Shown piece after piece: positions 1 through 44,928 of a DNA stretch of 44,928 nucleotides. Made by a program: the position numbers and the translations under genes. This DNA is from a virus, in the IMG/VR virus record IMGVR_UViG_3300022226_000009, positions 1 to 44,928 of that record. One strand, given 5' to 3'. The first letter of the stretch is position 1. Every line of letters begins with the position of its first letter. The notes beneath the pieces are model-generated. The model had not been told where the DNA came from, did not search any database, and saw nothing but the letters and a program-made list of their open reading frames with translations.

Positions 1-221
1 TCACCTGCGTACTGCAGCATTTGGATGAGGTTTTTGGCTAGCGCAGCACGACTGCTGGAGTCGTTATCACGCCTATTGCGTAGCACTGCGACCCCAGTGT
101 CTCCGCAGGCAGCAATCAACGCCATGCTGTCGTACAACAGTCCCAGCAAGCGGGTTTCAAGCTGCATGCGCATACGGCGCTCATCAGCGTATTGCATGGC
201 GAAATCTACTTCAGTGGTCAT
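1..221 (-). CDS. Hypothetical protein, C-terminus beyond window
   Basis: The reading frame opens with ATG at 221 and stays open to the left edge, so at least 73 codons are seen and the C-terminus is missing. A strong Shine-Dalgarno, GGAGGT, lies six bases upstream of the ATG. The visible protein starts MTTEVDFAMQYADERRMRMQ and continues as a mostly helical, charged sequence with the stretch LLYDSMALIAACGDTG near residue 30. I do not recognise a family. It is the last gene seen in the leftward cluster and follows a perfect palindrome at 248-271, so it may form its own transcription unit or be fed by read-through. The reading frame is well supported; the function is unknown. Confidence 0.75.
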   Translation of the reverse strand, partial: MTTEVDFAMQYADERRMRMQLETRLLGLLYDSMALIAACGDTGVAVLRNRRDNDSSSRAALAKNLIQMLQYAG

Positions 222-243
222 AGTGACCTCCATAGGTTAAGGG

Positions 244-271
244 AAAACCCCGAGGTCGTACGACCTCGGGG
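244..271 (-). terminator. Perfect 24-bp palindrome followed by a short T run
   Basis: Positions 248-271 form a perfect inverted repeat (CCCCGAGGTCGT and its complement). On the minus strand it is followed by TTTT (244-247). As RNA it would fold into a very stable hairpin with a short U tail, which fits a weak intrinsic terminator upstream of the gene starting at 221. The U tract is short, so a protein-binding operator or a processing hairpin is also possible. Confidence 0.45.
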
Positions 272-368
272 AGCATGTGAGGCAGCTAACCCGTGTCAGT
301 CAGGACACTACTGTCTGCAGAGCCTTTCTGCAGAAAATCCAAAAGATGCAGGAAACCTGATCAGGGTT

Positions 369-584
369 TTACGAGCCATGGCTCAACCTACACCAGTACC
401 ACTGGGTATTGATGCCCGTGGCCGACATGAATGCCTCCCGGTGATGTGCCACCGGGAGGACTTTACACTTTGCAGTTATTGGCAGTGCTACCTCATCCGA
501 CTCAATACGAGGTCGGCTATCGTGCTTTGTCAAATACAGCCTTTGGATTTGAGTGTGCTCTCGTTTACCCGCTAATTGCACCAC
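369..584 (-). CDS. Possible small hypothetical protein
   Basis: A 71-codon frame starts with tandem GTG codons at 584/581 that overlap the TAG stop of a 29-codon frame upstream, an arrangement that allows translational coupling. There is no independent Shine-Dalgarno. The product is unremarkable apart from an aromatic C-terminal part (FMSATGINTQWYWC). A 10-bp perfect hairpin (434-459) lies inside the frame, which is unusual for a gene and lowers confidence. The opposite strand also has open frames here, so this may be non-coding. No family is recognised. Confidence 0.3.
   Translation of the reverse strand: MVQLAGKREHTQIQRLYLTKHDSRPRIESDEVALPITAKCKVLPVAHHREAFMSATGINTQWYWCRLSHGS
434..459. other. 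Hairpin with 10-bp perfect stem
   Basis: CCTCCCGGTG (434-443) and CACCGGGAGG (450-459) pair perfectly around a six-base loop. No long T run follows on either strand, so it is not a standard intrinsic terminator. It sits in a stretch (222-741) with several other inverted repeats, including 248-271, the 358-367 palindrome CCTGATCAGG and the 724-741 hairpin, and with little convincing coding sequence. The region may hold a structured RNA or regulatory sites rather than genes. Confidence 0.55.
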
Positions 585-661
585 GCTGCTAGGGCCAGCA
601 TGCTATCGGAGGCTTTCGCGCTGGACAGGGCTAGCTTATTGGAGAGGTATAGTCTCCGCAT
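572..661 (-). CDS. Possible 29-residue peptide
   Basis: ATG at 661 follows AGGTGGAGG, a good but very close ribosome-binding site, and the frame gives MRRLYLSNKLALSSAKASDS plus nine more residues ending AAWCN before TAG at 572. The second half is mildly hydrophobic. The stop codon overlaps the tandem GTG start of the next frame downstream. Its size matches other peptides of this cluster, but without homology it could be a chance frame. No function can be given. Confidence 0.35.
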   Translation of the reverse strand: MRRLYLSNKLALSSAKASDSMLALAAWCN

Positions 662-741
662 CCTCCACCTGAAATATAGGGCCGATATGCGTCTACGACC
701 AGCCTCGGCGAACGGCTGTTACTACGTGGAGACAGCCACGT

Positions 742-936
742 TTATAAGTCTGCTACCTGCCAATCAGTGCCAAGCACGTCTTCAGAAGAGAAGGCGTACG
801 GTAAGTATTGTTTGTGTTCCGGGCTGTAACGCCTGAACACTCCGTCGTCGAGCGCCAACACTAACGTTTCTGCCCAAACAGTCCTACGCACTAACAAACC
901 CCGTTTCATAGCTATTACTGCTTCTGGGAATTGCAC
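742..936 (-). CDS. Tad2-like (DUF2829 family) protein, candidate anti-Thoeris protein
   Basis: GTG at 936 is the chosen start: AAGGAG lies seven bases upstream, whereas a longer frame from TTG at 966 has no ribosome-binding site. The 64-residue product begins MQFPEAVIAMKRGLLVRRTV and ends with SSEDVLGTDWQVADL. The two ends match the two conserved ends of the Tad2/DUF2829 family as I remember it: an N-terminal F-x-EA-x(3)-hK-x-G-x(2)-V-x-R-x(2)-W motif and a C-terminal S-x-(E/S)-D-hL-x(2)-DW motif. Tad2 of phage SPO1 sequesters the gcADPR signal made by Thoeris ThsB proteins, blocking ThsA activation. This protein is shorter than typical members (about 85-90 residues), with the central part reduced. 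Family assignment is fairly secure; signal binding is inference. It lies 19 bp downstream of the exonuclease gene. Confidence 0.7.
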   Translation of the reverse strand: MQFPEAVIAMKRGLLVRRTVWAETLVLALDDGVFRRYSPEHKQYLPYAFSSEDVLGTDWQVADL

Positions 937-955
937 GTGAACGCTCCTTATCTGA

Positions 956-1525
956 TCAGCAACCAAGCACGTGATAAGCGTGCTGTATTTCTAAAACCTG
1001 GACCTTGGCATCTGCCAACGCATCATGTTTTGGGCCATCCATCAACATGACTGGGAAATCACCCTCAGGGTAGGCCATTTCCATGGCTGTGCGACAGCAC
1101 CTGGCTTCCCAGAACTTGAACGGCCATAGGATGTTCTGTTCAGCGCAGGCATGCGCCAGTATTGAACAATCAAAGTCCGGGCTTTTTGCCCAGATGCGTG
1201 TACACGTCGGGCTTATCCGGTTCAGCCATTGCGTGAAGTTCTGCAAAGCCAGCCCTAGTGGTTGGTGCGGTCCTTTGAACACAGCATCTTGAGCTGCCTG
1301 GTCTTGTATTGACCACCATTCCTTGGTGCTCTTCGACACAGTCCGTCTTTGTGTCCTGTTGTCTTTCTCACCAATGGTCACATGGAAGGTATCTTCGTGG
1401 CCCTCAGCCCGTGGGTTGAACACACAGGCACCGATAGCAATGATGGCTGCAGTGACTGCAGTATCCAGGGTCTCGATGTCTACCATTACGTGTCGGTCGG
1501 GCATTTCTGCCCGAGACAGTATCAT
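956..1525 (-). CDS. DEDD-type 3'-5' exonuclease (Rv2179c/DnaQ-like)
   Basis: The 189-residue product has all three motifs of DnaQ-fold exonucleases: Exo I with D16-x-E18 in MVDIETLD, Exo II near D117/D119 in AKSPDFDCS, and Exo III with H167 and D172 in HDALAD, giving the DEDDh set. Overall layout, with an early TAAIIAIGACVF strand and a long insert, matches the Rv2179c-like 3'-5' exoribonuclease domain common in phages. It would use two metal ions to remove 3' nucleotides from RNA or single-stranded DNA. ATG at 1525 was chosen because AAGGAAAC lies just upstream; an in-frame GTG at 1543 overlaps the preceding stop. It sits among tiny genes of the leftward cluster, so its role may be RNA turnover or takeover of host metabolism. 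Confidence 0.85.
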   Translation of the reverse strand: MILSRAEMPDRHVMVDIETLDTAVTAAIIAIGACVFNPRAEGHEDTFHVTIGEKDNRTQRRTVSKSTKEWWSIQDQAAQDAVFKGPHQPLGLALQNFTQWLNRISPTCTRIWAKSPDFDCSILAHACAEQNILWPFKFWEARCCRTAMEMAYPEGDFPVMLMDGPKHDALADAKVQVLEIQHAYHVLGC

Positions 1526-1542
1526 GTTTCCTTCGTAAGTCA

Positions 1543-1755
1543 CTAATTACACTCCCCACAAGCAGGCATATCCTCGATGGGTTCTTCGAACTCGAACTCT
1601 ACTACCAGCTCATCATGGCGAGCACACCAAACGACAATGCTGTCTCTAGTGATGCCCGTTTGGGTGCGCGACCATTCCTTTGGTGATTGCCCTCTTGGTA
1701 GCTCTTCTAAGCATTTAGTGCAATGCATGAAGCGCTGAATGTCATCGTAGGTCAC
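1543..1755 (-). CDS. Small zinc-ribbon-like protein (CxxC...CxxH)
   Basis: The 70-residue product holds HCTKCLEELPRGQSPKEW followed by VVWCARHDELVVEFEFE, so a CxxC pair and a C-x(2)-H pair about 25 residues apart could bind one zinc ion. This layout is common among short phage proteins of unknown function. GTG at 1755 is chosen as start because it overlaps the upstream TGA as GTGA and follows AGAGGTG; a longer GTG start at 1791 would overlap the neighbour more. The C-terminus adds a further C-x(2)-C (CGEC). Translation is probably coupled to the gene before. A nucleic-acid or protein-binding role is only a guess. Confidence 0.75.
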   Translation of the reverse strand: MTYDDIQRFMHCTKCLEELPRGQSPKEWSRTQTGITRDSIVVWCARHDELVVEFEFEEPIEDMPACGECN

Positions 1756-1946
1756 CAAAACATCACCTCTTTGGTCTGCAGTGACTTGCACCGCTCACAG
1801 GTACGTGAGCGCGTTTCAACCCGCAGCTTAGCCAGGCTTTCGATTCTTGACGGGCCGTAGGCTGGCCTGAGCGGAATGTTGACGGTCTGCCATCCGCTCC
1901 ATTTGTGTAGTCCTACTCGACACAGTAACTGTTCTACCTTGATCAT
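1752..1946 (-). CDS. Small cysteine-rich protein
   Basis: ATG at 1946 is preceded by GGAGAAGGA. The 64-residue product starts MIKVEQLLCRVGLHKWSGWQ and ends with RSRTCERCKSLQTKEVMFW. The N-terminal LLC-x(4)-HKW and the C-terminal CxxC could together form a zinc site; short phage proteins with this LLCxxGLHKW...RTCxRC pattern are familiar to me but have no assigned function. Its TGA overlaps the GTG of the next gene. It overlaps the end of the gene at 1828-2109 by 119 bp in another frame, so one of the two is longer on paper than in reality. Confidence 0.7.
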   Translation of the reverse strand: MIKVEQLLCRVGLHKWSGWQTVNIPLRPAYGPSRIESLAKLRVETRSRTCERCKSLQTKEVMFW

Positions 1947-2109
1947 CTGTCCTTCTCCTCTGGGTTTCCATGACCACAGCTCTGGCACCCATCATCAGGG
2001 CGCTGATCGCTACAATCTCAACCACATTGAATCCACTTATCTTCCGTACCCTAAGGTACTCCACACACCACGCAGCTATCAGTGCTTCAGCTACCTCACT
2101 CTTTTTCAT
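1828..2109 (-). CDS. Hypothetical protein with hydrophobic segment
   Basis: ATG at 2109 overlaps the end of the zinc-ribbon gene upstream by 14 bp. The first half, MKKSEVAEALIAAWCVEYLR through FNVVEIVAISALMMGARAVV, looks like genuine protein with an amphipathic helix and a hydrophobic stretch (about residues 24-42). The second half, from about residue 55, runs under the well-supported gene at 1752-1946 and is rich in Arg, Gln and Thr, as expected of an out-of-frame shadow. No good Shine-Dalgarno is seen, suggesting coupling to the gene before. Either the long overlap is real or a sequence error hides an earlier stop. Confidence 0.5.
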   Translation of the reverse strand: MKKSEVAEALIAAWCVEYLRVRKISGFNVVEIVAISALMMGARAVVMETQRRRTDDQGRTVTVSSRTTQMERMADRQHSAQASLRPVKNRKPG

Positions 2110-2278
2110 ACGGGAAAACATTGTCGTTGCCCGTGTAAACAAGTTTTTCAATCCCAATCCCATATTCTGTCTGACTTCTGCAAGCTGTACAGGCATAAGT
2201 TTCGTACCCCTCAGTGTCATTTTCCATTATCGTTTCGAGCCATTCTGTTTCATCTGACCCACATACAAGGCACTTCAT
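2096..2278 (-). CDS. Zinc-ribbon protein
   Basis: The 60-residue product begins MKCLVCGSDETEWLETIMEN and continues to YACTACRSQTEYGIGIEK. Two C-x(2)-C knuckles at residues 3-6 and 33-36 are about 26 residues apart, a classic four-cysteine zinc ribbon. ATG at 2278 follows GGAGTGCAGG; a longer frame upstream would run through the terminator at 2311-2353 and is rejected. Zinc ribbons of this size bind nucleic acid or proteins, but no partner is evident. It is the first gene after the terminator, so it depends on read-through or on a promoter that I cannot see. Confidence 0.75.
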   Translation of the reverse strand: MKCLVCGSDETEWLETIMENDTEGYETYACTACRSQTEYGIGIEKLVYTGNDNVFPYEKE

Positions 2279-2310
2279 CCTGCACTCCATCCCACATAAA
2301 TCTGCGGGGT

Positions 2311-2353
2311 TAAAAAAAGGACATGCTGCCGGAATGCGCTCCGACAGCATGTC
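2311..2353 (-). terminator. Intrinsic terminator, minus strand
   Basis: GACATGCTGTCGGA and TCCGGCAGCATGTC (2340-2353 and 2320-2333) form a 14-bp stem with one mismatch and a six-base loop, followed on the minus strand by C and seven T (2312-2318). This is a textbook rho-independent terminator. It ends the transcript that carries 5013-2410. Confidence 0.85.
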
Positions 2354-2409
2354 AGGGTGATGCTAATAACTACTTTGGTTATTGTACGTATTGTCTTCGC
2401 CTTTCGTTA

Positions 2410-2502
2410 TTAAGCATCAAGACGTGACTCAATGAACCGAGTCATCAACACACTGAGTAGTGTTGATACGAATAATGCTGCGATGAAAGTAATGATGTGC
2501 AT
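2410..2502 (-). CDS. 30-residue single-pass membrane peptide
   Basis: ATG at 2502 follows TTGGAGACAGAC, the same leader sequence found before other genes of this cluster. The product begins MHIITFIAALFVSTLLSVLM and ends with TRFIESRLDA. Residues 2-20 form one hydrophobic helix followed by a charged tail, so it should insert in the inner membrane with the tail probably in the cytoplasm. It lies between an intercistronic hairpin (2521-2549) and the terminator at 2311-2353, as the last gene of its transcript. Such peptides can be toxins, superinfection-exclusion proteins or holin-like, but nothing here decides between them. Confidence 0.75.
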   Translation of the reverse strand: MHIITFIAALFVSTLLSVLMTRFIESRLDA

Positions 2503-2520
2503 GTCTGTCTCCAAAGAATG

Positions 2521-2549
2521 CCTGGCACTAACTAAACGTTAGTGCCAGG
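2521..2549. other. Intercistronic hairpin with perfect 12-bp stem
   Basis: CCTGGCACTAAC (2521-2532) and GTTAGTGCCAGG (2538-2549) pair perfectly around a five-base loop between the stop of the 320-residue gene (2562) and the ribosome-binding site of the membrane peptide. Neither side carries a T run, so it is more likely an RNA processing or stability element than a terminator. Confidence 0.65.
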
Positions 2550-2561
2550 ACTTGGTGTTGT

Positions 2562-3524
2562 TTACGCGAAGTCATTCAGCAATGCGTTGGCATTGAGCTG
2601 ATGACCCTTGCGGGTGTCCGTGATCCATGGACGGGGGATGCGGTACTTATCAGCATCCATTTTGCCTTCCTTGATGCTTCTGGCGAGACGCCTACCGACC
2701 TTATTCAGCGTCGTGGTTATCGACCACTTGTACAGACTGTACTCGCGAGTCGGTGGCCGTGTATCCGTCGGCGCTACTGGGCTGAAGTCAAACCGCAGGT
2801 TGTAAGCACGATCGTCAGTGACGACCTTGTGGTATGCCTCAACCAGCGTGATGAGCTTGCCAGCCCAAGCACGACACTGTGCACCAGCTGCTTCCTTGTT
2901 CATCTGGGCACGTTCGATGCGTTCCTCGTCGACGTTCTGACCGTTGATCTGATTCTCATAGCTGGCAACAAGGCCGATGTAACGCTGTACGGCCTCAAAG
3001 AACCTGCTTTGGTAGTTCGTCAGCAAGTCCAAGCTCTCCGAGATCAGATCACCTGATGGTGCAGCACCCAAGAAGTCGCTGTGCCGTTTGCGCTCATCTT
3101 TCAGCTCGGCTTTGTGAGCATCGGACAGCAGCGCTGCTTCGCACATGCTGAATACAATGGGTACGTTCAGCATCACTTCGCCAATGAGCTTGGCCGTTGG
3201 GTTGATGAACCACTCGTCTTCGGGCTTGTTACCGTAGCTGGTAGCAGCCTTGACCCAAGTCCAACTGTTGTTCCAGAAAGACAGATCAGCATTGTCACGC
3301 TCATCGATGTCTTCCCTGAGTTCCTTGTTGGTATCAGGAGCTTCGTGGTTGTCCAGCATTGTCAGATGATCAATGGCATGTGAGCCACCGGCTTCTGTGT
3401 AGCTGGAGCTGGATTTCTCTTCTACTGTCACTGGTACATTGACAGCTGAGGCCTGACGCTTGGCTTCTGCAATCTCTTTTTGCAGCTTCGCGTTGATTTC
3501 TTCAAGTTGTGCTTTAGTAGGCAT
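2562..3524 (-). CDS. Hypothetical protein, 320 residues
   Basis: This is the largest gene of the leftward cluster. ATG at 3524 follows AAGGAAAC at suitable spacing and overlaps the previous stop by 11 bp; a TTG start at 3575 lies inside that neighbour and is not used. Residues 4-27 are a charged, probably coiled-coil helix (AQLEEINAKLQKEIAEAKRQ), then comes a serine-rich acidic linker (about 35-85), and a mostly helical body with NNSWTWVKAATSYGN and PTAKLIGEVMLNVP. The C-terminal part (about 250-320) is basic. No signal peptide, membrane segment or catalytic motif is seen, and I do not recognise the family. Its size and position suggest an early cytoplasmic function. Confidence 0.8.
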   Translation of the reverse strand: MPTKAQLEEINAKLQKEIAEAKRQASAVNVPVTVEEKSSSSYTEAGGSHAIDHLTMLDNHEAPDTNKELREDIDERDNADLSFWNNSWTWVKAATSYGNKPEDEWFINPTAKLIGEVMLNVPIVFSMCEAALLSDAHKAELKDERKRHSDFLGAAPSGDLISESLDLLTNYQSRFFEAVQRYIGLVASYENQINGQNVDEERIERAQMNKEAAGAQCRAWAGKLITLVEAYHKVVTDDRAYNLRFDFSPVAPTDTRPPTREYSLYKWSITTTLNKVGRRLARSIKEGKMDADKYRIPRPWITDTRKGHQLNANALLNDFA

Positions 3525-3702
3525 AAGTAGTTTCCTTAGTGTAGGTATAAACAAGGGTTTCTTTTCGGTCTTCAATTTCCACTCTTACGAGTAGTTCGGT
3601 TGGTGCACCCCGAACCATGAGTTCGACCGCTTCAATCTCATGGTCAGGAAACTCTTCATCGATGAACGAACCGTCGACAAGAGCTACACGCAAATGGATC
3701 AT
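3514..3702 (-). CDS. Hypothetical acidic protein, 62 residues
   Basis: ATG at 3702 follows TTGGAGACAG, the recurring leader of this cluster. The product starts MIHLRVALVDGSFIDEEFPD and continues as a short alpha/beta sequence with many beta-branched residues (TELLVRVEIEDRKETLVYTY). Net charge is acidic. No motif is recognised. Its stop lies inside the first codons of the next gene (11-bp overlap), so the two are probably translated together. Confidence 0.75.
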   Translation of the reverse strand: MIHLRVALVDGSFIDEEFPDHEIEAVELMVRGAPTELLVRVEIEDRKETLVYTYTKETTYAY

Positions 3703-3719
3703 AACTGTCTCCAATGCAG

Positions 3720-3842
3720 TTACCTGCACCTACGTCGATGCGCTCTCCGTTGTTGTTCATCGACGTTGTATTTGCTCGTCTTCCGTTCCGAGCGCCCCGG
3801 AGTCTTACGACTCCCTTTCTTGTTACTGACTCTTTTTCCCAT
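3720..3842 (-). CDS. Highly basic 40-residue peptide
   Basis: ATG at 3842 follows AAGGAG with a seven-base spacer, an excellent ribosome-binding site that lies in the last codons of the preceding gene. The product MGKRVSNKKGSRKTPGRSER continues to an Arg/His-rich end (QQRRAHRRRCR) and stops at 3720. With about half of its residues basic it should bind nucleic acid or an acidic protein surface. The next gene starts 17 bp downstream of the stop. Small basic peptides in early phage regions often modulate host enzymes, but no specific target can be named. Confidence 0.75.
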   Translation of the reverse strand: MGKRVSNKKGSRKTPGRSERKTSKYNVDEQQRRAHRRRCR

Positions 3843-3844
3843 AT

Positions 3845-4048
3845 TCACACTCCTTCGGGATGTTGGTAGTACTGGGCTTTTTCTTGCTCCCAGTTCATAT
3901 TGGCTGAACTGCAGTAGTCACAGACAATCACATATTTGTCTTTGGCTACAGGTAGATGGTTTTCATTACCGCGCATACCTTTGCGGCAACAGCCATGTAC
4001 TTGGCAATTGTCTGGTAGCCATGACCAACACCATTCAAGCAGTTTCAT
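3845..4048 (-). CDS. Small cysteine-rich protein, probable zinc binder
   Basis: The 67-residue product has CQVHGCCRKGMRGNENHL in its first half and IVCDYCSSANMNWEQEK in its second, so a C-x(3)-H-x(2)-CC group and a later C-x(2)-C could form a zinc site. ATG at 4048 overlaps the end of the previous gene by 14 bp and follows AAGGGAAAG. A second ATG at 4075 in frame lies deeper inside the neighbour and is less likely. The pattern recalls other phage zinc-binding peptides of unknown function. Confidence 0.7.
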   Translation of the reverse strand: MKLLEWCWSWLPDNCQVHGCCRKGMRGNENHLPVAKDKYVIVCDYCSSANMNWEQEKAQYYQHPEGV

Positions 4049-4238
4049 GTGTACTTTCCCTTTTGAAACGTGCATCCCAGTACTTGGTAGCTCTTTCGAG
4101 TCGCGCTACATCAACGCAGTGCAACTCAAAGACAGCCATCTGGTGCGGTATGCACAAACTCATCCACAGCTCCATGGGCATGTCAGCCCAGTTAAGTAGC
4201 TGCTCTAGTTGATCGTTTTGTAATAGCCAGCTGATCAT
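4035..4238 (-). CDS. Hypothetical protein, 67 residues
   Basis: ATG at 4238 shares ATGA with the stop of the membrane protein gene before it, and GGAGAGAAG lies upstream. The product starts MISWLLQNDQLEQLLNWADM and is Leu/Trp rich and helical; the C-terminal third is basic (LERATKYWDARFKRES). No cysteine cluster, membrane helix or known motif is seen. Tight coupling on both sides shows it is part of one translational unit with 4235-4522 and 3845-4048. Confidence 0.7.
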   Translation of the reverse strand: MISWLLQNDQLEQLLNWADMPMELWMSLCIPHQMAVFELHCVDVARLERATKYWDARFKRESTHETA

Positions 4239-4522
4239 TTGACTTCTCTCCAACGTAGCTTAGCGATTGCCTCGTCATCCCTGCGTACGAGTGTCAACCG
4301 TTCTGCGCCAGCGGTCTTTTTCACAATAGTGAGGAAGGCGCTGACAAACACACCGGCTGCCATGCCAGTGACCATACCTGCGAATGTGCCGATGAACAGG
4401 AACGTCAATAAGCCAGTAATGGCTATGTCCCAGAACAAAGCGTATCCAGCGACACGCCGCAGATTCATCCTGCTGAGTATCCAGCAGACTCCGATACCAG
4501 TTAACAGTGCTGCTTCAAGCAT
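4235..4522 (-). CDS. Small integral membrane protein with two or three helices
   Basis: ATG at 4522 follows GGGGAGAG. The 95-residue product has a hydrophobic stretch at residues 2-17 (LEAALLTGIGVCWILS), a long one at about 27-64 (ALFWDIAITGLLTFLFIG then AGMVTGMAAGVFVSAFLTIV) and a basic, charged C-terminal tail of about 27 residues. Two or three transmembrane helices with a cytoplasmic tail are likely. Size and topology fit a holin-like protein or an envelope-acting early protein, but no endolysin or spanin gene is next to it, so a lysis role is not supported by context. Its stop overlaps the next start as ATGA. Confidence 0.75.
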   Translation of the reverse strand: MLEAALLTGIGVCWILSRMNLRRVAGYALFWDIAITGLLTFLFIGTFAGMVTGMAAGVFVSAFLTIVKKTAGAERLTLVRRDDEAIAKLRWREVK

Positions 4523-4691
4523 GATTGCTCTCCCCGAGGTAAAACTCGTCTAGTTCGTCGTTGTATAAAATGTCTGCTTGGGTTTCTACCCATAGCAATA
4601 CAGTTTCCATGGGTAAGGTTCTTGCTTTTCTGTTGTTGGTCCTTTCATCGTATAAGTTAGCAAGATCATTCCATGTCAGTGGTTTAGGCAT
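4515..4691 (-). CDS. Hypothetical protein, 58 residues, conserved phage type
   Basis: ATG at 4691 follows AGGGAGAAAG and overlaps the end of the coiled-coil gene by 8 bp. The product starts MPKPLTWNDLANLYDERTNN and continues KARTLPMETVLLWVETQ. The pattern with PLTWxDLAxLYD followed by ARTLPMxTV-x(2)-W is one I recognise from many short hypothetical proteins of Caudoviricetes; none has a known function. The C-terminus is acidic. Its stop overlaps the start of the membrane protein gene by 8 bp. Confidence 0.8.
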   Translation of the reverse strand: MPKPLTWNDLANLYDERTNNRKARTLPMETVLLWVETQADILYNDELDEFYLGESNHA

Positions 4692-5013
4692 GATCTTTCT
4701 CCCTATCCAGATTCACTTGCACGTCGATCCAGTCTTTATCGTCATCCTGTTGAGCCCACCACTCTTCCATTTGCTTAACCAGTTCTTGGTTGTCACGTAG
4801 TAGTACGCGTTGCTCTTCCTTGATGGTGTCAAGGCTGCTGAACAGTTGTTGCTGCCGTTGAATTAGCCAGCTGTTCTGTTTGCACAGTGCCTGGTTGGCA
4901 TCAGTGAGAACATCTATCTTGGCTGCAGCTGCCGCCAAGTCGGCTCGTAATGCCTCAATAAGGCAGGATTTCATCGAAATCAGTGCTCTAAGTTTGGTCA
5001 ATGTGTCTTTCAT
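4684..5013 (-). CDS. Coiled-coil protein, 109 residues
   Basis: ATG at 5013 follows TTGGAGACA. The product begins MKDTLTKLRALISMKSCLIE and is almost entirely heptad-patterned helix with Leu/Ile spacing and Gln-rich stretches (residues 15-85), ending in an acidic, Trp-containing tail (EEWWAQQDDDKDWIDV). It should form a dimeric or trimeric coiled coil. No signal peptide is seen. It is the first gene of a transcript, downstream of a 273-bp intergenic region that should contain the promoter. Function is unknown. Confidence 0.75.
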   Translation of the reverse strand: MKDTLTKLRALISMKSCLIEALRADLAAAAAKIDVLTDANQALCKQNSWLIQRQQQLFSSLDTIKEEQRVLLRDNQELVKQMEEWWAQQDDDKDWIDVQVNLDREKDHA

Positions 5014-5286
5014 GGTTTGTCTCCAATGGTTTACAAAAAGTGAATAAAGTGATTTTGATGCGCATAATTAGTCAGATTAGCGGTTTTAAGCCAATGGTGG
5101 TGCGCTCGATGTCGCACCTCACCACGCACGAAGTACAGAGTTTTATGCACGTAGTACTCTGCACTCCGTACGCAGCCCACCACCAATCTCACCCACCAAC
5201 CACCAGCGACTCGCAGCGCGAGTCGCTTGGTCAGCGACGGAGTGCGGTGTCGAACCCGCCACCGCACCCACGTGTTCTGCCGCTCT
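5014..5286 (-). other. Structured intergenic region, probable leader and promoter of the 5013-2410 transcript
   Basis: No convincing gene is present in these 273 bases. The region holds two strong inverted repeats: AGCGACTCGC/GCGAGTCGCT around a three-base loop (about 5203-5225) and GTGCGGTG/CACCGCAC around a ten-base loop (about 5242-5268), both close to the terminator at 5287-5325. A weaker pair (ACAGAG.../...CTCTG, about 5139-5161) follows toward the gene. An AT-rich stretch at 5036-5075 could carry a promoter, but I see no clear -35/-10 pair. A small structured RNA or an operator region is possible. Confidence 0.5.
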
Positions 5287-5325
5287 AAAAAAAGGGGGAG
5301 AGCCGAGCGGTGTGCCCGGCTCTCC
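5287..5325 (-). terminator. Intrinsic terminator, minus strand
   Basis: GGAGAGCCG (minus-strand reading of 5325-5317) pairs perfectly with CGGCTCTCC (5305-5297), and the hairpin is followed by a short C run and seven T (5293-5287). It lies seven bases after the stop codon of the gene at 5332-5523 and closes the 6287-5332 transcript. Confidence 0.9.
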
Positions 5326-5331
5326 GTGGTG

Positions 5332-5523
5332 TCAGTACGCGCAGTCTTTGCGCATCGTGTGGTGCTGGACGATGTGGACTAAGCGTATGTGACGGGCAAC
5401 CTGATTAGCGATGCTTGGCGCTGCGTTTTGTGCTTTGAGCTGCATCATGGCCGTGATGTTGTTGGCCGCTTGCTGGTCAGGCGTGTGTGGTGGTGTGTAG
5501 GGAAGATTAAGAACGATCATCAT
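5332..5523 (-). CDS. Hypothetical protein, 63 residues
   Basis: ATG at 5523 (followed by a second ATG) lies behind AGGGAGACA. The product MMIVLNLPYTPPHTPDQQAA continues as a helical stretch with NNITAMMQLKAQNAAPSIAN and a His/Arg-rich C-terminus. It overlaps the end of the upstream membrane peptide by 17 bp and is the last gene before the terminator. No known domain is recognised. Confidence 0.7.
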   Translation of the reverse strand: MMIVLNLPYTPPHTPDQQAANNITAMMQLKAQNAAPSIANQVARHIRLVHIVQHHTMRKDCAY

Positions 5524-5596
5524 TGTCTCCCTGCTCGGCTTCAATGTACTTGTAGGCGAGGTACATCACCGTGATAAATCCGACGAGTTCAAGCAT
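5507..5596 (-). CDS. 29-residue membrane peptide
   Basis: ATG at 5596 follows AAGGAAGCTGACA and overlaps the end of the gene before by 8 bp. The product begins MLELVGFITVMYLAYKYIEA and ends with a charged tail EQGDNDDRS. Residues 2-19 make one hydrophobic helix. Peptides of this kind (MLELxGFxxVxYL) recur in small-gene clusters of phages. Likely an inner-membrane peptide; target unknown. Confidence 0.7.
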   Translation of the reverse strand: MLELVGFITVMYLAYKYIEAEQGDNDDRS

Positions 5597-5780
5597 TGTC
5601 AGCTTCCTTGATGAGTTGCGAGACTTTCCGATACGTGGCGAGCTGTTCCTCGGGAGTGAGGTCTGCGTCGTCGATCATCTTGGTGATGCGTTCGAAGTTG
5701 GTCGGTGCCTTGGCCTTGGTGAGTACTTTGACGGTGACATCGATCGTGCGGTTGCGCAGTTTGCTGAAGTTGAGTTTCAT
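5589..5780 (-). CDS. Hypothetical protein, 63 residues
   Basis: ATG at 5780 follows AAGGAAACC and shares ATGA with the stop of the gene before. The product MKLNFSKLRNRTIDVTVKVL continues TKAKAPTNFERITKMIDDAD and a helical C-terminus with QLATYRKVSQLIKEADNA. It reads like a small folded protein: a basic beta-rich start followed by two helices. No domain recognised. Confidence 0.75.
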   Translation of the reverse strand: MKLNFSKLRNRTIDVTVKVLTKAKAPTNFERITKMIDDADLTPEEQLATYRKVSQLIKEADNA

Positions 5781-5923
5781 GACGTGGTTTCCTTGTAGGT
5801 GGCTTGCGGTTTGCGGGTGCGGTACAGCTTCTTCCATGGCTCGTTCAGCCAGATGTAGAAGATGAGTGTGTTGATGCACTGCACTGTGAATAGCGCGGCG
5901 ACGATAGTGAAGAACAAAGTCAT
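5777..5923 (-). CDS. 48-residue membrane protein
   Basis: ATG at 5923 overlaps the previous stop as ATGA behind GAGGACG. The product MTLFFTIVAALFTVQCINTL continues IFYIWLNEPWKKLYRTRKPQ and ends ATYKETTS. Residues 2-26 form one transmembrane helix, followed by a strongly basic tail that should stay in the cytoplasm. Function unknown; one of four single-helix products in this cluster. Confidence 0.75.
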   Translation of the reverse strand: MTLFFTIVAALFTVQCINTLIFYIWLNEPWKKLYRTRKPQATYKETTS

Positions 5924-6120
5924 GAGGCGTCCTCGTTGTTGTCTTCGTTGACGAATATGCACATCTTGGTGCCGATGGGGTGTGCGGTAAGCTCGATGTT
6001 GAAGCCATTCTTGATAGCCCATGCGCTGCCGATGGTGGTCCAGAACGTTTTCTCGTTGTTCGGGCCGTAGTGCTTGGCAACTGCAACGCGATGTGTGGGT
6101 TTGCTGTGATTGTTAGCCAT
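5920..6120 (-). CDS. Conserved phage protein, 66 residues
   Basis: ATG at 6120 follows AAGGAAACACATC. The product starts MANNHSKPTHRVAVAKHYGP and continues EKTFWTTIGSAWAIKNGFNI, then ELTAHPIGTKMCIF. The pattern HRV...G...FWTxIGxAWxxKxGFNIxLxAxPxG is one I know from small conserved phage and plasmid proteins of unknown function, predicted to be a compact beta-rich fold. The C-terminus is acidic (NEDNNEDAS). Stop and next start overlap as ATGA. Confidence 0.8.
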   Translation of the reverse strand: MANNHSKPTHRVAVAKHYGPNNEKTFWTTIGSAWAIKNGFNIELTAHPIGTKMCIFVNEDNNEDAS

Positions 6121-6188
6121 GATGTGTTTCCTTGTGGTAGTGGGTGGGTGAGCAGTTGTTAGTGCAGGATACTCAGCTGCGATGATGT

Positions 6189-6287
6189 CTAGGCTGCGAT
6201 GATGAAGAGGGCAGCTGCGACGAATGCGATGAAGCCTGCAAATGCGCACAGGGTGATGAAGCCGATGATGTTGATGATGCGATCCAT
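6189..6287 (-). CDS. 32-residue membrane peptide, first gene of the leftward cluster
   Basis: ATG at 6287 follows TTGGAGATACAC. The product MDRIINIIGFITLCAFAGFI ends AFVAAALFIIAA and is almost wholly hydrophobic, giving one long transmembrane helix that ends at the C-terminus. It is the first gene after the divergent intergenic region and is separated by 68 bp from the next gene. A holin-like or membrane-modulating role is possible but not shown. Confidence 0.7.
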   Translation of the reverse strand: MDRIINIIGFITLCAFAGFIAFVAAALFIIAA

Positions 6288-6687
6288 GTGTATCTCCAAC
6301 GTGAATGACACAAACCAACCACCTGCGGGCCGCGCCAGCGGGTCGCAATGAAGCCAAGCAGTGTGCCAAGCCGAGCGCACCTGAGCGAAGCGAAGCCAAA
6401 CGCGGAATTGGGAGCGCTAGCGAGCGATGTAGCGGTTGGGCATGCGATGTCACTGAGCGCTAGCGAGGTGGCAGAGCAGGCAGTGCGCGAGGTGTGCTAA
6501 AACCTGAGATGGCGTGGTTTTGACGGGGCCCAGTTCGGAGTGACGCGGTTTCGGATTGCTCGGCCTGTCGGGTGAGATAGGGAGAGGGATACGTGTTGTG
6601 GTGGGAGGGGGGAGGTAGTTTTGCAAGAAAGGTCTTGTATTTTTTTGCATACCTTGTTACCGTGGAACAAAGCACAAGGAGCTTAGC
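6288..6687. other. Divergent intergenic region, GC-rich
   Basis: Four hundred bases separate the leftward cluster from the rightward packaging genes, so promoters for both directions should lie here. No gene with a ribosome-binding site is seen. Two copies of GAGCGCTAGCGAG (6412-6424, 6455-6467) and a nearby GAGCGAAGCGAAG stand out. Close to the rightward start, CAAGA/TCTTG (6624-6637) forms a short hairpin followed by a run of T (6640-6646), in an AT-rich stretch that ends 27 bases before the first rightward gene. I could not find a confident sigma-70 promoter on either strand. Confidence 0.55.
6412..6467. repeat. Two direct copies of a 13-bp palindrome-containing element
   Basis: GAGCGCTAGCGAG occurs at 6412-6424 and 6455-6467, 43 bp apart (about four helical turns). 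Each copy contains the palindrome CGCTAGCG. The spacing and symmetry are what one expects of paired binding sites for a dimeric regulator in the divergent promoter region. Confidence 0.6.
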
Positions 6688-6921
6688 ATGCAGCAACTAG
6701 AACTCAATCTTCAAACCAGCGAACAAATCGCTCACGAGCGCGAATGCAACGCAGCCCGCTCAGCCTTTACCATTGGGTATCGGCGCGCCCTTCAGTACGT
6801 CAAAACGCACCCAGTCCAAAGCACCATGTCCGAAGAACAGCACATCGATTACGAAGCACGACGTTTCGTAAAGCAATTGCAACCCCTGACGGAGAATGAC
6901 TATGCTGAAAACAACCGATGA
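6688..6921 (+). CDS. Hypothetical protein, 77 residues
   Basis: ATG at 6688 follows AAGGAGCTTAGC, a strong ribosome-binding site. The product MQQLELNLQTSEQIAHEREC continues as a charged helical protein with NAARSAFTIGYRRALQYVKT and no recognised domain. It is the first gene of the rightward module, so it may be a regulator or packaging accessory, but nothing in the sequence shows this. Its TGA overlaps the ATG of the next gene as ATGA. Confidence 0.75.
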   Translation: MQQLELNLQTSEQIAHERECNAARSAFTIGYRRALQYVKTHPVQSTMSEEQHIDYEARRFVKQLQPLTENDYAENNR

Positions 6922-7307
6922 CCGACTCGAAAGGAAACTCTGTGGCCGCACCTACCCAGGCGCTACTCCAGCTATGCGGACTCGACAACATGCCCAAGCG
7001 GCGCAAGCGCCAGAAGTGGTGCGAGGTGACGCTGAAGTTCATCGGCGTAGAGTCCTACGTACTTGGCGCTAAGCGCGCCGTACTAAGTCTCACCGGTAGC
7101 GACGGTGGCTTCGGCCTGCGTTTCAAGGAAACGCTGGTTATCCAGGCAGACAGCTTGCTGGGTAACCGCATCAAGCACGGGCTGCTCACTGATGTGCGGA
7201 TTGATTTTGGTAAGGACAGCGATATGCCGGAGCTGTCACTAGCACAACTCATCGGCGGCAGGTATCCTATTGTTCTACGAGCGGGTGACTACGTACAGGT
7301 AAGCTAG
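6918..7307 (+). CDS. Hypothetical protein, 129 residues
   Basis: ATG at 6918 overlaps the previous stop. The product has a basic patch at residues 26-33 (PKRRKRQKW), then a beta-rich body with VLGAKRAVLSLTGSDGGFGL and a C-terminal segment ending RAGDYVQVS. It could be a small beta-barrel DNA-binding protein, but I recognise no family. The stop lies three bases before the next ATG, consistent with one operon leading into the terminase genes. Confidence 0.75.
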   Translation: MTDSKGNSVAAPTQALLQLCGLDNMPKRRKRQKWCEVTLKFIGVESYVLGAKRAVLSLTGSDGGFGLRFKETLVIQADSLLGNRIKHGLLTDVRIDFGKDSDMPELSLAQLIGGRYPIVLRAGDYVQVS

Positions 7308-7310
7308 CCC

Positions 7311-7520
7311 ATGACTGACAAACTTTGTTCAATGCCGAACTGTGACAAGCCGCCGCGCAGCGGCCAGCGTTACTGCAAGGCGTGCCACAGTGTTTATATG
7401 AAGGCGTGGCGCGCCAAGCGCCGCCGCGAGGAACAGCAGCTGCGCGGCAACGTGGTGCAGCTACGCAAGCGTGTCGTCGAGCTACAGCAACAGATAGCGG
7501 AGCAAGAGGCGAGTGGCTAA
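7311..7520 (+). CDS. Small zinc-finger protein with coiled-coil tail
   Basis: The 69-residue product starts MTDKLCSMPNCDKPPRSGQR and continues YCKACHSVYMKAWRAKRRRE. Cysteines 6, 11, 22 and 25 form a C-x(4)-C-x(10)-C-x(2)-C zinc site; the rest is a basic helix and a Gln/Glu-rich coiled coil (VVQLRKRVVELQQQ). Short zinc fingers of this type sit next to terminase genes in many phages, and some nearby ones are HNH-like, but no HNH histidines are present here. Its end overlaps the terminase small-subunit start by 8 bp, suggesting co-translation and perhaps a packaging accessory role. Confidence 0.8.
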   Translation: MTDKLCSMPNCDKPPRSGQRYCKACHSVYMKAWRAKRRREEQQLRGNVVQLRKRVVELQQQIAEQEASG

Positions 7521-8013
7521 GAAGAACGGCAAGACCAAAGGCTTGCAGCTCACCGAGCGGAATCCCTACACCGCGCTCACGCTGATCCAGAAGAATTACG
7601 TCGAGGCCAGGCTGCAGGGACTGACGCAGAAAGCGGCTGCCGCCGCTGCCGGGGCTGCCCCTAACACGCAGCGCGAGCTGGAGCAGAACCCGAAGGTACG
7701 CGCAGCTATCAGGTACCTCATCAAGGAAAGCACCGACAGCGTCGAAGAGCTGACCAAGAGCGACGTACTGACCGGCATGATGGACGCGGTCTCGGCAGCT
7801 GCCACAGCAGCGGAGTTGGTAATGGCGTGGCGCGAGATCGGCAAGTTGTTGGGTGCTTACGAACCAGAAAGAAAAATCCTGGAGGTGCACGACTACTCGC
7901 GTGATGAGCTGCGCACGTTGTCCGACGCTGACTTAGCCAAGCTCGCGGGTCCGCGCATGACGGACGTCGTCGACGCCGAGTTCACAGCACTCCCCACTAA
8001 CACACGTGACTGA
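7513..8013 (+). CDS. terS: Terminase small subunit
   Basis: GTG at 7513 is the only start that fits the overlap with the previous gene; GGAG lies about ten bases upstream. The 166-residue protein has an N-terminal helix-turn-helix-like region with LTQKAAAAAAGAAPNTQREL (about residues 37-56) followed by the helical SDVLTGMMDAVSAAATAAEL and WREIGKLLGAYEPER segments typical of the Terminase_2 small-subunit family. It should bind the packaging start site on phage DNA and stimulate the large subunit. The C-terminal region after residue 125 is acidic, as expected for the part that contacts the large subunit. Its end overlaps the large-subunit gene by 8 bp. Confidence 0.85.
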   Translation: MAKKNGKTKGLQLTERNPYTALTLIQKNYVEARLQGLTQKAAAAAAGAAPNTQRELEQNPKVRAAIRYLIKESTDSVEELTKSDVLTGMMDAVSAAATAAELVMAWREIGKLLGAYEPERKILEVHDYSRDELRTLSDADLAKLAGPRMTDVVDAEFTALPTNTRD

Positions 8014-9838
8014 TACTAAACACAAGCACGTCGCTCAGCCTGACCAGATGAAGGCGCGCGTCATGCTGCGCTTGAAGAAGGGTATCGACGAGCGTGACGC
8101 CTACCGTAACCCGTGTCGTAAGACCCGGCCTTTCACTATTCGCAAGGAATGGCTGGACAAGCAGAAGGAACTGCACCCTGACTGGTACGCCGAGGTCGAG
8201 GCCGAGCTACGCGCTCGGAACAAAGTGCTGGGTAATAAGCGCAAGAGCAAGAACATCAAAAAGGCCAAGGAAAAAATTGCTAAGAAGAACGTCAAGGCCA
8301 ACATGCAGCAAATCGCCGATAGCGTTGTGGAGGAAGGTGCAGCGGTGGTACGGCGTGAGCTGGCGCAGCGCGAGCTGTCGCGGCGCAGCCTGATCGCCAG
8401 TATCTTGCGCTTCAACGCGGACTACCTGGCGGGCTGGGTGCACAAGGACATTTGCATGCGCTTGCAGCGATTCATGCAGGCGGTGGAGGACGGCAAGAAT
8501 CCGCGCCTCATGCTGCAGATGCCACCACGCCACGGCAAAAGCATGATCGCCTCACAAGAATTTCCCGCGTGGCTGCTCGGCCATCACCCTGACTGGGAGC
8601 TGATCGTGTGTTCTTACGCCGAGAGCTTAGCGCTGGACTTCTCGCGCAACGTGCGCGAGCGCATGCGTGACCCTGAGTACCGCGTACTGTTCCCGGAGAC
8701 GAAACTTGACAGAGACAATCAGAACGCCCAAGGGTGGAAGCTCACCAAGAAAGGCGGCTTCTTACCCGCTGGTGTGGGCGGACCGATCACCGGTAAGGGA
8801 GCCCACGTACTCATCATCGACGATCCGATCAAGAACTCACAGGAAGCTGAGAGCGACACCACTAGAGCTAGCATTATGCGTTGGTACGAAACGACGGCAT
8901 ATACTCGTTTGGCCCCAGGAGGTGGAGTCCTTGTCATCCAGACCCGGTGGCATCTTGATGACCTGTCCGGTCGACTAGAAGCCGACATGCTGGAGGGCAA
9001 CGGCGATAACTTTGAAGTTGTTCGCTACCCGGCGATCGCGGTCGCCGACGAACAGCACCGCAAGCGCGGCGAGCCGTTGCACAAGGCGCGCTACAACAAG
9101 GCGCAGCTGACCATGATCCGCAAGGCAGTCGGTGAGCGCACCTGGGCGGCGCTGTACCAGCAGAACCCGGTGCCTGACGAGGGCGCGCAGTTCCAGAAGT
9201 CGATGATCAAGTATTATCGCAAGGGTGACGGCCAGCTGCCGGAGGACATGACCAAGGTAGCGGCCTGGGACCTGGCGATTGGCCAGAAAGAGGTGAACGA
9301 CAAGACTGTGGGGCTCACCTGGGGCAAGGATCGCGTCGGCGATTACTGGTTCCTGGACTGTCGGCACGGGCATTTTGATGCATTTGAGATCGTCAACGAG
9401 ATTTGTGACAGCTACGAGAAGCACAAACCGTTCACGGTGGGCATTGAAAAGGACAAAGTGGCGCTGGCCGTGGGGCCTTTGCTCGACACGGTGATGTCTG
9501 ATAGGGAACTATACGCCATGCATATTACCGAGCTTCGTCCGGCGCGGGAGGGCAACAAGTTAGAGCGTTGCCGGACCCTGCAGGGGATGATGCGGCAAGG
9601 CCGTGTATGGCTACCGCACCCTGACGAGGCCGACTGGGTGGATGAGTTTGTGACCGAGCTACTGCAGTTTCCGTACGGGCGGCGCGACGACCACGTCGAC
9701 GCGGCGGCCTGGCTGGCGTTGTTGTCCGTGGAAACGCCCTCGCCCGGTGGCATTTACAGTAAAATACCGCGTCGCGCGAGCTGGCGTGACCGACTCCGGC
9801 ACATGGGCCGCGAGGCACGCAGCATGATGAGTTCTTAA
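8006..9838 (+). CDS. terL: Terminase large subunit (ATPase and nuclease)
   Basis: The 610-residue protein carries the full packaging-motor set. Walker A is MPPRHGKS (172-179), Walker B is VLIIDDP (268-274, D272 and D273), and ARLxPGGGVLVIQTRWH supplies the coupling region. The RNase H-like nuclease has D422 in AAWDLAIGQ, E481 in GIEKD and D561/D562/D565 in DDHVDA. It translocates DNA into the prohead and cuts the concatemer. The first 130 residues are an unusually long lysine-rich extension (NKRKSKNIKKAKEKIAKK) before the conserved part. GTG at 8006 overlaps the small-subunit gene; an ATG at 8048 is the alternative start. Confidence 0.95.
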   Translation: MTDTKHKHVAQPDQMKARVMLRLKKGIDERDAYRNPCRKTRPFTIRKEWLDKQKELHPDWYAEVEAELRARNKVLGNKRKSKNIKKAKEKIAKKNVKANMQQIADSVVEEGAAVVRRELAQRELSRRSLIASILRFNADYLAGWVHKDICMRLQRFMQAVEDGKNPRLMLQMPPRHGKSMIASQEFPAWLLGHHPDWELIVCSYAESLALDFSRNVRERMRDPEYRVLFPETKLDRDNQNAQGWKLTKKGGFLPAGVGGPITGKGAHVLIIDDPIKNSQEAESDTTRASIMRWYETTAYTRLAPGGGVLVIQTRWHLDDLSGRLEADMLEGNGDNFEVVRYPAIAVADEQHRKRGEPLHKARYNKAQLTMIRKAVGERTWAALYQQNPVPDEGAQFQKSMIKYYRKGDGQLPEDMTKVAAWDLAIGQKEVNDKTVGLTWGKDRVGDYWFLDCRHGHFDAFEIVNEICDSYEKHKPFTVGIEKDKVALAVGPLLDTVMSDRELYAMHITELRPAREGNKLERCRTLQGMMRQGRVWLPHPDEADWVDEFVTELLQFPYGRRDDHVDAAAWLALLSVETPSPGGIYSKIPRRASWRDRLRHMGREARSMMSS

Positions 9839-9851
9839 CAGGAGAAAACCG

Positions 9852-10010
9852 ATGGCAGGCAGGCACCTTAACCCTTCAGCACCCCCAGGCAAGGCAAAAT
9901 TCCAGGGCGGTAGCTCGACCGGCAAGAAATCCAGCTTGAACAAAGCAAATCGTGAGACGCCGATGACGAAAAACATCGGGACGCCACGTGACAAGGGTGT
10001 TAATCGTTAA
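9852..10010 (+). CDS. Small basic hypothetical protein, 52 residues
   Basis: ATG at 9852 follows AGGAGAAAACCG. The product begins MAGRHLNPSAPPGKAKFQGG and continues SSTGKKSSLNKANRETPMTK; it is rich in Lys, Gly, Ser and Asn and probably disordered. It lies between the terminase and portal genes with short gaps on both sides (13 and 6 bp). A head-assembly or DNA-neutralising accessory would fit the position, but no family is recognised. Confidence 0.8.
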   Translation: MAGRHLNPSAPPGKAKFQGGSSTGKKSSLNKANRETPMTKNIGTPRDKGVNR

Positions 10011-10016
10011 CACCTC

Positions 10017-12140
10017 ATGGCTGCAGACACCAAAAACCAAGTCGCCGAGGCGAACTGGGTAGCTTATCAGCGCGCGCGTGACTCCGGTCACGACGATTGG
10101 CTCGACGATGCCAAGAAATGCGATCGATTTGTGCTCGGTGAGCAGTGGGAAGACAAAGACAGGGCCAAGTTAGAGGCTGAGGGCCGCCCGGTCCTCACGA
10201 TTAACGAAGTTTTGAAGGTCGTCAACGCGTTTTTGGGTAAACAGTCCCAGCAACGGGCCGATATTGTCTTCAAACCGGCGCGGGACGCCTCCGACGACAC
10301 CGCTGAGGCGCTCACGCGCCTCACCGAGCAGATTCTGGACCATAACAAGTACGAATTTGTCGAAAAAGAGGTGTTTGAGGACGGTATTGTCATTGATCGC
10401 GGCTATTTTGACCTGCGACTGGACTTTTCCGACAACATTATGGGCGATATCAAGGTTGCAGCCCTTGATCCGTACGAAGTACTGCCCGACCCGGACGCCA
10501 AGAGCTACGATCCGAGTACCTGGAACCAGGTAATGACCACGCGCTGGATGACGCTCGACGACATCGAGGCGCACTACGGCAAGAACAAGCGTAAAGAAGT
10601 AGCGAGCGTCGCCGCAGGCAACAACGCTTTTGGTGAAGATTCGGTGCGCTACGAGGGTACCCGCACGTTCGGTGCGGACGAATACGAGTCGCAGCAGTAC
10701 ACCGCCGAGGTGCACGACCGCACGGTGCGCGCGGTGCGCGTGCTGGAGCGGCAGTTCAAGCGTTTGAAGACCATCCGGTACTTCATCGACAACGAGATTG
10801 GCGACATGAAGCCGATCCCTGACGAGCTGCCGGACGAGCGCGCCGAGGCGATTGCCAGGGCCACCGGCCTGTCGATCATTCGCCGCGTCGGCCACAAGAT
10901 TCGCTGGGTAACCACCGCTGACAACGTGGTGTTGCACGACAGCTGGAGCCCGTACCGCACCTTCACCGTCATTCCGTACTTTCCGTTCTTCCGCAAGGGC
11001 AAAACTTCGGGAGTCGTCAAGCAGCTGCTGTCGCCGCAGGAGCAGTTCAACAAGATGGAGAGCCAGATGCTCCACATTGTGAACACCACGGCGAACTCCG
11101 GCTGGATATACGAGGAAGGCTCGCTGCTCAACATGACCACCGAGGAGCTGGAGGAGCGCGGCGCGGAGACCGGCCTGGTGATGGCGGTGAAGCGCGGCTC
11201 GGACCGGCCCGAGAAGATCATGGCGAACCAGATACCCACGGGCTTGGATCGCCTGGCGTCACGCGCGCAGGCAAACGTCGCGGGCATCGCGGGCGTGGAA
11301 GGCCTGGTCGGCCAGCCCAGCCGCGAGGTATCCGGGGTCGCGCTGGACCAGCTGGAGTCACGTGGCCTGATCCAGGTGGAAGTGCCGTTCGACGCGCTGA
11401 AGCGCACCCGCGCCCTGGTGGCCGCCAAGATGCTGGAGCTGATACAGGACTTTTACACCGAGACGCGTATCGTGCGGGTCACGGTGGGGAACGGTTACAA
11501 CGATCAGAACAACGAATTGGTTATCAATGGCCTGGATGCGGCTGGACAGATAACCAACGACGTCACGCTGGGTGAATACGACGTAGTCGTTAGCTCGCGT
11601 CCTGCCAGGGATAACTACGAAGATGCACAGTTTAGCTACGCCCTGCAGATGCGCGAGGCGGGGGTAATGATTCCTGACGATGTCGTTATCAGACACTCCC
11701 CGCTGGACGACAAGGATGCCATTGCCGATAGGGTCGCAGGGCTGCAGGGTGTAGCACCTCCGACGGAAGAAGAGATTCAGCTGCAAGCGCAGCAGATGGC
11801 GCTGCAGATCAAGACCACCGAGCTGGAGGCGAGCAAGCTGGAGGCCGAGGTGGCTGAGCTGCAGGCACGCGCCGCCTCGCAGTTTGCCAAGGCGCAGCAG
11901 CTGCAGGGCGATGCGCAGATAGCCGCGATGCAGCTGGCGATGCAGTCCAAGGAGAAGCTGGTGGACTTACAAGCGAAATTACAGATGTTTTATGATAACT
12001 TGGAGAATAAGCTGCAGCTGGCGCAGATTCACTCGCAGAACAAACGCGACGTCACGCTCATGCAGGAAAGCACGAAACACTCCATGAAAGAGCTTGACGT
12101 GATCGCCAAGTCCGTCATGCCACAACAGAGGGCAAAATAA
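10017..12140 (+). CDS. Portal protein, P22 type
   Basis: The 707-residue protein matches the P22 gp1 portal family in length and layout. The N-terminus has CDRFVLGEQWEDKDRAKLEA and GRPVLTINEVLKVVNAFLGK, the usual opening of this family; the middle holds the wing and stem regions with YFPFFRKGKTSGVVKQLLSP, and PSREVSGVALDQLESRG lies in the crown-proximal part. Residues 590-700 are a long Gln/Ala/Glu coiled coil that would extend the barrel inside the capsid. Twelve copies form the ring through which DNA enters and leaves and to which terminase and tail bind. The gene ends in TAATG, overlapping the scaffold start. Confidence 0.93.
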   Translation: MAADTKNQVAEANWVAYQRARDSGHDDWLDDAKKCDRFVLGEQWEDKDRAKLEAEGRPVLTINEVLKVVNAFLGKQSQQRADIVFKPARDASDDTAEALTRLTEQILDHNKYEFVEKEVFEDGIVIDRGYFDLRLDFSDNIMGDIKVAALDPYEVLPDPDAKSYDPSTWNQVMTTRWMTLDDIEAHYGKNKRKEVASVAAGNNAFGEDSVRYEGTRTFGADEYESQQYTAEVHDRTVRAVRVLERQFKRLKTIRYFIDNEIGDMKPIPDELPDERAEAIARATGLSIIRRVGHKIRWVTTADNVVLHDSWSPYRTFTVIPYFPFFRKGKTSGVVKQLLSPQEQFNKMESQMLHIVNTTANSGWIYEEGSLLNMTTEELEERGAETGLVMAVKRGSDRPEKIMANQIPTGLDRLASRAQANVAGIAGVEGLVGQPSREVSGVALDQLESRGLIQVEVPFDALKRTRALVAAKMLELIQDFYTETRIVRVTVGNGYNDQNNELVINGLDAAGQITNDVTLGEYDVVVSSRPARDNYEDAQFSYALQMREAGVMIPDDVVIRHSPLDDKDAIADRVAGLQGVAPPTEEEIQLQAQQMALQIKTTELEASKLEAEVAELQARAASQFAKAQQLQGDAQIAAMQLAMQSKEKLVDLQAKLQMFYDNLENKLQLAQIHSQNKRDVTLMQESTKHSMKELDVIAKSVMPQQRAK

Positions 12141-13114
12141 TGGCTAAGAAAGAAGTAACCGAAGAAATCACCGATCCTTTCATTGGCGGTGAAGACGACG
12201 ATCTTATGGACATGGAGTACGTGCAGGACGAAGATACGGTGTCCGTGGATACGCACCCGCCGCAGACCAAGGAAGAGGCAGAGCTGCTGGCGCAGGGCAT
12301 CGACCCGGACGCGGAGGAAGACCCGACGCCGGTAGCAGAGCCCGAGGCGGAGAAAGAACCCGAGGCAGAGGCTGAAGAGGAAGAGCCTGTCGCTGAGGCC
12401 GAGGAAGAGCCGGAAGCAGAGCATAAGGTGCCGAAGGACCGCTTCGACGAAGTCAACGAGCGCATGAAGGCTGCGGAGAAGCAAGCCAAAGAACTGAAGA
12501 AACAGCTGGAGAGCGTGGTTGAGCAGAAAAGCGAGCCTGAGCCCGACCCCTTTGATTACGCGGCCAAAGAAGCGGAAGCGATGGATGCAGTTCTGGAAGG
12601 CGACACTGCCAAGTACGCCGCGCTTCGCGAGGAGATTCGTCAAGCCGAGAAATCAGAAACTTTGCGCGAAGCTCAGAGGATTGCCACCGAAGGCGATAAG
12701 TACTTACAGGAAAACCTGACCTTCGAGGAGGTTGGTGCCCGCATCGAGGCGGCATTTCCGCAGTTCCAGGCTGACAGCGACTCTTTCAACGAGGAGGCGC
12801 GTGAGGAGATGCTGGATTTATACGTCGGCTACGCCAAGTCAGGTATCTACTCCCGCGTAGATGCACTACAACGCGCAGCCGATCGCACCGCCAGAATGTA
12901 TGGTTTCGATACAAAACCGGATAACGTGGTGAGCATTAAAAAGCCCGACGCACGCAAGAAGGCACAAACAGCTAACCAGCAGCCGCCACTGGTAAAATCG
13001 CGGGAAAGCACTGATAACGAAGAGCCCCGGCGTGACATCAAATCGATGTCAGACGAGGAGTTCGAGGCGTTACCGGAGTCTACCAAACGCCGCATGCGCG
13101 GTGATATACTGTGA
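12140..13114 (+). CDS. Scaffolding protein (putative)
   Basis: The 324-residue protein lies between portal and capsid genes, the standard place of a scaffold. It is very acidic at residues 1-100, with long Glu/Ala runs (EPEAEKEPEAEAEEEEPVAE), followed by a coiled-coil region (about 95-215), and a basic C-terminal part (MRGDIL at the end, KKPDARKKAQTAN before it) of the kind that binds the capsid shell. Scaffolds guide assembly of the prohead and then leave or are cleaved. No protease motif is visible. Start ATG overlaps the portal stop. Confidence 0.8.
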   Translation: MAKKEVTEEITDPFIGGEDDDLMDMEYVQDEDTVSVDTHPPQTKEEAELLAQGIDPDAEEDPTPVAEPEAEKEPEAEAEEEEPVAEAEEEPEAEHKVPKDRFDEVNERMKAAEKQAKELKKQLESVVEQKSEPEPDPFDYAAKEAEAMDAVLEGDTAKYAALREEIRQAEKSETLREAQRIATEGDKYLQENLTFEEVGARIEAAFPQFQADSDSFNEEAREEMLDLYVGYAKSGIYSRVDALQRAADRTARMYGFDTKPDNVVSIKKPDARKKAQTANQQPPLVKSRESTDNEEPRRDIKSMSDEEFEALPESTKRRMRGDIL

Positions 13115-13141
13115 CCATGCGACCGACGAACTCAAAATCTG

Positions 13142-13218
13142 GCCCAGCTGGCGGAATTGGCATACGCGCCTGTCTTAGAAACAGGTTTATCTGAGTTCGA
13201 ATCTCAGGCTGGGCACCA
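13142..13218 (+). tRNA. tRNA-Leu(UAG), short variable loop
   Basis: A complete 77-base cloverleaf: acceptor GCCCAGC/GCTGGGC, Leu-like D arm (GCGGAATTGGCATACGC), anticodon stem CCTGT/ACAGG with loop CTTAGAA (anticodon TAG, reads CUA and probably other CUN codons), T arm CTGAG-TTCGAAT-CTCAG, discriminator A and an encoded CCA. The variable region is only five bases (TTTAT) although bacterial tRNA-Leu normally has a long class II arm. It lies 27 bases after the scaffold stop. Confidence 0.93.
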
Positions 13219-13219
13219 T

Positions 13220-13296
13220 CAGGGTGTAGCTCAGTCTGGTAGAGTTTCTGGCTTGGAACCAGAATGTCGCAGGTTCGAATCCTGCCATCCTGACCA
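13220..13296 (+). tRNA. tRNA-Pro(UGG)
   Basis: A complete 77-base cloverleaf: acceptor CAGGGTG/CATCCTG with one G-T pair, C1-G72 as in other bacterial tRNA-Pro, anticodon stem TCTGG/CCAGA with loop CTTGGAA (anticodon TGG, reads CCA and CCG), T arm GCAGG-TTCGAAT-CCTGC, discriminator A and an encoded CCA. Only one base separates it from tRNA-Leu, so both must be cut from one transcript. Confidence 0.95.
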
Positions 13297-13305
13297 ACAA
13301 ATATA

Positions 13306-13332
13306 GGCGGGGCTTGAAGCCCCGCCTTTTTT
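13306..13332 (+). terminator. Intrinsic terminator after the tRNA pair
   Basis: GGCGGGGCT and AGCCCCGCC pair perfectly around a three-base loop, followed by six T. It lies ten bases after the tRNA-Pro CCA end and would stop or reduce transcription from the portal/scaffold side. Confidence 0.9.
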
Positions 13333-13425
13333 ATGGCTACAGTCAAACCTCGCGACCAGGCCGTGTAAGAGCCTGGCCCCCCGGCAGGGACATGCTGTTG
13401 TTCGGTTGAGTGGTCCGATAACCAC

Positions 13426-13466
13426 AAAAAACCTTTCTTAGTGGGGTTCACTAAGAAACCTTTTTT
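13426..13466. terminator. Bidirectional terminator-like hairpin just before the capsid gene
   Basis: TTTCTTAGTG (13434-13443) and CACTAAGAAA (13449-13458) pair perfectly around a five-base loop, with six A on the left (13426-13431) and six T on the right (13461-13466), separated from the stem by CC on each side. It ends only 26 bases before the capsid ATG, which leaves no room for a promoter between the two, so it is more likely a leaky terminator or an RNA processing hairpin. Confidence 0.65.
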
Positions 13467-13492
13467 CAATATTCGTATTTGGAGCTTTTCTA

Positions 13493-14587
13493 ATGGCGCT
13501 TACAAACTTTACGGCCCTAACTTCAGAGGAAAAGACCGTATGGTCTCGTGATCTGTGGATGGCGGCTAGGAACGCGTCGTTTACAATGCGGTTTACCGGA
13601 AAAGGCCCCAACAGCATGATTCAGCGTATTACCGAACTCACCAAAAGTGAGAAGGGTGATCGCGCAGTTTTGACGCTCGTTGCGGACCTCGAAGGTGACG
13701 GTGTTGTAGGCGATTACACCATGGAGAACAACGAAGAGGCCATCAAGGCTTACGACACGGTCATCACCATTGACCAGCTGCGTAACGCTAACCGTCTCGC
13801 TGGTCGCATGGCTGACCAGAAATCCGTTGTCAACTTCCGTGGCACTTCGCGCGATGTACTGGCCTACTGGCTGGCAGATCGCATTGACCAGATGACTTTC
13901 CTTACCTTGTCTGGCGCGGCATACACCAAGACCAACAAAGACGCTACTCGCGCGGTTAATCCGACGGGTCGCAACCTTAATGACCTGGCTTTTGCCAGTG
14001 ACATTACAGCACCGTCTACGCGGCGCTGGCGGCAGTGGGATGCTACCAACGGCCTCTCGGCTGGTGATAACACGGCAATCGTTGCCGCTGATACACCGTC
14101 GTGGCCGATGTTGGTAGAAACCAAGGCGTTTATGAAGGACGAGTACATTCGCGGCATCAAAGGCCCGGGCGGCACGGAGTTTTATCACGTGTTTATGTGC
14201 CCGCAGGGTATTGCCAAGCTGAAACAAGATTCTGACTTCCTGGCTAATCTCAGGAACGCAGGACCTCGTGGCGAGGGCAACCCGCTGTTCAGTGGCAGCA
14301 TGATCACGCAGGATGGACTCATCATTCACGAGTTCCGGCATGTGTATAACTCGCAGACCTGGGGTTCCGGCGCAGTACCTGGCCAGGCCGTCCTGTTCTG
14401 CGGCGCACAGGCACTCGGCATGGCGGACATTGGTCTGCCGTACTGGGACGAAGAGACTTTCGATTACGGCAACCAGCACGGTGTGTCGATCGGCAAAATC
14501 TTCGGTTTGCTGAAGCCTAAGTTCAACAGTATTTACAGCGCAACTTCCGAAGACTTCGGCGTCGTGCGGGTAGATACCGCGATCTAG
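13493..14587 (+). CDS. Major capsid protein, N4 gp56/DUF4043 type
   Basis: The 364-residue protein begins MALTNFTALTSEEKTVWSRD and contains DGVVGDYTMENNEEAIKAYD and DQLRNANRLAGRMADQKSVV, which fit the N4-gp56 family of major capsid proteins (DUF4043) with the HK97 fold. Hundreds of copies would form the icosahedral shell. It carries the expected C-terminal segment with GLPYWDEETFDYGNQHG. GGAGC lies ten bases upstream of the ATG. The gene stands alone between terminator-like hairpins (13306-13332, 13426-13466 and 14603-14628), an arrangement suggesting separate control of its high expression. Confidence 0.9.
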   Translation: MALTNFTALTSEEKTVWSRDLWMAARNASFTMRFTGKGPNSMIQRITELTKSEKGDRAVLTLVADLEGDGVVGDYTMENNEEAIKAYDTVITIDQLRNANRLAGRMADQKSVVNFRGTSRDVLAYWLADRIDQMTFLTLSGAAYTKTNKDATRAVNPTGRNLNDLAFASDITAPSTRRWRQWDATNGLSAGDNTAIVAADTPSWPMLVETKAFMKDEYIRGIKGPGGTEFYHVFMCPQGIAKLKQDSDFLANLRNAGPRGEGNPLFSGSMITQDGLIIHEFRHVYNSQTWGSGAVPGQAVLFCGAQALGMADIGLPYWDEETFDYGNQHGVSIGKIFGLLKPKFNSIYSATSEDFGVVRVDTAI

Positions 14588-14602
14588 TAGGCCCTCCGAC
14601 TT

Positions 14603-14628
14603 GCCCCGCCTTCGGGCGGGGCTTTTTT
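14603..14628 (+). terminator. Intrinsic terminator after the capsid gene
   Basis: GCCCCGCC and GGCGGGGC pair perfectly around a TTCG tetraloop and are followed by six T. It starts 16 bases after the capsid stop codon and should reduce transcription of downstream tail genes compared with capsid. Confidence 0.95.
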
Positions 14629-14645
14629 CGACCAAAGGTGTTTTC

Positions 14646-15059
14646 ATGGAATTAGATAAAAGACCCGCTAGCGCCAGGTTTACCTCGGCGCGGAACGTCA
14701 CTATCACCTCTGAGTTTGGTGATATGTGCTCTGTCTTCGAGGCCGGGCAGACCCGGCAAATCCCCAAGGCGCTGTTTAACGCCGCGCTGGTCGCTGGCCT
14801 GGTGCCAGAGGACCCGCTGGAGCCCGCGCCGGAGCCGGTGGCGAACCAGACCACCGAGGAGCGCACCACGACGGGGTTACTGGAAGCATGCAAGACGCTT
14901 ATCGCCAGGGGCGTGCCGAACGACTTCACCATGGCTGGCGTACCTCGTGCGGCCTCAGTGAAAAAGCTAGTAGACTTCAATTTCACCAACAAAGATGTCA
15001 AGCTGGCTTTCGAGCAGGCGATGCATGAGATAGAGCAAGATGGCAACGACAGTACGTAG
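14646..15059 (+). CDS. Capsid-adjacent hypothetical protein, 137 residues
   Basis: ATG at 14646 follows AAAGGTG; a longer frame from a TTG before this lies in the terminator and is rejected. The N-terminal third is beta-rich (RFTSARNVTITSEFGDMCSV), the middle is a Pro/Glu linker (EDPLEPAPEPVANQ) and the C-terminus is helical. Proteins of this size directly after the capsid gene are often head-completion or decoration proteins; that is inference from position only. Its last 20 bp overlap the next gene. Confidence 0.75.
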   Translation: MELDKRPASARFTSARNVTITSEFGDMCSVFEAGQTRQIPKALFNAALVAGLVPEDPLEPAPEPVANQTTEERTTTGLLEACKTLIARGVPNDFTMAGVPRAASVKKLVDFNFTNKDVKLAFEQAMHEIEQDGNDST

Positions 15060-15669
15060 TATCTTGAATCGCGCTGCGGCGCTGCTGAATGACGAAGAGT
15101 TTGTCCGCTGGGAGGAGTCTGAGCTGCTGGAGTGGCTCAACGACGGTCAGCGCGCCGTTGCCAAAGGACCCTCCACCGATGCCTACGTGCTGCGCGCTAA
15201 TGTCACTGCTGTTGCCGGTACTGCGCAAACGCTGCCGACTAACGCGATTCGCCTGGTAGACGTGGTGAAGAACGTGTCGAACGGTAGCGCGGTGCACCAG
15301 GCAGACTACGCCACGGTGGACATGCTCAGCAGCACCTGGCGCGCATCGGCCAGTGGTGTTGCCGAGAGCTATTTCTACGATGAGCGTAACCCTAAGCAGT
15401 TCGAGGTGTATCCGCCGCAGGCCGGTGGTGAGCTGCTGGAAGTGGTGTACAACGCGCAGCCGGGGGATGCCACGATCTCTGGTAACATCGCCATCAGCGA
15501 TATGTACGCTGATTCACTGATTGATTACATCGTGTACCGAGGCTTGAGCAAGGACACCGAGGACTCAGCGGCTGAGCTGGGTCGTGCCACGGCGTTCTAC
15601 CGGGCGTTCCTGCTGGGTGTCGGCTACAAAGAGTCCACTGATATACAGATTGAACCCCGGAGGTCCTGA
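15040..15669 (+). CDS. Head-to-tail adaptor protein (DUF6682-like)
   Basis: The 209-residue protein starts MATTVRSILNRAAALLNDEE and continues WEESELLEWLNDGQRAVAKG. This opening, a helix with an LND motif followed by a W-x(3)-EL-x(2)-WLNDGQRAV helix, is typical of the phage adaptor family I know as DUF6682. These rings sit under the portal and connect it to the tail. A beta-rich middle with VVYNAQPGDATISGNIAISD and a C-terminal helix follow. The 20-bp overlap with the gene before and the 1-bp overlap with the next support co-translation. Confidence 0.75.
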   Translation: MATTVRSILNRAAALLNDEEFVRWEESELLEWLNDGQRAVAKGPSTDAYVLRANVTAVAGTAQTLPTNAIRLVDVVKNVSNGSAVHQADYATVDMLSSTWRASASGVAESYFYDERNPKQFEVYPPQAGGELLEVVYNAQPGDATISGNIAISDMYADSLIDYIVYRGLSKDTEDSAAELGRATAFYRAFLLGVGYKESTDIQIEPRRS

Positions 15670-16316
15670 TGGCACTGCTTTCCGTACTTGTCCCTGATGT
15701 GCGCATGGAGGTACCAGAGGTACCGTCGTTTGTCGCACAACGTCAATTACTACGGGCCATGCGGGAGTTCTGTGAATTTACGCGGGCGTGGCGCGTGAAT
15801 GTTTCAGTCGGCGTAACCAAGAACGTCGCGACGGTTAACCTCACCAGCTTGCTGCCCGGTGGCACGGAGCTGGTAGACATCATCAGTATGAAGAACGCTG
15901 ACGGCGGCGCGCCCCCGGAGCCGCGCACGTATCGCTGGCTTGACAAGAACATCAGTGACTGGCGCTCTGAGTCAGAGCCTGACGCCAACTACTACGTGCT
16001 GGACGGCAACAACACAGTGCGGTTCATGCCGACGCCGTCTGCCACCACTGCAGGCAAGTACACCGCACGCGTGTCGGTCAAGCCACTACTGACGGCGACT
16101 ACCATCAACGACGTGTTGGTGAACAAGTACTCTGAGCTGTTTATTCACGGTGCGCTGGCGTATCTGTACGCCGTACCGCGCAAGCCCTGGACGGACGCCA
16201 GCCTGGCGCAGTACCACGACCTGCGGTTCCGTGACGGCTTGCCCAGTGCGCGCGCCGAGGCGGCGGATGAGTTTCAGACGGGTATCCCACGCAAAGTTAA
16301 ATACGGCGGACTGTAA
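15669..16316 (+). CDS. Second head-to-tail adaptor protein
   Basis: The 215-residue protein begins MALLSVLVPDVRMEVPEVPS and has a helical N-terminal part (QLLRAMREFCEFTRAWRVNV), a beta-rich middle and a C-terminal helical bundle containing SELFIHGALAYLYAVPRKPW. The order, helix-beta-helix with a late LAYLYAxPxKPW segment, is shared with tail-connector proteins found after the first adaptor in other short-tailed phages. It probably forms the next ring of the neck. The TGATG overlap at the start ties it to the first adaptor. Confidence 0.75.
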   Translation: MALLSVLVPDVRMEVPEVPSFVAQRQLLRAMREFCEFTRAWRVNVSVGVTKNVATVNLTSLLPGGTELVDIISMKNADGGAPPEPRTYRWLDKNISDWRSESEPDANYYVLDGNNTVRFMPTPSATTAGKYTARVSVKPLLTATTINDVLVNKYSELFIHGALAYLYAVPRKPWTDASLAQYHDLRFRDGLPSARAEAADEFQTGIPRKVKYGGL

Positions 16317-18422
16317 ATGTCGGTTATTCGCTTAGGTGGGTTCCGAGGCGAACTGCCCCGCATACACCCTCGGTTGCTGCCTGAAGGCTCAGCGCAGACG
16401 GCGCTGAACTGCCGCATGGACTCCGGCGCACTGGCTCCCATACGCGACACCAGCAACATCCAGTCGACGACGTTAGCGTCGCCGATATCGCTGTATCGGT
16501 ACTCCGCCTCCGTATGGCTGGAAGCAACCACTGACACTGATTGGGTGACCTACCCGGTCGCCAATGACCAGTACGGGCGCGTCATCTTCGCCGACCCCGC
16601 CGCCAGTGAGCTGCGGGTCACTGACACGGCGTTGGTCGGTGCGGGCGGTTACCCGGCAAATTACTACCGTTTGGACGTACCGCCGCCGACGCAGGGCTTC
16701 GCGGTAACGCTGCAGGGTACTGCAGACGACACCGACGAGGTGCCTGAGACGCGGTACTACGTGTGTACCTTCGTCAACAGCTGGGGCGCGGAAGGGCCGC
16801 CGTCGCCAGCCAGCAACCAGGTAGAGTGGCGCACCGGCCAGACGGTGCTGATCGAGTCCCTGCCAGCGGTGCCTGCGGGCAGCTATAACATCACGCACCG
16901 CAGAATTTATCGGATTAATACCGGTTCCACTGGAACAACCAACTACCAGTACGTCACGGAAGTGGCGGTGTCCACTAACGCGAAGGCTATCTCGGCGATA
17001 ACGCAGGCCAACCCGGTCGTTGTAACGACCGCCGCGTCGCACACCTTTACCGAGGGCCAGGAAGTTGAGTTCACCGGGCTGGGGTTGGCGGCTACGACTA
17101 CGGTCACCGCCATCAGCAAGACTAACCCGGTGCGCGTGGAAGCACTGGCGCACGGGCTGGCCACGGGCGATTACGTGGAGATGGGTGATCTGGGCAGTGG
17201 CAACGGCATGGACGAGCTAAACGGGGTGCGTGGGCAGATCACGCTGGACACCGTCGATGCATTCTTCATCGACGGTATTGACGCGACCGGCTACGTTGCT
17301 TACAGCACGGGTGGCACGGTAGCGCAAGCGTACGGCATGGACGAGCTGGACGACAACACTTACGTTATCTCAGTGGTTGACGCGACCAACTTCTCGCTGG
17401 TCAGTACCGACGGCACGGCGTACAAAGCCTACCTTGACGGTGGCTCAGTGGCGCAGGTCGCAGGCACGTCGTACACCGACACAATTCCGTCAGCTAACCT
17501 GGCTGAGGTTATTCCCTCTGAAATCTACGATCCACCGAACGCGGCGACGGTTGGCATCAAGACACACCCGTCAGGGTTCCTGGTGGGCTTCTTCGGCAAT
17601 ACGCTGGCGTTCTCCGAACCCGGTGCGCCGCACGCCTGGCCGATTGATTATCGGCTGGTGACCAGTCACGAGATTGTGGGCGTGGGTGTGTTTGGTAACA
17701 CCGTGGCGGTGGTAACCAAGGGCTGGCCGTACCTGGCGATTGGCTCAGACCCCTCGGCTATTTCGATGGTGGAGCTGGAGATCGAACAAGCGTGCGTCGC
17801 CAAGCGCGGCATCGTCGACCTTGGTACGGCGATCGTGTACCCCAGCCCTGACGGGCTGATTATGCTGTCGAGTGACGGAGCCAGCAACGTTAGCGCGGCG
17901 ATCTTTGACCGTGACCAGTGGCAGGCGCTGGTACCAACGTCGTTCGTGGCGTTTAACTGGGAGCAGCAGTACCTGTGCTTCTACAACAACGGCGCGGGTG
18001 TCACCCGCGCGTTCATCATCGATCCGTTCGACCCCGGCGCGGGCGTGCGGTACATTAACAAGTACGTCACAGGCGGCCACAAAGACATCGAAGAGGATTT
18101 GCTGTACTGCATCGTCAGCGACGAGATTGAAAGCTGGGACCAGGGCAGCAACCTGGAGTACACCTGGAAGTCCAAGCCAACGTACACGCCGTACGCGGTT
18201 AATATGTCATCGGCCAAAGTCATTGCTGACGCCTACCCGGTGCGTGTGGAGTTTTATGTCGACGACACGAAACGCTACAATAAGTTGGTGCACAACTCCA
18301 CCGCGTTTAAGTTGCCGGGCGGATTCAAGGGTGAGAAGTTTGAAGTGCGGTTGAAAAGCAAGAAACGGGTCTCGCAGGTTGCGCTGGCGACCACCATGCG
18401 TGAGTTGTCCGCGACCGTTTAG
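16317..18422 (+). CDS. Tail protein, nozzle-like, 701 residues
   Basis: The first 60 residues (FRGELPRIHPRLLPEGSAQT) match the opening of large tail or nozzle proteins that follow the adaptors in podoviruses. Residues about 225-300 hold repeated Ig/FCCH-like stretches (NPVVVTTAASHTFTEGQEVE, then TNPVRVEALAHGLATGDYVE), and an approximate repeat of TAYKAYLDGGSVAQV with GYVAYSTGGTVAQ follows. The C-terminal half is beta-rich with WPYLAIGSDPSAISMVELEI, suggesting a propeller-like region. It probably forms the distal tail tube or knob through which DNA passes. Identification rests on order, size and the N-terminus. Confidence 0.75.
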   Translation: MSVIRLGGFRGELPRIHPRLLPEGSAQTALNCRMDSGALAPIRDTSNIQSTTLASPISLYRYSASVWLEATTDTDWVTYPVANDQYGRVIFADPAASELRVTDTALVGAGGYPANYYRLDVPPPTQGFAVTLQGTADDTDEVPETRYYVCTFVNSWGAEGPPSPASNQVEWRTGQTVLIESLPAVPAGSYNITHRRIYRINTGSTGTTNYQYVTEVAVSTNAKAISAITQANPVVVTTAASHTFTEGQEVEFTGLGLAATTTVTAISKTNPVRVEALAHGLATGDYVEMGDLGSGNGMDELNGVRGQITLDTVDAFFIDGIDATGYVAYSTGGTVAQAYGMDELDDNTYVISVVDATNFSLVSTDGTAYKAYLDGGSVAQVAGTSYTDTIPSANLAEVIPSEIYDPPNAATVGIKTHPSGFLVGFFGNTLAFSEPGAPHAWPIDYRLVTSHEIVGVGVFGNTVAVVTKGWPYLAIGSDPSAISMVELEIEQACVAKRGIVDLGTAIVYPSPDGLIMLSSDGASNVSAAIFDRDQWQALVPTSFVAFNWEQQYLCFYNNGAGVTRAFIIDPFDPGAGVRYINKYVTGGHKDIEEDLLYCIVSDEIESWDQGSNLEYTWKSKPTYTPYAVNMSSAKVIADAYPVRVEFYVDDTKRYNKLVHNSTAFKLPGGFKGEKFEVRLKSKKRVSQVALATTMRELSATV

Positions 18423-18445
18423 TATAACTAAAAAGGAATAATTCT

Positions 18446-19879
18446 ATGAGCATGAGGGCAGGCACAAAAGGGCATCCCCCTGAAGTAAAGATTCAACTGA
18501 CAGAACAAGCCAAGTACGAAAAGATGTGGGCGATAGACGACTACCGTAAGGTCGCCCCCGGTGAGCAGTCGGCGTTTACTTTCCTGGAAATAGCCAAGCC
18601 ACTGCCGCACAGCACTTGCATAGACTTCGGCTGCGGCACTGGGCGCGGCGCGTTGATGCTGGCGATGTTTGGCAAGATGATCGTCACCATGGTGGACTTT
18701 GCCAAGAACGCGCTGGACAAAGAGATCGTTGAGATCATGGAAGAACAGCCGGACCGGTTGCAGTGGCTGCAGGCTGACCTGGCCAAAGACGTACCCGCGA
18801 CAGCGGCGTATGGCTACTGCACTGACGTCATGGAGCACATTCCCCCGGAGCAGGTAGATGACGTACTCAGAAATATCCTGAAGTCCGCCAACAACGTGTT
18901 TTTTCAAATCGCCATGCAGGACGATGTCATGGGGGCACGCATCGGCGAGCCGTTGCACCTAAGCATCCATCCCTACGAGTGGTGGGTGAAAAAGTTCCAG
19001 GAGCTGGGCGCGTTCATACAATGGTCACAGAACATCGAAGACCATACCTGCCAATTGTATGTTAATGCCTGGGCGGACAAAGACGACGTTAATTTTGAGG
19101 GCAAGGTCAACACCGACCTGGAGCAGGTACACAAGAACATAAGGAAAAACGCCGAGACGGAGTATCAGCTGATACGTCCACACCCGCCGCAGGACACCGA
19201 GATTATGTTGATCTGTGGTGGGCCATCGCTGAACGACTACACCGACGAAATCATCGAACTGCGCGCTAAAGGTATGCCGATAGTTACCACTAATGGCACC
19301 TATAACTGGGCCATCGCCAACGGCATGACACCGTCGATGCAGCTGATCATAGACGGTAGGAAGTTTAATAAGCGCTTCCTGCGTCCGGTCGTAGATGATT
19401 GTAAGTACGTGTTGGCGTCGCAGTGCAACCCGGTACTGTTTAAGGACTTGCCGTTGGAGCGGACTTACATCTGGCACGTCAATCTGGCAGACGAAGTAGA
19501 GGACTTATTGAACGAGCTGTACGATTTATGGTTCGCCTGTCCGGGAGGTTCCACGGTAACGCTGCGGGGCCTTTGCTTGCTGCGCATGCTCGGCTTCCAT
19601 AAGATTCACGTGTATGGGTTTGACAGCTGTTACCGCGAGGACGAACATCACGCGTATTCACAGCCGGAGAACGATTACAAAGCAAAACCTTTACCTGTGT
19701 CAGTGGGCGGTAAGGTTTTTTGGTGTGATCCCTGGATGTATTCTCAGGCACGAGAGTTCATTCAGATGGTAAAAATGCTCGGTGACGAGATTGAGTTAGA
19801 CGTAAAAGGTGATGGGTTAATAGCTCATATTATTAAGACTGGCGCGGCACTTAGCGCCTTAGAGGAAGACGAGGAATAA
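18446..19879 (+). CDS. SAM methyltransferase fused to an MptE/MAF-like domain
   Basis: Residues 1-200 are a class I SAM methyltransferase: motif I is DFGCGTGRG (60-68), DFAKN (84-88) would hold the ribose, and TDVMEHIPPEQV (127-137) is motif IV. Residues 245-440 resemble the MptE-like/MAF_flag10 (PF01973) fold: ICGGPSLND (257-264), TTNGTYNWAIANG, CPGGST (365-370) and HVYGFDSCYRED (388-399). That family includes an archaeal pterin pyrophosphokinase and flagellin glycosylation proteins, and is related to sialyltransferases. Sugar or nucleotide transfer plus methylation is plausible. It lies between tail genes, so virion-protein modification is an attractive but unproven idea. AAGGAATAATTCT precedes the ATG. 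Confidence 0.85.
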   Translation: MSMRAGTKGHPPEVKIQLTEQAKYEKMWAIDDYRKVAPGEQSAFTFLEIAKPLPHSTCIDFGCGTGRGALMLAMFGKMIVTMVDFAKNALDKEIVEIMEEQPDRLQWLQADLAKDVPATAAYGYCTDVMEHIPPEQVDDVLRNILKSANNVFFQIAMQDDVMGARIGEPLHLSIHPYEWWVKKFQELGAFIQWSQNIEDHTCQLYVNAWADKDDVNFEGKVNTDLEQVHKNIRKNAETEYQLIRPHPPQDTEIMLICGGPSLNDYTDEIIELRAKGMPIVTTNGTYNWAIANGMTPSMQLIIDGRKFNKRFLRPVVDDCKYVLASQCNPVLFKDLPLERTYIWHVNLADEVEDLLNELYDLWFACPGGSTVTLRGLCLLRMLGFHKIHVYGFDSCYREDEHHAYSQPENDYKAKPLPVSVGGKVFWCDPWMYSQAREFIQMVKMLGDEIELDVKGDGLIAHIIKTGAALSALEEDEE

Positions 19880-19882
19880 ACT

Positions 19883-20338
19883 ATGGCTGCTTCGGCATGG
19901 GTATTTTACAATCAGGCCAAGAAAAAGCTCGGTCAGGCTACGGGCGGTATTCGCCTGGACTCTGGCATTTTCAAGATGAGCTTGCACACCAGCGCTAGCG
20001 ACGCATCGGTTGATACACAGTCAATTCTCAGTCAGCTTAGCGGTGAAATTGCTGCTGCTGGCGGTTATGCGGCTGGTGGCAGAACCATTGCGGGCGTTGC
20101 CTGGACGGTTGCAGGCGATCCGTCGTCGGCTAAGTGGGACGCGACCGACCTGGTGTTCACAGCGAGTGGCGCAAACTTGAGTAACGTGAAGTACGCGGTT
20201 ATTCACTACTCAGTAGGCTCAACGACTTCTGGTCCGCTGCTGTGCTGGTCGAAACTGAGCACGAGTCAGTTCTCGGTTACGTCGGGCAACACGCTTACAA
20301 TTCAGTTTGCAGCGGCAGGTATCTTTACGCTGACGTAA
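19883..20338 (+). CDS. Small structural-type protein, 151 residues
   Basis: ATG at 19883 follows GAGGAATAAACT directly after the methyltransferase stop. The product starts MAASAWVFYNQAKKKLGQAT and is a beta-rich, Ser/Ala/Gly-rich sequence with LVFTASGANLSNVKYAVIHY and a C-terminus ending FAAAGIFTLT. Similar short proteins (VFYxxAKxxxxxGxIxLxSxxFKMxL) lie beside tail-fibre genes in other phages and are taken as minor virion proteins. No enzymatic motif is present. Confidence 0.75.
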   Translation: MAASAWVFYNQAKKKLGQATGGIRLDSGIFKMSLHTSASDASVDTQSILSQLSGEIAAAGGYAAGGRTIAGVAWTVAGDPSSAKWDATDLVFTASGANLSNVKYAVIHYSVGSTTSGPLLCWSKLSTSQFSVTSGNTLTIQFAAAGIFTLT

Positions 20339-20354
20339 GGCAGGGACCTGGTTT

Positions 20355-23300
20355 GTGGCCAATGACCGTATTGAGTTCACGGCAACAGGGCGTTACTACA
20401 AGGTCTACAGAAACGGCGAGTTCGTTTCACAGCACACGACTGAGCGGGAAGCGTCGCAGAAGGCCGCTAATGAACTGCTGCAGGATAACGCAGCAGCGGT
20501 CCACTATACGCACGACTATGTCGTCGAAGCTGAGTTTGTGGCGGGCGATGAGCCCGAACCTCCCGATTCCAGCCTCGTCATCCCGGTACCTACCAGGGTT
20601 CGTAACACCGCTGTTACCCCAGGGGCCGCCGCGTTGACGATTACCAACCACATCATAGTACCCAGGATGACGCCGCCTGCTACGGCGGCCAGTACCATTG
20701 TGCTGGACGCGGCCTCGTACGAAGGCACCGAGAACACCACCACACAGTTTTCAGCAACGCGCACTAACGGTTACAGCCACCGGGTCAGCGTTGACTGGAC
20801 GCTGACTGGCGCTGCTGCCACGCCTGCTGCGGGCACCATCACCTTCCCGGTCGGCGAAGGGCAGCAGACTGTCGTGGTAGAGCTGGGTGAGGTGACAGTA
20901 GACAAAGGTGGGTTTCTGGCGCTGACCAACCCGCAGAACCTGGACGGCGGACCAACGCCGGTGTTTGGCGATCCGTACTACACGAACTTCACCACGTACA
21001 ACGAGCCTGAAGTCACCGACATATACTTGAACCTGGGCAGCAGTGGCTACTCCGGTACCGAAGACACACTTATTTCGTTCGCCGTTAATCGTACGGGCGC
21101 GCTGGGTACCACCGCAGTATCAGTGGACTGGGCCATTACTGGTGTGACCACAACGCCTTCCTCAGGCACCGTGACCTTCGCCGCAGACGATTCACAGCAG
21201 CCGGTAGAGGTAGCAGCTGGCCTGGTGACGGGCACCACAGCAGGTACGTTAACGCTGTCTAACTCGCAGAATCTCAGCGGCGACGCTAACACGGTGTCCT
21301 TGTCGGCACCGCTGACCGCGAGCTTCACAGTGGTTGATGTTGGTATCACTATCAGTACCATCCCCGACATCACGCTCTCCGTCGATGGCACCCACGACAT
21401 GAGCCAGTACATCAGCAACCCGCAGTCCGAGGCCATCACCACCAGCATGACCGGGTTGGATTTGTCCAAGGCCACTTATGACAGTGGGACTATGGAACTG
21501 AGAGGCGTAGCCGCAACCACCACGCCGCTTACGGGTGTGGAGCTATTGGTGAGCACAGACGCCTTCTGGACACTGCCAGCCGGTACTCAGGCGAAAGCAG
21601 ATACTGGGCTATTTGTTCACAACTTCAACTCGACAACCTCGGAAGTAGAGCATCGCGGCTTATCTGTTTACTGGGCTGATCTAAACCCCGCAGAAGGTGT
21701 TTATGACTGGACATCCATTACAGATAAGTTGAACGGCAGTTTGGGTGACTACCAGATAGTGCTGCTTATTAAGACTAACGTGGCCGATAAGAATGGCATA
21801 TGGGGTGCGGGTCAGAGCATCCCGCAATGGGTGCTGGACAAACACTCGCCAGCACTGGCATACATGAAGTACGACGACGCTTCAAACTATATTCAGGTAG
21901 CAGCACCGTGGGATACCGGGTTACAAGCTGAGCTGTCGGCGTTCATTACAGCCTTTGGCGCACAAGGTATTCACAATCACGCGAATTTCCTCGGCGCTTA
22001 TGTCCACGGTATCTCGACCTCTTACGGCGAAGAATTTTGGATGGATGCTGCTGCCGTCGCCAGCTTAGAGGCGGCTGGCATGACGCCTGCGCTACTGCAA
22101 AGCTCATTTACGGATCGCTTGAACTGGTGGGCTACAGCGGTCGGTGCGCAAGTAGGTAAGTTGGGTTGGGTGAAAGCAGAGTGGTTCCAGACCAACGCCA
22201 GTGCGAACCATGCCGCTTATCAGTTAGTGGGGCCAGTGCTGGATGATCTTGCCTATACGCTTGGCATGGGTACTCGCTGGGGGAACTCGGAGAAGTATTG
22301 GGGTCGGAATAACGAAGATGGGCAGTCCTACGACGCTGACGGTTATCTGGAAACTGATTACACCAATCTGATTCTTGCGGAACAGCGGTTCTTCGCCAAC
22401 GAGAATGAGTATAACGGTTCCAGCCAGCCGGACGAAGCCTATGAATACCGAATGGCGTGTTTGCGTACACTGGCTATGGGGCAGCGCCTCATGTGGGTGG
22501 AGGATCGTCGGGTAGCGCTTGATCCGACAATCAGTGAATACTACACGCTGATTGCTGGTAAAACGGCGGCGGAGTCACCGGATGCATGGAGCGTCCAGAT
22601 CGAGGCTGATCGCGATAACTCGCCAACACTGAAGAATTTTGAACGCTTCTTGTATCAACGTGAGGCCGCAGGCTCTGTTACGACACGTTCTTTGCCGGTA
22701 ACTCGCTCGGTCCACAGTCACGACGCTGGCTCCCCGGTTGATTGGACGGCAAGAACAACCAATGTGGCCAGCGGTAATGACCGCATCACGTTTACCGTTG
22801 ACCAAGCGTTCTTACCCGTAGGGTCAGGCGCTACGGTAGACCTGAAGGTCGAGTGGCTTGATGATGGTGCGAGCTGGAAAGTGCTGTACTCCACGCCGAC
22901 CGGCACCGCTGAAGCTGGACCCTTCGCTGGTATAAACGACACTAACTTGAAAACTCGTGAAGTCGCACTTAGTAACTTCGACACCACACAAAACCTGACA
23001 GGCGGCTTTGACTTCGCGCTGGTGGCAACGCAGGGTGATCTGACGGTATCGGCTGCGCGTATTTTGCGGGAGGTTGGAACAGCGGCACAGTCGGTTGTTG
23101 CTGGTATCCTTAACTTAGCCTCTGGTCAGGGTGGGTCGGCACAACTCCACTTTGAGTGGACGCGACCAACCACCAGCACAGATGCGTCAGTGCTGCGTGA
23201 TTTACGCAGCTTCAAGATTTATGTTGGAACGTCCAGTGGTAATTACAACGTCCTTGGCACAGACACCTTCGGCACCGGTCAGAAGGGTGCAACTGAGTGC

Positions 23301-24617
23301 ATTGTCACTGGGCTAAACACTGGCGTTACTTATTATTGCACGGCTTCTGCGATTGATGCCTTTGGCAACGAAAGCGCGAAAGCCACAGAACAGTCATTTG
23401 TCGCTGCTATTCCAAGTACGCCAAGCCGGTCGTACACAGACATAACTGGAACGACGACCATATCCGGCCCCGGCGACTATCGCTTAACGGCCAGCTTTGC
23501 GGGCAAGGTCACTATTGATTCCAGCGATGTCTACTTATACGGCAACGGTCAGACCATCACGTTTGATGCTGACCACGGCATAGAGATCGACTACGGTACA
23601 CAGGATAATGTCGAGATAGACGGCGTATCATTCACCGCTACTGGTGGTGCTGGCGCAAACATTAGAGTGCTTGGCAACCTGACCAACAGCAAGATACATG
23701 ACTGTGGGTTTGAGTCGAGAAACCCCGGAACTGCCGCCATAGATGCAAGCGGAGGTATGTCTGGCACAAGAGTTTATTCAAACACGCTTTCTATTGACAC
23801 TGGCACAACGGTTGGTACGGCGCGTGATGCCGTTATGGGACGGAGTTGCAACGGCCCTAACCTGAAATTCTTTAACAACACGATTACTTGTGTCAATGCC
23901 GCAAGGGATGGCGGTTATGCTGATTGTCAAGACGTAGATATTTTTGCGGATACTTGCACGTTCTCAGCGCCCTGTGGTCAAGCTACTTATATCTCAAACT
24001 ACAAACACGGCGGCGTTTATATACATGACTGCAACATCGACGCCTCGGCCATTACGACTGGCAGGGTCATCCACTTTGACGGCAGTCAAGACTATCTGAT
24101 ACTGCACAACACTATAGACGTTGGAACGGGTATGCGCGGTATTGGCTTCCGAGGTGCTGGTGGCGATGCGGTGGATGATGCGAGCGTTGGCTACAACATT
24201 ATTCGTGCTGGCGGCAGAAGTATTGGTGCCGGTATCCGGTTTGGCGGTGACGAGAGCGGCACTAATCCGGCGTCAGGATATGTTTATAACAACACCGTCA
24301 CCGATGCGGCTCGGACTGCGCTGGAGTTTTACGGCGAATGGGATGCCACCCTGACAACTTGGGCAAATACCTTTACCGGGGTTGAAATAACAAACTATGA
24401 CGTTTTGCTTGGTTCCCAATGGAATACCAACAACGACACAATCTCAGGTGATGTTGAAACAGCGGTCAGTGCAGCGGAGTGGAATGTGTTTAACAGCTTT
24501 ACAGCAGGTCAATGTACCGGCTCAACGGCACACATTAACTTTGTAGGATCGTGGGCGGGCTACAACGGTAACAACGACACACCATCGGCACCGACTAACG
24601 TCAAGGAAATTACATGA
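20355..24617 (+). CDS. Giant tail-spike: Calx-beta repeats, glycosidase-like barrel, FN3 and beta-helix
   Basis: GTG at 20355 opens a 1420-residue protein. Residues 1-85 are a short unique head. Two Calx-beta-like repeats follow (about 115-215 and 222-330, each with YxGTExTxxxFxxxRTxG and VSVDW). Residues about 415-760 look like a TIM-barrel glycosidase: GLSVYWADLNPAEGVYDW matches the strand-loop of GH42/GH5-type enzymes, and GISTSYGEEFWM (E559/E560) is a candidate acid/base site. A beta-sandwich (about 780-910), an FN3 domain (about 925-1020) and a right-handed beta-helix (about 1030-1410) complete it. It should bind and cut surface polysaccharide of the host. Catalytic residues are inferred. 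Confidence 0.85.
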   Translation: MANDRIEFTATGRYYKVYRNGEFVSQHTTEREASQKAANELLQDNAAAVHYTHDYVVEAEFVAGDEPEPPDSSLVIPVPTRVRNTAVTPGAAALTITNHIIVPRMTPPATAASTIVLDAASYEGTENTTTQFSATRTNGYSHRVSVDWTLTGAAATPAAGTITFPVGEGQQTVVVELGEVTVDKGGFLALTNPQNLDGGPTPVFGDPYYTNFTTYNEPEVTDIYLNLGSSGYSGTEDTLISFAVNRTGALGTTAVSVDWAITGVTTTPSSGTVTFAADDSQQPVEVAAGLVTGTTAGTLTLSNSQNLSGDANTVSLSAPLTASFTVVDVGITISTIPDITLSVDGTHDMSQYISNPQSEAITTSMTGLDLSKATYDSGTMELRGVAATTTPLTGVELLVSTDAFWTLPAGTQAKADTGLFVHNFNSTTSEVEHRGLSVYWADLNPAEGVYDWTSITDKLNGSLGDYQIVLLIKTNVADKNGIWGAGQSIPQWVLDKHSPALAYMKYDDASNYIQVAAPWDTGLQAELSAFITAFGAQGIHNHANFLGAYVHGISTSYGEEFWMDAAAVASLEAAGMTPALLQSSFTDRLNWWATAVGAQVGKLGWVKAEWFQTNASANHAAYQLVGPVLDDLAYTLGMGTRWGNSEKYWGRNNEDGQSYDADGYLETDYTNLILAEQRFFANENEYNGSSQPDEAYEYRMACLRTLAMGQRLMWVEDRRVALDPTISEYYTLIAGKTAAESPDAWSVQIEADRDNSPTLKNFERFLYQREAAGSVTTRSLPVTRSVHSHDAGSPVDWTARTTNVASGNDRITFTVDQAFLPVGSGATVDLKVEWLDDGASWKVLYSTPTGTAEAGPFAGINDTNLKTREVALSNFDTTQNLTGGFDFALVATQGDLTVSAARILREVGTAAQSVVAGILNLASGQGGSAQLHFEWTRPTTSTDASVLRDLRSFKIYVGTSSGNYNVLGTDTFGTGQKGATECIVTGLNTGVTYYCTASAIDAFGNESAKATEQSFVAAIPSTPSRSYTDITGTTTISGPGDYRLTASFAGKVTIDSSDVYLYGNGQTITFDADHGIEIDYGTQDNVEIDGVSFTATGGAGANIRVLGNLTNSKIHDCGFESRNPGTAAIDASGGMSGTRVYSNTLSIDTGTTVGTARDAVMGRSCNGPNLKFFNNTITCVNAARDGGYADCQDVDIFADTCTFSAPCGQATYISNYKHGGVYIHDCNIDASAITTGRVIHFDGSQDYLILHNTIDVGTGMRGIGFRGAGGDAVDDASVGYNIIRAGGRSIGAGIRFGGDESGTNPASGYVYNNTVTDAARTALEFYGEWDATLTTWANTFTGVEITNYDVLLGSQWNTNNDTISGDVETAVSAAEWNVFNSFTAGQCTGSTAHINFVGSWAGYNGNNDTPSAPTNVKEIT

Positions 24618-24709
24618 TGGATGCAATTTCGACAGTCTCATCCGACGACGTAATCGGCGCTGCTGAGAACCCGTGGAACATAACGGGTACGGGGTTTTGG
24701 GCTGACTGA
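24614..24709 (+). CDS. Translationally coupled 31-residue ORF between spike genes
   Basis: ATG at 24614 overlaps the stop of the giant spike as ATGA, and the ORF ends in TGATG, overlapping the next spike start. The product MMDAISTVSSDDVIGAAENP continues WNITGTGFWAD. It resembles a single beta-turn of an Ig or spike domain and could be a remnant or a connector peptide. Perfect stop/start coupling on both sides is strong evidence of translation; its function is unknown. Confidence 0.7.
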   Translation: MMDAISTVSSDDVIGAAENPWNITGTGFWAD

Positions 24710-26727
24710 TGGCAATTTACACATCAAACCCGTTTAGTGTGACGGTGCAAACCGCACCAGAGGTTGCACTAATCACCGAGGACACGCTGTTACAGGTCTA
24801 CCCGAAATCGGTGTGGCTGCGTAAGGTTATTGTCGGTACACCGAGACAAGAGACAATCACCCTGACTAACCCCAGTGCTGCGTCGATTGCCCTGACCAGC
24901 TACGTTAACTCGAACTCAGAATACGACATTACCGGCCTGTCGCAGTCCGAGGTTATTGGACCGGGCGCTACTAAGACCTTCACCATTGACTACGATCCGT
25001 TTGCTGGCGGCGGTGTAGTTCAAACAGGCTCATTGACACTCAACTGCAACAATGGTCAGACCCATGTTATCCAGATATGGTCGAGCAAGTTTGACTCAGC
25101 CATCACACCGACAGCGGTATCAGCCGCAGGCACACTCAGCACCGACAACGCCACGTATGTCTTGCAGAACGATCTTGATGAGTCTGGTACGGTATTTAGC
25201 ATTGCTGGCGATCACGTATCGCTGGACTTGAACGGGCATACAATCAAGTACGGCAGCGGCGGTGCAAGTGGTGTTCATGGTGTGACCGTTACCAGTAAGG
25301 GGCTTGGCTTTCACGTTTACAACGGCACGATTGAGCAGTCCGGCTACGCTACGGCATCCTCTGCCGGTACGTCCAATCATCCGGTCAACATCACGAACCA
25401 GAATGGTGCGCAAGAGGTTGAGGTATCAAACCTGACAATCAACGTCGATGGTAATAACGCAAGGGCCGTCGAGCAGTACCAATCGCCGCGCTCTATCTGG
25501 GTACACGACAATACCATCAACAGTAAAGTTGACACGATCACCAGTCGTCACTCTTTTGATGGCGTAATGATTAACGTACACCAAACCAACGCCACTCGTA
25601 TGCCAAGGGTCAATGGCAATGTGGTCTCTGGATCAATGCAGGGCGCGATCTACTGCGCCTATCAATCGGGGCACACCAACCAGATTTACAATAACACCAT
25701 CACAATGAACTCGGTGTTTGTTAACGACTTCGCCATTATTTGTGGTGAGGGTTCAGATACCTTTGGCAATACGATTGATTCCAGTGCGGGCAGTAGCCGA
25801 GGTATCAGGCCGCACCGTAACTGTCACATTTACGACAACACGGTAACAGTTCGATCACAAGCTCAATACCCTGAATACAGTGGTTGCCAGTTGAGCGGCA
25901 CGTATGCCATTCAATTCGAGAACGAAAGCGGCTACTACATTTACGGAACCAGAACTTACAACAACACATTCACAGCTTATGCCGATGAGTGCGGCGCGAG
26001 CGCGTTACGGATCACTGGTGATGTAGGTATACCTTCGTCCGACAACAAGATATTCCGTAATGTGTTCAAATCATTGTGGCAGTCTGGCGCAACTAAGCGG
26101 GCGCAGACGGGCAACCAAGTTGACGCACCGTTCGCGGTTTCACTGGCAAGCGAAGGGTCTGGCATTGGCTATGAAATAACCAACAATGAATTTGAGTACG
26201 CGGCTGGCTTCATGTGGGTTGGGTATTCTGGATTCGAGGACTTGCGGATTACCAACTCTGTGATTGAGGTATCTGCTGACCCAAGCACTTCACCAGTCCT
26301 TGTCTTTAAGCGCATGACCACTGGCAAGCCGAATTATGGTGGGCATGAGTTCATTGATAACACGTTGACTGGTAATAATTACAGCGATGCGACCTTCGAG
26401 GAAACCGGGTCTATCGACTGGATCAATGGCTGGACGCTCACGGTTGTTGTGACTTCTGATGGCTCAACGCCTATCAGTGGTGCAACGGTAGTCATAGACG
26501 ATGCCGATGCGCTTGAGGTATCGAACCAGACAACCCCGGCTAACGGCACGGTCACGGCAGAACTTACCGAGAACGCATACTCAGGGGTATCGAGCCTGAC
26601 AACAGATGCCAAGACCCCGCACGACCTGACGATTACTGCGGGTGGTTATACAACCAGAACACCATCTATTACGATGAACGCAACCAAGACAGTCACAATT
26701 AACATGACAACTGGAGCCGTAACCTAA
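24709..26727 (+). CDS. Tail-spike with Hydin/ASPM-like Ig domain and beta-helix
   Basis: The 672-residue protein has an N-terminal Ig-like domain (about 30-125) of the HYDIN/choice-of-anchor type, with PRQETITLTNPSAASIALTS and GPGATKTFTIDYDPF. Residues 135-560 are a right-handed parallel beta-helix with regular short strands and Asn-rich turns (LDLNGHTIKYG, VYNGTIEQSG, IYNNTITMNS, IYDNTVTVRS). The C-terminal 95 residues are a beta-sandwich, perhaps carboxypeptidase-regulatory-like (ISGATVVIDDADALEV). Pectate-lyase-fold spikes usually recognise or cleave capsule or O-antigen; no catalytic residues can be named. Start and end overlap neighbours (TGATG, TAATG). Confidence 0.85.
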   Translation: MAIYTSNPFSVTVQTAPEVALITEDTLLQVYPKSVWLRKVIVGTPRQETITLTNPSAASIALTSYVNSNSEYDITGLSQSEVIGPGATKTFTIDYDPFAGGGVVQTGSLTLNCNNGQTHVIQIWSSKFDSAITPTAVSAAGTLSTDNATYVLQNDLDESGTVFSIAGDHVSLDLNGHTIKYGSGGASGVHGVTVTSKGLGFHVYNGTIEQSGYATASSAGTSNHPVNITNQNGAQEVEVSNLTINVDGNNARAVEQYQSPRSIWVHDNTINSKVDTITSRHSFDGVMINVHQTNATRMPRVNGNVVSGSMQGAIYCAYQSGHTNQIYNNTITMNSVFVNDFAIICGEGSDTFGNTIDSSAGSSRGIRPHRNCHIYDNTVTVRSQAQYPEYSGCQLSGTYAIQFENESGYYIYGTRTYNNTFTAYADECGASALRITGDVGIPSSDNKIFRNVFKSLWQSGATKRAQTGNQVDAPFAVSLASEGSGIGYEITNNEFEYAAGFMWVGYSGFEDLRITNSVIEVSADPSTSPVLVFKRMTTGKPNYGGHEFIDNTLTGNNYSDATFEETGSIDWINGWTLTVVVTSDGSTPISGATVVIDDADALEVSNQTTPANGTVTAELTENAYSGVSSLTTDAKTPHDLTITAGGYTTRTPSITMNATKTVTINMTTGAVT

Positions 26728-27698
26728 TGGCAACTATTACACGATACGTCGATCCTGATGCAACCGGCGCAGGTACTGGTGTTGACTGGACCAATGCTTA
26801 CACCTCGCTGAGTGCTTACGAGGCGGCAGAAACGATTACCAACGGTACTGACGATGGTGTGGTGTGGTGTCGATCATCCGCTGGTACAGCAGACACAACA
26901 ACGGCAGCGTTTGGTACTTGGGATTGTAATTCCCTGACAATTCAAGCAGCCAGCGGTGATGAGGCGGTTGCGTCTGGTTGGGACGTATCAAGATACCGAT
27001 TAGACCCCTCGACTGGCTCGGGTATAGAGATTAATGTTCCCGCTAGCGGCGATTATTACGTTATCGGCTTGCAGGTGCGTGGCGCAACAGCTGGCGAGTC
27101 GTGTATTGAAATAATTAACGGCACTGGCGTTCTATACATACAGTCGTGTTATGGCTATACGACGGTTTCGGGAGTTCAAGGGTTCAACTGCAACTCCTCT
27201 ACAACTGGCGATATGCACGTTCGCAATAGCATTGTTTACAGTACAGTAGGCGGCGGCGGTAGTGAGGGTATTATATTTGACGCCTGTGGTACGGGCACCG
27301 CTTACAACTGTGTCGTGTATGGTTTTGAGGACGGCATCGAAATGGACGCCACCGCGTCTGGCGTTACCGTCAGAAACTGTGCGGTGTTTAACAATACCGA
27401 CGATATAGATGATGTGACTGGCGCAACTATCACTCATTGCGCCACCGATGATGGCGACGGCACCAGCGGTGTTACCGCACCAACATGGGCTAATGTCTTT
27501 GAAGATGCGGCTAACGGCGACTTTAGGCTGAAGGCTACCGACACATCGCTTACTGACGCTGGTACACCGCTCAACGGTATATTCACCGATTCAATTAACG
27601 GCGTTGATCGTGGCACATCGAATTGGGATATAGGCGCGTATGAGTATGCAGGCGGCGTAGACACTCCGATCCTGGTACCAACAGGTCCGCTGCGTTGA
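26727..27698 (+). CDS. Right-handed beta-helix tail-spike-like protein, 323 residues
   Basis: The protein opens with RYVDPDATGAGTGVDWTNAY, the usual N-cap signature of secreted right-handed beta-helix proteins (YVDPxAxGxGxGxxWxxAY). Coils follow (DCNSLTIQAASGDEAV, YYVIGLQVRGATAGES, MHVRNSIVYSTVGGGG, AYNCVVYGFEDGIEMD, VRNCAVFNNTDDIDD), and the C-terminus has NWDIGAYEYAG, a closing motif of this group. No signal peptide is present, which fits a virion protein. It probably assembles as part of the tail-spike complex with the two genes before. It may also be a receptor-binding subunit without activity. Confidence 0.85.
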   Translation: MATITRYVDPDATGAGTGVDWTNAYTSLSAYEAAETITNGTDDGVVWCRSSAGTADTTTAAFGTWDCNSLTIQAASGDEAVASGWDVSRYRLDPSTGSGIEINVPASGDYYVIGLQVRGATAGESCIEIINGTGVLYIQSCYGYTTVSGVQGFNCNSSTTGDMHVRNSIVYSTVGGGGSEGIIFDACGTGTAYNCVVYGFEDGIEMDATASGVTVRNCAVFNNTDDIDDVTGATITHCATDDGDGTSGVTAPTWANVFEDAANGDFRLKATDTSLTDAGTPLNGIFTDSINGVDRGTSNWDIGAYEYAGGVDTPILVPTGPLR

Positions 27699-27862
27699 TC
27701 GTAGTCAAGCCGCCTTGCGGCTCCCTAACAGTTAGGACCCAGCTGCCTCACGTCGTAGTGACGCTGCTACTGCGCGTGGAGTACGCAGCACCGTTGTTCA
27801 CCCCGGTAGAAGCTGCGCTGGTCGAAGTACATAGCCGGGGGCCGCCTGGTACAGCGTGTTAA
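27695..27862 (+). CDS. Possible coupled 55-residue protein
   Basis: TTG at 27695 overlaps the previous stop (TTGA), and the frame runs 55 codons with codon use like its neighbours, ending three bases before the next ATG. The product starts MIVVKPPCGSLTVRTQLPHV and continues VVTLLLRVEYAAPLF, beta-like and without motifs. The ribosome-binding site is weak, and two back-to-back hairpins (27708-27722 and 27724-27736) lie at its start, so the segment could instead be an untranslated structured spacer. Confidence 0.45.
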   Translation: MIVVKPPCGSLTVRTQLPHVVVTLLLRVEYAAPLFTPVEAALVEVHSRGPPGTAC

Positions 27863-27865
27863 GCC

Positions 27866-30760
27866 ATGGCTCGTAATTTACTCTCACTCACTATCTCTGC
27901 GCCGACCTCGGACCCTAACCAGCCTGAGGGCGGCAGTTTTACATATACGGTCACCCCGGCTTTTGCGGGTGGTGGCGGTGTTACTGCGTATGACCTTGAT
28001 CTGCAATGGGATCAAGGTACAGCCACTTGGCAGACCATACCCGGTAGCGGTGGCTTATCGACTGCGGGGACGGCGTACTACGCCAGCACGACCCAAGACA
28101 CCGCATTTACGATCACGGTTGATTGCAATACGGCTGGCAGCTACAACATCCGTGCGATCAATATTGACCGCAGCGTTACCTCTACACCATCCTCGCAAGC
28201 GGTCACAGTTACTGCCTCTAACATCGTCATCGACGGCAGCCAAACGCCGGACCTTGACCCAGATCAGTTGGTATTTACTGGCAAGATTCCTGAGGTATTC
28301 CGGGAAGACTACGTAACGCCTGACATTGATCAGCTCGTACTTGCTGGCAAGATACCGACGCTACAGTACGACACTCCCAAGGCACCGGACAAAGACGCTT
28401 TAGTACTCGCGGGCAAAGTACCCAGTGTCGCAGTTGACCTTACGTTAACCGTAGCACCCGGGCAGCTACGTGCTTACTCAGCCAGGGGCTTATGGCTTAA
28501 TGGCTTAACACCAACCATCGTAGTTTCTGGTGGGGCCGATGTTGACCGCACTCCTGCCGAAGTCGATTTAGCCCTTGCAGGCAAGGTACCGACGCTACTG
28601 CGTGAGGACTACACTGCACCGGCCATCGAAACCTTAGCCCTCGCCGGTAAGGTACCGACGCTCCTGCGCGAAGACGTTGTCGCACCGGGTGCTGACCCCT
28701 TAGTACTCAGCGGCCAAGCACCCAGCGTCGAGCGTGACTACTTCATCGACGTCACCGAAGAGACGCTCGCCCTCACCGGCAAAGCGCCGACAGTCACGGC
28801 TGGCGTGGCTACTGACACAGGCGCGCTGGCGCTGGCGGGCAAAGTACCAACAATTCTGCAGACACAGTCGGCAGCACCAAGCGAAGACAGCTTGGTGCTG
28901 GACGGCAAAACACCGACGCTGCTGCGCGAGGACTACGTCAGTCCTGCCATCGATGACCTGGCACTGACTGGCTATGCGCCGTCTGTTGAACGTGATTACT
29001 TTATCGATGTAAGTGAAAAGACCCTAGCGTTAACAGGTAAAGAGTTTTCGATCCTAAGTGGTCAGGCGTTCTCACCCGAGGTTGACGCGCTGGCACTCAG
29101 TGGCCAGGCACCGACTGTCTTACAAACTTTCTCAGCAGCGCCCGCCGCAGAGACGCTCGCACTGAGTGGCCAGGCACCAACGGTGCTCAGTGCAGCGTTG
29201 TTCGTGCCGCCTGTTGATACGTTAGTACTGGCAGGCCAGGCACCCAGCGTCGAACGTGACTACTTCATCGACGTTGGCGCAGATACCTTAGCGCTGACTG
29301 GTAAGCCCCCCGTGGCGCTCACTGGTCTGGCGTTCGCGCCGCCCGTCGATACGCTGGTACTGGCTGGCCAGGCACCCAGTGTAGAACGTGATTACTTCAT
29401 AGCTGTTGGCGCAGAAACCCTGGCGCTGGCAGGCCAAGTACCAGTAATACCGTCAACAGCCGCCGCGCTGCCCGAGGCAGCCACGTTAACGCTAACAGGT
29501 CAGCAACCAGTACGCGGCTACGGCTTGCTCTTGCGGGGCGCAGCACCGACGCTGTCAATTGGTGAGTCAGTAGCACCTGCCGCAGATACTCTGGCACTGA
29601 CTGGCAAAGTACCTATAGCCGACCGGGGCGATGTACCCGCGCCAGCCGCAGGGACGCTGGCACTGACAGGCCAGTCGCTAGTACCGTACGCAGCGGGTAC
29701 GTTCATTGTCGAGCCTGCCGCAGAGACACTGACCTTCACTGGTCACATACCGGGCGTCGAGTCAGCACCGACCACGCTTACTAACCCGCCAGTTGGTCCA
29801 TTAACGCTGACCGGCAACGCGACGACCCGCGCCCGTGGTTTGTTGCTGCGCGGTTACGCTCCGAACGTAGCACTCAGTAGTCCGAAGCCGGGTAAAGGCA
29901 CGCTGACACTCAGCGGCCAAGCGCTCAGCATCGTCGATACGTCGCCGCAGGATACGGTCGTAGCGCCGAGCCGTAACCGCCGTGAGCTGGAAGGCTACAA
30001 CCCGGTCCTTGAAGACAGCCAGACCGCCTTAGACAGCTCCGCTAAGTTGCTGGGTTACCCACCGCAGGCGTGGGCATCATCACCAATATTTTACCCGGCA
30101 ACAGGGGCACTGACGTTCACTGGTCACATACCGCCGACGAAGCTGGAGTTCGCGCCTGCCGCTGACACCCTGGCACTGAGTGGCCAGGCACCGACGCTTG
30201 CTCTGTCTAACAACTACGCCATTACCCCGGCAGCCGGGGCGCTGGCGCTGCTTGGCCAGACCCCGGGTATCAGTGGCCCGCTGGTCTTTAACATCATCGT
30301 TGATGAGGCGACGCTCAGCATTACCGAGCAGCTGGCCTACGTTGGTCGCTCGATAACGCCGCCTGCAGTAGCTCGGAACCTTAACGGCAAGGTGCCGCTG
30401 GCGGGCGACTTTATCAACCCAGTCAGGCAGCCAGCCGCTGCCACGCTGGCACTGAGTGGCCAGGCACCGGCTGCGGTTGATGTCGGTTATAACCTGCAGA
30501 TTGACGCAGCCACACTGACGCTTAATGGTCAGACGCTCAGCGGCGAAGAAGTCCACAACGTACTGGTGCCTGTCGGTGAGCTAAACCTCACGGGCTACTT
30601 GGCTATTTACCAGCCTTTCGTAGCTCCGGGAGCGGCGACACTAACACTAAGCGGCGGCGCTGGCGCGGTACTATCGACGGTACGGATTCGCAGGCACGGC
30701 GCACGACTGCGGTGTATCAGCTTAACGACGAGGCGCGGCATTAAGATGCTGTACGACTGA
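27866..30760 (+). CDS. Tail-associated protein built of 22-residue repeats
   Basis: The 964-residue protein starts with an Ig-like domain (about 1-125, SFTYTVTPAFAGGGGVTAYD). From about residue 130 to the end it is a tandem array of roughly 22-residue units whose consensus is xPxxxTLALxGQAPTVxxxxxx, for example VDTLVLAGQAPSVERDYFI. More than 25 units can be read, many exact in the LxLxGxxP core, with a few degenerate ones (ETLSLGG, LLLRGYAP). Each unit would form one short beta-strand and turn, giving a stiff solenoid or fibre. No enzymatic motif is present. The short C-terminus is basic (RIRRHGARLRCISL). The next gene overlaps by one base and holds the same repeats, so both probably form one structure. 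Confidence 0.8.
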   Translation: MARNLLSLTISAPTSDPNQPEGGSFTYTVTPAFAGGGGVTAYDLDLQWDQGTATWQTIPGSGGLSTAGTAYYASTTQDTAFTITVDCNTAGSYNIRAINIDRSVTSTPSSQAVTVTASNIVIDGSQTPDLDPDQLVFTGKIPEVFREDYVTPDIDQLVLAGKIPTLQYDTPKAPDKDALVLAGKVPSVAVDLTLTVAPGQLRAYSARGLWLNGLTPTIVVSGGADVDRTPAEVDLALAGKVPTLLREDYTAPAIETLALAGKVPTLLREDVVAPGADPLVLSGQAPSVERDYFIDVTEETLALTGKAPTVTAGVATDTGALALAGKVPTILQTQSAAPSEDSLVLDGKTPTLLREDYVSPAIDDLALTGYAPSVERDYFIDVSEKTLALTGKEFSILSGQAFSPEVDALALSGQAPTVLQTFSAAPAAETLALSGQAPTVLSAALFVPPVDTLVLAGQAPSVERDYFIDVGADTLALTGKPPVALTGLAFAPPVDTLVLAGQAPSVERDYFIAVGAETLALAGQVPVIPSTAAALPEAATLTLTGQQPVRGYGLLLRGAAPTLSIGESVAPAADTLALTGKVPIADRGDVPAPAAGTLALTGQSLVPYAAGTFIVEPAAETLTFTGHIPGVESAPTTLTNPPVGPLTLTGNATTRARGLLLRGYAPNVALSSPKPGKGTLTLSGQALSIVDTSPQDTVVAPSRNRRELEGYNPVLEDSQTALDSSAKLLGYPPQAWASSPIFYPATGALTFTGHIPPTKLEFAPAADTLALSGQAPTLALSNNYAITPAAGALALLGQTPGISGPLVFNIIVDEATLSITEQLAYVGRSITPPAVARNLNGKVPLAGDFINPVRQPAAATLALSGQAPAAVDVGYNLQIDAATLTLNGQTLSGEEVHNVLVPVGELNLTGYLAIYQPFVAPGAATLTLSGGAGAVLSTVRIRRHGARLRCISLTTRRGIKMLYD
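28256..30690 (+). repeat. Array of 66-bp in-frame tandem repeats
   Basis: The coding sequence repeats every 66 bp (22 codons). A pair of nearly identical blocks begins at 29213 and 29345, 132 bp apart (two units), and GGCCAGGCACC recurs at several unit starts. Copies differ mainly at third codon positions, so protein selection keeps the pattern. The repeats would allow length change by recombination. Confidence 0.75.
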
Positions 30761-32868
30761 TGGCTACAGAAAAACTTAATATCAGTGGGTGGGACAGCGG
30801 CTGGCCGACAGGCTTTGTCAGCAACGTCGACGAGCCCATAGCCTCAGCAGATGGTTCAGTTGTCAGCACGGGTCTCGCTCGTGACACAGTCATCTTTGAT
30901 CTTACTGATGTCGTTGACATAGATGACGCAGGTACAGTCACGGGCGTTACCATCACGATACGCGCCAGGCAGAGTTACACCATATTCCGTGACGGCGAAT
31001 TTGATGTTAACTTTTTGATCGACGGCGTTAGCCAGGGTCCTGGTTTAACCGTTGACACGCTCGGCACGTCGCTCTCGAACCTTGTTTACGTTAGCGCCTT
31101 CTGGAACCAAGACTGGACCGTGGCGCAGCTGAACGGCGCGCAGGTGTCGGTCCGAACCACAAACATTGGTGAGGTCGATGACCAGACCTGGTCCATTGAC
31201 TGTATCGATGTCGACGTCACGTATGACCCGCCGCTTGCCATAACACCTGACGCAGAAGCCTTAGCCCTTGCCGGTAAGGTGCCGCTGGCCACGACTACGC
31301 TTGACCACGTCTGGAAAGCACCTGCCGCAGAAACGCTGGCACTGAGTGGCCAAGCACCAACGCTTGATCTCAGCATAGCCACGCCGGTCAACGCCACACA
31401 GCTCAACGGTAAACCCGCGTACGTCAACGCGCTGACTATGCAGCTACAGCCGAACGGCTGGGACAGTGGCTGGCCGACTGGCTTCCTCGCGAACGTTGAC
31501 GAACCTACCGCGAGCGCCGATGGCTCAACGATAAGCACCACGCTCAGTGGTGACGCCGTCACCTTTGATCTGGACAATGTCACCGGCACTATTGTCGATG
31601 CTGATGACGTTCTGAGTGTCTCCGTGGTGCTGCGCGCAGCGGGTTCTGCTGCTTTATGGGAAGAAGGCCCGGAGCCAATCTCATTCCCCGCAAACGTCTG
31701 GGTGGAAGTGCTGATCGGCGGCGTTAGCCAGGGTGTTATTACGCAAACACTGAGTGCCAGCCAGCAAAATTACACCCTGACGGACAGCGACTGGGACCAG
31801 GACTGGACTGTCAGCCAACTGAACGGCATGCAGGTGCGGGTAACGTCGCTGTTCGGCGACGTCGTGGTCTTCGCCATCGACGCCATCGATGTCATCGTCG
31901 AGTACGCGAATCAGTCACCGCTGTCAGCGTCGCCGGGAGTAGTTACACGTAGTTTGACCGGCGCAGCACCGAGCCTTAAGTACGACCGGTTCATCGGCCC
32001 GGCAGCCGAGACTCTGACGCTCAACGAGCAGACGCCGAGCCTGCTGCGCAGCTACAACGAGCGTCCGTTCGAGGTACAACGCCGCCTCAATCCTAAGCTG
32101 CCGTTCCGCATCGTTGACTTCATACGTCAGCCATCTGTCGGCGGCGTGGTCATCGATGGCAAGGCCGAGACACTGACGGTTAATCACCTTGCCAGCCCGG
32201 CAGCTGAAACCCTGGCGCTCACCGGCCAGGTACCAGTGAGCGCCGCTGTCGCTGACCACGTCGCCAACCCCCCACGCCGGGAGTTAGTGCTGGAGCCGGA
32301 GTCGGTACTGGTGCCGGTGACCAACAGCGCTGCGTTCATCGTGCCGCGCGTCAAGCAGTACCTGACCGGCAAGGTGCCGACTGCCAGTACTACGCGCCAC
32401 GTGTGGGAGAACCCTGCGGTAGGCGGCTTGACACTCAGCGGCCAGGCGAACTCGCTGGCAGGCAGCGTCGGGCGCACCCCGGCGCTTGGCACACTTAGCC
32501 TGGGCGGCCAGGCACCGTTGGTCGTGCGCGGCACGGTGCTGACGATGAACAACGCCAGCCTGACACTCAGCGGTGGCCAGCCACAGCTGGGACTGCTGCC
32601 GGACGCGCTGGCACTGGCAGGCCAAGCCCCGACGCTGGATTACACAGTGGCGCTGGCGCTGGGCACGCTGACACTGACCGGCAAAGCCCCGCCAGTGGTA
32701 CTGGTGTCGGCCACCATGCCCGAGACCGGCACGCTGACACTCAGTGGCAAGGTGCCAACGCTGGGCTTTTCCACGCAGCTGACGCCGGGCTTGCCGGGGC
32801 TGATAAGCCTCAGCGTCGACTATGGTATAGAATTGATAGGCACACCCACGGACATTGTTGTTGACTAG
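30760..32868 (+). CDS. Repeat protein with a duplicated beta-rich domain
   Basis: The 702-residue protein contains two related modules: residues 1-163 (GWDSGWPTGFVSNVDEPIAS, later DVTYDPP) and about 226-390 (GWDSGWPTGFLANVDEPTAS, later DVIVEY). Each has the same ending pattern, with FWNQDWTVAQLNGAQVSVRT matching WDQDWTVSQLNGMQVRVTS. The fold is probably a jelly-roll or lectin-like beta-sandwich. Between and after them are 22-residue units of the type in the preceding gene (AAETLALSGQAPTLDLSIAT). ATG at 30760 overlaps the previous stop by one base (TGATGG). A receptor- or carbohydrate-binding role for the repeated modules fits but is not proven. Confidence 0.8.
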   Translation: MATEKLNISGWDSGWPTGFVSNVDEPIASADGSVVSTGLARDTVIFDLTDVVDIDDAGTVTGVTITIRARQSYTIFRDGEFDVNFLIDGVSQGPGLTVDTLGTSLSNLVYVSAFWNQDWTVAQLNGAQVSVRTTNIGEVDDQTWSIDCIDVDVTYDPPLAITPDAEALALAGKVPLATTTLDHVWKAPAAETLALSGQAPTLDLSIATPVNATQLNGKPAYVNALTMQLQPNGWDSGWPTGFLANVDEPTASADGSTISTTLSGDAVTFDLDNVTGTIVDADDVLSVSVVLRAAGSAALWEEGPEPISFPANVWVEVLIGGVSQGVITQTLSASQQNYTLTDSDWDQDWTVSQLNGMQVRVTSLFGDVVVFAIDAIDVIVEYANQSPLSASPGVVTRSLTGAAPSLKYDRFIGPAAETLTLNEQTPSLLRSYNERPFEVQRRLNPKLPFRIVDFIRQPSVGGVVIDGKAETLTVNHLASPAAETLALTGQVPVSAAVADHVANPPRRELVLEPESVLVPVTNSAAFIVPRVKQYLTGKVPTASTTRHVWENPAVGGLTLSGQANSLAGSVGRTPALGTLSLGGQAPLVVRGTVLTMNNASLTLSGGQPQLGLLPDALALAGQAPTLDYTVALALGTLTLTGKAPPVVLVSATMPETGTLTLSGKVPTLGFSTQLTPGLPGLISLSVDYGIELIGTPTDIVVD

Positions 32869-32876
32869 GAGGCCAC

Positions 32877-33239
32877 ATGGCACTCAAAGAAAAAATCTAC
32901 TTAGGCCGGGACAACGCCATCAAGCTGGGGCTAACGGCAGACGGCGCGCCCGTGAACGCCGCCAGCCTGACCCGCGTGGTGGTCAAGCTCACCGACGAGG
33001 ACGGCACCGTGACTACCTTCGACAGCAGCGGCGCTGACGCAGCGGCGTTTGACTGGACCAGCGAGACGGCGCAGGTGTCCGACACCACCACCGGAATCTT
33101 GTCTATCAAGCTGCAGGACGCCAACTCACCGCCGACTGCGGGTACCGACTACACCTTCGACCTGATCCTGTACGACCCCGCTAACGCCGACGGTATCCAC
33201 TGGGACACGCCGTTCCCGGTAGAAGTGGTGGCCAGCTGA
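32877..33239 (+). CDS. Small beta-sandwich virion protein, 120 residues
   Basis: ATG at 32877 follows AGGAGGCCAC, one of the best ribosome-binding sites in the window, suggesting high expression. The product starts MALKEKIYLGRDNAIKLGLT and reads as a single Ig-like beta-sandwich (TRVVVKLTDEDGTVTTFDSS, GILSIKLQDANSPPTAGTDY), ending PFPVEVVAS. Similar small proteins accompany tail-fibre genes in other phages and may cap or join fibres. The stop overlaps the next ATG as TGATG. Confidence 0.75.
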   Translation: MALKEKIYLGRDNAIKLGLTADGAPVNAASLTRVVVKLTDEDGTVTTFDSSGADAAAFDWTSETAQVSDTTTGILSIKLQDANSPPTAGTDYTFDLILYDPANADGIHWDTPFPVEVVAS

Positions 33240-33418
33240 TGGACAGCCGCGTCGCACAGAACGCTTTGAACTTTATTCTCAGTGATCGTTTCACCTTCAA
33301 GGGCACGGACACGCTGCCCCTGGTAGAGATCATCACGCACTTACAGAAAGAACTGGACCATGGCGCAGAGGGAAACCCGCAAAGCGGGCATACTGAAGAC
33401 CCGGTACCAAGACCCTAA
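33239..33418 (+). CDS. Small hypothetical protein with 59-bp overlap into the next gene
   Basis: ATG at 33239 overlaps the previous stop (TGATG). The 59-residue product begins MDSRVAQNALNFILSDRFTF and continues TDTLPLVEIITHLQKELDHG, a typical short helical phage protein; it extends 59 bp into the gpJ-like gene in another frame and ends PVPRP. The reading frame is closed tightly to its neighbours, supporting translation. Function unknown. Confidence 0.7.
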   Translation: MDSRVAQNALNFILSDRFTFKGTDTLPLVEIITHLQKELDHGAEGNPQSGHTEDPVPRP

Positions 33419-36400
33419 GTTACAACGCTCGTTCGATGCGATCATCGAACGGCTGGAGGTTCTTGACGGGCTACGCGGAGACGCGCTTGATAAGGCGGTC
33501 ACTTACCGTGACCTGACCGCGTCCGGCTTCGTGGTCTCGACGGGCGGCGCGGGCGGTTCCCCGTCGATCGACAGCACCCCCGGCTCCACCCCCGGTGGCG
33601 GCGATGGCCCCACCGTAGGGCCAGCGGCAGCGCCGACCAACCTGGTCGCCACCGACATCTTCCTCGCCATCCTGCTGACCTGGGACAACGCGTCGTTCAA
33701 CCTGCAGCACAACGAGGTGTGGCGCAGCACGGACGCAGTACTGGCCAACGCGGTACTCATCGGTACCACGGTAGCCCCGCAGTACATCGATTACGTCGGT
33801 GCCGAGCAGACTTACTACTACTGGGTACGCTCCGTCGGCACGGACGGCACGTTCTCTGCCTACAGCGCCATGGCGACCGGCACGACCGGCGTCAACCCTG
33901 AGGGCATCGTTGACCGTATCACCAATATCACGGCGGCGGACCTGTCAGAGGCGCTGGCAGAGCGCATCGATCTGATCGATGTTGACGGCGTACTGGACTC
34001 GTTGATGAACCGCGTCGCAGCAGCGCAGGGCGATATCGCAGCAGCGCAGAGCGACATCACCACGCTGGAGGCCAGCTACACCGGCATGGTTGACGGCACC
34101 AGCATCCCAGCTGGCGTCAACGCGCTGTACACCGCCAACGCCGGGCTGATAGCTGCCAACACCACCAGCATTACCACGCTCACCAACACCACCATCCCCG
34201 GCATCTCCGGGCGGCTGGACGACAACGAAGCAGATATCGTCGCCAACGCGCAGCAGTTGCTGGAGCTACAGGCATCGGTCGGCGCACTGGACGCCGAGGC
34301 GGGCGAGAGCTGGCAGTTCACCACTGACCTAGAAAGCTTCACTGCCAACAACGCCACGGCCACGTGGCTGAGCGGTGGCTACCTCGGGTTCACGCCGAGC
34401 GGCGCAGACCCGCAGCTGCTGAGCCCGGTGCTGGCGGGAGTCTCTGGCAGTATCAACACCCAGGTCGTGGTGCGGGTACGCCTGACCAGTGGCGTGGTCA
34501 GTGCTTGGGAAGGCAACCTGTACTACAAGACCACGGGTGGCTGGCACACGGCAAAGACCATCGCCGACCCTAGCCTGGCGCTGAGTACTTGGCAGACGTT
34601 GACCTGGGACATGCGCGCTGAGAGCAGCTGGTTCAACGGCACGATTACACAGATTCGCCTCGACCTGGTGTCTGACGCAGCGGGTCAGTTCGAGGTCGAC
34701 TGGATACAAATTGCGCGGGTCAGTACCTCCGCACTGAGTACGGCGATCTCGGCGGTCGACTCACGCGTCACCGCCACCAACCTGGTGGTCTCGGCACAAG
34801 GCACCAGCATCGACGCCCTGAACGCGGTGGTCGACGTGGACGGTGGCGCAGTCGCCAACGCGGCATCCCTGGCGGCGCTGACGGTGGACGTTAACGCCTA
34901 CGCTGACGGCGCGGTCAGCGCCGAGGCGACGCGGGTCGACGGCCTGTTAACAGACCTGGAGGACCCCACCACCGGGCTGATAGCTACCTCGTCAGTCATC
35001 AGCCAGCTGACCAGCGACGTCAGCACGCTGGACGGCACCACCACCTCGCAGGCGAGCGACATTACCCAGCTGCTGGCACGGGTCAGCGGCAGCTATGCCT
35101 CGGTGGTCAACCCGCTGACTGACACGGGTGAAAACTTCGGTAGCAATTATGTCAGCGCTGACATACAGGCATACGCCGACCTCGGCGGTCGCAGTGGCGT
35201 GGCAGCCCGGCGCGACGCCAGCAGCAACGACCAGAAGATCGTCTACAAGTTCGACGGTACCCGCCTGAAGGTACAGCCGCGCGGTGTCTACGAGGTCAAG
35301 TTCAGCCTATACCACGCGCGCGGTGAGGCCAACGACAACGGCACGTTCCTCATCGGCCCGGCAGCGTTTGCCAGCGCCACCGCAGGCGTGGGCTCAGCGG
35401 CCAGCACCACGCGTGTCAACAATGGCGTAGCAGCAGACAGCACGGCGACGCCGTACTGGCTGAGCGGCTACAAGACCGTCGGTGGTAACACCTGGCTGGA
35501 CGTCACCTGTTACATCCTGGGCGCGGACGTCAACGTCAGTACTTGTCCTGACCTACGGGTGAACGGCGCTACCACTAACGCAGCGGGCTACACCGACTTC
35601 TACGACGGCGTGCAGGTCAGCGCGGCGAACCCTTACGTCGAGCTGCACGTCAACAACTTCAACGCGTCGCCTACCTACGGTGACGACACTACGACAACCT
35701 TGTATCTAACGGACCTACAGGTGCGGCGCGTTGACTCTGAAGCCTCGAACTACGCAGCTCTGGAGACACAGTCGTCAGTCATAGCCAGTGACGTCGGTGA
35801 TCTGAGTGCGTTGTACGGCATCAAGGTCGAGCTGAACGCAGCTGGCGATCCCTACGTAGCTGGGTTCGGCCTGCAGGCCGACCTGGTGGACGGCGTACCC
35901 AGCTCGGCGTTCGGTGTGCAGGCCGACGTGTTCTTCATCCAGCACCCCAGCGTCGCGGGTACCACCAACATCCCGTTCGCGGTCGGCCAGGTGAACGGCG
36001 TCAACACCGTCGGCATCAATGGCGAGTTGGTCGTGGACGGCACTATCAACACGCAGTCGCTCGTAGCGGGTGCTGTCACCGCTAACGAGATTAGTGTGGC
36101 TTCATTAGAAGCTGTGTCAGCTAACATGGGCACGCTGACTTCGGGAACTATCCGTACTGTAGAGGTGGTCGGCCCAGACACGTATTACGTAGAGCTTGAA
36201 GACACTGCGGGCGGTAATGAATGGCCTATTTGGTATGGTAAAGGCCCTAAGTCAGCTGGCAACGGACTATTTTATGTAACGGATGACGGTGACGTCATCG
36301 TCAAGGGCTTGCTCGACGCAGGCATGATCAAGCAGAGCTACTTCACACCGGCTGGCGCTAACAATTCGTTCCGCATCGCGTGTGATTACCCGAGCAATTA

Positions 36401-37031
36401 CTCAGGCGGTGTGTACACCGGCAAAAAAGCGCATATCAACCCAGTATTAACCACTGGGTACGTAGCCCCGCAAGGTTCTTACGGCACGGTAATTATCGCC
36501 AGCTCGCCCACTAATAATGCCCAGTCAAAAGCCCAGCTTAACACTGGCTACAACACAGCTGCGTTACGCTGGTATAGCCCTACTAACAGCAGCACCTATG
36601 AGTACGGGCGGTTAGGGTCTTTGTCTGAGACTTTAGTAGTGCGTTACGCAGCTAACGTGTCAAATGAATTTTCAGACCAGCAGTTCTGGGCAATCCTACA
36701 ATATCGTTACGATGCCGGTACCTGGCGTAACGCTTATGTACTGCATACTAAGGCTCCCAGAGGTGCGCGCTTCGCGTCGATGTCAGCGGAGGACGTATTT
36801 ATTACGCGCGACACTGCCTGGGATACGCTGGATATTCGGCTTGGGTTGGGCTGTGAGTGGCTTGATTCAGTTCTGCGCGGCACCGCGCAAACAGTTAATC
36901 TAACGGTCGAAACAGCTAATTTCGGCTACGCCGATCTCGCGTCCCAAGAAACTATTGATTCTGTTACAGGTAGTACTCAGGGTTCAACTACAATTGTCAG
37001 AGACCCGACCAAATTTAGGCAGTACTTGTAG
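33360..37031 (+). CDS. Tail tip/host-specificity protein, lambda gpJ-like with FN3 and DUF1983
   Basis: The 1223-residue protein starts with a helical part (1-60), a Gly/Ser/Pro linker (60-90), and an FN3-like domain (about 90-175, APTNLVATDIFLAILLTWDN, YYYWVRSVGTDGTFSAYS). A helical trimer-like stretch with repeated TTLxxxY and ITxLT patterns follows (180-310), then a beta-sandwich like a carbohydrate-binding module (about 320-455). Residues about 800-900 match DUF1983 of lambda gpJ (YGIKVELNAAGDPYVAGFGL, then FGVQADVFFIQHP) ending NGELVVDGTINTQS. The C-terminal 300 residues are beta-rich. In siphophages gpJ contacts the receptor; here it probably forms the central fibre. Confidence 0.85.
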   Translation: MAQRETRKAGILKTRYQDPKLQRSFDAIIERLEVLDGLRGDALDKAVTYRDLTASGFVVSTGGAGGSPSIDSTPGSTPGGGDGPTVGPAAAPTNLVATDIFLAILLTWDNASFNLQHNEVWRSTDAVLANAVLIGTTVAPQYIDYVGAEQTYYYWVRSVGTDGTFSAYSAMATGTTGVNPEGIVDRITNITAADLSEALAERIDLIDVDGVLDSLMNRVAAAQGDIAAAQSDITTLEASYTGMVDGTSIPAGVNALYTANAGLIAANTTSITTLTNTTIPGISGRLDDNEADIVANAQQLLELQASVGALDAEAGESWQFTTDLESFTANNATATWLSGGYLGFTPSGADPQLLSPVLAGVSGSINTQVVVRVRLTSGVVSAWEGNLYYKTTGGWHTAKTIADPSLALSTWQTLTWDMRAESSWFNGTITQIRLDLVSDAAGQFEVDWIQIARVSTSALSTAISAVDSRVTATNLVVSAQGTSIDALNAVVDVDGGAVANAASLAALTVDVNAYADGAVSAEATRVDGLLTDLEDPTTGLIATSSVISQLTSDVSTLDGTTTSQASDITQLLARVSGSYASVVNPLTDTGENFGSNYVSADIQAYADLGGRSGVAARRDASSNDQKIVYKFDGTRLKVQPRGVYEVKFSLYHARGEANDNGTFLIGPAAFASATAGVGSAASTTRVNNGVAADSTATPYWLSGYKTVGGNTWLDVTCYILGADVNVSTCPDLRVNGATTNAAGYTDFYDGVQVSAANPYVELHVNNFNASPTYGDDTTTTLYLTDLQVRRVDSEASNYAALETQSSVIASDVGDLSALYGIKVELNAAGDPYVAGFGLQADLVDGVPSSAFGVQADVFFIQHPSVAGTTNIPFAVGQVNGVNTVGINGELVVDGTINTQSLVAGAVTANEISVASLEAVSANMGTLTSGTIRTVEVVGPDTYYVELEDTAGGNEWPIWYGKGPKSAGNGLFYVTDDGDVIVKGLLDAGMIKQSYFTPAGANNSFRIACDYPSNYSGGVYTGKKAHINPVLTTGYVAPQGSYGTVIIASSPTNNAQSKAQLNTGYNTAALRWYSPTNSSTYEYGRLGSLSETLVVRYAANVSNEFSDQQFWAILQYRYDAGTWRNAYVLHTKAPRGARFASMSAEDVFITRDTAWDTLDIRLGLGCEWLDSVLRGTAQTVNLTVETANFGYADLASQETIDSVTGSTQGSTTIVRDPTKFRQYL

Positions 37032-37035
37032 CCCC

Positions 37036-37452
37036 ATGGAACAGCCACTTAAACTAGAGCCGAGCAATATCAGGGATGTCTGGGATGACATCAAGCCTGG
37101 CCTGGAGGCAGTGAAACGAGACTGGCCCGAGCTAAGCACTTGGCGCGTAGAGGATGTGTACGCGGAAGTTCTACAAGAACGGGCTGTGGTGTACGTAACG
37201 GAGGACGGGTTCGCGGTATGCAAGCTGGACACAGACACCTACTCCGGGGAGAGCGATCTGTTTATCTGGATAGCGTACGCGTACGATGGCAAGCGGGGCG
37301 GCATATTGACGAAATACTTGCCGAATTTTATCGAGGTGGCAAAACACTTAGGGTGCAAGGGAGTCAGTACACGCTCAAACCATCCCGCGCTGGCTCATCT
37401 ACGTGAACTAACGCCGGTTTACACAGAGTACAGGGTATCAATCGATGGCTAA
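37036..37452 (+). CDS. GNAT-like acetyltransferase-fold protein, 138 residues
   Basis: ATG at 37036 lies four bases after the stop of the gpJ-like gene. The product begins MEQPLKLEPSNIRDVWDDIK and has the GNAT-like order: an N-terminal helix pair with DVWDDIKPGLEAVKRDWPEL, strands with RAVVYVTEDGFAVCKLDTD and DLFIWIAYAYDGKRGG, an acetyl-CoA-loop-like stretch (GKRGGILTKYLPNFIEVAKH) and a C-terminal SNHPALAHLRELTPVYTEYR segment. Proteins of this type occur in virion regions of many podoviruses. Whether it transfers acetyl groups is unclear, since the usual RxxGxG/A pyrophosphate loop is reduced to KRGG. It overlaps the next gene by 8 bp. Confidence 0.7.
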   Translation: MEQPLKLEPSNIRDVWDDIKPGLEAVKRDWPELSTWRVEDVYAEVLQERAVVYVTEDGFAVCKLDTDTYSGESDLFIWIAYAYDGKRGGILTKYLPNFIEVAKHLGCKGVSTRSNHPALAHLRELTPVYTEYRVSIDG

Positions 37453-38128
37453 ATCACCCAAGAAACAAGGGCCAACAGCGCAAGAAACGGCGCTGGCCGA
37501 GGTATCGCAGCAGCAATGGGGCGACTACGTGGCGCGGTTCCGCCCGGCAGAGGCGGCGCTGATTAAGAAAGCGGCGTTCACCGCAGGTGAAGAGGCATCT
37601 GTGAAGGGCCAGGTGGCGGCGGACGCAGCCGCTGCGTTCAAAGGCATGGCGCGGAACACCACCGCAGCCGGTGAGATCGCCGGGGCTCGTGCCAACTCCG
37701 GCAAGACCAAGATGAGTCTGGCCGCCGACGCGCTGTCCGAGGGCACGGCGCGCGGCGTTGGCAAGGCACAGGCTGAGCTGGGTGGCAGGCTGGACTCTGA
37801 CCTGCAGAAGGTACGCATCGCAGGCATTGGCCGCAAGATCGCCACCGACGCCACCGCCGACATGAGTCGTGGCGCACGGCGTGCGACGAGCTTGGCGCTG
37901 GCCGAGTCAGCCGCCAAGGCAGAACGTAACGCCGCCACCATCGACGCAGCGGCGACGATTGCGGGTGCCAGCTTTAAGAAGTACCAGCTCAACAAGGCGA
38001 AGAAAGCGGAGACCGCTAAGCATAGGCAGCAGGAAGCAGGCGGTACTACGCCTTGGATTGAGCCAATCAGCAACGAAGAAATAGGCGCTGGTTGGTTGGA
38101 TGTAGACTTTAACAAAATTGGGTTTTGA
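37445..38128 (+). CDS. Alanine-rich internal virion-type protein, 227 residues
   Basis: The protein is nearly all helix and rich in Ala/Lys/Arg/Glu (VAADAAAAFKGMARNTTAAG, MSRGARRATSLALAESAAKA). The early segment QQWGDYVARFRPAEAALIKK also occurs, diverged, in the next gene, and both continue in the same order, so they appear to be paralogues. The C-terminus carries a basic run (KKYQLNKAKKAETAKHRQQ) and an acidic end. Size and composition resemble internal (ejection) proteins of podoviruses, which sit at the portal inside the head and leave with DNA. The ATG overlaps the gene before by 8 bp. Confidence 0.7.
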   Translation: MAKSPKKQGPTAQETALAEVSQQQWGDYVARFRPAEAALIKKAAFTAGEEASVKGQVAADAAAAFKGMARNTTAAGEIAGARANSGKTKMSLAADALSEGTARGVGKAQAELGGRLDSDLQKVRIAGIGRKIATDATADMSRGARRATSLALAESAAKAERNAATIDAAATIAGASFKKYQLNKAKKAETAKHRQQEAGGTTPWIEPISNEEIGAGWLDVDFNKIGF

Positions 38129-38130
38129 CT

Positions 38131-38718
38131 ATGATCGGTAAAACAGTAGTCTCTCTCGGCGAAGACATCGCAGCCCGTACCTCCGGCAGCCAGTTCAGAA
38201 CCAGCAGTGGTGGTACGCCTGATCAGATTTCCGCCAACATCACGCGTAGCCAGTGGCAGCATTTTCTGGATACGTATCGGCCAGTGGAAGACGACATTTT
38301 GAAGTCTGCCATGCAGACCGACTTCACCAGCGAAGGCGACAAGGCGGGTGCCGAGGCCGGAGCCAGTGTCACGGCTTCGCGCGGCACGCTGGCGCGTAAC
38401 CTGAGTCGTGCTGGCTCAAGCCTGAGTGGCGAGGAGCGCTCAGCACTGGGACGGCGTACTGACCTGTCACTGACCAAGGCGGTGGGGCGCGCTGAGAACA
38501 CCACGCGCCGCACCTTGAACGACACGCGCACGCAGCTGCTGTCGAGCATGGTTGGCATCGGTAACCAGGTTGCTAACACGGCCAGCGCAGGGTCACAGTC
38601 CGTAGCCGACATGGCGGCGCAGCGTGAGATGCAGTACAAGCAGCAGAAGACCGCTGCCCATAATCAGAACATGTCCATGGCAGCCTCGGCTGCTGCAATG
38701 CTTATCTTCGCGGTGTAA
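38131..38718 (+). CDS. Alanine-rich internal virion-type protein, paralogue of the gene before
   Basis: The 195-residue protein starts MIGKTVVSLGEDIAARTSGS. Residues 39-60 (SQWQHFLDTYRPVEDDILKS) align with QQWGDYVARFRPAEAALIKK of the previous gene, and the later order of ARN, AG and LSLTKAVGRAENT also matches. It is helical with a hydrophobic C-terminal end (SMAASAAAMLIFAV), which could insert in a membrane during ejection. ATG at 38131 was chosen over TTG at 38125, which overlaps the previous stop; the ribosome-binding site is weak for both. Confidence 0.7.
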   Translation: MIGKTVVSLGEDIAARTSGSQFRTSSGGTPDQISANITRSQWQHFLDTYRPVEDDILKSAMQTDFTSEGDKAGAEAGASVTASRGTLARNLSRAGSSLSGEERSALGRRTDLSLTKAVGRAENTTRRTLNDTRTQLLSSMVGIGNQVANTASAGSQSVADMAAQREMQYKQQKTAAHNQNMSMAASAAAMLIFAV

Positions 38719-38720
38719 CT

Positions 38721-40922
38721 ATGGGTAACCCACTAAATTCGTTTCTCCAGGGGATGTATGCAGTTGATCGCATGGAGACCAACAAGCTCAACCGCGCTCT
38801 CGCTCAGGAGAACCAGTCCCGCGTGCGTAAGCTATGGAAGCGCGAGGACGATGAGTACGAGCGGCTGAAGCTGGAGCGTTACCGGGGCGAGAAGTTGGTG
38901 GAGCTGGACGCTACCGTACAAGACCTGATGATGACGTTGCCTGCGGGCAGTCCGCTGCTTAAAGACCCGCTGGCTGTTATGCAGGAAGCGCACAAGCGCA
39001 TGGTTGCGAAAGACCCGTCGTTCGGTGAGCACGTCGCGCTGGCGCACGGCCTTGACCCTGCAGCCGGTTCGCTCGTCGATAGTAAAAACCCGGTCAGCGG
39101 CTTTGGCTTCGCGCCGGGTAAGGGCACGTTCTTCGAGCTGCTCACCAAGACCGGCGACAAAGCGCCGTACACGGACAACCGCACCAGCGCCGACAACGAT
39201 CCCGTGACTTTCCGCCAGCCCGGGCTGCGCGAGCTGGTTGGCATCTACGGTGCCGGTGTGATGAAGAACGACGTACTCATCGCAGGCCAGATGCGCGCCT
39301 TACTCGGTGTCGATGCGGCGACCGGCAACGCACTACCGTCGCAGGACCAAGGGCAACGACAAACTAGCAGGGCTCGACAGTCCGTTGCGCCTGACCCAGT
39401 AGCTGAGCAGGAAAGAACTCAGGTTGAAGTTGACGGCTACGTTGGTGAGAGCGAAGCAGCCATAACAAAGACCAAACAGGTCAACGCGGCAAACGACGCA
39501 AAACGCCAGGGTGTTAAGGACGCAGCGGTTGCGGGTGAATACCAAGAAGCAGAAGACAAACTGCGACGGATAATGACTGACTCTAACGCTCAGACAGGTG
39601 AGCGGTTAGTGGCGGGCGCTAAGAAACTTGCCATCGATCTGTTCAGTCCAGGTGGAGGAGAACCACAGCGTGATTGGGTTGCGAACCCGCCGACGCAAGA
39701 AGAAATAGACGGCAGCTTGGGCGCTATGCTCAAAGCCAGCGCCGCGTATAGTGGGGAAAAAGCCGATGCCTTCGGCGGGTTTATACTCGACAAAATACAC
39801 GAGACCGTCTACGGCATAGACTCTCCTACCAAAGGGCAACCGCTCACCGACAAAGCGAACAGCGTGCTTGGCAGAGAAGTCACAGCGGCAGCGAAGCCTG
39901 GGTACCCAGGAGCCAAGACCAGAGACACCGAAGCAACTAATGTTGGCGATATAAGAGCGGACGGCAACTCTGGATCAGACTACACCCCGGGCAAACTGGC
40001 ACAGCCCGGCGAGGATGCAGGCAAAGCCATGATGCGTACGCCGCCGCCCGGTAACGCTACAGCAGCAGCAGGCGCAGCGCGCTCCGTGGCAGCGCCGGTC
40101 AGAGGTAAGCGTCCGAACCTGGTGCAAATGTACAACGCGGTTGGACTTGCTAAGCTGGGTCTTATCTCGACTGAGCAATTGCAGCGGTACGCAGGTACCG
40201 GACAGCTTAATGAAGCCGCTAAGGCAGACTTACAAGTTCTGCAGTCAGGTGGCTGGGCTCGCGTATTCGACAAGAATACCGGAGCACTAAGTGCACCGAT
40301 CCAAGTAGCGCCGGGCGACGCAGCTGGCGGCGCACCACTAAAAGCGCAGCAAGCTTCGCTTAACTATCTGCAGGACCGAACTAAAGGGCTGTTTGAAGAC
40401 AGGCCAGACCGGCAATCCGAGTTTATAGCGGCGACGGAAGGCGCGCTTACTATCCTCGGATACCCGAGCAACTCAGAAGCTGGGCTTGACGCACGCGCTA
40501 ATCCTGACTTACTTAACTCCTTAGTTAGAGCGGGCGAATTTACTGAGCGCTACGACCAAGACACGGCGCAAAACCTGCTCGAAGGTACTGGTGATTTTAA
40601 CCCGCTGCCTGGTAGCGACTTTAGCATCGCATCTAATAACCCAGGGGCGCTTTCGGTAGCGTTCGTAGCAGATCAGATGGGCGTAACGTCGCAAAAAGCT
40701 GCTAATGAGTTTCTGACGCAGTGGGCAGGAGAGTACGCTGCAGCTAATAAAGACATGTCTCCCCGAGAGTTGTACCGTAACGTCGCCCAGTACGAAAAAG
40801 TAGCTTTGAACAGGCTGCGGGCAGGCAGAGACCCAGACCACGAGGATTACAAGAAGTACAAAGGCAAATCTCGTGATGAGATACGTAGGGAACTGGTCGA
40901 AGAACTGATCAGCAATAGGTAA
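38721..40922 (+). CDS. Probable internal virion protein, 733 residues
   Basis: The protein begins MGNPLNSFLQGMYAVDRMET, continues as charged helices (YERLKLERYRGEKLVELDAT), then holds a Gly/Pro-rich middle (DSKNPVSGFGFAPGKGTFFE), an Ala/Lys/Asp-rich helical part (about 235-420), a flexible Pro/Gly linker (MMRTPPPGNATAAAGAARSV) and a helical C-terminus with QMGVTSQKAANEFLTQWAGE. No lysozyme or protease motif is seen. Size, composition and its place after the paralogue pair fit an ejected virion protein. It ends two bases before the next ATG. Confidence 0.7.
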   Translation: MGNPLNSFLQGMYAVDRMETNKLNRALAQENQSRVRKLWKREDDEYERLKLERYRGEKLVELDATVQDLMMTLPAGSPLLKDPLAVMQEAHKRMVAKDPSFGEHVALAHGLDPAAGSLVDSKNPVSGFGFAPGKGTFFELLTKTGDKAPYTDNRTSADNDPVTFRQPGLRELVGIYGAGVMKNDVLIAGQMRALLGVDAATGNALPSQDQGQRQTSRARQSVAPDPVAEQERTQVEVDGYVGESEAAITKTKQVNAANDAKRQGVKDAAVAGEYQEAEDKLRRIMTDSNAQTGERLVAGAKKLAIDLFSPGGGEPQRDWVANPPTQEEIDGSLGAMLKASAAYSGEKADAFGGFILDKIHETVYGIDSPTKGQPLTDKANSVLGREVTAAAKPGYPGAKTRDTEATNVGDIRADGNSGSDYTPGKLAQPGEDAGKAMMRTPPPGNATAAAGAARSVAAPVRGKRPNLVQMYNAVGLAKLGLISTEQLQRYAGTGQLNEAAKADLQVLQSGGWARVFDKNTGALSAPIQVAPGDAAGGAPLKAQQASLNYLQDRTKGLFEDRPDRQSEFIAATEGALTILGYPSNSEAGLDARANPDLLNSLVRAGEFTERYDQDTAQNLLEGTGDFNPLPGSDFSIASNNPGALSVAFVADQMGVTSQKAANEFLTQWAGEYAAANKDMSPRELYRNVAQYEKVALNRLRAGRDPDHEDYKKYKGKSRDEIRRELVEELISNR

Positions 40923-40924
40923 TT

Positions 40925-43900
40925 ATGGCGAACTCCACTGCAGCTCCGCCGCCTATTCGCTTAGATACCGAAGCGCCGCCGCCTATTCGGAACGCCGATA
41001 ACTATTCGACGGCGATCCCGCCTGCTATCCGCTTGGATGCGCCGGACTCAGTACCTCGTGCTGAGCAACTGCGTGTCTACCGAGGTGGCACACTGACGCG
41101 TGGCGTTAGCAGAGGCATCGAGCAGTCGCAGGGTCTATTCGGACAAGTACTAAAGTCCGTCGGAGACCTTAGCGGACTCGACAAACTGGTTGAAGTGGGC
41201 GACGAGCTGGTACAAGAAGCTTTTGTAGAAGCGGTCAGCAATCCTGCCAGGCTACACGGCCTTGAAGATATCAAGTCAGTCGGCGACCTTGGCGAATACG
41301 TCAAACAAGTAATCGGCGAGCAAGCATTTAACATCGTAGCGATGGCGGCTCCTGGTGGCATGGGCGCGTTGCTAGGGAAACTTTCTGTTGGCAAAGCTGC
41401 TACGGCATTGGTAGCGAAGCAGGCCGCGACGAAAGGTGCGGCCATAGGTGCGTTTACCGGGGCTTTGCCTATTAACACTGGCGAGGTTTTGCAGGAGTCA
41501 CGTGACGCAGGGTTCGACCCGAACTTTTTTGGCCACCTGGCTGTGGGTGCGGGGTCGTCATCGCTTGAGGTCTTAGGTCTTGGCATCGCTGGCAGAGCAA
41601 TATTCGGTCAAGCCAAGAAAGAAGTCGTTGGTCACGCACTGAGCACCGTACTGGCTCGCGTAGGTCACACTTCTATGAAGTCTTTCGCGGGTGAGTTCGG
41701 CACAGAAGGTGTGCAGGAAGCGATGGTCCTGGCTTCACGTAAGATCGACGACCCGACGTATTCCATTACCGATGCACTCACCAGTCGCGAGGGCGGTCTG
41801 CGGATACTTAACGCTGCGTTTGCTGGCGGCATAGTTGGTGGTGCCATGGGTGGTGCGGGCGGCGCGACTGTCGGTGCGGCGCAAGCAGCTCAGCTCGGCA
41901 TGCAGAAGGCCAAGGCACGCGCTGACATCAGGCCAGCCATCGACGCGCTGCAAGAACTCGGCAAGAAAGACGAGGGCGCAGAGACTAACTCACTGTTCGG
42001 CGGCATCACACTGGCACGTCGTAACACGTACAAAGCCACTGTGGGCAGAGTGCGCAGCTCGGTTAAGGAGTGGCGACGCGCCAAGAAGAACGGTGGCGAC
42101 GTTGGCGCAGCAGCCGCTGCCGTCGAGGAGACAGTTAACAAAGCCTACGATGACATGAGCACCGAGGTGGACGCACTCGACAAGGTCAAGGACATCCTGA
42201 CCGAGGTCGAGTCAGCTACGTTGCGCGGCATCAACACCTTGCGCAACGTTCTGAGCAACATGCCGAAGGCTACTGCTGAGCAACGCCCGTCGCCACGACA
42301 AGCTAGGAAAGTCGCCCAGGCAGTGGCCGAGGCTAAACAGATTCGTGACAGCCTGCCGAAGAACGCTGACACCACCATGAAAGCAGAGAATGCTCAGCGT
42401 ACTCTGGAGCTGGTGTCGAAGATCGCGCTGAACAGCCTGGGAGACCCGCTGGGTGTACCGGTGGCGCGGCTTGAGAAGATGCTGAACCAGGCAGAGAAGT
42501 TTACCGTCGCAGCCGTCGCAGAACGTAAGGCTGAGCTGGATAAGTCACAGCGTACTCTGGAAGTATCGACACGTGTCATCGAGCGCGAGGCGGGCGGCAA
42601 GAAGAAGCTGCCAGCTGACCCATCCACGACCGAGATGGCGACGCCGACTGAAGAAACCTTAGCTTCCCTGAAAGAAGTGGGCGAAAACCGCAAACGCGCT
42701 ACGTTTATCCGTGGCTACGGCGCTGACCTGGAAGCTTTACCTCCAGTGGTGAGTACGCAGATGGGCAGGCTCGGCCTGAAGCCTCGGGCTGACGTTGAAG
42801 GCAACCGCATCGTCGCCGTGCGTAAGGAAGACCTGGACACGCCGTTCGAAGAGCTGGAGCGCGAAGAGTTCCCCACGCCGCTCGCCGAAGTAGGCGAAGA
42901 CGCGGTCACAGTGACGACGCGTAACAAAGACGGAGTACCAACTAAGAACGAATTGGTGCCAAACGACCCGGCAGCTATCGAAGAGGCGCTCGCAAGAGGT
43001 ACGACCAGCGGTACAACGACGGAGGCTCGCTCACCTAGCGCAGCAGTTACTGAGTCGGTACGCATGTCTAACGACGAAGCAGACGCCCTTGCGCTTGGTC
43101 TGACTATCGGGCAAGTCGAAGAGCTGGCTGACGAGCAGGCAGTAATCTACGTACGCATGCCGACAAGCAATCGCTTAATGCCTGCTGTTGTCAGCATTGA
43201 CGAGACATTGCAGCGCGAGGATGGCAAGCCGTTTCGCCTGTTCGATACAAAAGCGGCAGCGGAGAAAGCGAAGAAGCTTAAAACTTCGCAGAAAAGGTTC
43301 GAGGACATCCCAGCTGAAAACATCGAGATCGTTGGGCTTGGTGCCGGGTTTGTAATCCGTGTCACGCTGCCGGGCAACCGCACAGCACACAAAGATCGCC
43401 AGGTACGTAAAATCCTGCGGCGTGGTGACAGCACTCCAGACAAAGCAAAGTACACCATCTTAGGCAGTAAAGACGGCAAGGAAGTACGACTGCACCTCGG
43501 TGAGGTTACCAAGCTGGGTCTGCTAGAAGAGGGCGGCAGAGGTGGCGACCAGCTGGATGCGCGAGCGTCGTTCTTGACTGGGCTTTACACGTTAGCCGCT
43601 GATTACGGTTACACCGTTAACTTCAACCCGGAGACGCAGAGTAACAAAGTCATCTACGGTAATACCAAGTACAAAAACGCCGGGCCAAGACGCGGTACAC
43701 CGTTCGCGCGTAAGGATTTTGTGGATTGGTTGGTAGACCTGGTTGAAGAAGGTGAGATTGAGTACAGCAATTTAAGTGGTGGCTTGCGGCTTAACCTTAG
43801 CAAACATATCTGGGACTCAGGTATGTACTCACCCGAAGAAATCGCAGCGATAGAAAACTCAGGGTCTATCATCGAAGCCGTGGGTAGCTCTGCAGACGAA

Positions 43901-44928
43901 GTCGTGTTTCCTGTAGGTAGAGAAGGTGAGCTGGCGCGCCGCGTAGATATAAATGATAAAGGCACAGAACTGCCTAACGTTAACAACGAGGAAGCCGACC
44001 CATTCAACATGCAGCTGCACGGCGAGTCCAAGACTTATAACGCCGTGCCGGACCACCAAGTACGTGACCTCTTAAGCTGGCCCGCCGCCAAAAAATCTGT
44101 TGAGTTTGTACTGAAGTACCTGAACATCAAGGAGCGCGTCATCCTGTTTGATGAGGAGACGGCTTCGGCACTAATCGCTGCGTACCAAGTGCAAGGTACC
44201 GAAGCGGCTGAGTTCTACAGCGCACAGATACGAGACGCAGTGGCGGCAGACACCTCGGGCCGCATCTTACCGCTACCGAATGGGGTAGCTGATGCTGAGC
44301 GTGTAGTACACATCTATGTCTCAGCGAACCGCCCGCGTGCAAAGAATGTAAGCCGTAATTTCGTGCTGCTGCATGAGCTGGGCCACCTGGTGCAGTACAC
44401 ACACCTGGATAGACTGTCACCGAAGCTGCGACAGCAAGTGCTGGACTCGTTCGGCCACGCAGACACGGACACTAACCGCGAGGTGTTTGCCAACCGAATG
44501 ATAAGAATTGCTGTGAACATGAACAAGCAGCAGCGTTACCGTCGCCCAGCACGCGTAGATTCTATTGATAATTTCTTCAAGACCGTAGTGTATGACCTGC
44601 GGATCGTGTTCCGCAAAGTGCGGCACAAACTGAAGTACAACAAAACATTCGAGTCGTTCGTCGAAGCACTGCACACGCACTCCGCTGCGCAGCGGGGTGA
44701 GAAAGTCGACACCCTGTGGATGACGCCACTTGGTAAGAAAATGTTCGACGAGCTGGAGGCAGCAGGCAACAGTGGCTACATCACAACGCCACGCCCCGGC
44801 ATCGCGGAGAAAGCGCCCGCTAAGAAATCCCCGAGCGTTAAGAAGGTTCCACAGAAACAAAAAACTAAGGCCGAATTAGAAGCTGAAATCGACCAGGTAA
44901 TGGAAGAAATAGACGCTTTTGAATTTAA
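40925..44928 (+). CDS. Giant internal or polyvalent-type protein with HELGH zinc-protease motif, partial
   Basis: ATG at 40925 starts a frame open to the right edge (at least 1334 residues). The N-terminus has Pro-rich repeats (PPPIRLDTEAPPPIR), then Gly/Ala-rich, membrane-like stretches (about residues 135-210 and 295-325, ALLGKLSVGKAATALVAKQA and AAFAGGIVGGAMGGAGGATV), a long helical region (about 330-620) and an acidic/basic mosaic. Residues 1148-1156 (LLHELGHLV) contain H1150-E1151-x-x-H1154, the zincin signature, preceded by a strand and followed by YTHLDRLSP. The C-terminal visible part is Lys-rich. It resembles polyvalent proteins delivered with phage DNA. Protease activity and later domains are unknown because the gene is cut. 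Confidence 0.8.
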   Translation, partial: MANSTAAPPPIRLDTEAPPPIRNADNYSTAIPPAIRLDAPDSVPRAEQLRVYRGGTLTRGVSRGIEQSQGLFGQVLKSVGDLSGLDKLVEVGDELVQEAFVEAVSNPARLHGLEDIKSVGDLGEYVKQVIGEQAFNIVAMAAPGGMGALLGKLSVGKAATALVAKQAATKGAAIGAFTGALPINTGEVLQESRDAGFDPNFFGHLAVGAGSSSLEVLGLGIAGRAIFGQAKKEVVGHALSTVLARVGHTSMKSFAGEFGTEGVQEAMVLASRKIDDPTYSITDALTSREGGLRILNAAFAGGIVGGAMGGAGGATVGAAQAAQLGMQKAKARADIRPAIDALQELGKKDEGAETNSLFGGITLARRNTYKATVGRVRSSVKEWRRAKKNGGDVGAAAAAVEETVNKAYDDMSTEVDALDKVKDILTEVESATLRGINTLRNVLSNMPKATAEQRPSPRQARKVAQAVAEAKQIRDSLPKNADTTMKAENAQRTLELVSKIALNSLGDPLGVPVARLEKMLNQAEKFTVAAVAERKAELDKSQRTLEVSTRVIEREAGGKKKLPADPSTTEMATPTEETLASLKEVGENRKRATFIRGYGADLEALPPVVSTQMGRLGLKPRADVEGNRIVAVRKEDLDTPFEELEREEFPTPLAEVGEDAVTVTTRNKDGVPTKNELVPNDPAAIEEALARGTTSGTTTEARSPSAAVTESVRMSNDEADALALGLTIGQVEELADEQAVIYVRMPTSNRLMPAVVSIDETLQREDGKPFRLFDTKAAAEKAKKLKTSQKRFEDIPAENIEIVGLGAGFVIRVTLPGNRTAHKDRQVRKILRRGDSTPDKAKYTILGSKDGKEVRLHLGEVTKLGLLEEGGRGGDQLDARASFLTGLYTLAADYGYTVNFNPETQSNKVIYGNTKYKNAGPRRGTPFARKDFVDWLVDLVEEGEIEYSNLSGGLRLNLSKHIWDSGMYSPEEIAAIENSGSIIEAVGSSADEVVFPVGREGELARRVDINDKGTELPNVNNEEADPFNMQLHGESKTYNAVPDHQVRDLLSWPAAKKSVEFVLKYLNIKERVILFDEETASALIAAYQVQGTEAAEFYSAQIRDAVAADTSGRILPLPNGVADAERVVHIYVSANRPRAKNVSRNFVLLHELGHLVQYTHLDRLSPKLRQQVLDSFGHADTDTNREVFANRMIRIAVNMNKQQRYRRPARVDSIDNFFKTVVYDLRIVFRKVRHKLKYNKTFESFVEALHTHSAAQRGEKVDTLWMTPLGKKMFDELEAAGNSGYITTPRPGIAEKAPAKKSPSVKKVPQKQKTKAELEAEIDQVMEEIDAFEF

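Follow-up and report, generated by a model that had tools for sequence, protein, structure and literature searches.

A methyltransferase fused to a Maf-like domain, encoded beside a tail-type gene in uncultured phages

Introduction

Among the described systems that come closest to the gene reported here are the Maf proteins (motility accessory factors), flagellin glycosyltransferases that modify serine and threonine, whose central domain (PF01973) is structurally similar to the sialyltransferase Cst-II, and whose N-terminal domain, a degenerate Rossmann fold, weakly resembles methyltransferases in its motifs (PMC11339370). On the virion side, mycobacteriophages of cluster O are described as using glycosyltransferases and a neighbouring O-methyltransferase to modify the capsid and tail tube (Freeman et al. 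2023, via PMC11600133). Here we describe a phage gene in which a methyltransferase (MT) and a Maf/MptE-like domain (MP) form one chain and which, as read from its sequence, parallels the Maf architecture: it has the domain order of Maf, with an intact methyltransferase and without the C-terminal helical domain. Our literature searches found no study of this MT-MP fusion and none of phage MptE-like proteins.

Results

A two-domain gene in the structural block

We analysed a stretch of 44,928 nucleotides from a virus (IMG/VR record IMGVR_UViG_3300022226_000009), hereafter the window. Its late block runs from terminase through P22-type portal, scaffold-like protein, phrog_334 head protein, two SU10-type adaptors and phrog_511 to the fusion gene and phrog_644, followed by large fn3-, Ig-, beta-helix- and tail-fibre-like proteins. 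An earlier note on this DNA had placed the gene among virion and tail genes, and the portal, head, adaptor, internal virion and tail-type genes around it bear this out. The features on which the analysis rests are as follows:

16317..18422, + strand: phrog_511 internal virion protein, upstream neighbour
18446..19879, + strand: MT-MP fusion gene, 477 aa, ATG start (Pfam, alignment, AlphaFold2)
18503..19066, + strand: class I SAM methyltransferase (MT) half, about residues 20-207 (Pfam Methyltransf_25/11/12/23, solved relatives)
18623..18649, + strand: SAM motif I DFGCGTGRG, residues 60-68 (alignment of 47 members)
18818..18838, + strand: CTDVMEH, residues 125-131 (alignment of 47 members)
19109..19876, + strand: Maf/MptE-like PF01973 (MP) half, about residues 222-477 (Pfam, profile, Foldseek)
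19211..19237, + strand: ICGGPSLND, residues 256-264 (alignment of 47 members)
19538..19555, + strand: CPGGST, residues 365-370 (alignment of 47 members)
19613..19651, + strand: YGFDSCYR, residues 390-397, plus H402 (alignment of 47 members)
19883..20338, + strand: phrog_644 gene, 151 aa, Ser/Thr-rich (24%)

Evaluating the chain against Pfam, we found Methyltransf_25 at residues 59-146 (E 1.7e-8, over the cut-off) and PF01973 at residues 228-398 (E 8e-16, 58.7 bits against a cut-off of 34.6), and both families were matched by 47/47 members of an alignment of diverse relatives, the others being 46-73% identical to the window protein. Within this alignment the SAM site (D60, G62, G64, G66, D84) is invariant, as are C125, D127, E130, H131 and H171 in the MT half and P260, S261, N283, D303, R310, Q326, G367, G368, D393, S394, H402, E408 and N409 in the MP half; YGFDSCYR and H402 are nearly invariant in the wider homologue set too. 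CTDVMEH together with H171 likely forms the methyl-acceptor side of the active site, ICGGPSLND is a candidate nucleotide-sugar phosphate loop and H402 a candidate catalytic histidine of the MP half. With the 47 sequences as input AlphaFold2 returned two well-folded domains (pLDDT 88.7, pTM 0.86), against a poor pLDDT of 56 with 6 sequences. Because all 47 members match both families and AlphaFold2 folds both halves, we do not regard the two-domain fusion as a product of chance.

These results confirm the open reading frame and the two enzyme modules that the earlier note had read in one chain, together with all four of its motif positions (60-68, 256-264, 365-370 and 390-397), and the structure prediction that it had called for yielded a well-folded domain for each half. 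Disrupted pockets, which the note had named as evidence against its reading, are absent at the sequence level, since the key site residues are invariant and the AlphaFold2 model is good.

Several other features of the window were recorded. Two tRNA genes, Leu(tag) and Pro(tgg), stand side by side at 13142-13296, after the scaffold-like gene and before that for the head protein. The 1420-aa tail-spike-like protein encoded at 20355-24617 has Ig/fn3-like parts and a beta-helix-like C-terminus; the sequence of its middle (VYDWTSITDKL, IPQWVLDKH) resembles a glycoside-hydrolase barrel and had no match among PDB sequences. Further downstream, 27866-30760 encodes a 964-aa protein with degenerate xLxLxGxxPxx repeats, and no DNA-level tandem repeat was found in this region.

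The MP half is Maf-like and the MT half resembles small-molecule methyltransferases

Comparing an MP profile (24 sequences, reversed fusions included) with solved structures, we found that Maf (5mu5, E 5.1e-12) is matched far better than MptE (8sd5, E 0.004), whose match spans the first third of the domain only, so that MptE is not the closest solved relative. Foldseek with the whole-chain model likewise placed Maf at rank 1 in the PDB (E 1e-12, 534 alignment columns), with a TM of only 0.38/0.30 and an rmsd of 19.5, values which mean either that the domain orientation differs or that the alignment joins two local matches. One homologue (L021) also matched the NCBIfam PseD flagellin-modification model at 1.3e-5, under the model's cut-off. 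The second module, called MptE/MAF-like in the earlier note, is thus supported by profile and Foldseek, and as Maf-like rather than generic. The PF01973 family also includes a diphosphokinase, and for this reason sugar transfer by the MP half is not certain.

Solved structures related to the MT half come from small-molecule N/O-methyltransferases (phosphoethanolamine N-methyltransferases, UbiG, TehB, ChlM, NodS, DhpI), and the AlphaFold2 model with its Foldseek matches to ChlM, NodS and DhpI gives a Rossmann methyltransferase fold. The half carries the class I SAM features of a glycine-rich motif I and an acidic residue, D84, at the end of strand 2; a search of it for a DPPY/NPPF motif found none.

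The fusion is widespread in uncultured viruses and occurs in several arrangements

A first IMG/VR scan revealed six loci at 64-73% identity, and a profile of the MT half then matched 424 related contigs, the best 80 of which were examined. This first set held 99 ORFs with MT or MP, of which 93 joined the two in MT-MP order, and the remainder were contig-end fragments, split forms and one gene with an in-frame stop (a TGA at 6469-6471 of L020 that splits the MT half and may be a sequencing error, a pseudogene or recoding). All searches together gave at least 125 distinct ORFs with both halves, 121 MT-MP and 4 MP-MT; these homologues are related to each other, and the counts are not counts of independent events. 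The loci on genome contigs come mostly from MAGs and may represent viral DNA placed in bacterial bins, such that their organism names are not host assignments. Among isolated and deposited phage records the window fusion had a single partial relative, and neither a megablast of the window nor two MP queries matched any isolated phage; because the deposited phages gave only this partial relative, the family is, in these collections, nearly confined to uncultured viruses.

In every phage arrangement examined the gene lies among structural genes, with head or tail genes adjoining, and the blocks carrying MT or MP involve at least four head-protein families (phrog_334, 9953, 247 and 267). The opposite domain order, MP-MT, occurs at four loci (L101-L104). 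An MT gene followed by a separate small MptE-like gene, right after a head protein, is present in MW202621 (ctUtU524) and in a Lysobacter dokdonensis contig; since these small genes match MP only weakly by BLASTP and by hhalign (probability 14%, E 0.002), we call them MptE-like and do not count them as MP members. The Lysobacter contig, in which head protein, methyltransferase and MptE-like gene stand in a row at 9010-11246, belongs to a named isolate (DS-58) and offers a cultivable place for testing the system. MP then MT as separate adjacent genes was seen on one contig, L097, where positions 3755-7492, beside holin and terminase small subunit genes, hold a sub-threshold GT8-like gene, a 781-aa protein with PF01973 at its C-terminus and a middle that may be methyltransferase-like, and a methyltransferase gene. 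Another locus (L100) has MP and phrog_644 without MT, so that MT may be dispensable. The reversed fusions form one clade in the MP tree (support 0.996) and are scattered in the MT tree, a mismatch that suggests either exchange of the MT half or low resolution. The repeated pairing of both domain types in differing orders argues for a shared task.

A tail-type gene follows the fusion

Evaluating the neighbours, we found a phrog_644 gene directly downstream in 110/110 readable MT-MP fusions among the matches listed, mostly after a gap of 1-3 bp, and this survey bears out the setting beside tail genes for which the earlier note had proposed one. Some loci had been fetched by phrog_644 itself, and a recount was therefore confined to those found without a phrog_644 query, where the gene again followed in 60/60 (among the matches listed). 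The reverse search, over the 80 best phrog_644 matches, which are close relatives of the seeds, found MP upstream in 76/76 readable loci. By comparison, phrog_644 directly follows none of the four MP-MT fusions, one of which (L104) carries a family member 3.4 kb before the fusion. Immediately upstream the genes vary: about 116 of them form 34 BLAST clusters, and the scanned representative (L042) of the largest cluster, with 63 loci, is a second phrog_644 relative. In mycobacteriophages Nala, Gage, Shauna1 and Courthouse, phrog_644 stands immediately after the last minor tail gene without MT-MP, and hence there are phages in which phrog_644 does without the enzyme. The window phrog_644 protein itself had no match among isolated phages.

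From this context, the likeliest identity of the phrog_644 product is that of a small structural protein associated with the tail. By gene proximity we tentatively, and at less than even odds, take it to be the main acceptor; adjacency of genes is no proof that the product is the substrate, and the Ser/Thr content is no evidence for the role either, because enzyme-linked members (mean 23%) are not richer than enzyme-free ones (30-31%). The earlier note had favoured the neighbouring spike or repeat proteins as acceptors, and 56 of the 97 related loci do have repeat proteins like the 964-aa one near the fusion, but they are less constant than phrog_644 (84 of 97), the loci lacking either being mostly cut by contig ends.

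Discussion

We assign a probability of roughly 0.5 to the reading that the fusion is a bifunctional enzyme that would glycosylate and methylate a virion (tail) protein; its catalysis, sugar donor, acceptor, step order and purpose are all matters that we infer. The MP half, as a Maf-type glycosyltransferase, would take one sugar from a nucleotide-activated donor supplied by the host, plausibly a CMP-linked nonulosonic acid or another acidic sugar of that kind, and attach it to Ser/Thr residues of a structural protein. The likeliest such protein is the tail-type product of phrog_644, the next gene downstream, whose translation is probably coupled to that of the fusion. The MT half would then cap the added sugar with a methyl group, or methylate the same acceptor, and the purpose would be an altered particle surface. 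Evaluating 25 records for supporting genes, we found a CMP-sugar synthetase (CTP_transf_3) in 0/25, and no nonulosonic-acid genes stand beside the phage gene, whose neighbours are structural, so that the donor would have to come from the host; GT2 enzyme genes occur in only 3/25, such that the glycan would be short.

Other activities have to be weighed against virion modification. Some phage glycosyltransferases alter the serotype of the host (PMC12619734), and since the MT half resembles small-molecule methyltransferases, the fusion might act on a host surface glycan or receptor, in the manner of superinfection exclusion or seroconversion, instead of on the virion; we consider this unlikely, with the gene in the structural block in every phage arrangement examined and its fixed partner a tail-type gene. 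The same placement in the structural block speaks against the DNA-base modification that the earlier note had offered as an alternative. Phages do glycosylate DNA bases (PMC12619734), but the MT half has no DPPY/NPPF, and no DNA methyltransferase is among its best solved relatives, which leaves a glycosylated or methylated base with little support. Thymidylate-synthase-type genes, a usual source of modified pyrimidines, occur in only 1/25 records, and we rate hypermodification of phage DNA as very improbable.

PF01973 is named after MptE, and the weak 8sd5 match would fit an MP half that acts as a pyrophosphokinase or nucleotide-modifying enzyme, the fusion then making a methylated small molecule; this is quite improbable, considering that the Maf match is far better, that the MptE match stops after the first third of the domain and that a fixed tail-gene partner would be left unexplained. 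About equally improbable is that the chain, as part of the virion or as a chaperone, binds the phrog_644 product in tail assembly, with catalysis secondary or lost. The near-obligate linkage to a tail-type gene is what such a role would predict, but SAM and Maf motifs are invariant among members only 46-73% identical to the window, and both domains are kept in the reversed-order forms.

If glycosylation and methylation of the virion is the function, hundreds of uncultured phage contigs would carry a compact one-gene particle-modifying enzyme with a predictable acceptor next door, Maf-type protein glycosylation would extend from flagella to virions, and the enzyme and acceptor would form a self-contained pair testable in E. 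coli. A further-reaching version, which we regard as doubtful, is that fusion and phrog_644 acceptor make up a dedicated sugar-and-methyl cassette of the virion that shares its whole two-domain ancestry with bacterial Maf, the Maf N-terminus being a decayed methyltransferase. The pairing also bears on a question in the Maf literature, what the methyltransferase-like motifs are there for in the Maf N-terminal domain, a domain with no known function.

Comparison with known systems

To Maf (5mu5) the phage chain is similar in the sequence and fold of the central domain, which its MP half has in common, and in the domain order, a Rossmann-type N-terminal domain preceding PF01973. It differs in its N-terminal domain, where the SAM motif is intact and methyltransferase families are matched, and in that it ends at residue 477 after the PF01973-like part, without the C-terminal helical (chaperone-like) domain. 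No flagellin lies near the phage gene, the partner being phrog_644 and the neighbours phage structural genes. With MptE (8sd5), the archaeal 6-hydroxymethyl-7,8-dihydropterin diphosphokinase, it has the Pfam family in common, whereas the match is the weaker and partial one given above and the context is one of phage structural genes. The MptE-like proteins of uncultured Caudovirales in BFVD (for example A0A6J5PVH5 and A0A6J7XC21) have the predicted fold of the MP half but are longer chains of other composition.

The virion system described for cluster O (PMC11600133), compared here by gene arrangement and targets and not by glycosyltransferase families, is alike in that glycosyltransferases adjoin an O-methyltransferase, and differs in having separate genes where the window has one fused chain, and in phage lineage. 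This precedent makes the pairing of methyltransferase and glycosyltransferase plausible and lowers the novelty: the new modification system of which the earlier note spoke was too strong a term, since mycobacteriophage glycosylation with an O-methyltransferase is known, and the part that stands is the real two-enzyme chain. What would be new is a one-chain fusion variant of known virion glycosylation, in a family almost absent from isolated phages.
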